From a virus: DNA of 39,113 nucleotides. The position numbers and the translations under genes are program-made. The stretch lies in the IMG/VR virus record IMGVR_UViG_3300037258_000326, positions 1 to 39,113 of that record; one strand, given 5' to 3'. Of the stretch, positions 1-39,113 are shown one piece after another (the stretch's first letter is position 1; the number at the start of each line of letters is the position of its first letter). The notes below the pieces were generated by a model that saw only the letters and a program-made list of their open reading frames with translations, made no database searches and was not told where the DNA came from.

Positions 1-67
1 ACCCACTTGGCGGCCATCTGGCGGGCATCTGGCCGGTTGCTCGAATAGCTCGATAGCTGATTGCGAC

Positions 68-86
68 TGTTGCGCTATGTGCAAAC
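68..86 (+). repeat. Origin-flanking repeat, copy A (TGTTGC-N7-GCAAAC)
   Basis: The site reads TGTTGCGCTATGTGCAAAC. Its first 14 bases recur exactly at 37297-37310, and a near copy with better dyad symmetry lies at 38916-38934. The half-sites TGTTGC and GCAA(A/C) are inverted around a 7-bp spacer. On a circular map all three copies would fall within about 1.9 kb around the replication region. A protein-binding site for partition or control is inferred; no function is proven. Confidence 0.5.
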
Positions 87-141
87 TAACCATTGATGCG
101 CTGGCATAGTTGGGTGTACCGTTGCCTCTGTAGTCATCACG

Positions 142-175
142 TGGGCATCGCCCAGCACCGAAAGGACGTACCGCA
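142..175 (+). promoter_or_regulatory. Start-associated hairpin/RBS cassette, copy 1
   Basis: Arms TGGGC and GCCCA enclose a 3-nt loop (ATC). Then comes the tail GCACCGAAAGGACGTACCGC plus one extra A before the ATG at 176. AAAGGA is the Shine-Dalgarno element. The same cassette precedes the genes at 992, 1535 and 1734; stems and tail are conserved while the loops differ. Confidence 0.8.
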
Positions 176-451
176 ATGGATACTCTCTTCGCCGTTCCCG
201 CCTCATCCCCCGACATCCTTACTGAGAAGTACCGCCCCCAGCGCATCGCGGAGTTTGTCGGCCTTGACAAACCGCGCCGCATTGCCGCCAAGCTGGCATC
301 CAATCCGCCCGCGAAAGGCGGCTTACTCTTTTTGGGTGAGCCGGGCATCGGCAAGACGACTCTTGCGCTGGCTATCGCGGAAGAGATGCCCGCAGAGCTG
401 CACCACATCGCATCGCAAAAAATCATACTCGATGGAGCTTTTAATCAATGA
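176..451 (+). CDS. Truncated clamp-loader/RuvB-like AAA+ ATPase (N-terminal part only)
   Basis: This 91-aa protein begins with a segment typical of replication factor C, RarA and RuvB-type AAA+ proteins (LTEKYRPQRIAEFVG, residues about 15-29). It carries a clear Walker A motif GEPGIGKTT near residues 54-62. Family members are usually around 300 aa or longer, but here the frame stops about 30 residues after Walker A, so Walker B, sensor and lid regions are missing. The stop overlaps the start of an HNH endonuclease gene by 4 nt (ATGA), which suggests that the endonuclease gene inserted into a longer ATPase gene. No C-terminal remainder was found downstream. The start follows hairpin cassette copy 1. 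An active full ATPase is unlikely; a nucleotide-binding fragment could persist. Confidence 0.7.
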   Translation: MDTLFAVPASSPDILTEKYRPQRIAEFVGLDKPRRIAAKLASNPPAKGGLLFLGEPGIGKTTLALAIAEEMPAELHHIASQKIILDGAFNQ

Positions 452-941
452 ACCTAAGTCGCGAAAATGTCATCGCCCGGAAGAAACGCAGGTTTGACGC
501 CGGAATATGTATTTGGTGTCAAGAGCCTCGCCTGCCAGAGCAGGTCGTTTGCAGAGCTCATCTCGTAAAGAGGCGCGCATGGCAGAAAGCACATAAATAC
601 CCTAGAAATCCCGCCGCATATAAGGCTTGGAGACAACAGGACGGAGCGCGCAAAAAGAAAATTGTCATCGAGCACTATGGTGGCAAGTGCGCATGCTGCG
701 CAGAAAAACTCTCGTTTTTCTTACCATCGACCACATGAACGACGACGCCTATCGCGACCCCCGATTGAGAACGGCCGGAGGATTGCGGATCACGGGCGTC
801 AATTGGTACGGGCGCATTATTCGGATGGGATTTCCAGAGGACCTACAGTGCCTCTGCTTCAACTGCAACAACGCTAAAAAGATATTGGGGAGATGCCCTC
901 ATTCATCACTTGCCCTGGTAACTCAAGAGCCATCTGATTAA
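448..941 (+). pseudogene. Frameshifted HNH homing-type endonuclease
   Basis: Two overlapping frames together make one HNH protein. The first (from ATG 448) encodes an N-terminal CxxC zinc knuckle (CIWC) and the segment YGGKCACCAEK. The second continues with LTIDHMNDD, then a GFPEDLQCLCFNCNNAKK zinc/HNH segment and CPHSSL, ending at 941. The join falls at the A-run 704-708: one additional A would restore a single frame. The order CxxC, then DH, then CxxCN..K is that of phage and plasmid HNH nucleases. The sequence does not form a standard -1 slippery heptamer, so a real indel or a sequencing error in the homopolymer is more likely than programmed frameshifting. It overlaps the truncated ATPase gene by 4 nt. 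Confidence 0.75.
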
Positions 942-958
942 TCCGTTAACTCACACTT

Positions 959-991
959 TGGGCCTAGCCCAGAACCGAAAGGACGTACCGC
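959..991 (+). promoter_or_regulatory. Start-associated hairpin/RBS cassette, copy 2
   Basis: TGGGC-CTA-GCCCA is followed by GAACCGAAAGGACGTACCGC and the ATG at 992. It differs from copy 1 by one base in the tail and by its loop. It lies just after the end of the HNH pseudogene. Confidence 0.8.
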
Positions 992-1231
992 ATGCCCATC
1001 GAACTCGCCAGCGGCACCTACAAGGTCATCATCCGCCGCATGGATGGCCGCTTCTATTCGCAGTACCTCATCAACTGCACCACGCCCAACGGCTACGATT
1101 TAGGCACCGGCGACGTCGTCGCGACGGCCTTCCATGCCACGCGCGGCGGCGCGATGCGCTGGGCGCACCGCCAGCTCCCGCCTCGGCCCGTCCAACTCAC
1201 CGAAGAAAATGCGCCGCTGTTTGTGCGCTAA
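992..1231 (+). CDS. Small phage protein of unknown function (79 aa)
   Basis: Not recognised. The protein is compact, has no membrane segment and is basic in the middle (YKVIIRRMDGRFYSQYLI). It looks like a small mixed alpha/beta protein: several beta-prone stretches, then a helix with WAHRQL. The start is fixed by hairpin cassette copy 2, with AAAGGA 8 nt upstream of ATG. It sits in a series of short plus-strand genes typical of an early phage region. A role in host takeover or DNA metabolism would be a guess only. Confidence 0.65.
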   Translation: MPIELASGTYKVIIRRMDGRFYSQYLINCTTPNGYDLGTGDVVATAFHATRGGAMRWAHRQLPPRPVQLTEENAPLFVR

Positions 1232-1289
1232 GCACCCGCGAACCATCAACCGCGCGGGCGGCGCGTCATCCGCCCAGAGGAGTTACAGT

Positions 1290-1481
1290 ATGGCGATTGA
1301 AATCACCTTTCATAACGTCGAGATCACCTTTGAGGCGGCGAATGCTGATGAAGCGTATGCGCGGCTCTGCGAAGCACTCGCCTCCGTTGAGGCCGAATGG
1401 CAAACCGACACCTACTCTCAGCCCCATACGGTAACGCGGCCCACGCGAGAATTGTTTGCGCGTCAGGAGCTGAAGTCGTAG
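1290..1481 (+). CDS. Small acidic phage protein of unknown function (63 aa)
   Basis: The protein starts MAIEITFHNVEITFEAANAD and continues with a helix (EAYARLCEALASVEAEW), giving a beta-beta-alpha outline. The ATG at 1290 is preferred over upstream in-frame starts because GAGGAG lies 8 nt upstream. A different hairpin, GGGCGG (1256-1261) and CCGCCC (1270-1275), precedes this ribosome binding site. It may be a degenerate counterpart of the cassette used by neighbouring genes. No family was recognised. Confidence 0.65.
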   Translation: MAIEITFHNVEITFEAANADEAYARLCEALASVEAEWQTDTYSQPHTVTRPTRELFARQELKS

Positions 1482-1501
1482 AAGCCTAACACTCAACCTC
1501 A

Positions 1502-1534
1502 TGGGCATCGCCCAGCACCGAAAGGAACAATCGC
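1502..1534 (+). promoter_or_regulatory. Start-associated hairpin/RBS cassette, copy 3
   Basis: TGGGC-ATC-GCCCA is followed by GCACCGAAAGGAACAATCGC and the ATG at 1535. The stem and first 12 tail bases match copies 1 and 4 exactly; three bases near the start codon differ from copy 1. Confidence 0.8.
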
Positions 1535-1684
1535 ATGACGGCAACTGACTACGCCAAACTCTACGGGACGCTCGCCTGGCTGATTCCGTCGCTTCTCACC
1601 TCGGCCGCCTTCCTGGGCTACTGCTTCTGGCTGTCGAGGGACCGCCCAGCTCCACGCCGCCGGCACTCGCAGCGCAAACCCTAA
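1535..1684 (+). CDS. 49-aa single-span membrane protein
   Basis: The reading frame encodes a short N-terminus (MTATDYAKLYG), one hydrophobic helix (TLAWLIPSLLTSAAFLGYCF, about residues 12-31) and a strongly basic tail rich in Arg (RRRHSQRK). By the positive-inside rule the tail should face the cytoplasm. The start is set by hairpin cassette copy 3. Size and topology would fit a small phage membrane effector or pinholin-like protein. However, it is not next to the endolysin candidate and lies in the early-type region, so a lysis role is only a possibility. Confidence 0.65.
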   Translation: MTATDYAKLYGTLAWLIPSLLTSAAFLGYCFWLSRDRPAPRRRHSQRKP

Positions 1685-1700
1685 CGCAGCTCTCACCGCA

Positions 1701-1733
1701 TGGGCTTGGCCCAGCACCGAAAGGACATATCGC
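1701..1733 (+). promoter_or_regulatory. Start-associated hairpin/RBS cassette, copy 4
   Basis: TGGGC-TTG-GCCCA is followed by GCACCGAAAGGACATATCGC and the ATG at 1734. The loop differs from the other copies while both arms are unchanged, which supports selection on the stem. Confidence 0.8.
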
Positions 1734-1835
1734 ATGTTGCTCATCCTCATTCTCGGCATCCCTTCCATCATCGGCACCCTCGCCATGATCGCCATTAATA
1801 TGTGCCCGCTGTTCACCGACAAAACGAATCTCTAA
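1734..1835 (+). CDS. 33-aa hydrophobic membrane peptide
   Basis: The peptide is almost entirely one transmembrane helix (LLILILGIPSIIGTLAMIAI) followed by the short tail NMCPLFTDKTNL. It is called because the start follows hairpin cassette copy 4 with correct spacing, and a new gene with its own AAAGGAG begins 22 nt after its stop. It is the second of two consecutive small membrane proteins. Function is unknown; a membrane-acting phage peptide is the only reasonable inference. Confidence 0.6.
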   Translation: MLLILILGIPSIIGTLAMIAINMCPLFTDKTNL

Positions 1836-1857
1836 CTTACAAAAAGAAAGGAGAATC

Positions 1858-2151
1858 ATGGCTAAATTCAAAGTGGAAGTAACTCTCATCGCCCGCAGCA
1901 CCTATGAGGTCGACGTCGAAGCGGACAGCGAAGGTCAGGCCGAAGACGAAGCCGCGAAACTGGGGCGCGAAAAATCCTCGGACGATTTTCAGGTTGCCGA
2001 AGTGGCTGACTACGAATTCGATACCGAACAGCTCACCTGGGACTGCGACGAATGCCGCACCGAAATTACCCAAGACGAATATCAAAAGAACGATGGGATG
2101 TGCGGAGACTGCAAAGTTGAATATGATCGGGAGGGCGCCGATGGCCACTAA
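1858..2151 (+). CDS. Small acidic protein with C-terminal zinc knuckle (97 aa)
   Basis: The N-terminal half reads as beta-strands followed by an acidic helix (TYEVDVEADSEGQAEDEAAK). The C-terminal third has two CxxC pairs (CDEC and CGDC, about residues 64-67 and 82-85), a likely zinc-binding site. The start follows AAAGGAG at a good distance. The N-terminal part resembles the 53-aa protein at 4811-4972 (shared pattern V.VEA..E.QA..A then DF). The stop overlaps the next gene by 11 nt, so these genes are probably translationally coupled. No specific family assigned. Confidence 0.7.
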   Translation: MAKFKVEVTLIARSTYEVDVEADSEGQAEDEAAKLGREKSSDDFQVAEVADYEFDTEQLTWDCDECRTEITQDEYQKNDGMCGDCKVEYDREGADGH

Positions 2152-2362
2152 TCCCAACTCCGAGGCCACAGCCAACGCCGCCGCTGATACGCGGCTCGTC
2201 AACCTCGCACCGTTCATGCTGGGCGGCGTTTATCATCTCGAACCGGACCTTTTGAAGAAGATACTTATCGCGACCTTCTTCGCGGGCCAGGTCGAACAGG
2301 CAAGGCGCACCACGGTCATCGTGGATACGGCGCTGGAAAGGCTGCCCTCCGATGGAAGCTGA
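2141..2362 (+). CDS. 73-aa protein of unknown function
   Basis: The start at 2141 has GGGAGG 6 nt upstream, and the gene overlaps its upstream neighbour by 11 nt. The protein has a flexible N-terminus (about 20 residues) and then a helical region, FAGQVEQARRTTVIVDTALERL, of regulatory or DNA-associated type. No motif identifies it. Overlap of 11 nt with the next gene supports a three-gene coupled unit. Confidence 0.6.
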   Translation: MATNPNSEATANAAADTRLVNLAPFMLGGVYHLEPDLLKKILIATFFAGQVEQARRTTVIVDTALERLPSDGS

Positions 2363-2669
2363 TCTCAGCCCGGACCAGGTGCGGGATCTCGCTCGCTACT
2401 TTTTGGGTGGCCGCTGGGATGCGGTTCCCGTCCATAACGGGATGCGGATGCTTGTCAGCCAGGAATCAGCCGATCGCTATGCTGGTGAGAGCTGGCGCGC
2501 CGTCTTCCGCGCGGCTGGCGTGCATCTTCCGGTGCGCCTGATCTTCGTGGCTCAGGGTACCAGCGTGATGTTTCGTGAAAAGGCGGTCTGCACCGCGGTC
2601 TCGAACAACATGGCCAAGCGGATCACCGCCGCCCTCAACAACCACACTCCGGATCGGCGCGGCATCTGA
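2352..2669 (+). CDS. 105-aa protein of unknown function
   Basis: Last gene of the plus-strand block. The sequence is mixed alpha/beta (DQVRDLARYFLGGRWDAVPV; LPVRLIFVAQGTSVMF) without catalytic motifs that can be recognised. GAAAGG lies about 10 nt upstream of ATG. An intrinsic terminator begins 32 nt after the stop, which marks the end of the operon. Confidence 0.65.
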   Translation: MEADLSPDQVRDLARYFLGGRWDAVPVHNGMRMLVSQESADRYAGESWRAVFRAAGVHLPVRLIFVAQGTSVMFREKAVCTAVSNNMAKRITAALNNHTPDRRGI

Positions 2670-2700
2670 TCGCCAAGTCGCTGCGGAACGGCTGCCAGAC

Positions 2701-2728
2701 GCCCTCAGCTCACCGCTGGGGGCTTTCT
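2701..2728 (+). terminator. Rho-independent terminator of the left plus-strand operon
   Basis: GCCCTCAGC (2701-2709) pairs with GCTGGGGGC (2715-2723), nine pairs with one G-U, around a 5-nt loop. TTTCT follows. It lies between converging gene blocks; the T-run is present only on the plus strand. Confidence 0.75.
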
Positions 2729-2733
2729 GCTGC

Positions 2734-2853
2734 TCAGTGGCTCATCGGGCTCGACGGAAAACCCGGGACGCCCGGATTGCCAACCGCCCAGCCGGCGAAG
2801 GTGAGGACGGCGATAACGAACAGAAACACGAAGATGAATTTAATAACTCTCAT
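2734..2853 (-). CDS. 39-aa membrane or exported peptide
   Basis: The peptide starts with two basic residues and a long hydrophobic helix (MRVIKFIFVFLFVIAVLTFA), then a short Gly/Pro tail. The internal ATG at 2853 is chosen because AAGGAG lies upstream at suitable distance and the ATG overlaps the stop of the upstream gene (ATGA, 2850-2853). It is the last gene of the small-gene minus-strand operon. It may be a single-span membrane peptide or an uncleaved signal anchor. Function unknown. Confidence 0.6.
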   Translation of the reverse strand: MRVIKFIFVFLFVIAVLTFAGWAVGNPGVPGFPSSPMSH

Positions 2854-3101
2854 GGGAACAGCAGCTCCTTCTGCGGGGGTGGTTGGGCGTGCGCGTGGCG
2901 GGGGCAATGATCGAGGTCTTTGCCCACGCGCGTCGCGCAGCGATCGCACATCTTCGCATCGCATGTCTTCCCCGGCCCATCCGGAAAATCGCACAGCTTC
3001 GTGTGCGAGCGCAGCCGGCAAAACTGGCACTTCGCTCCCGGCGCGAGCTTCACGATCGCGCGGCCGCCCCCCGGCATATCCACCACAACGCAGGGGCTCA
3101 T
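2850..3101 (-). CDS. Cys-rich zinc-binding protein (83 aa)
   Basis: The start at 3101 overlaps the upstream stop (ATGA) and has AGAGAGAA upstream. The middle contains a dense Cys/His pattern: CQFC, LCDF, TCDAKMCDRC and DHCPRH (about residues 24-67), enough ligands for two zinc sites. Similar small Cys-rich proteins are common in phage accessory regions but have no assigned role. Nucleic-acid or protein binding is possible; I make no functional claim beyond metal binding. Confidence 0.7.
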   Translation of the reverse strand: MSPCVVVDMPGGGRAIVKLAPGAKCQFCRLRSHTKLCDFPDGPGKTCDAKMCDRCATRVGKDLDHCPRHAHAQPPPQKELLFP

Positions 3102-3301
3102 GGTGATTCTCTCTCTATCAGATGCTCGGGGATTCCTTCGGATCGGCACCACTCGATCAGCTGGGCTCCGCGCATCGGTGGATCCAGTCCGCAGACTTTG
3201 CCATTCATCCCCGCGAGTCCATTCAGGAAGGGAGCGCCACGCCCTCGGGATCGCCCCTCTTCACGCGCTCTCTGTTCGGCAATGGCTTCCTGATCTGTCA
3301 T
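3098..3301 (-). CDS. 67-aa protein of unknown function
   Basis: The protein has an Arg/Glu-rich helical N-terminus (MTDQEAIAEQRAREEGRSRG), a Gly/Pro-rich middle and a final helix (AQLIEWCRSEGIPEHLIE). Its start overlaps the stop of the HNH gene upstream by 4 nt (ATGA), and its stop overlaps the next start the same way. The tight coupling is the main evidence that it is real. Confidence 0.6.
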   Translation of the reverse strand: MTDQEAIAEQRAREEGRSRGRGAPFLNGLAGMNGKVCGLDPPMRGAQLIEWCRSEGIPEHLIERESP

Positions 3302-3636
3302 GCGAACTTCAGCTCCTTTTGTTTGCGCTTCTCCCGCTGCTGACGTCGCTGCCGCGTGGCCAGCCTGTGCTGCACATCGTAGCGGTTATGGCAGCACTGG
3401 CACGCCGCGCGAAGCACCTCGTCGCGGCAATCGCTCTCATCGTGGTTCAGGTGCGCGACGGTAAGCACCACAATCGAGCCGGTCCACGGATGCCGACTGC
3501 CGTGCCTGGCGGTGCAGCGTTCGCCGTCCAACGTCAGCATCTCGCATCGGCCCTGGGCGCGCTCCCACTTGATGCGGTTCGCGATCGCGTCCCAATCCTT
3601 CGGATACTTACTCTTGTTTTCCGGTTTGATCGGCAT
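3298..3636 (-). CDS. HNH endonuclease-like protein (112 aa)
   Basis: The protein carries a beta-beta-alpha-metal HNH core: VVLTVAHLNHDESDC (about residues 56-70), then CQCCHNRYDVQHR (about 79-91). His and Asn of AHLNHD and the later CxxC/H are the expected metal and catalytic positions. An upstream Cys pair (CEML...ERC) may add a structural zinc. The C-terminus is highly basic (RQRRQQREKRKQKELK), consistent with DNA binding. Length suits stand-alone phage HNH proteins. In packaging modules such proteins sit near terminase, but this one lies in an accessory operon, so a homing or DNA-processing role is more likely. It overlaps its neighbours by 29 and 4 nt. Confidence 0.75.
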   Translation of the reverse strand: MPIKPENKSKYPKDWDAIANRIKWERAQGRCEMLTLDGERCTARHGSRHPWTGSIVVLTVAHLNHDESDCRDEVLRAACQCCHNRYDVQHRLATRQRRQQREKRKQKELKFA

Positions 3637-3964
3637 GGCGGCTCGAGCATTCAGGGCATGGAGCGTAGCTGGTTGAAGAGAGGCAAATTTCGCCAGTTCC
3701 GAGACATTTTCCGCATTGCTCTATCGGCAAGTTGATCGGAAAGAGGGTGCGGCCGCCATATTTTCGTCCGATAGCCTCTATGGCGTATAAGGCGGCGTGT
3801 CCCAGCTCGACATCCTCGCCGTCGAAGTTCAGCGCGGCGCTCATTCCGGCGATAAAAGTCATCTTCAGGACAGCTTCAAGGCTTTCGTCTCTCGGCCCTT
3901 TGACCGCCATTCCCCGCATCGTCTCAAACTCGTCGTCGATATATTTTCCCGGATCATTGGGCAT
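3608..3964 (-). CDS. 118-aa protein with C-terminal DnaJ-like zinc ribbon
   Basis: The N-terminal two thirds are helical and acidic. The C-terminus has CGKCLGTGEICLSSTSYAPCPEC (about residues 84-106), two CxxC pairs with CLGTGE, resembling a single half of a DnaJ-type zinc finger. It overlaps the downstream HNH gene by 29 nt and the upstream gene by 11 nt. No enzyme signature is visible; the zinc ribbon suggests a protein- or nucleic-acid-binding accessory factor. Confidence 0.65.
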   Translation of the reverse strand: MPNDPGKYIDDEFETMRGMAVKGPRDESLEAVLKMTFIAGMSAALNFDGEDVELGHAALYAIEAIGRKYGGRTLFPINLPIEQCGKCLGTGEICLSSTSYAPCPECSSRHADQTGKQE

Positions 3965-4157
3965 CGTCGCCTATCCCCGCAAGAATTCCTTTTGCCAAAG
4001 TGATTGCCTGGGCGAAGGTCAAACGGAGGTCTTTGGTGCGATCGCCAGCGAATTCGCCGATGAACACAGCTCCGAGGCTTCCGTCAGGCATCAGTTCCCT
4101 TCGACGAATTAGCAACGTCGTCGTAGGTTGTTCGATTATTTCTTCATCATTCGGCAT
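3954..4157 (-). CDS. 67-aa protein of unknown function
   Basis: An excellent AAGGAGA lies 6 nt upstream of the ATG at 4157. The sequence alternates strands (TTTLLIRRREL; SLGAVFIGEFAG) and ends in a helix (LTFAQAITLAKGILAGIG), a small alpha/beta fold. Overlaps of 11 nt on both sides tie it into the operon. No family recognised. Confidence 0.65.
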   Translation of the reverse strand: MPNDEEIIEQPTTTLLIRRRELMPDGSLGAVFIGEFAGDRTKDLRLTFAQAITLAKGILAGIGDDAQ

Positions 4158-4512
4158 CCTGATTCTCCTTTTTCACATCCATCGACTCTAACCACTCCAG
4201 CCCCAGCGCCGTAGTCTGGAACATCAGGGGCGCGCCCTGTTCGTGGGCGGCCTCCAGCAGGCGTCCACGCCGCCCTGTACGCGCTCCGAGGAACAATCCG
4301 GCAGTCAGGGTCATTTGTAAGGCGTGGACGCGCTCCTGGGGGCAATCCGTGCCCTGGGCCAGCAGCCCTTCCACCTCGACGGCCGTGCGCGCCTCGCGAC
4401 AGAACCCCAGGCAGCGGACCTCCAGCAGCTCCAGCTCGGCCGGAGGCACGTGGACGCGATACGGCCGGCCGCCCAGGACATACCGCGTCACCTCCCAGCG
4501 TTTGAAGCTCAC
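4147..4512 (-). CDS. 121-aa protein of unknown function
   Basis: The N-terminus resembles a small beta-rich domain (WEVTRYVLGGRPYRVHVPPA), followed by helical segments with two Cys (RCLGFCREART) and a C-terminal helix (LMFQTTALGLEWLESMDVKK). The start overlaps the upstream stop by 4 nt. No recognisable catalytic motif. Confidence 0.6.
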   Translation of the reverse strand: MSFKRWEVTRYVLGGRPYRVHVPPAELELLEVRCLGFCREARTAVEVEGLLAQGTDCPQERVHALQMTLTAGLFLGARTGRRGRLLEAAHEQGAPLMFQTTALGLEWLESMDVKKENQDAE

Positions 4513-4811
4513 CGCTTCACCTCCGATTCATTGAGAAAATCGACCCATAAGGGATGTTCCGGGTTTTTGACTATCAGCCCGCGCCACTCCAGATACAGCG
4601 CCTCATCTTCGATATCGGCTTCGGCGGTGGTCAAGTCATGCCAGAAGCCCCCCGGATGTGCGTGGAGTAAGCAGCAGCTCTCGATGGCTCCGCAAGCTCG
4701 CTCATAGGCAAAGGTGCGTTCGATCGTCCGCAGTCGAGCTAGCTCTGCTTCATGCAGTTGCAGAAAGGCCCGATGCTCAGCGATCTCTTCTGGCTTTATC
4801 TCCTCAGCCAT
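4509..4811 (-). CDS. 100-aa helical acidic protein
   Basis: The protein begins with a long amphipathic helix (IAEHRAFLQLHEAELARLRT), contains a CC dipeptide (IESCCLLHAHPGG) and ends acidic. The ATG at 4811 is preferred over a GTG one codon upstream because it overlaps the previous stop as TGATG. Function unknown. Confidence 0.6.
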   Translation of the reverse strand: MAEEIKPEEIAEHRAFLQLHEAELARLRTIERTFAYERACGAIESCCLLHAHPGGFWHDLTTAEADIEDEALYLEWRGLIVKNPEHPLWVDFLNESEVKR

Positions 4812-4972
4812 CACTCCTCCTCGTCTTCCGGCCCGTCGATCACTTCCGCGTCGAACTCATCGAAGTCGCCCGGCGTCATCTGTTCGCCGGCCGCGAGGAT
4901 CGCCTGGTCCTCGTTCTCCGCCTCAACTTCAATGCGGCCTTTCCAAGTAACCCCCATCATCCACTTCGCCAT
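4811..4972 (-). CDS. 53-aa acidic protein, similar to the N-terminus of the gene at 1858
   Basis: The reading frame encodes a short beta-hairpin-like start (MAKWMMGVTWKGRIEVEAEN) and an acidic tail ending in DEEE. GAGGAG lies 8 nt upstream of the ATG. The pattern W/T...(I/Y)EV.VEA..E.QA..A...DF...EV is shared with residues about 8-45 of the protein at 1858-2151, suggesting two related small proteins on opposite strands. Function unknown. Confidence 0.6.
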   Translation of the reverse strand: MAKWMMGVTWKGRIEVEAENEDQAILAAGEQMTPGDFDEFDAEVIDGPEDEEE

Positions 4973-4974
4973 CA

Positions 4975-5187
4975 CTAATACTCCTCGTACGGGTCCAGCG
5001 TGCTGTTCCGGATTTGTTCGGCGGCACTCTCCAGTTGGCGCGTCGCCTCTTGTGCCCTCGTTAGAAAGTTTGGGTTCCTAACCTCTCCGTTGATGAACTG
5101 TCGGAGCAGTTCGGCTTGTCGATCGCACTCTGCCGCCGCGTCCTCCATCAGGTTGTTTACGTGTTCCGATTCGACCACAGCGCGCAT
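4975..5187 (-). CDS. 70-aa helical (coiled-coil) protein
   Basis: Nearly the whole protein is helical with heptad-like spacing (NNLMEDAAAECDRQAELLRQ; ATRQLESAAEQIRN). AGGAGGA lies 3 nt upstream of ATG. It may form a dimer or bind a partner. No family or function recognised. Confidence 0.6.
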   Translation of the reverse strand: MRAVVESEHVNNLMEDAAAECDRQAELLRQFINGEVRNPNFLTRAQEATRQLESAAEQIRNSTLDPYEEY

Positions 5188-5196
5188 CGTTCCTCC

Positions 5197-5451
5197 TCAG
5201 CGCAGCAATCCCAGCCTGCGCAGCTCTTCCTCAAACCGCTCGATGCCTCCGACTGGATCCAGCCGGAAGAGAAACGTCTCCTCGTACCAGGGCGTCACGG
5301 TGCAGCCGCACACATAGGCGATGTCGCTGGCCAGCGTATCCACATCGAACATGGAGCCCAGACCGCGCAGCTCGGCCCGCTCGATCGCGGCCTGCTGCTC
5401 CGGCCCGGTCACGCCCTCGATGATCGCTCGCTTGATCTCGTCCCGCGTCAT
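5197..5451 (-). CDS. 84-aa protein of unknown function
   Basis: An alpha/beta protein with an N-terminal helix (TRDEIKRAIIEGVTGPEQQA), a Cys pair (VCGCTV) and a C-terminal charged helix (IERFEEELRRLGLL). The start overlaps the preceding stop by 4 nt (ATGA). No motif indicates an enzyme. Confidence 0.6.
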   Translation of the reverse strand: MTRDEIKRAIIEGVTGPEQQAAIERAELRGLGSMFDVDTLASDIAYVCGCTVTPWYEETFLFRLDPVGGIERFEEELRRLGLLR

Positions 5452-5663
5452 GGCTTTTCCTCATCGACTGGCACCGCGAGCACCTGATCGATATAGTGCA
5501 TGCCCTTTGATGTAACGCGGCATTCACGGAGCGTCTGCACTCCTGATCGTCCTAACAGCTTCGCGTTGAACAGATCTCCCAGACCGGCTGCCAGGTCGCC
5601 CAGTAGTGGGTCATCGGGATAGATAGCCTTAGTCAACAGCGCTCTCAGAGCGGCGATTCTCAC
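5448..5663 (-). CDS. 71-aa protein, possible small winged-helix
   Basis: The sequence moves from a helix-rich start (AALRALLTKAIY) through LLGDLAAGLGDLFNAKLL to a strand-like end (ECRVTSKGMHYIDQVLAVPV). The order helix-helix-strand-strand with TSKGMHYIDQV resembles the wing of small winged-helix proteins; this is a weak resemblance only. ATGA overlaps on both sides. Confidence 0.55.
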   Translation of the reverse strand: MRIAALRALLTKAIYPDDPLLGDLAAGLGDLFNAKLLGRSGVQTLRECRVTSKGMHYIDQVLAVPVDEEKP

Positions 5664-5944
5664 GCCGTGCCGCCTTTCTTCATCGCGTCGAACGTCGGAT
5701 GGTACGGCCTCTCGGTCACATCCGCGCGCGTCTGGCCTTCTTTGAGCAGCCGCACGATATCCTCGACCGTCAGCTTGTCGGCCCCGATCTTGAAGATCTC
5801 CTCCTGCGGCCAGACGTGATCGGGGCAGAACGCGATCGCGACTGAGTCATCGGGCACTATGGCGAGGCGTCCGGCGCGCAGCCGTTCCAGATTCCCCGGC
5901 TCCAGGATGACTAGCTTGCGATCGCCATGATTGAGGTAGATCAC
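5660..5944 (-). CDS. 94-aa protein of unknown function
   Basis: The protein starts with a strand-rich region (MIYLNHGDRKLVILEPGN), contains CPDHVWPQEEIF and ends with a helix and basic tail. It overlaps both neighbours by 4 nt. No known domain was recognised. Confidence 0.6.
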   Translation of the reverse strand: MIYLNHGDRKLVILEPGNLERLRAGRLAIVPDDSVAIAFCPDHVWPQEEIFKIGADKLTVEDIVRLLKEGQTRADVTERPYHPTFDAMKKGGTA

Positions 5945-6192
5945 TTCTTCACCTCCTCATCCTTCGCCCTAGTGCGGGGGCTCTTTTTCCTTGCCCATCC
6001 GGGCAAAGGGTCACCGGCTGAGCGGAGATCATCTACCACCCAGCGTTCTACATCGCCCTCAATATCCGGTGGCCACGCGTTGGCCCGGCGCGCTTCGCTC
6101 ACCACGCGGTTGGCGCTTCGGCGCGTGGAGCACACCGCGAGGATATCTGCGCTCTCATAGGGCACGCGCCTCAATGCCACATAGACGGTCAT
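5941..6192 (-). CDS. 83-aa basic protein of unknown function
   Basis: The protein begins MTVYVALRRVPYESADILAV, has an Arg-rich centre (STRRSANRVVSEARRANAWP) and ends in a basic, disordered tail (RKKSPRTRAKDEEVKK). Such charge suggests nucleic-acid contact. It is the first small gene after the SMC-like ATPase, with a 4-nt overlap. It might be its partner, but no motif proves this. Confidence 0.55.
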   Translation of the reverse strand: MTVYVALRRVPYESADILAVCSTRRSANRVVSEARRANAWPPDIEGDVERWVVDDLRSAGDPLPGWARKKSPRTRAKDEEVKK

Positions 6193-7652
6193 GCCTTCTT
6201 CGCCTCCTCTACCACATCCTCGCCGCTCGCCTCGCCCTCCTCCATCACCACTCCCACCTTGCCGGTGGGATCCACGCGCTCGATGATGATCTGGAAGTTC
6301 TGCTCCTCGGCCAGTTTCTCCAGCAGGAGGAGGCTCTTTTTGTCCAGCAGGCTGCCGTCCTTGATGAAGCCCAGCCGCAGCTTCGGATTCGAGCTCACGC
6401 CCAGCGCCACGCTCACGCGGATCTGCTCGGCGTTCGATGCCTGGCTGAAGGGCAGTCCCTTGTACACCACTTCGCCCGCGCCGATGCTCAGCCCCTCGAT
6501 GGGCATCTTGGCCCGCGTGATCGCGTCGCTGCGCTCGTTGGCGCGCGTTTTCATGCGATCATCGATGTCCTTCCAGTGCTTCTCCGCCTCCGCCACGAGC
6601 TGCACGGTCTCACGATAGCGTGCCGCCCTCTGGATCGCTGCGTTGGTCTCCTGCGCGCGCGTCAGCTCCGCCGCGACCTCGGCCGTGTCGATCTCTTCGC
6701 CAACCTGAATCTGATGCGCGTCGCGCAGCAGTTCAAGGACGCGCGAGGTAGAGGTTGATGGGTCTGAGGACACAAGCGATATGCCTCCGACCTGACCGTC
6801 TAGCTTTTCGGCTGCGTCCAATAGTTCGGCAGCTTGGCGGCGCATCTGCTTGGCCTGTACTTCGGCAGCTTCCGCGTCGCGCTCCAGTCCCTCTTTGCGG
6901 CGCCGCTGCTCGGCCACGTGCTGGTTCTGCTGCGCGGCGTTCTGCAGCTTGGCCGTGATCGCGGCCGTGTCGATCGGCTCGTCGGGCAGCCCTGGCGCCG
7001 GCAGGTTCAAGCTGGCGAGCTGGGCCTTGGCCTGGTCCACGCCTCGGCCGGCGATGCGGCGCTCGTCGTAGTCGAGTGTCTGCGCCAAGTCCAGCGCATC
7101 GATGTCGATATCGAAGTGCACCAAACTGCGCATCGTCTCTAGCTGCTGCTTGTCATCCATGCGGGTGAACGCCAGCGGATCGAAACTGATCTTGCCCATG
7201 ATGCCGTTGAGCACCATCTGCGGAGACTTGAACTCCTCGCGCCGCTTGCCTTCGACGTGCAGCGTGGTTTTGTAGGTGCTTCCTTTCGCGCTCTTGTCCG
7301 CGTCGATGCGGGTGAAGGTCCGCGTAACGATGTACTCCCCGATGTCCAGCTTGACGGTCGCCACGCGCGTTCCGCTGCGGATCGGCTGGCTGGGTACAGT
7401 CGACGTTCCGGCCAGCGCCCACATGATGGCATCGATGATGGAGCTTTTGCCTGAGCCATTAGCTCCCGCGATGACCAGCATCTTGCCCTTGGGCTTGATG
7501 TGCGCCAGGCGCACGCGCTTCACGTTCTCGACAAACATCTCCACGATATGCAGCCCCTCCGGGGCGGCTGCGATCTCTTGTTTGGCGACCGCGCGCCTCT
7601 CGGCGGCGTTCGGCTCCTCGTCACGGTTGGCGTGCTGCGGCTTTCTGGGCAT
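6189..7652 (-). CDS. SMC/RecF/SbcC-like ABC-type ATPase
   Basis: This 487-aa protein has a Walker A GANGSGKSS (about residues 63-71), followed by IIDAIMWALAG as in RecF/SbcC/SMC heads. The middle is a coiled coil rich in Ala, Glu and Arg. The C-terminal head has SNAEQIRVSVALG, a variant ABC signature, then LRLGFIKDGSLLD in the Walker B/D-loop position. There is no CxxC zinc hook, and it is much shorter than SbcC or SMC. Phage members of this family act in DNA end processing or recombination, usually beside a nuclease; no SbcD-like nuclease is present here. Start chosen at 7652 because GGAGA lies 4 nt upstream; longer starts lie inside the promoter/operator. Confidence 0.85.
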   Translation of the reverse strand: MPRKPQHANRDEEPNAAERRAVAKQEIAAAPEGLHIVEMFVENVKRVRLAHIKPKGKMLVIAGANGSGKSSIIDAIMWALAGTSTVPSQPIRSGTRVATVKLDIGEYIVTRTFTRIDADKSAKGSTYKTTLHVEGKRREEFKSPQMVLNGIMGKISFDPLAFTRMDDKQQLETMRSLVHFDIDIDALDLAQTLDYDERRIAGRGVDQAKAQLASLNLPAPGLPDEPIDTAAITAKLQNAAQQNQHVAEQRRRKEGLERDAEAAEVQAKQMRRQAAELLDAAEKLDGQVGGISLVSSDPSTSTSRVLELLRDAHQIQVGEEIDTAEVAAELTRAQETNAAIQRAARYRETVQLVAEAEKHWKDIDDRMKTRANERSDAITRAKMPIEGLSIGAGEVVYKGLPFSQASNAEQIRVSVALGVSSNPKLRLGFIKDGSLLDKKSLLLLEKLAEEQNFQIIIERVDPTGKVGVVMEEGEASGEDVVEEAKKA

Positions 7653-7680
7653 CGGCTCTCCTCGCTTGTCCTTCCCCCAC

Positions 7681-7710
7681 ACTATACCCCCCATCATGGG
7701 GGGATGGGAA
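7681..7710 (-). promoter_or_regulatory. Promoter with internal palindromic operator for the ATPase operon
   Basis: On the minus strand TATAGT (7686-7681) is a good -10. A weak TTCCCA lies 18 bp upstream. Between them sits the palindrome CCCCCCAT-C-ATGGGGGG (7687-7703), the classic operator position. The 16-mer at 7692-7707 recurs with one mismatch at 34966-34981 in the same orientation relative to transcription. Confidence 0.55.
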
Positions 7711-7715
7711 GAAAA

Positions 7716-7747
7716 GCAAAAAAATGGGCCGGGGAGCGTCCCCGGCC
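7716..7747 (-). terminator. Strong intrinsic terminator of the late operon
   Basis: GGCCGGGG (7727-7734) and CCCCGGCC (7740-7747) form a perfect 8-bp stem with a 5-nt loop. On the minus strand it is followed by seven T residues (A7718-7724). It lies 31 nt past the stop of the last structural-operon gene and just before the ATPase operon promoter, separating the two leftward units. Confidence 0.85.
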
Positions 7748-7777
7748 TCTCTTGCGTCTTCCGGTTCTCAGCCTACG

Positions 7778-8080
7778 CTACTTGGGTTTAGGCGCATCCG
7801 GCACGATGGTCCAGCTGCGATGGTCCAGGTGGTAGCCCGGATGTTCCTTGGCGATGTCGGCATCCACGCGGCTTACCTCGTTGTTTACCTCCTGATCGCG
7901 CTCGGCGTTGGCCTTGGCCTCTTCGAGCACCGCGCGAATGGCGATCTTCTCGGTGTCGGTAAGAGCAACTCCCGGCGCGGCCGCTGGATCCACATTGGGA
8001 GCGGGTCGAAGGTGCGACGGCCGCTGCGCGATCGCGGCGCTGCCGGCGAACAGGATAACGACGATCAGACTCCGAACCAT
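7778..8080 (-). CDS. Exported 100-aa protein with signal peptide
   Basis: The N-terminus MVRSLIVVILFAGSAAIAQ is a typical Sec signal peptide with an AIA-Q cleavage site near residue 18. The mature part is a short helical protein (LTDTEKIAIRAVLEEAKANA). ATG at 8080 is chosen because AGGAGA lies 6 nt upstream; upstream ATGs lack this. It is the last gene of the late operon. It could be a periplasmic lysis accessory or an exported surface factor. It lacks a lipobox and is not clearly a spanin. Confidence 0.65.
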   Translation of the reverse strand: MVRSLIVVILFAGSAAIAQRPSHLRPAPNVDPAAAPGVALTDTEKIAIRAVLEEAKANAERDQEVNNEVSRVDADIAKEHPGYHLDHRSWTIVPDAPKPK

Positions 8081-8091
8081 ATTGATTCTCC

Positions 8092-8868
8092 TCATACACC
8101 CGCCTTGCACAAACTATAGGCCGCAATCGCCGTCAGCGCCGTTGACGTCCAGCTACCCGCGAAGTATCCCCCATCGAGGATACGGCCATCGAATCCTTCC
8201 CCGCCGCCCGCCAGCCCAACGTACTTCTGCGGCTGCGTGAAGGTTCCCGCCGTCGTTCCGCTGGCGTCCACCGTGGAGGCGCCCCCGCTGAAGGTGTAGA
8301 GCGTCCACGCGCCGGTTGAGGAATTTCTGGTCATGCCCACCGTGTACTTCGTGGCCGAGGCAAACGTGGCGGTTCCGGCCCCCAGGGACGCGACCGCTTC
8401 TATCAGAATCTCCTGGTGCCGCGAGGAGTTGATGCGGTATTCAAACGCTCCCAGCGTGTTGGCCGTCAGCGCCTGGCCGGTTCCATTCGTCGTCGACTGG
8501 AAGGTAAACCACCATGAGTAGGTGCTGGCGAGGCTGAACGTGGAGCTGAAAGGAAAGTACTGCGGAACTGTGCTGCTGAAGTTGGCTGCGCCCAGTGTTC
8601 CGAAGGCGCTGGACACGAAGGTTGGATCGTTCCCTCCGCCGGCCGCGGTGAGGTTGGTCGATCCCACGATATCGGGCACAAGGGTGATCGCGTTGCCGGT
8701 CGAGCATCCGCCGGTGCAGGTAATCGATCCGAAGACGGGCCACTCGTTGGTCTCGTAGGCCGTTGGGGCGGTGCAGCCTGCAGCGGCGGCCAGCGCCCCC
8801 GTCACCGCCGGTCCGGGATTCTGCATCGGCGTCGCCAGGAGCAACGCAACAACCAGAAAATATCGCAT
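8092..8868 (-). CDS. Secreted LamG/lectin-like protein (258 aa)
   Basis: A hydrophobic N-terminal signal segment (MRYFLVVALLLATPMQNPGP) precedes a beta-rich domain. Features such as YSWWFTFQSTTNGTG, GAFEYRINSSRHQEILIEAV and YTVGMTRNSSTGAWTLYTFS resemble concanavalin A-like/LamG jelly-roll folds that bind glycans. Ser, Thr and Gly dominate, as in fibre proteins. Its ATG overlaps the previous stop by one base (TAATG). It may be a receptor-binding or decoration protein; the signal peptide is unusual for a virion protein. Confidence 0.65.
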   Translation of the reverse strand: MRYFLVVALLLATPMQNPGPAVTGALAAAAGCTAPTAYETNEWPVFGSITCTGGCSTGNAITLVPDIVGSTNLTAAGGGNDPTFVSSAFGTLGAANFSSTVPQYFPFSSTFSLASTYSWWFTFQSTTNGTGQALTANTLGAFEYRINSSRHQEILIEAVASLGAGTATFASATKYTVGMTRNSSTGAWTLYTFSGGASTVDASGTTAGTFTQPQKYVGLAGGGEGFDGRILDGGYFAGSWTSTALTAIAAYSLCKAGV

Positions 8869-10649
8869 TAGCGCGCTCCCACGTTGAAGGTGATCGAGCT
8901 ATAGGTAATGGAGCTTGCCGTCTGGTTACAGACCTTCCACGAAAGCGTGTTGCTGGCCGAGGGCCATGCCACAAACGTCATGCCCCCCGTCGATCCCCAC
9001 CCGGTCAGGCTCGAGGGATCGCTGCTGTAGGAAACCAGCGGCGTCATCGATGTAGTTAAACCCGTCATCGTCTTCGTCGTTGCCGAGCTGGAGCAGCTGT
9101 TCGCGGCCTGTGTGCTTCCGGTCACGGCCACGGTGCTGTTGAAGACTGGGTACGCGGCTGCAACCGCTATCTCGCCGGCGAACTGGGTAGTGGCAAGCTT
9201 CGTGCTGCTGTCGCTGACGCTCTGCGTGGTGGCTGTCGTTCCGTTGGGCAATGCCGGCGTCCCGCTCACGTTGGAGGCGGTACCGGTGGTGTTCTGATTC
9301 CACGTCGGGATGGTGCCGCCCAGGTTGGCGTAGGTGTAGCCGGTCGCGTTCACCAGGTTGGCGGAGGTCGGCGTTCCCAGCACAGGCGTCGTCATTGTCG
9401 GGCTGCTGAGGGTCAGTCCAGCGATCGTCGTCGTCGTGCTGCTGGCGGCGATCGTCGTCGATCCGATGGTGATGGGAAAGCCGCTCGATCCGCTGCCGCA
9501 GCCGGTGCATGTTCCGCTGACGTGGAGATCCGTTAGGTACAGCGAACCCGCCTTGTCGCCCGGTGTCGCCCCGTTCAGATCCATCACGGCCGCCGAGTCG
9601 CGTGTGAGCGAGACATCGTCGCCATCTTCGGGGTGTTCCGGGTCTCCCATACCAACGCCCTCTAAAGCGACCACCGGCAGCACTGACCTCAGGATTAGAA
9701 GTCCGGTCGGATCGATACTGGTCTGCGTTCCTAAATTCATGTTGCCGACATACGTCTCCAGAGTGAGGCCCTCTTCGCTATCGAGATCGAGATTCGCAAC
9801 GGTCCCGGCTGCGGTGTCGGCAACATCGTAAAGTCGCAGATCGCTGAGCGCGATCACACCGTTTCCGATTTGAAATCCAGGATCTCCACTCCCGGAAAGG
9901 AAGGTGAGCGTCGGCGTGTCCACGCTGCCGATGGGGTAGGTATACCCGAGGTCCAGCGTGCCGTCGAGATTGATGTCAATGCCGTGGCCTCCTCCGGTCG
10001 TGCGGATAACGAATTCGTCACCTTCGGGCGAGTCCAACTCGAAGATCACATCGGCGGAGGATGTGCCGGGCTCGTGGATGTAGCTATAGAGTTCGCTTCC
10101 GTTGTAGTTCTCGTAGAGATACGATCCCAGCTTTCCGCCCTCTACGTCGATGTTGTAGCTATCGCCGCTATCGTCGGGCACCGTCAGCCCCTCGGTGAAG
10201 GTCTGCAGCGCGGTGAATCCGTTGTCCACGTCGGTGTAGGCGATATCGGACGGCAGCGTTCCAGCAGGGCTTATGTAGTTCACGCCGTCCGTGCTCACAA
10301 AAGCGCTGGCCCCGTTCGCGATCGTGACGCCGGTTCCGCTCGCGCCGATTAACTGGATCGACTGGCCTCCGGTCGTGTTGTTCTCCACCACATACTGCTG
10401 CCCCGGATTCAGCGGCGCGATTAAATTCCGCGTCGCCGTCAGGTCCACGCTGCTGCCCACTACCAGCGTCCCCGCCCACCACTCGTTCGCCACCATCGTG
10501 TAATTCGCATCGGCCATGGTGACGGCGGTCTGTCCTTCGAGCGACTGGCCGCCCGTTATGCCCAGCGAACCGCCTACGGGCACAGAGGGTCCGCTCTGGC
10601 CGAACGCCAGCGGGCTACAAAAAAGAAGAGTCAGCAAAAGTTGTTTCAT
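8868..10649 (-). CDS. Tail fibre protein with N-terminal signal peptide (593 aa)
   Basis: The start at 10649 (AGGTGGA just upstream, ATGA overlap with the previous gene) gives the signal peptide MKQLLLTLLFCSPLAFGQ. The body is Gly/Ser/Thr-rich. It contains phage fibre signatures: PVLGTPTSANLVNATGY (a repeat element of many fibres) and TTATTQSVSDSSTKLATTQF near residue 480, as in short tail fibres. The C-terminal segment (LSWKVCNQTASSITYSSITF) resembles a fibre tip. It probably binds the host surface. A cleavable signal on such a protein is unexpected; it may be exported or displayed, or the signal may be a misread anchor. Confidence 0.75.
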   Translation of the reverse strand: MKQLLLTLLFCSPLAFGQSGPSVPVGGSLGITGGQSLEGQTAVTMADANYTMVANEWWAGTLVVGSSVDLTATRNLIAPLNPGQQYVVENNTTGGQSIQLIGASGTGVTIANGASAFVSTDGVNYISPAGTLPSDIAYTDVDNGFTALQTFTEGLTVPDDSGDSYNIDVEGGKLGSYLYENYNGSELYSYIHEPGTSSADVIFELDSPEGDEFVIRTTGGGHGIDINLDGTLDLGYTYPIGSVDTPTLTFLSGSGDPGFQIGNGVIALSDLRLYDVADTAAGTVANLDLDSEEGLTLETYVGNMNLGTQTSIDPTGLLILRSVLPVVALEGVGMGDPEHPEDGDDVSLTRDSAAVMDLNGATPGDKAGSLYLTDLHVSGTCTGCGSGSSGFPITIGSTTIAASSTTTTIAGLTLSSPTMTTPVLGTPTSANLVNATGYTYANLGGTIPTWNQNTTGTASNVSGTPALPNGTTATTQSVSDSSTKLATTQFAGEIAVAAAYPVFNSTVAVTGSTQAANSCSSSATTKTMTGLTTSMTPLVSYSSDPSSLTGWGSTGGMTFVAWPSASNTLSWKVCNQTASSITYSSITFNVGAR

Positions 10650-11611
10650 CAATCCACCTCTGCGGTGTAGTTGGAGCCGGTATAGTAGGTCGGGCTGACG
10701 CACAGATACATCCCATCGGACGTCCCATATTGATTGTCGAAGGTAACGCTGGAGCATGAAAACACCGTCGTGAATCCGTTGATCTTGAAAGTGTGGCCGG
10801 TGGTGGTCAGCAGAAAGTAGATGTACTGGCTGCTGGGCGAAACGGTCACCGTGCCGGTGTTCTGCGGAAGGCCCCAGGTCCCCAGCGTTCCGGTCGCGCC
10901 GGTGAGCACCGCATTGTTGCCGCTTGCGGTCGCGCCGGTAGCGCCGCCTGTGCCGAGCCCATAGAAAGTGCGATAGCCGAAGCCGATCGTCTTCGTTGCC
11001 GTCTTCGTCGTGGAACCGATCGCAGTCAGCGTAAACGTCGTGTTGGTCGTGTAGCTGTGCGCGAGGCTGCCGCTGGTGAAGGGCGTCGTGAGGGTGTCGG
11101 TGTTCGTCCCATCCGAGATCGAAGCGCTCGCCGGCGTGCTGCTGTAGCTCGCAGTAAAGTTCGTTGGCGACGCGACGGTATAGCCGATCTCATAGTTGCC
11201 GCAGGTTGAGCAGGTGAAGCTGGTGATGGAGAACCCGGCCAGGATGTCGTCTTGGGTAAGCTGCTTCCAGCTTCCGGTCGTGTTATTCACGCCGTTGTAG
11301 ACCGGCACCATGCTCTCGTTGGTGGCCGTGCCCTGCACGGTGAAGTTGCCTGTGCCGCCGCCGCCGCCGCTCACCTCGGCCCATCCGCTGGAGTCGCAGA
11401 CATAATGGACCGGAGCTGTGGGGCTGGAAACGTCATAGTACGGCGTCCCATAGTTGGCCGCGCCGCAGCTCAGGCTGGGCGCGCCGCTCCCGGTGATCGG
11501 CACCCAGTTGATGCCGTTATAGGCGTTCGTCTTCTGCGCCCAGCTAGGAATATACGAGATACATAGCAGCGATATGAGAATCGCCGTCTTCCGGAATGTA
11601 GTCGGGTTCAT
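10649..11611 (-). CDS. Fibre/adhesin-like protein with signal peptide (320 aa)
   Basis: The first 26 residues form a signal peptide (basic FRK, hydrophobic AILISLLCISYIPSWA, then Q). The following YNGINWVPITGSG segment and GGGGGTGN linker are typical of fibre-like adhesins. Repeats of Ser/Thr and NTTFTLTAIGST suggest a beta-sandwich (Ig-like) region about residues 140-205. It overlaps the downstream gene by 4 nt and the upstream gene by 68 nt. The role is probably host attachment or surface display. Confidence 0.65.
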   Translation of the reverse strand: MNPTTFRKTAILISLLCISYIPSWAQKTNAYNGINWVPITGSGAPSLSCGAANYGTPYYDVSSPTAPVHYVCDSSGWAEVSGGGGGTGNFTVQGTATNESMVPVYNGVNNTTGSWKQLTQDDILAGFSITSFTCSTCGNYEIGYTVASPTNFTASYSSTPASASISDGTNTDTLTTPFTSGSLAHSYTTNTTFTLTAIGSTTKTATKTIGFGYRTFYGLGTGGATGATASGNNAVLTGATGTLGTWGLPQNTGTVTVSPSSQYIYFLLTTTGHTFKINGFTTVFSCSSVTFDNQYGTSDGMYLCVSPTYYTGSNYTAEVD

Positions 11612-12137
11612 AAGTGATCGTCGCTCCGCTCAGCGTGATGCCGATGCCATCGGTCATGCGTGAGCCGTTCTTGAAAAAGTTCAAGCTGCTGGGAGGGTTC
11701 GGGGCTTCGGAAAGCGTGAAGGTGTCGTTGCCGCTGTCGTCGATCGGCGGCGTCGGCACCTCGTCGAAGATCCACCGGAAGCCTGGCGGCACAGGCGGCG
11801 GAGGATTGTAGGGCGTCTCGCTCGATAGATCGACCGTCTCGGTGCCGCTGAACTGGTAGGCGTTGATCTGCACCACATTGTTGTTCGCGTCGATCACGGT
11901 CACGGTGTAGAACGTCCCGCTGGGACTGATGACGTCATTGCCCCACAGCTCGAAGTCGTAGTCTCCGCCCGTGCAATCGATCGGCAACGGCGCGGTCTGT
12001 CCAATCAGCGCGGTCCCGCTCACGCGAGGCAGCTGCGATCCATAGCCGCAGAGCTGCACCACAAGCGAGCCCGGCTCGGCGGCTCCGAAGAGGTCTGCGA
12101 CGCTTCCGGAGACGGTAATCTGCGGTGTAACGGGCAT
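11544..12137 (-). CDS. Tail fibre-associated/adaptor protein (197 aa)
   Basis: The start at 12137 is selected because AAAGG lies 5 nt upstream. The protein opens with a beta-sandwich-like domain (TPQITVSGSVADLFGAAEPG; YTVTVIDANNNVVQINAYQF) similar to the anchor domains at the base of fibres, then a Pro-rich linker (PYNPPPPVPPGFRW), then a second small domain (FTLSEAPNPPSSLNFFKNG) of fibre-base type. No signal peptide, unlike the next three genes. Likely connects a fibre to the tail. Confidence 0.55.
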   Translation of the reverse strand: MPVTPQITVSGSVADLFGAAEPGSLVVQLCGYGSQLPRVSGTALIGQTAPLPIDCTGGDYDFELWGNDVISPSGTFYTVTVIDANNNVVQINAYQFSGTETVDLSSETPYNPPPPVPPGFRWIFDEVPTPPIDDSGNDTFTLSEAPNPPSSLNFFKNGSRMTDGIGITLSGATITYEPDYIPEDGDSHIAAMYLVYS

Positions 12138-12145
12138 CGTTGCCT

Positions 12146-12556
12146 TTACTCGAAGAAGCTCACCGGTCCCACCGTGGCGACCATCTTGTGTTCTTCGCGG
12201 TTTTTCAGAATATTTTGTTGAAACCACTTTCCATCAACGCGGTGCAGTTCGCAATAGAAAAGCGCGCCGGCGCTCAGGTCGAACTCTTCGCTCCCGTCAT
12301 AGATGTCGTCGATCCGCTGCAAGAGCTGCCTCACCGAACCATCGCGCAGGTTGACCGGATAGTGCGGGTAGAGCGTGCCGGCGCGGTCCGGGGCGCGGTC
12401 CAGTATCTGCGCCCACTCCCCGCCGTACCACCCGGCCGCCGCGCGGTTCCTCATCACCATCGCGACCGCCACCATGTTATTCAGGCCGCCGTGGTGCGCA
12501 CCCTCGCGCACCGCCAGCGCGGCCAGCTCCGCCTTGATGAAGGTGTCGGCGTTCAT
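12146..12556 (-). CDS. SleB-like cell-wall hydrolase, endolysin candidate
   Basis: The 136-aa protein has the helical pattern AELAALAVREGAHHGGLNN then MVAVAMVMRNRAAAGWYGGEW, matching the SleB/cell-wall hydrolase fold, where a catalytic Glu lies in the first helix (here probably E33-region or E18). The later block GALFYCELHRVDGKWFQQN with a final VGPVSFF resembles the end of the SleB domain. SleB-type enzymes are lytic transglycosylases acting on peptidoglycan. It has no signal peptide, so it would need a holin; none is obvious next to it. It is the only lysin candidate in the window. Confidence 0.55.
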   Translation of the reverse strand: MNADTFIKAELAALAVREGAHHGGLNNMVAVAMVMRNRAAAGWYGGEWAQILDRAPDRAGTLYPHYPVNLRDGSVRQLLQRIDDIYDGSEEFDLSAGALFYCELHRVDGKWFQQNILKNREEHKMVATVGPVSFFE

Positions 12557-12843
12557 GCCGGCTCCAATCGGTTCTTCGCCGTCGCGGCCATCCAGTGTGC
12601 GATGGGTCGGCCGCCGCGCCCCCAGTGGAAGGTAGAAACGGTGCCGTCGCTGTGGCGCTCGATCAGCATGGCGTCTGTCACCGCATGCGGATTACGCGAG
12701 AGATCCCGCGCGGCTTTTTGAAGCTGGCCGGGAATGTCATAGACAGTTCCCTGGTCGATCGCTCGAACGCCGTGCTTCTTTTTGAGCGTTGTCTTCAGAT
12801 TGCTCTGCTGCGTGATTGTGCGCGGTGCCAGAGGTTCGTTCAC
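12553..12843 (-). CDS. 96-aa basic protein of unknown function
   Basis: A basic N-terminal half (QSNLKTTLKKKHGVRAID) is followed by a segment with strand character (DAMLIERHSDGTVSTFHWGR) and a Gly/Arg run. ATGA overlaps join it to the putative lysin gene downstream and the 264-aa gene upstream. No family recognised; a minor virion component is likely from position. Confidence 0.6.
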   Translation of the reverse strand: MNEPLAPRTITQQSNLKTTLKKKHGVRAIDQGTVYDIPGQLQKAARDLSRNPHAVTDAMLIERHSDGTVSTFHWGRGGRPIAHWMAATAKNRLEPA

Positions 12844-13634
12844 AGCTTCACCCCCATGCGGATGTTTCGGTACGCCTGCAGCTGCAGCTGGTAGAACTCG
12901 CTGGCCACGCCTCGCCCTGGGCCGAAGGCTTTATGCGCCTCCTGTTCGGTCAGAACGTCCGCCATCATGAGGACAAGCAGCGTCGTGCGCCATCCGCGAT
13001 ACTTCTCTTTGACCGGCACGTTGTACTGGTTAAAGCGCATCACGCTCCACTCCTGCGAGTACGGGTATTGCAGGCTGGTGATGGTCTTCTCGATTCTGCG
13101 GCCGCTGGCCTCGTCTTTCACCCACGCATTCACTCCGACCAGTCCCTTGTTGCTGCCGTGGTTGAGCCAGATCCGCGCGCTCGAAATTGTGGGCGTCACC
13201 CATTGCGTCTTGCGCCCCTCGTTGTCTTCGGTGAAGATCAATCGTTTGGGCGTATCGATCCTGGCGTCCACGCCGCTGCGCCGCAAAATCGCGATGAACT
13301 CATAGGCGTGCAGGACGCGGCCGCGCCGCATCTCTTCAGCCTCTTTGCCCTGCCAGCGCTCCTGGCCGTTCCATCGCTGCTTGCGGGTGTCTTCGTGGCA
13401 GTAATTCTCCTCGAAGCGCTTAAGCATCATCTCCACCGCTTCTTCGCTGGAGTCGGTAGCGAAGCGCAGCTCGGCCATCTCTTTCCTCATGGCCTCGTCG
13501 TACACCGGCGTCAATTCTTGGTCGTAGTTCTTCCACCATTCGGCCGAATGTTTTTCGCTGCCGTTCCACGCCATGCGCACCGCTTCTTGCTTGGGCGCGG
13601 CCTGGTGCTCGGGTTTGATGATGACGTTCGCCAT
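12840..13634 (-). CDS. 264-aa late protein of unknown function
   Basis: Trp-rich, highly charged, mostly helical N-terminal half (SAEWWKNYDQELTPVYDEAM) and a mixed alpha/beta C-terminal half (RIWLNHGSNKGLVGVNAWVK). No signal peptide or membrane segment. It sits between internal-virion-type genes and the lysin, where phages often encode structural or assembly proteins. The family was not recognised. Confidence 0.65.
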   Translation of the reverse strand: MANVIIKPEHQAAPKQEAVRMAWNGSEKHSAEWWKNYDQELTPVYDEAMRKEMAELRFATDSSEEAVEMMLKRFEENYCHEDTRKQRWNGQERWQGKEAEEMRRGRVLHAYEFIAILRRSGVDARIDTPKRLIFTEDNEGRKTQWVTPTISSARIWLNHGSNKGLVGVNAWVKDEASGRRIEKTITSLQYPYSQEWSVMRFNQYNVPVKEKYRGWRTTLLVLMMADVLTEQEAHKAFGPGRGVASEFYQLQLQAYRNIRMGVKL

Positions 13635-13841
13635 CTATGCTGCGACTCTCTTCCTGCGCGCGGTCCGCGCCTTGGCGACCATAAAGCAGGCGCAGATAGC
13701 GCAACGCTGGTTAAGGCGCACGGTCAGTTCGCCTTCGACGCGACCCTCCAGAATGCGGTTCGTGGCGATGGGTTCGGTAATGGTTTCGGCCACGTGCCCG
13801 CGAAAAATGTGTCCGCAATAAAATTCAAGATTGCACATCAT
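13635..13841 (-). CDS. Cys-rich 68-aa protein
   Basis: The reading frame starts MMCNLEFYCGHIFRGHVAET; CGH near the start and RCAICACF near residue 46 give a zinc-ribbon-like arrangement. The tail is basic (KARTARRKRVAA). The start overlaps the previous stop (ATGA). Metal binding is likely; the function is unknown. Confidence 0.6.
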   Translation of the reverse strand: MMCNLEFYCGHIFRGHVAETITEPIATNRILEGRVEGELTVRLNQRCAICACFMVAKARTARRKRVAA

Positions 13842-16051
13842 GGTTGGCCCTCCGGCTCGTTGCTCTGCTGCTCCCGCTGGATCTCACTCGAAATCAACCC
13901 CGCTGCTACCTTCGGCGTGACATTGTTGCGCACCGCATAATCGAGCATCTGGCTAAGGCGCGGGGTGGTTGCCGCCTGTTGCAGTATCCATCGCTCTGCC
14001 TTGGCTCCGGCATATGCTCCTGCCAGCGATCCTTCGTAACCTCCGAAGTGGTAGCCGAGGACCGCGCCGGCTCCGCCTAGCACCTTGCCGTGCGCGATGT
14101 TGTGCAACACGCTCAGGCCCATCTGCTGGATCTTGCCCTTCGCTCCCGGCTCCGATTTAAGCAGGTCTGCCGTGCGCGTCAGACTGTCCATGCCATCCTT
14201 GCCAATCACGCTCTCTAGCCGGTCCTCCCCATAATCGCGAACCATGCGCTGCAGCCCCGTCTGCATCTTCTGGCCTGCAAGCACGCGGCCTCCGCGCACC
14301 TGTCCAGCATATTTTTCGTCCACGTTGGACGCCCGGTTCACAACATCGTTGAGACCGTCGAGCACCATCGACTTGGTCCATAGTTTTGTCGCCTGGATGC
14401 GCTCGTCCGGCGTGATGGCCTTGGAGTCGGCGATGAGCTTCTGAATACCGCTCTCATATCCTCGCGCGGCCAGAAAGTCGCCACGATTCTGCGCCGCCGC
14501 GCGAGAGCGGTTTAGGTCGCCAAACTCTCCGTCCGTCGCCTCATCGATCTTCTGATAGATCGGCCGCGCCGCGTTCTGCAGTTGGTCCGCAGCCTCCCCG
14601 AAGTGGCCTACGCCGGCCGCCGCGCGCGCCGAGTCGAGCGGGAGAAAATTCGGCAGCGTGCGCTGGTAGGCGTGATACATATCCATCTGCTCTTCGAGGT
14701 TGTCCCGCGCGGCAGTCAGAGCGCGTATGTGTGCCTCGGGGGTGCCGGGTGCAGGATGATCCAGCGCGTCGTTTAGTTGGCTGAGGTGCAGCTGCGCCGT
14801 CTCGGGATGGTAGGCGATCAGGTCGCCGCCGCCCTTGGCTACATCGCGGGCGGGTTCACGCGGCGTGCTCGTTGCCACGTCTGCGCCGGTCGTTCCTTCG
14901 ATGCCAGGCACGGTCGGCTTTTCGGCGGAGCTCGTGACGTACGAAGGCTGCTTAAACGCCGCCTGCGCGCGCTTGGCTGCGGGCTGTGCGATCTCACCCT
15001 CTGTGCCCTCGACGGGTTCCACACCGGGGATGGTGAAGCCGTATGGCTGCATCTCTTCGGGTGTTTGCAAAAGCCGTGCAGGATCGGTGACAAGTCCCTG
15101 CGGAACGCGCCCCTGATTGGCTTCTTCCAGCGCGTCGTAAGTGGCGCGCTGCGCAACGTTGCGGAAGATGCGCGGGGCTGCGGCCTGCTGCTTCGCCGCA
15201 ATCTTAGGGGCCTCTTCAATGCTGACGCTGCCGCGCGGCCCGGTGCCGGGACGCTGTGAGCTGAGGGTAGGAACCCGCTCGCCGCCAATCGTCTCGGTTG
15301 TGGGCGCGACGCGTTTTAGTACGGCGGACAATCCTTCAGTAAGAGGGCTGAGGACCGCGCCGCCCACGGCGCCTGCTGTCGCGGCTGTTCCCGCAGCTCC
15401 GGCGTCGCCGCCGGTGTGCACGAAGGTCTGCGCTCCGGTCTCCGCGCCTGTCTTTAAGGCTGCGTGCACCGCGCGCGCGCCCACTGCTGCCAGTTTCGCG
15501 ATGCGCGGATTCTCTTGCAAAAACTTCGCCGTTTTGAGTTGCTGGGCCATGCGCTCGGTGTAGGTCATGGCGCGCGCGGCGTCTTCCTCTTCACCACCCA
15601 AAGGGTTCAACAGTTCGCCGATCATCTCGCCAGCGCCGCCTAGATGCTGAAAGAGACCGTGTTCCTGGGCGTGCTGCTGTATCCAGTCGCCAGCCTCTTT
15701 CAGGTCATCGGCAGCTGTGCCCTGGCTCTTTCCCTCGCTTGCATCCTGCGCCTGCTGCGCGGTCAGCGGCACCACGCCGTACTGCCCCATGATGTGCATG
15801 AGCCCACCCACACCGCTCGCGAGAGACTTGGCCGCACCAGACGCGAAGTTCTCGGGCGCGCCTATAACGTCATTGACGGCGCTGAGGATTGGATGGGCGG
15901 CGAAGAACCCATCCTCACCTGTAGCCGGAGCTGCTGCCGACGCTGCCACTGGCGTTCCTACACCGGCATAGGGGTCTGCCCCAGTTGGGACCGGAGATCC
16001 CACCGCCGTTCCTACCCCGGCATACGGATCGGCTTGAGCGGCTGCGGGCAC
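13838..16051 (-). CDS. Large internal-virion-type protein (737 aa)
   Basis: The GTG start directly follows the TAG of the upstream gene. The N-terminus carries a repeated ADPYAGVGT element (two copies within 40 residues). Ala/Gly-rich helical segments follow, and a glycine-rich, membrane-compatible stretch lies near the C-terminus (GAGAVLGYHFGGYEGSLAGA). Such long Ala/Gln-rich proteins encoded between the tail and lysis genes of podoviruses are usually ejected internal virion proteins. No enzymatic domain is certain. Assignment is by position and composition. Confidence 0.6.
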   Translation of the reverse strand: MPAAAQADPYAGVGTAVGSPVPTGADPYAGVGTPVAASAAAPATGEDGFFAAHPILSAVNDVIGAPENFASGAAKSLASGVGGLMHIMGQYGVVPLTAQQAQDASEGKSQGTAADDLKEAGDWIQQHAQEHGLFQHLGGAGEMIGELLNPLGGEEEDAARAMTYTERMAQQLKTAKFLQENPRIAKLAAVGARAVHAALKTGAETGAQTFVHTGGDAGAAGTAATAGAVGGAVLSPLTEGLSAVLKRVAPTTETIGGERVPTLSSQRPGTGPRGSVSIEEAPKIAAKQQAAAPRIFRNVAQRATYDALEEANQGRVPQGLVTDPARLLQTPEEMQPYGFTIPGVEPVEGTEGEIAQPAAKRAQAAFKQPSYVTSSAEKPTVPGIEGTTGADVATSTPREPARDVAKGGGDLIAYHPETAQLHLSQLNDALDHPAPGTPEAHIRALTAARDNLEEQMDMYHAYQRTLPNFLPLDSARAAAGVGHFGEAADQLQNAARPIYQKIDEATDGEFGDLNRSRAAAQNRGDFLAARGYESGIQKLIADSKAITPDERIQATKLWTKSMVLDGLNDVVNRASNVDEKYAGQVRGGRVLAGQKMQTGLQRMVRDYGEDRLESVIGKDGMDSLTRTADLLKSEPGAKGKIQQMGLSVLHNIAHGKVLGGAGAVLGYHFGGYEGSLAGAYAGAKAERWILQQAATTPRLSQMLDYAVRNNVTPKVAAGLISSEIQREQQSNEPEGQP

Positions 16052-17920
16052 CTACTGCACCACCTGTCCGGGGATGTTCTTTACCTGACTTCTCGGAATG
16101 TCTTTCCACGTCGTCATGCCCGGCGCCCAGACGCGCGCCATGTTCGCAGCCGGGGGCGGCGTTCCGGCCGGGATCGCGGGCGGCTGCGTTGTGGGCGCGT
16201 TCGCTCCGGATGCTGTGCCCCCATAGCGCTTCTGAAGAAACCGGTTATTACTCACGATGCTGTGCCGCTGGGTCTCGAGCGCGGTGGTCAGAATCCCCGC
16301 TGCACTGCGCAGATTTTCGAGTGTCGGATGTTCGCCCAGCATCTCGTCGGCCTGTTCGAGTTTCTTGTCCGTCTCACTTCCGCCTAGCAGGGGGTTGCCG
16401 ATAAGACCGGCGATGGATCTCCGCGTCTCCGTCACCGCCGTGTTGAAATTGCCGGCCGCCTGGCCTCCGAAGTAACGCTGTACTCCCAGCGAGGCACTGT
16501 TGAATGCGCCGTTGGTGCCCATATGCGCCTTCTCGGCAGTGCTCAACATGGTCTTCATATAGCCGCCCGGCCCAATAATGCGATCGATGCCATCGAGCGC
16601 CGCCTGTGTCTTCGGACTCTCGGCGAACTTGTATTCCTGCTTGATGATCGACTCGCTCCATGGTTTGCCGTTCTTCTGTCCCATCTGGATTGCGCCCGCC
16701 ACGACTGCATTCGGATCGATACCCGCGCCCTTGGCCTCGCGCTTCAAGTCAGCTGGCAGAATGTCGCCATCGTAGAGCGCTTCGACCATGCCCTGGAACT
16801 GGGGATTGGGCGATCCATCCGGGTTCGCCATTCCAGCCCTGATCTGTTGGGCTCCGGCATTGTCTCGATTCGCCGCCGCGTAGTGCTCCGCCTCTTCGCC
16901 CTTGCTGGTCTTGATCTGCTGTTTTTTGTAGTCGTCGCTCACCTCGTCGGAGTCCAGCTTCAGACGCGCTGCGGTCTGCGCGGAGAAGGCGGCCCGATAG
17001 TCGTTCATGCTCATCGATCCGGCCGGCACGGTGTCGCTGATCCATGTGGGCTTGCCGCCGTTCACGCCCGGCTTACCGGGCACCATGCGCGGCATCGGAA
17101 GATCCTCGGTGGTGCGCTCGGTTCCCCAGTTCTCCGGAATCACTGCCACGTGGACGCCGGCCGCTTTGCCGTCCTGGTAGAACGGCTTGATGTCCACGCG
17201 CCCATGCGCCATTGCCTCGGCCAACGTTGGATCGTTCTTCGCATGCGCCGCGACATCGGCAAAATCCTTGAAGGTTCCCACGTCGGTTGCGCCGGTGTCG
17301 CGCAGCAACTTCATGTAGTCATCGGTGCCTGCGGCGTCTTCCTCGGTCGCGGCCCGCTTCGCGCGCGCGAGGTTGAAGCTCGCCGCCGCCGTCTGTACCG
17401 CCATCGTTTGCAGCTGCGCCTTGCGTACCAGTGTCTTCTGTTGCTCGTCGTAGTTCTGATTGGCCTGCTGTACCTTCTGCTGCTGCTGCTGCTGCGCGCG
17501 CTGCATTCCCGCGCCCACGCCCAGGCTCAAGCCGCGCTCCACAGATCCCGGTCCGTTGCCCGCGTTGCCTGACGCCGCGAGGCCACTCAGTGCACCCGCC
17601 ACAATACGCTTCCATTGCGAGCCGGGCGTGCTGGGCGATTTCGACGCGACCAAGGTGCCGTTCTGGTCGCGTGAAAGGGTCACATCGTCGGCGCCACCCA
17701 GCGCGGAGAGAATGCCGTGGTATACGCGCGCCGGGATGCTCTGCGGAGTCACGTTGCCGCCCGGCGTCACTGTCACCGCTGAGGGCTGCGCTGCGGGCTG
17801 CGGCTGAGGCGCGGGCTGCGCGGCCGGAGCTGGTTGCGGGCTGACGGGCGCGGGCTGCGGCGTCGTGCTGGCGTCGGTGAGGGTCTGTGCTGCTGCTGCT
17901 GGTGTGGTGGTGCCTCCCAT
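16052..17920 (-). CDS. Large virion-associated protein with poly-Gln coiled region (622 aa)
   Basis: A Pro/Ala/Gln-rich disordered N-terminus (first about 60 residues) precedes the helical block AQQQQQQKVQQANQNYDEQQ (about residues 145-165) and a long Ala/Lys helical domain. The rest is mixed, ending with another Pro-rich segment. Length, low complexity and place beside the 737-aa protein suggest a second internal-virion or tail-associated protein. No catalytic motif was recognised. Confidence 0.6.
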   Translation of the reverse strand: MGGTTTPAAAAQTLTDASTTPQPAPVSPQPAPAAQPAPQPQPAAQPSAVTVTPGGNVTPQSIPARVYHGILSALGGADDVTLSRDQNGTLVASKSPSTPGSQWKRIVAGALSGLAASGNAGNGPGSVERGLSLGVGAGMQRAQQQQQQKVQQANQNYDEQQKTLVRKAQLQTMAVQTAAASFNLARAKRAATEEDAAGTDDYMKLLRDTGATDVGTFKDFADVAAHAKNDPTLAEAMAHGRVDIKPFYQDGKAAGVHVAVIPENWGTERTTEDLPMPRMVPGKPGVNGGKPTWISDTVPAGSMSMNDYRAAFSAQTAARLKLDSDEVSDDYKKQQIKTSKGEEAEHYAAANRDNAGAQQIRAGMANPDGSPNPQFQGMVEALYDGDILPADLKREAKGAGIDPNAVVAGAIQMGQKNGKPWSESIIKQEYKFAESPKTQAALDGIDRIIGPGGYMKTMLSTAEKAHMGTNGAFNSASLGVQRYFGGQAAGNFNTAVTETRRSIAGLIGNPLLGGSETDKKLEQADEMLGEHPTLENLRSAAGILTTALETQRHSIVSNNRFLQKRYGGTASGANAPTTQPPAIPAGTPPPAANMARVWAPGMTTWKDIPRSQVKNIPGQVVQ

Positions 17921-17929
17921 AGCTCTCTC

Positions 17930-18607
17930 CTAGAATCCGGCCATCGCCAGTGAAGCGTCTGTTGTGGCCTGCGTGGTGGTCGGCGAAGGCGCTCCTGTAG
18001 GCATGCCCGTCGCGCCCACGGCCTGCCCGGCGATGCCGCCCAGCGCGCCGAACACGCTGGTCCAAACCGAATTGCCCTGCGCTGCAATCGTGTTGGCGGT
18101 ATTTCCGGCCGCAGTGCTCGCACTGGTGGCGGCGTCCGCGGTGCCGACCGGGTTCAATGTTGAGGCGGCGTTGCTCAAGGTACCGGCCGCGTTCATGAAG
18201 TTTTGGCGTCCGGTCGCATAGTTTTGCTGCAGGATGGTGTTCTGCTCACCCGAGAGCGTGCCCGCCGCCGTCGCCGCCAATGCCTGTTTGTTGGCCGCCG
18301 CCGCGCCCGAGGGGATGAAATTGTTGCCGCCGCCCGCCGCCACCATGTTGTCATTCAGAGCTTTTTCGGCGGACGCATAATTTCGGGCAGTCTGCTCGGT
18401 GGCTTCCGTGTTGAGGCTGGTGTCCTCTGCCTGCGAAAAGCCAGTCTGATTCGGTCCATTTTCCAGAATGGGCTGGAAAACGGCGTTGAGTGAGTTAAGG
18501 ATTCCCTGGCTCTCGCTGTAGGTGCTGCTGTTCTGCGCCATGATCTGCTTGGTCAGGTCCAGCTGATCCTGCTGCACGGTGGTTTGGGCTGCCGAAGGTC
18601 CGCACAT
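17930..18607 (-). CDS. Internal-virion/tail-assembly protein (225 aa, MCGPS start)
   Basis: The start at 18607 (MCGPSAAQTTVQQDQLDLTK) has GGGGAAA 6 nt upstream; longer frames lack a ribosome binding site. The protein is helical, Ala/Asn/Gln-rich and ends with a glycine-rich hydrophobic segment (VFGALGGIAGQAVGATGM). An MCGP start and such composition are seen in podovirus virion proteins encoded just upstream of the internal proteins. The assignment is by resemblance and order. Confidence 0.6.
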   Translation of the reverse strand: MCGPSAAQTTVQQDQLDLTKQIMAQNSSTYSESQGILNSLNAVFQPILENGPNQTGFSQAEDTSLNTEATEQTARNYASAEKALNDNMVAAGGGNNFIPSGAAAANKQALAATAAGTLSGEQNTILQQNYATGRQNFMNAAGTLSNAASTLNPVGTADAATSASTAAGNTANTIAAQGNSVWTSVFGALGGIAGQAVGATGMPTGAPSPTTTQATTDASLAMAGF

Positions 18608-18609
18608 GG

Positions 18610-19101
18610 CTACTTTCCCCCCTGTTGCACTACGTGCATCGCGTCGCCAAAGGTCACATGGCACCGTTCTGGCTCAAGACTACGTACAAGCTCTCCCGGC
18701 ATCGCCTCGCAGCCCATCTGGTGAATTGCCAGCCTCCGCAACAGAGGGGCCTTGGACTCGAACAGGATCTCGGTTGCTCCGCGCCGCGCGCACAGTGCCG
18801 CTGCCCAGTCCATGCCGGCGATCAGGCCGTCCCGGTTGCGATCGCGATTTCCCTTCGTCTCGGCGGGGCCGAATTGCGTATCCAGCCGCACCACGTTGCT
18901 GGTGCGGAAGAAGAAAAGCGGTCCCTGCGCGTCGCTCAGCAGGTAGCACCCCACGCCTGGTTCCTCTTCGATAAAAAACTCAGGCTCGATGCGCTTGGCG
19001 GCATGATCTGGGTCCTCCGCGATCCATGCCCGCAGCACGGCATGATCCCGCGCCGTCGCCTGGCGCACGCTGTAGGTCCCGAATTGAAAGAGATCTTTCA
19101 T
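18610..19101 (-). CDS. GNAT-like acetyltransferase in the virion operon
   Basis: The 163-aa protein starts with YSVRQATARDHAVLRAWIAE, the beta1-alpha1 opening of GNAT enzymes. A core strand pair (CYLLSDAQGPLFFFRTSNVV) and a helix (GLIAGMDWAAALCARRGATE) with RGATEILFES follow, as in acetyl-CoA-binding folds. The usual RxxGxG/A loop is weak or altered, so catalysis is uncertain. The ATG at 19101 is chosen because upstream sequence belongs to another frame. GNAT-like genes in this position occur in several podoviruses and may modify virion or host proteins. Confidence 0.6.
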   Translation of the reverse strand: MKDLFQFGTYSVRQATARDHAVLRAWIAEDPDHAAKRIEPEFFIEEEPGVGCYLLSDAQGPLFFFRTSNVVRLDTQFGPAETKGNRDRNRDGLIAGMDWAAALCARRGATEILFESKAPLLRRLAIHQMGCEAMPGELVRSLEPERCHVTFGDAMHVVQQGGK

Positions 19102-19373
19102 GGCACCAGTCCCACCGGCAGAAACCTCCGCTTGGGCAATGGCGCGCCGCCGTAGAACTGGCGTGCGTAGACATCGCTGCCCGAAGCCATGGGCGGGAGA
19201 CTGCCCTGCATGAGAGGAGAGACCCCGCTGTCGGTCGCGATCGTAGGGGCGCGGTGCGGCTGCGGCGTGGCGATCGTCGCCGGCGTCTCGCTCGGCACCG
19301 GCTGCATGGGAACAAAAGCGGGGGCCGGTCGCGGCGTATGGGATTTGGGCGGATTGTTTGTTTTGGCCATCAT
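19098..19373 (-). CDS. 91-aa Pro-rich late protein
   Basis: A low-complexity protein dominated by Pro, Ala, Thr and Ser (NPPKSHTPRPAPAFVPMQPV) with a short ordered tail (SDVYARQFYGGAPLPKRRFL). It overlaps its neighbours by 4 nt on each side (start ATGATG). Probably a small disordered virion linker or assembly protein; no family assigned. Confidence 0.55.
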   Translation of the reverse strand: MMAKTNNPPKSHTPRPAPAFVPMQPVPSETPATIATPQPHRAPTIATDSGVSPLMQGSLPPMASGSDVYARQFYGGAPLPKRRFLPVGLVP

Positions 19374-22300
19374 GCCTCCGGTCGCAGGGTTCCATAGATC
19401 GTGTGGGTCAAAAGCTCATTGGCCGCGTCTTCAGCAGCCCAGTCGATACGCAGCTGCAGATGCCTGCAGGTCTGGTTGTTCTGGTTTTGCGCCAGGTAAT
19501 ACCGATCACTGTACAGCGTCTTGGGTGCGGGTTCGAGCGGAGGATCGCTGACGTTCCTTCGCAGCATCGTGAACGCTGGCGAATCGCTGTAACCGCTCAG
19601 CTCGCTCAGTAGTACGCCCACGGTCGGCGGCGTGCCGAGCTTCATCGAATCGAGCGTCATGAACTCCACTTCGGCTTCGGTGCCTGGCTGGCAGAGCATC
19701 ACGCTGCCGATGATGAGATTCATGGCATAGGGTTCGCCGTCGTCGCTGTTGACGGAGTAGTCGCGCTGCAAAATTGGTCCGCTCTCATTCGCGCCAATCA
19801 AGAGAGTCTTAATTCCTGGCGACACTTCCACGGATTGAATCGCCCCGCAACCTCCCACGATCTCGCGGAAGGGACTCCATACATTGCCGCTCTCGGGCGC
19901 GCCCAGAATGCCCATGCGGAACCATCCCGTGCTTCCGTCCCCCACATACAGCGCGAGGTCTTCGCTCGATCCTTCGTGGAAGGTCAGATAGGCCGTCGAC
20001 GGGTCGAAGTTTTCGTTGAACTGATCGCCGATGAAGAAGCCAACCTCCACTTCGCCCGCGCCAGGGTCGAGCGAGATCACGCGCCGCGAACTCGTCATCA
20101 TGTAGATCGTGCTTCCATTCACGCACTCGGCGTCATAGCTCAGTAGTCCTATGCCCTCCTGAAAAGTCGGGGGCGGAATGAAGGGAGAATCCGCCGTGCC
20201 CAGTCCGGTTTCGATATACATATTGGCGGTGCCGTTGATGAGCAGCCCGATCGATGTCGCGCGGCATTTGGTCAACGACTCCGGCATCAGAAAATAGTTA
20301 TTCGGTGGGAATGCCTCGCTCCCGCTGCCAATCAGCGCGTCCGGTCCGGCCGAGTAAATGAGCCGGTTGCCCACGAATCCCCAGATGCGGCCGAGATGAT
20401 AAGCGCTGGGCAAAAATCCGATCGGCGGCGGGTTGTTCGCGCCCGCGATTGGCGCTTCGATCTCGACATCGAGGTCCGTATCGGGAATCTGGTCGAAGTA
20501 GGTCCATGGAATACCGCCTCCGGGGTTGGCGATCTCATCCATCTCCAGCAAAGTGGATCCGCCCTGCGCGGTGCGAAACAGCACGATGACATCCACCTGC
20601 GGATCTGCGCTTCCAAAGCCCTGCACGGCTGCGATGAAATCCGCCGACAATGTGATCGCTGCGCTGCGATCGCTGCTTGAGCCCACGTGACCCGTCACGC
20701 TGTTCTTGTAGGCGTAGGCATAGTACGCGGGCTCGGTGCTCACCGGCGCAATCGCTCCCGTATTGAGCCAGACACCGGGTTCAAGCACCGTTGCGGTGCC
20801 TGTATCGGCTTCTTCGGAAAGTTCGGCCGGCTCGGTGAAGAATCCCACCACGGTATTGCTGTCCGGAGCGTCGGGCGGATCCAACTCAGTGAAAGAGGAA
20901 AGCAGAAACCACGTTCCGTTGAGCGCAGGATAGGTGGTGAGACCGGCGAGCGTCATCGTCTGGCCGAGCGAAAATCCCGGCGCCCCTCCAGGATCTTCAC
21001 CAACTCCGGAGATTCCGATTTGCGCGAGACCATGATCGTCGTCATAAGCCAAGACGCCCGTAATCTGCACGTCGCCCAGGATGGTCTCCGAACTCAGCGC
21101 CCCAGCCGTTCCCCACGTGGGCTCCGTCGCCCCTGTCGTGTAAGGTCCTGCAGCGCCTTTCTGGAGATCGAACTCCAGCGGGGTTCCTACAACATAAGGC
21201 GAATCCTGAATCTGCTGCGTATACCCGTTGGAATCGAGAATGATGGAGGCGGTCGAAAGATTCTTGGTCGGAATGAACGTGCTGTTATACCCGCCATAGG
21301 AGCCCAGCGTTGGATCCCGATAGGCATAGACGCGGCCCAGACATTTCCACGTAATGCTTCCATCCTGCTGCAGCGCGCCCGCGCCCGTCATCCATGCGGT
21401 CTGAGCGCTCCCCGAAACACCCGAATTCTGTGCGGCATAGACATACACCATTTTGGTGTTGTCAGTGGGGTCACCGAAGGTGGTGAAGGATCCTTTTGCA
21501 TAGCTAGAGGCTGCACTCCAGGCCGTAGGCCCTTGATAGGTCCATACCGCGCTGCCATCCGTCGTCGTGTCCCCGATGGCTCCCGTGTTCCAGGTCGCGG
21601 CCCCGGCTCCCGTGGTGCCTGACGTCGTGAGTTGAAACATGCAATAGACACTGCTCACCTCATCCGAAACAAAACCGGAGGGCCAGTAAACCGTGTTTGC
21701 CGACCAGGGAGGATACCCGCTGGGCGGAGCTGGTGATTGAAAGATGGTCGGCGCGGCCGCCGGCGTCGCGATGCCCCAGTTCTGCACGTAGCTGGACCGA
21801 TTGATCCACTGCGCGCCCCCGTCCTGCGTCACTGCCCACAGCGTCGTCGCCCAATCAGGTTCGCTGCTCCCAGTGATGCCGCTGCCGCTCACGGCGCTTC
21901 CGGTGTCCGGGGCACTGGCGTAATCGCCATGCGAGAACGCGGCGGTGATCTGGTTGCTGTCCTGGCCGCCTGGCAAAACACTGGCGATCGTGATGGTCTC
22001 CCCGTTCAGAAAAGTGGCCGTCGTAAGGCTGTCAAGCTCCAGCTCGACGCCCACCATCTGAAAAAGATTGTCGGGCACATTCACGCTGGTGCTGTTGGCG
22101 ACGGGCGGCGTCCCGCTGACTGTCGAAACAGCCTGCGTCTGAGTGAAGCTGTTCGTGCTCGATGTGAAGTACGTTGCCTCTGCGCCTGGCGTATCGCTCA
22201 CGTAGATGCGATAGCTCACTGCGCCTGAGATTGCCGGCCAGGTCCACGCGATTTGCGAAGTGGATCCGGTTGTGGGCACGCTGGCGGACTCGTTGCCTGC

Positions 22301-23074
22301 CTCAGTCACATTGCCGGTGGGGTCCACGCCCGCGATGCGGATATAGTTGTCACCGGCCGGCACGCTGCCGCCGATCGTCGCGGACGTTCCGGTCGGCGTT
22401 CCGGTGGGATCGTTGAGCTGCGATGTATCGAGTGTGAGCGTCAGCACGTTTCCGCTGATCGAGACAGCGGAGATGAGCAGCGTAAAGCCGCCCACCGCCT
22501 GCTGGACGTTGCCGTTTGGATCGATGATGAAGTCGCCCAGCGTCTCGTCGCTCGTAGCCGCGCCGTCATAGAGCGTGTCGGCTTCCCAGATAAGCTTACT
22601 GAGCACCCATTTCTTCTGATCGATGCCGTTGCCGAAGAAAAGTTCGTTCCCCACTGGCGTGAACTGGGTCTTGCCCGCGCCCGCGCTCTTGTTCCAGATG
22701 TTGAGCTGCGTATCCGGTCCCGTTCCCTCGTAGACGTTGCCGGGCGTATCCACCATGACCCGGATATCTTCAACACCATTGATAAAGGGTTTGAAGCTGC
22801 ACCAGCGGTTGGGCCGCGCGAAGGTCTTGGAGTTGTACACCGTGCTGCCCGGCGCGCGCACCATCGATAGCCGCACGCTCAGCTCGCAGTTGATGCCTCC
22901 GATTAGACGGTCGTAGCGTGAGGCCGAGTAAAACTTCTGCTGGATGTAGGGGACCGCTCCGCCCGCCATCGGGTTCTGCTGAGTAATCAGGCCGGAGATG
23001 TAGGTGCTCATATTGAGCGGCGCGGACCGGCTCGGATCTTTCTGCGCGCCGTTTGCCGCGAGGCCGTCAGGCAT
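19370..23074 (-). CDS. Large tail protein (nozzle/tubular-like, 1234 aa)
   Basis: The start (AGGAGA 8 nt upstream) opens with MPDGLAANGAQKDPS and YISGLITQQNPMAGGAV. An Fn3-like beta-sandwich lies about residues 235-320 (VSYRIYVSDTPG). Three repeated modules of the form W...DG...W lie near residues 405-425, 480-515 and 545-580 (for example TTDGSAVWTYQG and QQDGSITWKCLG), a common tail-protein element. Near residue 915 IWGFVGNRLIYSAGPDALIG resembles the gp12-like nozzle core of podoviruses. It lies just after two connector-like genes, so it is probably the main tail tube/nozzle component. Confidence 0.65.
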   Translation of the reverse strand: MPDGLAANGAQKDPSRSAPLNMSTYISGLITQQNPMAGGAVPYIQQKFYSASRYDRLIGGINCELSVRLSMVRAPGSTVYNSKTFARPNRWCSFKPFINGVEDIRVMVDTPGNVYEGTGPDTQLNIWNKSAGAGKTQFTPVGNELFFGNGIDQKKWVLSKLIWEADTLYDGAATSDETLGDFIIDPNGNVQQAVGGFTLLISAVSISGNVLTLTLDTSQLNDPTGTPTGTSATIGGSVPAGDNYIRIAGVDPTGNVTEAGNESASVPTTGSTSQIAWTWPAISGAVSYRIYVSDTPGAEATYFTSSTNSFTQTQAVSTVSGTPPVANSTSVNVPDNLFQMVGVELELDSLTTATFLNGETITIASVLPGGQDSNQITAAFSHGDYASAPDTGSAVSGSGITGSSEPDWATTLWAVTQDGGAQWINRSSYVQNWGIATPAAAPTIFQSPAPPSGYPPWSANTVYWPSGFVSDEVSSVYCMFQLTTSGTTGAGAATWNTGAIGDTTTDGSAVWTYQGPTAWSAASSYAKGSFTTFGDPTDNTKMVYVYAAQNSGVSGSAQTAWMTGAGALQQDGSITWKCLGRVYAYRDPTLGSYGGYNSTFIPTKNLSTASIILDSNGYTQQIQDSPYVVGTPLEFDLQKGAAGPYTTGATEPTWGTAGALSSETILGDVQITGVLAYDDDHGLAQIGISGVGEDPGGAPGFSLGQTMTLAGLTTYPALNGTWFLLSSFTELDPPDAPDSNTVVGFFTEPAELSEEADTGTATVLEPGVWLNTGAIAPVSTEPAYYAYAYKNSVTGHVGSSSDRSAAITLSADFIAAVQGFGSADPQVDVIVLFRTAQGGSTLLEMDEIANPGGGIPWTYFDQIPDTDLDVEIEAPIAGANNPPPIGFLPSAYHLGRIWGFVGNRLIYSAGPDALIGSGSEAFPPNNYFLMPESLTKCRATSIGLLINGTANMYIETGLGTADSPFIPPPTFQEGIGLLSYDAECVNGSTIYMMTSSRRVISLDPGAGEVEVGFFIGDQFNENFDPSTAYLTFHEGSSEDLALYVGDGSTGWFRMGILGAPESGNVWSPFREIVGGCGAIQSVEVSPGIKTLLIGANESGPILQRDYSVNSDDGEPYAMNLIIGSVMLCQPGTEAEVEFMTLDSMKLGTPPTVGVLLSELSGYSDSPAFTMLRRNVSDPPLEPAPKTLYSDRYYLAQNQNNQTCRHLQLRIDWAAEDAANELLTHTIYGTLRPEA

Positions 23075-23086
23075 CTGCTTGCTCTC

Positions 23087-24052
23087 CTAGAAGGTCCTGG
23101 CTGTCACACCCTGCTGCGCCATCATGCCTGCGACGGCTACTTGGCCGGTGCGCTGCAGATAGGTACTCATGAAAATGTTGATCTGCCGTTCCGACAGGCC
23201 GCTCTGCGCTCCCAGCAGATGACCCACGAATTTTTGACTGTAAGCCGCCATGCGCTGATCGTTGATCAGCATCGCTGCCATGGTGATGAATCCCCAGTTG
23301 TAGATGTAGGCATACTCGTCGGGCACCGGCGTCCACGTGCCGGCGAGCGAAAGAATGGGGGGCGGCTTTCTCTGGTATGTGACCGTGGCCACGTAAGCCT
23401 GGTCCGGCGGCGGCGAAATGCGGAAGGTGATATTGCCTTCGTTATCGTCGTTCTGCACGGCGATATAGGCCGCGCGATCGGGGGTCGATCCATCCAGCGC
23501 GAGAACCTTTTTGAAGGTGATCTCTTTATTCAGGCCGGTGGTATCAGCGACGCTCGCGACTTCTTCAAAGCCGAAATCGCTGATCGCGACGGTGTAGTCC
23601 TGCACAGCCAACGTCGGTTCATTGACGGCTTGGCCGGTCGTGGGAATGGGAGTCTGATCGTCCAGCGTATAAGCGAAGCTGAACTGGCCTGGGGCCGAGG
23701 CGGTCACTTCCACCGTCTCTCCATTCAGCGCGGGGAGGCTGCTGACATCGTTCAACACGAAAGGCATTCCGACCGGCGGCTTGGCGGCGCCGTCCGTGAG
23801 GTAGACGGTCACTACATTCGATGTGACCTCGATCTCATTGAGCGTGTAAGTCACACCTGGATTCGCGGGCACGCACGTAAAGGTTGCCGTGTTGCGGTTC
23901 CATCGCCAGCTGAAGGGAGGGCCGAGAATAATTTGCAGCGTCATGTTCGCCGCGGTTAACGCCGGTTCCTGGCCGCCAATGGTCATGGGCTGGAAACGCA
24001 CGAAGGGCACAGCCCAGTCCAGCGTGGATCGAATGTTCGTCGTCGCGGCCAT
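23087..24052 (-). CDS. Tail/connector protein, paralogue of the next gene upstream (321 aa)
   Basis: The protein contains PFSWRWN near residue 50 and VPDEYAYIYNWGFITMAAM near residue 245. The neighbouring 338-aa protein has PFNWKWN and IPDEYQGYFRDGMIAYTY in the same order, so the two look like tandem paralogues. In podoviruses small adaptor/gatekeeper proteins (tubular A type) lie between capsid and nozzle genes. The ATG lies 3 nt after the upstream stop. The role is probably head-tail connection; no direct motif proves it. Confidence 0.6.
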   Translation of the reverse strand: MAATTNIRSTLDWAVPFVRFQPMTIGGQEPALTAANMTLQIILGPPFSWRWNRNTATFTCVPANPGVTYTLNEIEVTSNVVTVYLTDGAAKPPVGMPFVLNDVSSLPALNGETVEVTASAPGQFSFAYTLDDQTPIPTTGQAVNEPTLAVQDYTVAISDFGFEEVASVADTTGLNKEITFKKVLALDGSTPDRAAYIAVQNDDNEGNITFRISPPPDQAYVATVTYQRKPPPILSLAGTWTPVPDEYAYIYNWGFITMAAMLINDQRMAAYSQKFVGHLLGAQSGLSERQINIFMSTYLQRTGQVAVAGMMAQQGVTARTF

Positions 24053-24055
24053 CGC

Positions 24056-25072
24056 CTAGTTTCCCCATCCGCGCCGTTGCGCCCAGTTGTACGGATCGGC
24101 CGGTCCCATCGATCCCGAACCTAGAATGTCATTGCCCATGATGCTGGACTGTGGGACGAAGCACGCCGCGTCGCGTTCCCGGTCGCCCTGTTTGCAGGCG
24201 TCCATCATCGCGGCCAGCCATGCCTGCTTCATCAGCGGAAATTCCTTGCGCACGACGGGGTCGGAGGAGATGCGGTAGGTGTAGGCGATCATCCCGTCGC
24301 GAAAGTATCCTTGGTACTCGTCGGGAATCGGGTTGATCTTCTGCTGCAGGCTCGCGAAGGTGGGGGGCTTTACCTGGGCTACTAGATTCATCTGATAGAC
24401 GACGCCCTGCTGCGGCGGCAGCGGACCCACACGGAAACCCTGGCCGTCAGGATTGCATACGGTCCACACGCACGTGCCGTCTGTCACAGTTGTCACTGAG
24501 AGCGGCGTCCACGCATTGGGTGCCACCGGGCCGGTTCCAGTCGCGGCTGTTGTCCCATAGGTAGTCAGCGTGAGCATGACACCATTCGAGTCGAGGATGC
24601 ACGTCTGCGGGTTGTTGGGCGTCTGCGGTGCGCCCAGCGGATTGGTGTAGGTCTGATTGGTCCCTGGCCACGTGCCGGGGTAGAGGTTGGCGTTGTAGAG
24701 CCAACAGACTTGCTGGGGCGGTGAGCTGGCCCACGCATCGCGCTCGATCTTGCGCACGACTTCGGGGTAATACATCGGCTTTGGCAGCGCGGTGTTGTTG
24801 ATGTCGATCGCTTCGCAGCTCTCCAGCCATCCGATGTTCGTGGTGTTGATGCCAAAGTAGTCGTTCTGCCAGCTGATCGTATAGAACGGGGGCAGGTTCA
24901 CGCTGTTCCACTTCCAGTTGAAGGGCTTGGCCAGCAGATCCTTCATCACGTCGGTGGCGTTGGCGATCGCCTGCAGCGTCGAATAGCCGCCGGTGGGCAA
25001 CACGGGGCTCAATTCGCCCTGTGTTGAGATGAAATCGATAATGTTCTGCAGCGATACCGTGCTTGAGCCCAC
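24056..25072 (-). CDS. Tail/connector protein, paralogue of the downstream gene (338 aa)
   Basis: The GTG start has AGGA about 5 nt upstream. LQNIIDFISTQGELSPVLPT opens the protein, followed by KDLLAKPFNWKWNSVNLPPF and, near residue 258, PIPDEYQGYFRDGMIAYTY. The middle shows a Cys/Pro-rich segment (QTCILDSNGVMLTLTTYGTT) like the modular W-DG-W elements of the nozzle protein. Position after the capsid genes supports a connector or adaptor role. Confidence 0.6.
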   Translation of the reverse strand: MGSSTVSLQNIIDFISTQGELSPVLPTGGYSTLQAIANATDVMKDLLAKPFNWKWNSVNLPPFYTISWQNDYFGINTTNIGWLESCEAIDINNTALPKPMYYPEVVRKIERDAWASSPPQQVCWLYNANLYPGTWPGTNQTYTNPLGAPQTPNNPQTCILDSNGVMLTLTTYGTTAATGTGPVAPNAWTPLSVTTVTDGTCVWTVCNPDGQGFRVGPLPPQQGVVYQMNLVAQVKPPTFASLQQKINPIPDEYQGYFRDGMIAYTYRISSDPVVRKEFPLMKQAWLAAMMDACKQGDRERDAACFVPQSSIMGNDILGSGSMGPADPYNWAQRRGWGN

Positions 25073-25087
25073 GCCGTCCTCGTCGTG

Positions 25088-25468
25088 CTACTTCTTCTTT
25101 GCCTGCTTTTTCGCAGGGCTCAAGCGCTTCTGACGCCGCTGGGGCGGCAAGTTCGTAGCGATCCGCGCACCATTGCCTCTGGGCTGCTTCTTTAGGCTGC
25201 CATCGATGACGCTGTGACCACCCTGGGCGGCATTGGAGATCGCCACGGGGTCGCTGCGGCCCAGGAGGTTCGCTGGCTGGCGGGTTACGCCGTTCAGCGG
25301 GGTCGCGTCGGTGACGATGCGCAGGCCGTGGCCAGCGAGTTTGTTTACCACGTTGTTCACCGTGCCCTGCAGTTGGTCGAACTCCGCGCGTGACACCTTC
25401 CCTTTCGCCGCTCTCGGAGCCTTCGCTGCCTTCGCCGTCTTTCTCGCTGCACTTTTCTGTGTGGCCAT
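25088..25468 (-). CDS. Histone H1-like basic protein (126 aa)
   Basis: The N-terminus is an Ala/Lys repeat (TQKSAARKTAKAAKAPRAAK) and the C-terminus is Lys/Arg-rich (RRQKRLSPAKKQAKKK), both typical of DNA-binding histone-like tails. A short ordered core contains QLQGTVNNVVNKLAGHGL. GGAGG lies 4 nt upstream of the ATG. It could help pack DNA, or be a virion protein; it may also be a small assembly factor. Confidence 0.6.
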   Translation of the reverse strand: MATQKSAARKTAKAAKAPRAAKGKVSRAEFDQLQGTVNNVVNKLAGHGLRIVTDATPLNGVTRQPANLLGRSDPVAISNAAQGGHSVIDGSLKKQPRGNGARIATNLPPQRRQKRLSPAKKQAKKK

Positions 25469-25503
25469 GATCCCTCCTGGGATGTTGGAATTGCGATGTT
25501 TGA

Positions 25504-26019
25504 CTAAACGGCGGCGGCTTCGTAATCCACATCGCGTTGAATGCCGAAGATGGTGCCTCCGCTGGGGCTATTGTCGGTGGGCAGGTTCATCCACTCGGTA
25601 TATTCGCGCATGGTCTTCTCGTACTCGCGCTTATTGGCCTTCCTGTAGGCACCCACGCGCTCGGGGTTGCGCTTGCGCATCATGAAGAATGGATCGCGCG
25701 CCTCTTTGCCGCAGCGCTGGCACTTCACATAGGTCTCGCCCCAGGGCTCGGTGTGTTTGACGACAGAATATTCTGCGGCGCCGCCCTTGAAGACGCCTTC
25801 GATGCCTATGCCGCCTTTCTTATGCGAGCACGCGGCCTGCTCGTTGGCGACCTTGCGACGGTTGAACTCCTCCGTCTTGGCCTGATCGCGTCGGTTGCGC
25901 GCTTGCTGGTCCTTGCGGGACTGCATGGCCGCTACCTGTTCCTTCATCAGCTCTAGGCGCAGGCGACGTTCTTCGATCTCCAACATCTCCAGTTCGGTCT
26001 GTACGGTTCTCTCGGCCAT
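25504..26019 (-). CDS. Coiled-coil protein with zinc ribbon (171 aa)
   Basis: An acidic/basic coiled coil (about residues 1-60, RTVQTELEMLEIEERRLRLE) is followed by CSHKKGG and VKCQRCGKEARDPFF, a likely zinc-binding pair about residues 64-105. The C-terminal part is charged. GGAG lies 8 nt upstream. It is encoded between the capsid hairpin and the connector genes; the role in virion assembly is unknown. Confidence 0.6.
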   Translation of the reverse strand: MAERTVQTELEMLEIEERRLRLELMKEQVAAMQSRKDQQARNRRDQAKTEEFNRRKVANEQAACSHKKGGIGIEGVFKGGAAEYSVVKHTEPWGETYVKCQRCGKEARDPFFMMRKRNPERVGAYRKANKREYEKTMREYTEWMNLPTDNSPSGGTIFGIQRDVDYEAAAV

Positions 26020-26033
26020 CGTTTTCGCTCCTC

Positions 26034-26068
26034 GGCCGACCGGGATTCTGAAGTTCTCCCGGTCGGCC
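26034..26068 (-). promoter_or_regulatory. Perfect 12-bp hairpin after the capsid gene
   Basis: GGCCGACCGGGA (26034-26045) and TCCCGGTCGGCC (26057-26068) are perfectly complementary with an 11-nt loop. It lies 29 nt past the capsid stop on the minus strand. No T-run follows; the next gene's GGAG starts right after the stem. It may be an attenuator, processing or mRNA-stabilising element that sets high capsid expression. Confidence 0.7.
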
Positions 26069-26097
26069 CTGTTTACTGCTGTGGTTGGGGGTTATTT

Positions 26098-27114
26098 CTA
26101 GGTGATGGCGCTGGGCGCGTCGATGTAGCGCAGGCGCATGGTGATATCGGGCGGCAGCGTCGAAACAAAATTGACGTTGTAGCCTGAGCTGCCGGCAATC
26201 ATGCCCACCGGGTCAGCCACCGTGCCGTCACGCAGCCCGTAGCGGTTGGTAATCATTTTCAGATTCTGGCGGCGTCCGTCGCCAAAGCCCTGCTCTTTGC
26301 CCAGGCTGATCGTGATGACTCCGTCTTGGCCAAAGATATAGGTTCTGTACGCAGTCACTCCGCCCTGGCTGTCGTAGTTCTGGGTGATGGTGACCAAACT
26401 CGTCTCGTACCAGGTCACGCCGGCGAGGTCGATCACTTCCACGTTCTCGCCGTCTTCCGCTCCGGGCAGCTCCTCAAGCTTCATCTGTCCTTCGACGGTG
26501 TGCTTGAGGATGTCCGTGAAGCTATTGTTGGTGTTGTCATTGAGCAGATCTCCCCATGCGAAAGCGTGGATCACTCCGCATAACTTGCCGCCCTCCATAG
26601 TCATGATGTTGCGTCCGCGCATTGATGCCACGGCCGTGGTGATGTTGTTCTTTGCCAGCGGCACGTTGTAGGCATTCTCAATCGCCACGCTGCTGTCGAT
26701 GTTGACCGATCCATCCGCCGTGTTCTTGGTGAGAGTGGAAAGGGTGAGCGCCAGCCGGTAGGCCATTTCCTTCGATCCATTTTCAAGTGCTGGATCGATC
26801 GCGGTCTGCAGGCTGAGCCGCGAATAGTTGATGTAGTCCGCGTAGTTGCCGATAGTGGACTGGTTGGTGAGCACGGTGATGACGATGCCCGAGCCCACAG
26901 TGCCTTCGGCTGCCTGCGAGATGTTCGCGCCAAAGGGCTGATACATGAACAGCACGTTGTTGACGCCGGAATTTTCCGGCAGGTCGCGGCGGCTGCTCAC
27001 GCGGATGTAAGGGGTGTTGGCCTTCAGATTTTCGACGAACTTATTGTCGTAGTGGTTGACCAGCGATTGGGGCAAATTGCCCGTATTCATGCTACTGGGG
27101 CTATATCCTGCCAT
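26098..27114 (-). CDS. Major capsid protein, N4 gp56-like
   Basis: The 338-aa protein has the layout of the N4 gp56-type HK97-fold capsid proteins: an N-terminal arm (NKFVENLKANTPYIRVSSRR), a region YADYINYSRLSLQTAIDPAL (about residues 91-110) with the long helix AYRLALTLSTLTKN, then a beta-rich P- and A-domain. The helix and spine segment with Q..DPAL is the best matching part. The order portal, scaffold candidate, capsid is standard. The ATG at 27114 has GAGG about 10 nt upstream. The hairpin downstream is consistent with high expression. Confidence 0.75.
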   Translation of the reverse strand: MAGYSPSSMNTGNLPQSLVNHYDNKFVENLKANTPYIRVSSRRDLPENSGVNNVLFMYQPFGANISQAAEGTVGSGIVITVLTNQSTIGNYADYINYSRLSLQTAIDPALENGSKEMAYRLALTLSTLTKNTADGSVNIDSSVAIENAYNVPLAKNNITTAVASMRGRNIMTMEGGKLCGVIHAFAWGDLLNDNTNNSFTDILKHTVEGQMKLEELPGAEDGENVEVIDLAGVTWYETSLVTITQNYDSQGGVTAYRTYIFGQDGVITISLGKEQGFGDGRRQNLKMITNRYGLRDGTVADPVGMIAGSSGYNVNFVSTLPPDITMRLRYIDAPSAIT

Positions 27115-27194
27115 GGCGCGTTACCTCGTCCCTGCGATTTTTCTTGCTTGCCTCGGGGACGTTTCAATCCGAAACGCTTGCTACTCTCTTTCAA

Positions 27195-27995
27195 CTACTT
27201 TCGGGGTCCCAGCTCATCCATTGCGGCCATGAATCCCGGTTCTTCCTTCAGCCGTCGCTCGTACTCACGGCTGCCCATCTTGTCGACATCTGCCCACGTG
27301 TACTTCTTTTTCCTGGCTGGCTGCGGCCTCGTTCCGCTGATATCGCCTTCGCGCACGCCGGTCGAGAAACTTGCAATCCTTGATCGCGTCCGCCCTGCAG
27401 ACTCTTCCTCTTCTTCTTCCTCCTCTTCCGTGGCCGGCTTCAGATCGGCATTGCCTGCCCTCTTCAGCAGGTCCCACGCGATGTCCATGTTCTTTGCCGT
27501 GATCGCCAGCTTGTTGTTCTCGATGTAATTGAAAACTTCGGTCTTGTTTTTGGCGGTCGGGTACCAATCTAGGTTCGCTGCCACAAATTTGTTGGTCTCG
27601 GCGATGGCCCGGTTAGCCTCTTCCTCCTCGATGCGCGTGTTCTCGCGGCGCGCAATCTCCTGCAGCGGCCCAACCGACGATTCGACCAGTCGCCGGACGG
27701 CGGCGTCGGCCTTGGCTGGATCCTGCAGCTCCACGGAGAGTTGCATACGCTCATCGGCGCTGAGGGGAACTGGCTCGATTTTGACGGTGTTGTGTGCCGG
27801 GTCCGGCGTGCGCTCGTCCTTAAGCGTCTGGATGGTGCGGGAGGCGCTGAATTGCGCGTTCGCGAGAGCTTCGGCGATCTCCTTCCGGGTCTTCGCGCGG
27901 AAGATCTGCACCGGCCTTCCGTTCTCCGGGTCCACGTCCACGATGTATTCGCCTTCATCCGTCTTTTCACCATTGTTCCGCCATGTCACTGCCAC
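27195..27995 (-). CDS. Probable scaffolding protein (266 aa)
   Basis: The GTG at 27995 (MAVTWRNNGEKTDEG) is chosen because GGAGAG lies 7 nt upstream. The protein is charged and helical and contains a Glu run of nine (EEEEEEEEE) near residue 195, then a basic C-terminal domain. A highly charged helical protein directly between portal and capsid genes is typical of a scaffold that is removed during head maturation. A protease was not seen. The alternative is a head-completion protein. Confidence 0.55.
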   Translation of the reverse strand: MAVTWRNNGEKTDEGEYIVDVDPENGRPVQIFRAKTRKEIAEALANAQFSASRTIQTLKDERTPDPAHNTVKIEPVPLSADERMQLSVELQDPAKADAAVRRLVESSVGPLQEIARRENTRIEEEEANRAIAETNKFVAANLDWYPTAKNKTEVFNYIENNKLAITAKNMDIAWDLLKRAGNADLKPATEEEEEEEEESAGRTRSRIASFSTGVREGDISGTRPQPARKKKYTWADVDKMGSREYERRLKEEPGFMAAMDELGPRK

Positions 27996-28020
27996 AAGTC
28001 CACTCTCCAATCCGGTGAGC

Positions 28021-28431
28021 CTACAACCCTATGATTCCGGATTCGTCCTCGTCTTCCGAGGTCTCCTCCGCTGCCGATGCCTTCTGTTGCAGTCCTAGAA
28101 ATTCTTCTCTTTCATACTCCACTTTCTTCTGTATAGCCACGAATATCTGCCAGAATGCCTTGCTCATCCGGTGCTCTGTCAATACAGCTTCGGGGTTAGC
28201 CGCGTCCGTGTTGATGAGGCGCGTATCCTGTTCCACACACGCCATCTCGATCACGTCGAGCAATGCCTGGTACTCCGGCAGTTCGCTCAGCCGGTAGAGC
28301 GCTGCGCGCTGCGCTCCGGTGAGCTGGCTGCGCAGTCCTGCGGTGTTGGATTGGCGAACGCTGCCATCCTCTTTTCTTCCGCTGATCTGCTTGATCCATC
28401 GCCGCAACGTGCGGCCGGTGCGAATCTTCAT
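28021..28431 (-). CDS. 136-aa protein between portal and scaffold
   Basis: The basic N-terminus (MKIRTGRTLRRWIKQISGRK) is followed by helices (GAQRAALYRLSELPEYQALL; LTEHRMSKAFWQIFVAIQKK) and an acidic end (AAEETSEDEDESG). It starts by a 4-nt overlap with the portal stop. Unknown; position suggests a head assembly or head-tail accessory protein. Confidence 0.6.
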   Translation of the reverse strand: MKIRTGRTLRRWIKQISGRKEDGSVRQSNTAGLRSQLTGAQRAALYRLSELPEYQALLDVIEMACVEQDTRLINTDAANPEAVLTEHRMSKAFWQIFVAIQKKVEYEREEFLGLQQKASAAEETSEDEDESGIIGL

Positions 28432-30593
28432 CCCGCCGCTCCTATTCCCGCGTTCAGCGCCGCTTCGTCGCTGGCGCGCTCATCATGCCTCTCGGCATAC
28501 TCCATCGGGTCAAGCGTCAAATGCGTAGCGAGATTCGCCTCTGCCTTCTGGTCGATCTCCTGCGACGTAGCCTGGTGCTTGGCGTTGATCTTCGCCACGT
28601 CGCCCTGTGCCTTCTGTATCCCCGGATTGTTAGCCGCGAAAGCCTGCTCCTCCTGCGGCCTCATCCTGCGAATCACCTCGCGGCTGTTCTTCCATTCCGT
28701 CATCTCGTAGACCATCTCTAATAGCTGCTTGACGTCGATGGTCCATCCCATGCGGTTTAGTTGCGGCAGTAGTTGTGGGCTTTGGAGCATCTGGATAAGC
28801 ATTGGCAGGATCTGCGCCATCGCTTTCTTCGCTGCCAGGTGCGCGCCCGCCAGAACCTCGAATTTGTCTTGGGAGTTGAGGAAGTCGTCTTCGTCAAGCT
28901 TGAACTCCTGGCCCAGCTCGTCGCCGAGAACTTTCTTGATCTCGGAGAGGGGCAGCCGCTCCTTGTCCATCTCGTCGAGCATTTCGATGAACGGCAGCAG
29001 GATGCCGCGCGCGAAATGTCCCACCGGCCCCTGAATCTGCGTTGCGTTAGCCGAAGCGATCGCGCCCGCTCCTGTCGCCGTCCGCCCTACGCTGGAGGTT
29101 CCGCGCGCGGGCAGCGTGCCCTGGGTAAACGCCTGGTCCGCTCCGGTGGTGCTGCGCGCGTTCTGTGCTGCCTCCTGCAGCACGGCGAACAGAGATCCAT
29201 CCACCTTGGGCTGCTCAACCAGGCTGAAGGCGTCTTTGGCTCCGCGTCCCGGTGGCGCGTCCACGTCGATGATCCCGCCCAGTCGTTGCCGGATCGCCTG
29301 CGTCGGTGCGTTGGCGCCGCGATCGCGCACCCACTGCGGGTTCACGATGAAGGCCAAAAGATTCAAAACCGCTTCGATGCTGCCTTTTTCGATGCGCTGA
29401 TCGTCGCCGGCTAAGCGGCCGACTCCGAGGCCATAGCCTGAGCCGGGAATATTCCAGAAATTCGCCGCGAAGTATGGAATGCGCGGCAGCATGTGCTCCT
29501 CGTTGCGGATGAGCACCACTTTGTCGCTGTCTTCGACCACCAGCACCGTCTTCACATAAGTGCGGTCCCACCGCTCCAGCATCTTGATCGGGCGTTCGAG
29601 CGGATCGGCGGATGTAATCTCATTCTCGCCTTCGGCGGCGACCGTTCCTCCGTTCGCCGCCAACCGCGATTGAATGTCGGTGGACATCTCTGCGTTGGCT
29701 TCGTGCGCAAAAAAATATTCTTTCAGTTCCTCTTCGCTGGGGATGTCATAGCCGCCAACCTTTGTTCCCTCGTCGTCGTAGAGGGCCTGCTCGCGGAAGC
29801 CATCGAGATCGCTGAAGGTTGGGTAGGTGACTTCGACGACGTATTTTGCCTTGTGCAGCCGGTTGGGGTGTTTCCACTTCGGATCGATCAGGATCGCGCC
29901 CAGCTCGCACTTCTGAAAAAACGGCTCGTTCTTGTTCACCGGGACTGGCTTAACCACAAACTCGTCGCTCTCTTTAGTGTTGACCGTGAGCGGCGGCTGC
30001 CCCAGTGGCATATTCACGCGGATCGGCTGCTTTTTGCGAACGAAACGCTTGCGAATCTCCTGCTGAGTTGTCCATCCTGCCTTGCAGATTACGGTTCCCT
30101 GCAACGTCATCTCGTCGAGCGCATCGACACAGGTGTCCTCGAAGTCGATTTTGTCCATCTGCGCTCCGTAGAGCGCCTGCTTGGCACGCGAAGTCGATTC
30201 CTTGCTGCTCGGGCGGGGGCGAATCTGAAATGGCGGCGTCTCATAAAAGATGCCGCTCTGCATCGGCTGCACCAGCGAGTTGCAGATGCTTGCGACGGTG
30301 AAGCGGCATACGCTCGCGCCGTCGTTCCACACGCGATAGGTGCGCGGTGACTGATAAAGATTGGTGTTCTCGCGCCAGTGCAGCGCCCACTGCTTATTGT
30401 CCAGATACGCCGCAGCTTTGTCGGCATCCTGCACGACTAGCTTGCACGCGCCGTTCTCGGTGTATTTCGGGTCCAGTTTCGGCCCTTCCAGCTTGACATC
30501 GCTGCGCTCAATCTGATCGTGCGCATTCACGCGCTGGGTGGGGAGGTTCCCGCGCGTGACTACCTTCGTCTTGCCGTTTGTGGGCAGGCTCAT
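28428..30593 (-). CDS. Portal protein (721 aa)
   Basis: The ATG at 30593 overlaps the terminase stop (ATGA); longer starts are not supported. The protein has portal-like features: YRVWNDGASVCRFTVASICN, the block SGIFYETPPFQIRPRPSSKE (membrane/capsid-facing wing) and long C-terminal helices (QILPMLIQMLQSPQLLPQLN) as in the crown and stem of T7/N4-type portals. Length, position just after terminase and before the scaffold/capsid genes agree. The portal ring is the DNA entry point of the head. Confidence 0.8.
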   Translation of the reverse strand: MSLPTNGKTKVVTRGNLPTQRVNAHDQIERSDVKLEGPKLDPKYTENGACKLVVQDADKAAAYLDNKQWALHWRENTNLYQSPRTYRVWNDGASVCRFTVASICNSLVQPMQSGIFYETPPFQIRPRPSSKESTSRAKQALYGAQMDKIDFEDTCVDALDEMTLQGTVICKAGWTTQQEIRKRFVRKKQPIRVNMPLGQPPLTVNTKESDEFVVKPVPVNKNEPFFQKCELGAILIDPKWKHPNRLHKAKYVVEVTYPTFSDLDGFREQALYDDEGTKVGGYDIPSEEELKEYFFAHEANAEMSTDIQSRLAANGGTVAAEGENEITSADPLERPIKMLERWDRTYVKTVLVVEDSDKVVLIRNEEHMLPRIPYFAANFWNIPGSGYGLGVGRLAGDDQRIEKGSIEAVLNLLAFIVNPQWVRDRGANAPTQAIRQRLGGIIDVDAPPGRGAKDAFSLVEQPKVDGSLFAVLQEAAQNARSTTGADQAFTQGTLPARGTSSVGRTATGAGAIASANATQIQGPVGHFARGILLPFIEMLDEMDKERLPLSEIKKVLGDELGQEFKLDEDDFLNSQDKFEVLAGAHLAAKKAMAQILPMLIQMLQSPQLLPQLNRMGWTIDVKQLLEMVYEMTEWKNSREVIRRMRPQEEQAFAANNPGIQKAQGDVAKINAKHQATSQEIDQKAEANLATHLTLDPMEYAERHDERASDEAALNAGIGAAG

Positions 30594-32359
30594 CCGGACA
30601 ACCCAGGCATCATCTCTTCGAGTCCATCTTCGTTGGAGGCTGCACTCCACTCTACGGCGTCTTCAGCCTGATCGTCACCAAATTCCGGCTCCGGTTCGGC
30701 GGAATGTTCCTGACTGAACACCCGTTCTCTCTGCGCCCGCGCCTGAATCGCTTGCCACGCCAGATCATCTTCGACGGCGGCGCGTTCGCGGTCGCCGATC
30801 ATCTTGGGCAGCCCGTCACACACCCGCGCCACCACGTCGGCTATCTCCGTCTCCTCGATCATGCCGTAGTGGTAGAGCTGGCGGTGCACCTCGCGCAGGT
30901 TGCGGATCTCGCGCGAGAACAATAGCCGCCCTGTCGCTAGCGTCGGCTCGCACGCTTTGATTCGCAGGCTGCGCTCTTTGTCATCCTTTTGGTAGGCCAG
31001 CCAGTTGATCGAAAGATCCCAGCCCTCGCGCAGCGCCTCGTTGCGTATTGCCGTCTCCTGAAAGCGCGCGCCGGGCGTCTCCTCGATCGCAATCTTGTGG
31101 CAGCTGTGCCGCTTGGCCATCTTCACGATCTTCATGGCCTGGCTGGTAGGGGTCCAGCTTCCACGCTCCACGTCGACGATGTACATTCGGCCATCGTGCT
31201 GCACGCCCGCCGCGCCGGCGATCGCGTCACTGTCGCCCAGCTCCAGCCGCCATGCAATATGCACGCTCCCGGTGATTGGCATTCGCTCCTCGTCAAGCGT
31301 CGCCTGCAGAAGTTTCTCGCGTGGGAAGATCGGTTTGAAACCTCCCGTCGCCACGTTCATCTGCTGGGTCATGAAGGAGTGCTCATTCTCATCGCGACTC
31401 TGCATCAGCGTGGCGTAGGGCAGGAATTGCGGGAAAAAAAGCTCCCAGTCGTCTTCGTCCAACGTCTCGAAGAGGAAGCTGTAATCTTCGCTGCGCTCTC
31501 GCAGTTTCGGGTTGCGGCTCCAAACCCTGTCCTTCACCTTCATCGCCGGTCGCCACATCACTTTGCCGATGCGGGTGTCCAGCCGTTCGATCACGGTGCC
31601 GTAGACATCCATCGGGCCGTAGCGCGTGCCGGTCATCTGCCGGTAGCCCCAGCTCATGAGCATCTTCAAGTTGATGAACATGTTGCGCTTCACCTTCGCG
31701 ATGCTCGCGCTGTTCTGCGAATTGCGGTTGTCCTGAATGTCCTCAAGGAAGATGACATCAAAGTGCCAGCCGGAAAGACTGCTCTCGATCGACGTGCCCT
31801 GCAGCGTCGCCTCGCGCCGGTACTTTTGGCGTGCTGGCGTCGTGAACCATCCCTTCTTCGGCATCTTGGTGATGATGTACTCGGAGAATAGCAAGTGCAG
31901 CGGCTTCCAGTCGCGCTCGGCGTTGGAGAAAAAGTGGCCGGCGACCTCTTCGATGAAGGCATCGGCGAGTGGGCTGTCGTCGGTGTTCGCGGCGGTCATC
32001 ACGAACATGCCGATATCTGGAAAGGCCAGCATCCATTGCACGCAATCGCCGATGCTCAGGGACGTCTTGAATGTCCCGCGCGGCATTAGAAGCAACCGCT
32101 GCTTAACCTTGTCCTGTTCCTTGACCGTTTTTGAGGGGTTTTTGCTAACGAAGAACTCGGCAACTTCGCGGTGAGTCGCTTCATTGATATCGGGATAGCT
32201 GGGCTCGCCGTCGTCATTGACGAGGCAGCGCGTAATCATCCAGTAGAGATCGGTCTGCGCTCGGAGACGAAGCCGGTCCTTGTACTCCTGGTCGCGGCCG
32301 ATTCGCGAGATGTCGATCTCATCGCCGTCCGGATTACTTTTTGCCTTTGTCGCCGCCAT
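30590..32359 (-). CDS. Terminase large subunit (589 aa)
   Basis: The ATG at 32359 (MAATKAKSNPDGDEIDISRI) has GAAGG upstream. The ATPase domain has a variant Walker A PRGTFKTS (about residues 93-100) and Walker B VIFLEDIQD (about 202-210). The C-terminal nuclease domain carries RLELGDSDAIAGAAGVQHDG and later acidic residues of the RNase H-like fold. The enzyme cuts concatemers and pumps DNA into the prohead. No small terminase was recognised; candidates are the short genes immediately upstream. Confidence 0.9.
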   Translation of the reverse strand: MAATKAKSNPDGDEIDISRIGRDQEYKDRLRLRAQTDLYWMITRCLVNDDGEPSYPDINEATHREVAEFFVSKNPSKTVKEQDKVKQRLLLMPRGTFKTSLSIGDCVQWMLAFPDIGMFVMTAANTDDSPLADAFIEEVAGHFFSNAERDWKPLHLLFSEYIITKMPKKGWFTTPARQKYRREATLQGTSIESSLSGWHFDVIFLEDIQDNRNSQNSASIAKVKRNMFINLKMLMSWGYRQMTGTRYGPMDVYGTVIERLDTRIGKVMWRPAMKVKDRVWSRNPKLRERSEDYSFLFETLDEDDWELFFPQFLPYATLMQSRDENEHSFMTQQMNVATGGFKPIFPREKLLQATLDEERMPITGSVHIAWRLELGDSDAIAGAAGVQHDGRMYIVDVERGSWTPTSQAMKIVKMAKRHSCHKIAIEETPGARFQETAIRNEALREGWDLSINWLAYQKDDKERSLRIKACEPTLATGRLLFSREIRNLREVHRQLYHYGMIEETEIADVVARVCDGLPKMIGDRERAAVEDDLAWQAIQARAQRERVFSQEHSAEPEPEFGDDQAEDAVEWSAASNEDGLEEMMPGLSG

Positions 32360-32552
32360 GGTGGAACCCTTCGAGAGTGGAGGCAAAGTTAGCCATGTGG
32401 CGGATAGATTCGTCCTTGGAGTTTTTGGCCGCTTCCAGCTTTTCCTTTGGAATCGGCTGATCTTCGGGCACGCCCAGGGCGCGATGCAGCCGCCCTTTGC
32501 GCAGCCCGCTGAGCGCATGGTGCAGACCGGGAGGGTAGTGTGTTTTGGCCAT
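32334..32552 (-). CDS. 72-aa phage protein next to terminase
   Basis: The protein AKTHYPPGLHHALSGLRKGR then LGVPEDQPIPKEKLEAAKNS fits a small phage family with conserved PPGL..AL..L.KG.LH..LGVP found near terminase or elsewhere; its function is not established. AAGGAG precedes ATG. It overlaps terminase by 26 nt. A small-terminase role is possible but unproven. Confidence 0.6.
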   Translation of the reverse strand: MAKTHYPPGLHHALSGLRKGRLHRALGVPEDQPIPKEKLEAAKNSKDESIRHMANFASTLEGFHHGGDKGKK

Positions 32553-32560
32553 GGCGCTCC

Positions 32561-32914
32561 TTACATGCCCTGCCCGATTTGTGCAGCCGGCGCTGGCCCG
32601 GTACCGGGCTCGGGGCCTGCCGCAGCCGGGTCCTGTCCGACCCCTGGCGCTTCGCCCTCACCTTCGTCCGGCTGATCGCCCATCGCCTCGTCCAGATGGT
32701 CATGCGCCGCGTCCTTGCTGCTGGCGACGGAGGTGTGATGATCTTCCTCGTGTTCGCCGGTCTTGCCGCCGCGCATCTCTTTGTGGACTACGAAGCCGCC
32801 GCCCTTGGCGCGCTCGAAGCTGATTTTGTGGACATGGCGCTTGGCAGGCTTCTCTTTCTTCTCTTCGACCTCGCCCAGGTGTTTCATCGCAGCTTCTTTT
32901 TGCTTGTCGGCCAT
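32561..32914 (-). CDS. 117-aa charged protein with disordered C-terminus
   Basis: AGGAG lies 4 nt upstream of the ATG at 32914 (MADKQKEAAMKHLGEVEEKK). A basic/acidic helical N-terminal half includes KRHVHKISFERAKGGGFVVH; the second half is Pro/Gly/Ala/Glu-rich. No domain recognised. It may assist packaging by location. Confidence 0.55.
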   Translation of the reverse strand: MADKQKEAAMKHLGEVEEKKEKPAKRHVHKISFERAKGGGFVVHKEMRGGKTGEHEEDHHTSVASSKDAAHDHLDEAMGDQPDEGEGEAPGVGQDPAAAGPEPGTGPAPAAQIGQGM

Positions 32915-33026
32915 CGGGCTCCTCGGAAGTTTGCCGGTCCCTCCCGGCTGGGAATTTACCATCATCCGGCCAGTCCGCTCATACCGTAGAGGCTCTTATT
33001 GCGGACTGGCGCGGCGATGATCTCGT

Positions 33027-33608
33027 TTAATCCGCAGGCAGCAACGAAAAATCGCCCAGCGTGCCGATGTTGCCGGCGTTGGCCGTGGCGAAGGTGAGGC
33101 CGACAGCGATGACGAATACAGGTTCGGCAGCTACAACTTCTGTGCCAGCCTGGTCAATGGTCTCGCCGGTGCCGTTCAAACCGCTGATCCGGTTCGTGAT
33201 TGCTGCCGCCCCGTCCGCGAGGTTGTTGATGCAGGTGTCGAAAGTGCCCTGCATGGTCCCCCCCACGCTCTCGAACTGGAGGTTGGCTTCAATCATCCAT
33301 GGTGCGGAGATGCTCGCCAGGCTGCGCGCGGTGCTCGCGCCGATGACGGTCCAGTTTGCGGCCGTAAAGGGCGTTCCCGGAATCACCTTGGCCATATACA
33401 AGGTGGCTGCAACGGTCGAGGTTGTGCCCGTCGTCACGCTTCCGCAGGCGCGCGCGGTGAACTTCCGCTGCTCCAGTCGACCGGTTCCGAGAACGACAAG
33501 AACGACTGGCGAGCTGGGCACCTGTTTGTTGGGAAAAAGCTGTGCCGTCGTAACGTTGGCATTCACCGGGCCTGCCGGCGGTGCTTGGTAGAGTGCACCA
33601 GCGCTCAT
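33027..33608 (-). CDS. Beta-rich minor virion or head protein (193 aa)
   Basis: The start at 33608 has AGAGGA 7 nt upstream. The protein is almost all strand-like (SPVVLVVLGTGRLEQRKFTA; TTSTVAATLYMAKVIPGTPF) with no signal peptide, resembling head decoration or stabiliser proteins. It is encoded at the start of the morphogenesis block, ahead of terminase. No homologue was recognised; the role is inferred from composition and place. Confidence 0.5.
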   Translation of the reverse strand: MSAGALYQAPPAGPVNANVTTAQLFPNKQVPSSPVVLVVLGTGRLEQRKFTARACGSVTTGTTSTVAATLYMAKVIPGTPFTAANWTVIGASTARSLASISAPWMIEANLQFESVGGTMQGTFDTCINNLADGAAAITNRISGLNGTGETIDQAGTEVVAAEPVFVIAVGLTFATANAGNIGTLGDFSLLPAD

Positions 33609-33705
33609 GGATAGATCCTCTCCGTGCTGCAAATTCACCGTACAGGCTGTTTCACAGAAAGCTACGCCGGAGTTGGTTGCTTTGCAATGGCAATTTCAGG
33701 AGGGT

Positions 33706-33993
33706 CTAGTTTGACAGCTCAATCGACGGAGGCGTCGGCGCGGTGGCTCCACGGTCCGTGTGCAACTTCAGCACATTGGGAAGCGCCGGCTGCGTAGGAT
33801 CGACGGTGAGACGGAAGGCGACCAACACGATAACCTCGCCAGCGGTCATCTGTCGTCCTCCGCCTCCGCGTGTGCCGGTGATGATGCCGCCATGAACCAC
33901 CTTCTGCACATCGCCCACCACGCGGGTGGAAGGAATCTCCAACGAGACCACATCGCCCACCTGGAGTTCGTTATTACGCGAATCACGCACCAT
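33706..33993 (-). CDS. 95-aa beta-barrel-like protein
   Basis: The sequence VRDSRNNELQVGDVVSLEIP then VVGDVQKVVHGGIITGTRGG suggests a small SH3/KOW-type barrel. AGGAGAG lies 6 nt upstream of the ATG at 33993. Function unknown. Confidence 0.6.
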   Translation of the reverse strand: MVRDSRNNELQVGDVVSLEIPSTRVVGDVQKVVHGGIITGTRGGGGRQMTAGEVIVLVAFRLTVDPTQPALPNVLKLHTDRGATAPTPPSIELSN

Positions 33994-34183
33994 GGTTTTT
34001 CTCTCCTGACTCTTTGGCGCGGCGAACCGCGGCGCGATCGACGACGGCTCGAAAGCCACCCTCAAACTCAATCTGAATCTGCTTCCCGCTGAACCTTACA
34101 ATCCTGCACCGCTGCCCTTTCCATGTTCCGCGTCCATCATGCGTGCGCAGGTCTTGCTTCAGAATGTGCCTATAGTCGCTCAT
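33983..34183 (-). CDS. 66-aa basic protein
   Basis: A small alpha/beta protein (KGQRCRIVRFSGKQIQIEFE) with many Arg and Lys residues. The start overlaps the upstream stop (34180-34183). It overlaps the next gene by 11 nt. DNA contact is possible; nothing specific is recognised. Confidence 0.6.
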   Translation of the reverse strand: MSDYRHILKQDLRTHDGRGTWKGQRCRIVRFSGKQIQIEFEGGFRAVVDRAAVRRAKESGEKNHGA

Positions 34184-34518
34184 TTTGAAGTGAATCCTTC
34201 CTTCAGCGCTGTGGCGAAGGCCTCCGGTGTCGCCTCGCCGCCGCTGGCTGTCCATGCCTCGAATTGCTCAGGGTAGAGCAGATCGGGCCGCTTGGTCTCC
34301 ATCTTGTGAAAACGCCGGTACGCGTCGCGCTGCTCGGGCGTGCTGGGCTTGCGGCACTGTCGGCACTCGACCTCATCCTGCTGCGCGCGCTGCGCATCGC
34401 GCCGTGTCTTTGTGCATTCCTTGCTGCACGTCACACCGCCTCTTGTCAGCCGCTCGGATGGAATCGGACGGCTGCAAACCACGCAGAATCCGGGGATGCG
34501 ATAGGTTCCTTTAGGCAT
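34180..34518 (-). CDS. Zinc-finger protein (112 aa)
   Basis: Two Cys clusters are clear: CVVCSRPIPSERLTRGG followed by CSKEC, and CRQCRKPSTPEQRD (about residues 12-31 and 52-55). The middle is helical and basic (CTKTRRDAQRAQQDEVE). The pattern resembles phage zinc-ribbon proteins of unknown task. It overlaps the RusA gene by 8 nt. Nucleic-acid binding is likely. Confidence 0.65.
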   Translation of the reverse strand: MPKGTYRIPGFCVVCSRPIPSERLTRGGVTCSKECTKTRRDAQRAQQDEVECRQCRKPSTPEQRDAYRRFHKMETKRPDLLYPEQFEAWTASGGEATPEAFATALKEGFTSK

Positions 34519-34969
34519 GTTTATCGATCCTCTCCACGATGTAGTGGGTGCGCGGATTGTCGCGCTGGTTTTTTACGATGATGGCCTTTGATTCAAGGAC
34601 GAAAGCGTCCGAGCGTAGCACGCCGGCGAAGGCCAGCGCATCGATCGCCACCTTGAATGTGTTGTCGCTGTCGAGTCTCTGTCTGCGCGCAAGATAGACC
34701 GTCACCTCCACGTGGTATTCCACGCGGCGACGTTCGGCGTCAGTCAATGGTGAAACCGTCAGACCCTTGGCGAAGATGCAAACCGCTTCCTTGTAGGCTT
34801 TGGCTTCCTTGGTGAGCTTCTTACCGCGATGCGCGTATCCGTCTCGGCCGGTGTACATGCACGGTTTGGTGTAGTGGTTAGCGCTGGGCGGCGTGAGATG
34901 GGGAACTGTGAAGCTCACTATCCTCTCAGGCTCTCGATCGTTTCTTCGGTTGACAGAAGAGGCAGCCAT
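34511..34969 (-). CDS. rusA: RusA-like Holliday junction resolvase
   Basis: The C-terminal half has the RusA core RLDSDNTFKVAIDALAFAGV followed by LRSDAFV: three conserved Asp positions (D..DN..K..iDAL...g...D) used for metal binding. Earlier VPHLTPPSANHYTKP fits the RusA N-terminal strand. RusA dimers cut four-way junctions and are common in phages. The ATG at 34969 (152 aa) has no Shine-Dalgarno; it lies at the expected +1 of a CATTAT promoter and at one edge of the shared operator, so a leaderless start is proposed. A GTG start about 18 codons downstream is possible. Confidence 0.75.
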   Translation of the reverse strand: MAASSVNRRNDREPERIVSFTVPHLTPPSANHYTKPCMYTGRDGYAHRGKKLTKEAKAYKEAVCIFAKGLTVSPLTDAERRRVEYHVEVTVYLARRQRLDSDNTFKVAIDALAFAGVLRSDAFVLESKAIIVKNQRDNPRTHYIVERIDKHA

Positions 34970-34986
34970 CCCCCCATAATGAGGGG
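34950..34986 (+). promoter_or_regulatory. Rightward promoter with shared operator, leaderless start of gene 34987
   Basis: TTGACA (34950-34955) and CATAAT (34975-34980) are separated by 19 bp. The ATG at 34987 follows the -10 by 6 nt, the expected transcription start. The operator-like CCATCCCCCCATAATG (34966-34981) lies over the spacer and -10 box, and CATCCCC/GGGGATG (34967-34973 and 34983-34989) form a dyad. Confidence 0.5.
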
Positions 34987-35004
34987 ATGACAGGAAAAAC
35001 GCAA
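34976..35004 (-). promoter_or_regulatory. Leftward promoter for the RusA/late operon
   Basis: On the minus strand TTGCGT (35004-34999) and CATTAT (34981-34976) are 17 bp apart. The RusA ATG at 34969 begins 6 nt after the -10. It overlaps the rightward promoter over the same operator, so one repressor could control both directions. Confidence 0.45.
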
Positions 35005-35196
35005 GCGAAGAAAACGCCAAAGCCGGTCTATAAGGAGATCGCTTTTCGAGCCACGGTGCCGGAGCTGGCCGAGATCACCCGCGCTGCGCAGATGGATGCA
35101 GCGGTCAAGGGCGGTGCGTGCTCGCGCAACGCTTATTGCTTGCGTATTCTGCTTGCGGAAGCCCGCAGGGTCCTAAACAAGGACGGCAAACGATGA
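34987..35196 (+). CDS. Small ribbon-helix-helix regulator (69 aa)
   Basis: A basic tail (MTGKTQAKKTPKPVYK) is followed by EIAFRATVPELAEITRAAQM and NAYCLRILLAEARRVLN, the strand-helix-helix order of Arc/MetJ-type repressors. Such proteins bind DNA as dimers with the strand in the major groove. The gene starts inside the dyad shared with the ATPase promoter at 7692, so it is a natural candidate for autoregulation and for control of both sites. No Shine-Dalgarno is present; a leaderless start is proposed. Confidence 0.6.
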   Translation: MTGKTQAKKTPKPVYKEIAFRATVPELAEITRAAQMDAAVKGGACSRNAYCLRILLAEARRVLNKDGKR

Positions 35197-35513
35197 GCGA
35201 TGATCCGATCGGCCGCGCGACTGACCCACCTGCCGAGCACTTCTTCGTCAATGGCATCGTCGCGGCGCGCGACAAGATGCCTTATATCCAGTTCTCCAAT
35301 GAACGCGGCATGATCGCACAGCTCACGATTGCCCAGGCGCGGCAGGTGGCTGCTGATATCTTGCAGATGAGCGCGCGCACCGAAGCCGATTCCCTCCTGC
35401 TGAAGTTTGTCGCAGCGAAAGAGCTGCCCGAACATGTTGGCGGTGAACTCATGACGATGTTTCGTGACTTCCGCGCGGAGCTAGATCAAATCGATACGGA
35501 GCGAGTCGAATGA
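35193..35513 (+). CDS. 106-aa protein of unknown function
   Basis: The ATG at 35193 overlaps the stop of the regulator (ATGA). The sequence is mixed alpha/beta (QFSNERGMIAQLTIAQARQV; AADILQMSARTEADSLLLKF). It might be a phage DNA-associated or anti-repressor-like factor, but no motif identifies it. Translation is coupled to its upstream and downstream neighbours. Confidence 0.6.
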   Translation: MSDDPIGRATDPPAEHFFVNGIVAARDKMPYIQFSNERGMIAQLTIAQARQVAADILQMSARTEADSLLLKFVAAKELPEHVGGELMTMFRDFRAELDQIDTERVE

Positions 35514-35602
35514 AAAAGGATGCCAAGGGGCTTTTTATTCCCACCTGGTTGTTTTGGGTCATGTTCGCCCTAGTTCTTTGGATCGGCTACCGCGCCTCCT
35601 GA
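35510..35602 (+). CDS. 30-aa membrane peptide
   Basis: The reading frame MKKDAKGLFIPTWLFWVMFA continues LVLWIGYRAS: one transmembrane helix behind a basic N-terminus. It overlaps the preceding gene by 4 nt and the end of the convergent gene by 16 nt. Coupling supports translation; the function is unknown. Confidence 0.5.
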   Translation: MKKDAKGLFIPTWLFWVMFALVLWIGYRAS

Positions 35603-36156
35603 GCCGCTTCCTTCTCGCGCAAGTCGTCGAATAAAGCGCGTAGCTCCCTCGTGGCGGCGTCTGCGACCTCCTGGGGCGGCTGAGGGTCATAGAGCCTCGC
35701 AAACTCCTCCAGATCGTCCTGTAGCGTCAGCGCGAGTGTAACCAGCGTCGCCGCCAGCTCCTCCATCGTGGCGTAATTGATCTCCACGCGGCCGCGCGAG
35801 AGCTTCAGCGCCTCGGGGATGCCATAGACGCTCATCGGGTCAAGGTCCCGCTGGTTCAGGAACCGCAGTTTGCGCCGCACCGGCGCGATCTTCTCTTCCC
35901 TCATCGCCTCGAACAGTGCTGGCACGTCCTCGGCGTCGCTCACACGCTCTAGGAAGCCGCCCAGCGCGTCGCGCTCGACCAGATAGCTTGTCCCCACCTT
36001 CGTCGTCGGCAGCGTCTCCAGCAGCCGCGCAGCCTGCCGGGCCTGCACCTGAAAGAGCTTCTGAAGATCCTCGCGGGTGTAATGCGATCGCACTGAGTTC
36101 GCAACCGACTTGCGAATCTCGTGCAGCCTGGGAAGCCATGAAATCGGTCGCGCCAT
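35587..36156 (-). CDS. DNA-binding (excisionase/HTH-like) regulator candidate (189 aa)
   Basis: The N-terminal 70 residues contain SVRSHYTREDLQKLFQVQAR followed by LLETLPTTKVGTSYLVERDA, the pattern of a MerR/excisionase-type winged helix-turn-helix that ends in a wing and YLVERDAL. The C-terminal half is helical (YATMEELAATLVTLALTLQD). The ATG at 36156 is preceded by TTAATT without a clear Shine-Dalgarno. It is encoded next to the partition genes and divergent from them. A transcription or copy-control role is plausible. Confidence 0.55.
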   Translation of the reverse strand: MARPISWLPRLHEIRKSVANSVRSHYTREDLQKLFQVQARQAARLLETLPTTKVGTSYLVERDALGGFLERVSDAEDVPALFEAMREEKIAPVRRKLRFLNQRDLDPMSVYGIPEALKLSRGRVEINYATMEELAATLVTLALTLQDDLEEFARLYDPQPPQEVADAATRELRALFDDLREKEAAQEAR

Positions 36157-36290
36157 AATTAAGCCATTCTTAAGCCTTACTTATGTCTCAGTTCCAAACC
36201 CTATGAGATGAGCGGGATGACGGCAAGATCACGCCAAAACCGTCTCAGAGCCCATTTTGCATCCTCGCGGCATAACGAATGAGCACCATA

Positions 36291-36350
36291 CCTCACTCAC
36301 TCGTTACCTCACTCACTCGTTACCTCACTCACTCGTTACCTCACTCGTTA
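36291..36350 (+). repeat. Tandem 16-bp repeats upstream of parA (candidate centromere)
   Basis: CCTCACTCACTCGTTA is repeated exactly three times (36291-36306, 36307-36322, 36323-36338). A shortened fourth copy, CCTCACTCGTTA, lies at 36339-36350. The array ends about 37 bp before the parA ATG. Direct repeats at this place are the hallmark of type Ib partition centromeres, where they bind a ribbon-helix-helix protein and also repress the operon. Confidence 0.75.
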
Positions 36351-36369
36351 CCCCATAACCTCACTACAT

Positions 36370-36386
36370 CACTATATAGTGTTCTA
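36370..36386 (+). promoter_or_regulatory. Palindromic -10 region of parA
   Basis: CACTATATAGTG (36370-36381) is a perfect 12-bp palindrome containing TATAGT (36375-36380), a good -10. The parA ATG lies 6 nt after it, which fits a leaderless transcript. No clear -35 was seen, and the tandem repeats cover that area. Confidence 0.5.
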
Positions 36387-37118
36387 ATGTTCATCCTCGC
36401 GATCGCAAACCAGAAAGGCGGCTGTGGGAAGACAACCACGGCCATGAATCTCGCTGCCGGCCTCACCGCTGCCGGATATCGCGTCGTTGTTGTGGATGCC
36501 GATCCACAGGCGAGCGCGATGAGTTGGAGCCTCGCCAAGGGGCAGGGAAGTCTGCCGTTCGATGTGACGACGGCGCGCCAGCTCCGCAGCCTTTCCGAGC
36601 TGGCCAAAAGTGACTACGATGTGGCGCTGGTCGATTGCCTTCCGGGGATGGTCACTGAAGACGTGGCCGGCAAGTTGGCACGCACGGCGATCCGCGCGGC
36701 CGACGCCATCCTAGTGCCGCTTATCCCATCGCGGGTGGACTTTGCGGCCGCAGCTCAGTTCGTTCGTCATTTGGAAAGCGAGCGGTCGCCTCGAACGAAA
36801 GTCGGGGTACTTATCAACTGCAGGCGGCCGAATCTGCTCGGCCGGGAAGCGCGCGCTCAGGCCGCGGTATTGTTCTCGTCAATCGAGGGCGCCCGCGTGC
36901 TGGAGACGACGATCGGCATGAGGACGCCGATCGCCGAGGTCTCCGGGTCCGGCAAAACCATTTTCGATTTCGCGCCTGGCTCCGACGCCGCGCGCGAATA
37001 CTTCCAGCTCACTAAGGAGATCCTGCAATGGCTGCAAAACGCGCCCCTCTCGACGCCAGCGAGTTCGCTGGCCTCAACCGACCTCTCGCCTCAACCAACA
37101 GCAACCGCGAGCTCCTAG
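36387..37118 (+). CDS. parA: ParA-family partition ATPase
   Basis: The 243-aa protein starts MFILAIANQKGGCGKTTTAM: a deviant Walker A QKGGCGKTT (residues 9-17) with the signature Lys. RVVVVDADPQAS (about 33-44) is the A' motif and DVALVDCLPG (about 80-89) the Walker B region. It lacks the N-terminal helix-turn-helix of type Ia ParA, which points to type Ib. ATP binding on nucleoid DNA would drive plasmid separation. The ATG at 36387 is chosen over an upstream in-frame start because the longer frame would translate the tandem repeats. The last about 28 residues are low complexity and overlap the next gene by 91 nt. Confidence 0.9.
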   Translation: MFILAIANQKGGCGKTTTAMNLAAGLTAAGYRVVVVDADPQASAMSWSLAKGQGSLPFDVTTARQLRSLSELAKSDYDVALVDCLPGMVTEDVAGKLARTAIRAADAILVPLIPSRVDFAAAAQFVRHLESERSPRTKVGVLINCRRPNLLGREARAQAAVLFSSIEGARVLETTIGMRTPIAEVSGSGKTIFDFAPGSDAAREYFQLTKEILQWLQNAPLSTPASSLASTDLSPQPTATASS

Positions 37119-37294
37119 AGGTTCCCGAAGAGCGGGAACGCCCCGCGCAGGACGATCTGCTTGTGCAGTACCCGCTTCAGCTCCTTCACAGTCAGGTACA
37201 GACGCTCAAACGCCTCAAGCGGGAACGTGGCCTTGTGCCGGCGCGGCTTGTGCGCGAGTTTGTCGCCAAGGGGCTCGCAGAGCTCGATTCCTAG
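37028..37294 (+). CDS. parB: Ribbon-helix-helix centromere-binding partner of ParA
   Basis: The 88-aa protein has a disordered N-terminus, then LLVQYPLQLLHSQVQTLKRL and ERGLVPARLVREFVAKGLAE: strand, helix, turn and second helix of the ribbon-helix-helix fold. It sits right after parA, with AAGGAGA 8 nt upstream of its ATG. Small RHH proteins beside a short ParA bind direct-repeat centromeres (ParG/Omega type). The likely target is the array at 36291-36350. The symbol is functional by position only. Confidence 0.7.
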   Translation: MAAKRAPLDASEFAGLNRPLASTNSNRELLEVPEERERPAQDDLLVQYPLQLLHSQVQTLKRLKRERGLVPARLVREFVAKGLAELDS

Positions 37295-37296
37295 GC

Positions 37297-37310
37297 TGTT
37301 GCGCTATGTG
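37297..37310 (+). repeat. Origin-flanking repeat, copy B
   Basis: TGTTGCGCTATGTG, identical to the first 14 bases of copy A (68-81), follows the end of the partition operon. The second half-site is replaced by TCTTGC. It overlaps the end of the 41-aa minus-strand gene. Confidence 0.5.
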
Positions 37311-37429
37311 TCTTGCTTCTCGCGCATCTTCCGCAGCTCATGGCGTATACCGTGCAGGACTTCGAGCGCATCCGCCACCACGCACACAATCAGCAGCGAC
37401 AAAAGACCTTTGAGGATGTCGCCAATCAT
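37304..37429 (-). CDS. 41-aa membrane peptide coupled to the initiator gene
   Basis: The reading frame starts MIGDILKGLLSLLIVCVVAD and continues ALEVLHGIRHELRKMREKQDT, a single transmembrane helix followed by a charged helix. The ATG overlaps the initiator stop (ATGA). It would be co-translated with RepA, so it may modulate replication or membrane location, or be a small lysogeny factor. No known family was recognised. Confidence 0.5.
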   Translation of the reverse strand: MIGDILKGLLSLLIVCVVADALEVLHGIRHELRKMREKQDT

Positions 37430-38445
37430 CCGGCCCGTCTCTGCGGCTCGCGTAGCTGGATGGCCCTGCGGCTGCGAAGCACCTGCAGGCCGCCGCCGCC
37501 TTTGATGGGGCGGAAGCGCAGCTCAGGATAGGCGACCTTCACTTTGCGCATCGCGGTATTGATTTTCGTTCGGAAGTTGCGCACGTGGGTGTATTTGCAG
37601 CCCATCTGCTCCATGAGGTAGGTCCATTGGAGGGAGTGTGGCTTGTGCTCCGGGTCTCTTTCGATGCTGTCGACGAGATAGGCGCACAGGACGTAGAGGT
37701 CCAGCGCCAGCGGCGACCTACGCAGGGCGCGGATGGCCTCTAAGCGGAGTGGGACTGGCTTGCGCTCCGTGATGGTTGCGTAAAAATCGAGCGAGAGTTC
37801 GATGTAGCTTTCGAACAACGCCTTTGAGTCGGGGGATTTAGCATCCCACCAAAGCAGGCTATCGGAGCTGACATTGTTGTGCATCAGCCTCTTGCCGCTC
37901 ATCGCGCGCAGTTCGCCATCTTCGACGCGCACGCCCTTTGGGGTTGCGTGTGTGGTGATGGTGCAGTTGAGTAACCGATTGAGCTGCTGCTGCACGCGGC
38001 GCGCGTCGCTGCGGGGTCCGTGGCTGTACGGATCGAGCCCTAATGCTTTGAGGAATTGTGCGAAGGATTTTCCCAGTACCAGGCGGCGCGTCTGCTCTAA
38101 GAGGGCGGTGGTGATGATCCAGATGAGTATCAGGCGCGGCAGCACGCCGTATGGGTACCCAGTTGAGCACTCTTTTTCAGGGTCGATTCCCGGCTGAATT
38201 ACGAGTGTGACTTCGTTGTTGCGCCTCTTCCAGAACGGCACGTTGCCGGGGTCGGTGTGTGGAAGATTGCACTGCACGAGGAAGCGAGAGAGGAATCCCA
38301 AAGTGGGGTTCTGGTCTTCCTTGATGCGTTCACCAGCCTCTACCAGCTTGAGCTGCGCTTTGGTGGGTGACTTTGCTTTGCACGCGTCCACGGCGGGGAG
38401 TTGCACGCGTGAACCAATCTCTGCAAGGGGTTCCATCTCGTTCAT
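37426..38445 (-). CDS. repA: RepA-like plasmid replication initiator
   Basis: The 339-aa protein has the features of plasmid-encoded RepA proteins (RepA_C type): STGYPYGVLPRLILIWIITT (about residues 94-113), LVLGKSFAQFLKALGLDP and a helical segment ARRVQQQLNRLLNC, then SSDSLLWWDAKSPDS and a C-terminal DNA-binding half with PVPLRLEAIRALRRSPLALD. Such initiators bind iterons at oriV. The start has AAGG 7 nt upstream; an internal ATG three codons later is possible. Iterons and a DnaA box lie directly upstream, and the initiator promoter runs through the DnaA box, allowing autoregulation. Confidence 0.75.
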   Translation of the reverse strand: MNEMEPLAEIGSRVQLPAVDACKAKSPTKAQLKLVEAGERIKEDQNPTLGFLSRFLVQCNLPHTDPGNVPFWKRRNNEVTLVIQPGIDPEKECSTGYPYGVLPRLILIWIITTALLEQTRRLVLGKSFAQFLKALGLDPYSHGPRSDARRVQQQLNRLLNCTITTHATPKGVRVEDGELRAMSGKRLMHNNVSSDSLLWWDAKSPDSKALFESYIELSLDFYATITERKPVPLRLEAIRALRRSPLALDLYVLCAYLVDSIERDPEHKPHSLQWTYLMEQMGCKYTHVRNFRTKINTAMRKVKVAYPELRFRPIKGGGGLQVLRSRRAIQLREPQRRAG

Positions 38446-38461
38446 TTTTGGGCCTTAGTCA

Positions 38462-38470
38462 TGTGCATAA
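38462..38470 (-). promoter_or_regulatory. DnaA box TTATGCACA
   Basis: On the minus strand the sequence is TTATGCACA, a perfect match to the TTATNCACA consensus. It lies 17 bp upstream of the initiator start and 50 bp from the first iteron. It overlaps the proposed -10 of the initiator gene. Confidence 0.6.
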
Positions 38471-38492
38471 CACAAGCGTGGGTACTTTTCAA
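38464..38492 (-). promoter_or_regulatory. Candidate repA promoter
   Basis: On the minus strand TTGAAA (38492-38487) and TATGCA (38469-38464) are spaced by 17 bp. The -10 is weak and overlaps the DnaA box. No better promoter was seen between the first iteron and the start. Confidence 0.35.
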
Positions 38493-38519
38493 CACCTGGT
38501 TGTGGGTATCGAAAATGAG

Positions 38520-38540
38520 ATCAGGTGAAACGGTAGCCCC
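38520..38540 (+). repeat. Iteron 1
   Basis: The core TCAGGTGAAACGGTAGCCCC (38521-38540) is present in four exact copies, all in the same orientation, each preceded by A. Copies 1 and 2 also share G before and CCCTC after the repeat. Iteron 1 lies 75 bp upstream of repA. Confidence 0.85.
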
Positions 38541-38649
38541 CCCTCTTTTCCTTCGACATTCGCCTTTCATACCCCCTGAAAAGTTCTAGCGGTATTCGGT
38601 TTTAGCCAATAGCCATGGGGATTTTAGCGTTATGTGCCGTTATTTTGCG

Positions 38650-38670
38650 ATCAGGTGAAACGGTAGCCCC
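38650..38670 (+). repeat. Iteron 2
   Basis: Exact copy of TCAGGTGAAACGGTAGCCCC with the leading A, 130 bp from iteron 1. The flanks G(ATC...)CCCTC match iteron 1, so 27 bp are identical. Confidence 0.85.
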
Positions 38671-38683
38671 CCCTCGTTGCGGT

Positions 38684-38704
38684 ATCAGGTGAAACGGTAG
38701 CCCC
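38684..38704 (+). repeat. Iteron 3
   Basis: Exact copy of the 21-bp repeat, 34 bp from iteron 2 start to start. Confidence 0.85.
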
Positions 38705-38707
38705 TGG

Positions 38708-38728
38708 ATCAGGTGAAACGGTAGCCCC
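38708..38728 (+). repeat. Iteron 4
   Basis: Exact copy of the 21-bp repeat, 24 bp from iteron 3 start to start. It is followed by TTAGATGTAG, which resembles CTAGATGTGG at 38944-38953. Confidence 0.85.
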
Positions 38729-38911
38729 TTAGATGTAGTAGGTACATGTAGGAAGGGACCGCATGTAGTCGGCACCCACGCAAATGTGGAAAATCCCTCG
38801 GTGGCGCTCCTCCATGCGCACCCTGGTCTCAAACGGCCTCTATGGCTCCCCGAGGCATCGAATGGTGGTTTCCGAACCCGAGTCCTCCATCTGGCACGCT
38901 GTCTCCCTCTT

Positions 38912-38938
38912 AGCGTGTTGCGCTAAGTGCAACACGCT
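38912..38938. repeat. Perfect 10-bp inverted repeat, copy C of the origin-flanking site
   Basis: AGCGTGTTGC (38912-38921) and GCAACACGCT (38929-38938) flank the spacer GCTAAGT. The core matches copies A and B (TGTTGCGCTAWGTG). No T-run follows, so a terminator is unlikely; a binding site or origin structure is more plausible. Confidence 0.6.
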
Positions 38939-39113
38939 GCCCCCTAGATGTGGGAGAGGTGGGAAGATCGTAGCGGGTGACTGCCGGCTGCGGCGTCGAA
39001 CGGTGCAAAGCCGTGAAAGCCAAACAAGGAAACAGTCAAATACTCAAGTGTTAGATGAGGCTAGGTGCAAAACAGCGTAAAAAATGATAGGCTATTCAAT
39101 AATTCACAAAAGT

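Follow-up and report, generated by a model that had tools for sequence, protein, structure and literature searches.

Fibre-like genes with conserved Sec-type signals follow a putative virion anchor gene in a lineage of viruses probably infecting Acidobacteriota

In a group of soil viruses of Acidobacteriota, parts of the host-recognition apparatus seem to leave the cytoplasm, the site of particle assembly. We analyzed a virus record of 39,113 bases (the whole stretch is called the window below), and found that its last late genes encode fibre-like proteins with predicted Sec signal peptides, a feature that belongs to a lineage of viruses. Export of these proteins is well supported by sequence features, and their docking on the virion is what we infer from gene order and from a fusion in another phage. 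The reading to which we lean, by a small measure, is that exported, disulfide-bonded distal fibres or spikes join particles bearing P5, the product of the adjoining gene, at lysis.

The late module of the window is podovirus-like and lies on the minus strand. P0001 to P0004 are its last four genes, consecutive and chained by overlaps: P0001 starts within P5 (68 nt), and the next three junctions overlap by 1 nt, 1 nt and 4 nt. The features are as follows.

11544-12137, minus strand: P5, proposed virion anchor of a split fibre; short (197 aa), without a signal peptide
10649-11611, minus strand: P0001, predicted exported fibre-like protein 1; 320 aa, 6 Cys in the mature form
11537-11611, minus strand: predicted signal peptide of P0001, MNPTTFRKTAILISLLCISYIPSWA↓Q, site SWA↓Q
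8868-10649, minus strand: P0002, predicted exported fibre-like protein 2; 593 aa, 4 Cys in the mature form
10599-10649, minus strand: predicted signal peptide of P0002, MKQLLLTLLFCSPLAFG↓QS, site AFG↓Q
8092-8868, minus strand: P0003; 258 aa, start MRYFLVVALLLATPM..., hydrophobic N-terminus without a clean cleavage site
7778-8095, minus strand: P0004, predicted small exported protein; 105 aa, 0 Cys
8027-8095, minus strand: predicted signal peptide of P0004, MRRINMVRSLIVVILFAGSAAIA↓Q, ending ...RSLIVVILFAGSAAIA↓Q, site AIA↓Q

The longer start offered by the ORF tool for P0002 (8868-10757) was rejected, the TGATG overlap at 10649 being the natural start. P0004, small and free of cysteine, is not a fibre; small signal-bearing genes likewise come after the fibre in several relatives. 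A sequence-only reading of this DNA had reported tail-fibre or lectin motifs in two or three of the four genes. The fibre part holds, directly for one gene and through the syntenic genes of relatives: P0002 carries a fibre motif of phages (GTPTSANLVNATGYTYANLGGTIPTWNQNTTG...ATTQ), and its residues from about 391 to 493 match 31 IMG/VR fibre loci. The lectin part fared less well, as P0003 is possibly lectin-like when judged by eye, while it gave no Pfam or PHROG match and a search for its relatives found none. Pfam and PHROG searches of the window proteins yielded no useful matches, and P0001 and P0003, searched one by one, matched no family; P0001 has an N-terminal module in common with the fibre of relative G010. 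Several exported relatives carry pectate-lyase-like domains, typical of spikes; an AlphaFold model of one spike relative (pLDDT 44) was too poor to use.

Signal peptides were scored with a rule-based scorer of our own rather than SignalP. P0001, P0002 and P0004 were clearly positive, with clean [A/G]↓Q sites, P0003 was marginal, and none of the 35 other window genes was positive with the same scorer. The earlier claim of Sec signals on all four genes thus stands for three and is uncertain for the fourth. In these three proteins and in their relatives, a positive n-region, a hydrophobic h-region and small residues at -3 and -1 are present, and 28 of 43 phage signals have Gln at +1, a residue to which the scorer is blind. 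Cor and Llp are small superinfection-exclusion lipoproteins and resemble the present proteins as phage products exported to the envelope, but the proteins here are 300-1290 aa long, fibre-like and mostly of the signal-peptidase-I type. A lipobox test also spoke against Cor/Llp-type lipoproteins, given the [A/G]↓Q cleavage sites, the lengths of P0001-P0003 (258-593 aa) and, in P0004, small size but 0 Cys.

The [A/G]↓Q cleavage grammar matches that of an Acidobacteriota plasmid, Granulicella tundricola pACIX902, in which Gln occupies +1 in 7 of 17 predicted signals. This resemblance is the point in favour of another origin, in which the phage would have captured secreted adhesins or enzymes of its host and the genes would not be phage fibres. 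We hold such a capture to be very improbable: the N-terminal module of the fibres is absent from the genome_contigs scan, P0002 carries the phage fibre motif, fibre homologues without signals occur in phages (G035 and L181, below), and the plasmid proteins with predicted signals contain few cysteines. The Gln at +1 in the plasmid and in the phage signals resembles the Q-rule and runs against its description as exclusive to Bacteroidetes (PMC10653852).

Conservation of the signal was assessed with relatives gathered from IMG/VR using neighbouring genes, and not the fibres, as bait. Every main-clade relative with a complete junction has P5 and then a long fibre-like gene with a signal. A separate scan, keyed on P5 and again not on fibres, gave 36 loci (a few of them near-duplicates), of which 34 could be scored once L169, which ends before the next gene, and L181, a P5-fibre fusion, were set aside. 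The long gene after P5 has a signal in 34/34, a count that includes L159 and L167 (Cys at -3, read from the N-termini) as well as L158 and L182 (the latter on the same contig as G030) by re-reading. Fibres are usually made in the cytoplasm without a signal; here P0001, P0002 and all 34 syntenic genes carry one. Among complete fibres elsewhere that contain the P0002 motif, 0/25 have a signal. An N-terminal module, NP[HN]T[QGN]IxWP..C..C, has a signal just upstream in 24/24 loci, including contigs without the portal family of the window: L133 (a 104-kb phage), L140 and L131, the last with four signal-bearing genes in a row. Homologues were also checked for missing signals, which the sequence-only reading had named as a refuting outcome. 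All the close ones bear a signal, and the two cases without, the fibre of G035 and the L181 fusion, are nearly free of cysteine. Among the portal relatives whose fibre is complete, G035 is the remotest, and the N-terminus of its fibre shows homology to those of two signal-bearing fibres in their mature form.

Cysteines give indirect support for export. Of 35 signal-bearing fibres in mature form, 34 contain an even number of cysteines (binomial P = 1e-9, a test that assumes independence, whereas homologous proteins are not fully independent; the even count of G014 depends on cleavage after AYC, and otherwise the tally is 33/35). Their Cys content is 1.99%, against 0.24% in signal-less fibres elsewhere, and the other late proteins of the window have 0.63%; the signal-less G035 fibre has 1 Cys in 912 aa and the L181 fusion protein 2 in 689 aa. 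This pattern is what fully disulfide-bonded proteins folded outside the cytoplasm would be expected to look like. It also bears on the idea that the signals are unused for export, the hydrophobic N-termini acting as membrane or virion anchors of fibres that assemble in the cytoplasm as usual. Cytoplasmic assembly is indeed normal for virion fibres, and in the window the signal region of P0001 is overprinted on the end of P5. Against these points stand the clean [A/G]↓Q sites with Gln so often at +1, the even cysteines and the position of the hydrophobic core past the P5 stop in most relatives, for which overprinting offers no explanation, so that we consider unused signals improbable. A signal arising purely as a by-product of P5 overprinting was rejected on the same ground, namely that in most relatives the core lies downstream of the P5 stop; overprinting could possibly account for the start codon and the n-region.

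P5 has the look of a virion anchor, with the fibre it belongs to split over two genes. Its N-terminal domain is conserved through the lineage and its C-terminal tip domain comes in swappable types. AlphaFold2 on 21 P5 sequences gave a confident N-terminal half, and phage tail-fibre proteins are among the closest structural matches of the P5 model, at modest scores. On the 96-kb contig L181, a single polypeptide without a signal joins the P5 N-domain (40% identity, 2e-15) to a P0002-like segment (36%, 1e-9); in the window, the P5 and P0002 modules are on separate proteins and the signal is on the distal one only. In the portal-derived set, the P5 C-terminal type and the N-terminal module of the fibre co-vary without exception, the 13 type-A P5 genes pairing with an NPxTQIxWP or related module and the 4 type-B genes with other modules, although type-B cases are few and one of them, G030, has a third kind of fibre N-terminus. 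The P5 of the window was placed in type A by eye, BLAST having left it unlinked. In L133 and L140, from other portal lineages, the genes in the P5 position share the type-A C-terminus only, and they precede an NPxTQIxWP fibre.

The junction is not constant, which rules out a programmed frameshift or a readthrough that would join the fibre to P5. Overlaps range from 14 to 68 nt, while fibres start 12 and 6 nt past the P5 stop in G011 and G012 and about 170 nt past it in G023 and G031, and this varying spacing leaves no fixed shift between the two genes. In L133 (6001-6020), the start codon of the fibre lies inside the final IDAFC codons of P5 (gATGcgTTcTG), and similar junctions occur in relatives. 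To judge from the overlapping translations, this overlap would fix the MR[SF] start and the relative frame.

The host is probably a member of the Acidobacteriota, on the strength of a RepA-like gene closest to plasmids of Granulicella tundricola, a portal match to a Tunturiibacter phage and the cultured Tunturi phages. In the window, a ParA-like gene (36279-37118, plus strand) and the RepA-like gene (37426-38445, minus strand) occur together, and given the plasmid affinity of RepA the virus may be a phage-plasmid. A ParA-like gene also comes after the fibre in G015. Scans of genome_contigs for prophages with the portal and with the N-terminal module found nothing, and an invented consensus peptide searched against phages returned chance matches only. 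Among cultured phages, Tunturi_1, which infects Tunturiibacter (Acidobacteriota), has five signal-bearing genes (10371-23028), Tunturi_2 has the same arrangement, and Tunturi_4 has three, adjoining a short adaptor without a signal. Tunturi_3 shares the portal family of the window, and its fibres have no signals.

We propose that the cluster encodes the distal part of a tail fibre or tailspike apparatus built from two gene products. P5, made without a signal, would remain in the cytoplasm and be built into the virion as the anchor. P0001, P0002 and probably P0003 would be translated from the same late operon and threaded through the Sec translocon of the host, where signal peptidase may cut them to leave a new N-terminal Gln, and disulfide bonds may then form in the periplasm. 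At cell lysis, the exported proteins would encounter particles set free from the cell and attach to their P5, and the phage would thereby acquire receptor-binding fibres hardened by disulfides, or spikes active on polysaccharides. At the level of sequence, this model is supported by the signals, the paired cysteines, the constant company of P5 and the fusion of P5 to a fibre in another phage; export in vivo, signal-peptidase cleavage and periplasmic disulfide bonding are what these features would predict. Since particles of tailed phages form in the cytoplasm, attachment of exported fibres would have to wait for lysis. The textbook view of tailed-phage assembly is cytoplasmic throughout, and in vitro, T4 and P22 particles that are otherwise complete can receive their fibres or spikes late. 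To our knowledge, no phage has a documented fibre attachment delayed to lysis. Counting against the model, the relatives Tunturi_3 and L181 manage with fibres that have no signals.

The sequence-only reading had left the choice between an exported surface module and fibres assembled after export. Export itself is borne out by the conserved signals, the cleavage grammar and the even cysteines, and of the two readings we prefer assembly after export, since the locus has no large fibre-like genes other than the exported ones and the adjoining P5 resembles the anchor half of a split fibre. The main competing reading is that the proteins are exported and never join the virion, acting at the surface of the infected or carrying cell or in the surrounding medium; examples would be free depolymerases clearing exopolysaccharide, receptor-masking decoys that exclude other phages and adhesins of a phage-plasmid carrier. 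The same export evidence applies to it, the ParA and RepA genes related to Granulicella plasmids suggest that the window may persist as a plasmid, and the pectate-lyase-like domains would suit free depolymerases. However, these genes are joined by overlap to the late structural operon, with P5 before them in all 34 scorable loci, they are long and highly variable with a fibre-like layout and no other large fibre-like gene at the site, and a P5-fibre fusion exists. The known exclusion genes, moreover, encode small lipoproteins or membrane proteins and are expressed on their own. We regard a purely secreted role as a real but lesser possibility. The most far-reaching reading is an assembly route widespread among tailed phages, with Sec-exported, disulfide-bonded receptor-binding fibres fitted to signal-less anchors on finished particles only at or after lysis, and for it we see the case as evenly balanced.

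The genes resemble the tail fibres and tailspikes of podoviruses and siphoviruses in their place after the tail genes, their length, their modular variable sequence, the common fibre motif, the pectate-lyase-like domains of several members and the signal-less homologues in G035 and L181. They differ in the N-terminal Sec signal, the roughly 2% of paired cysteines and the allocation of anchor and distal part to separate genes. Searches of the open-access literature turned up no paper that describes tail fibres with signal peptides. Porphyromonas gingivalis phages encode Q-rule exported proteins with unknown functions (PMC10367356), which are likewise phage-encoded and have Gln at +1 after a Sec signal, but are not described as fibres and belong to a Bacteroidetes host. 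Tunturi_1, _2 and _4 (PMC11924767) are isolated Acidobacteriota phages with consecutive signal-bearing, Cys-rich fibre or spike genes, and belong to portal lineages other than that of the window, with podo- and siphovirus morphotypes. By term search, the main text of that paper mentions neither signal peptides nor mass spectrometry nor SDS-PAGE.

If a whole group of Acidobacteriota phages has receptor-binding fibres that are exported and folded outside the cytoplasm, there are two outcomes. Parts would be added to virions after lysis, which would be a new step of assembly, or the phages would release fibre-like proteins that stay apart from the particle, and these would form a new class of exported phage protein. 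Either outcome bears on phage life in acidic soils, on host recognition and on superinfection, and the cultured phages with the same genes make the question directly testable. In Tunturi_4, the annotated start of gp111 (L149, 22074-25172) lies too late, and the upstream frame adds a signal peptide.

Two further observations concern the surroundings of the locus. A 69-kb contig (IMGVR_UViG_3300010376_000035; L124 and L125) contains two inverted copies of the fibre locus, which are probably an assembly artefact. In the window, an SMC/RecN-like ATPase gene (phrog_1499) lies at 6189-7697 on the minus strand, and most relatives with sequence available beyond the fibre cluster have a similar gene there.
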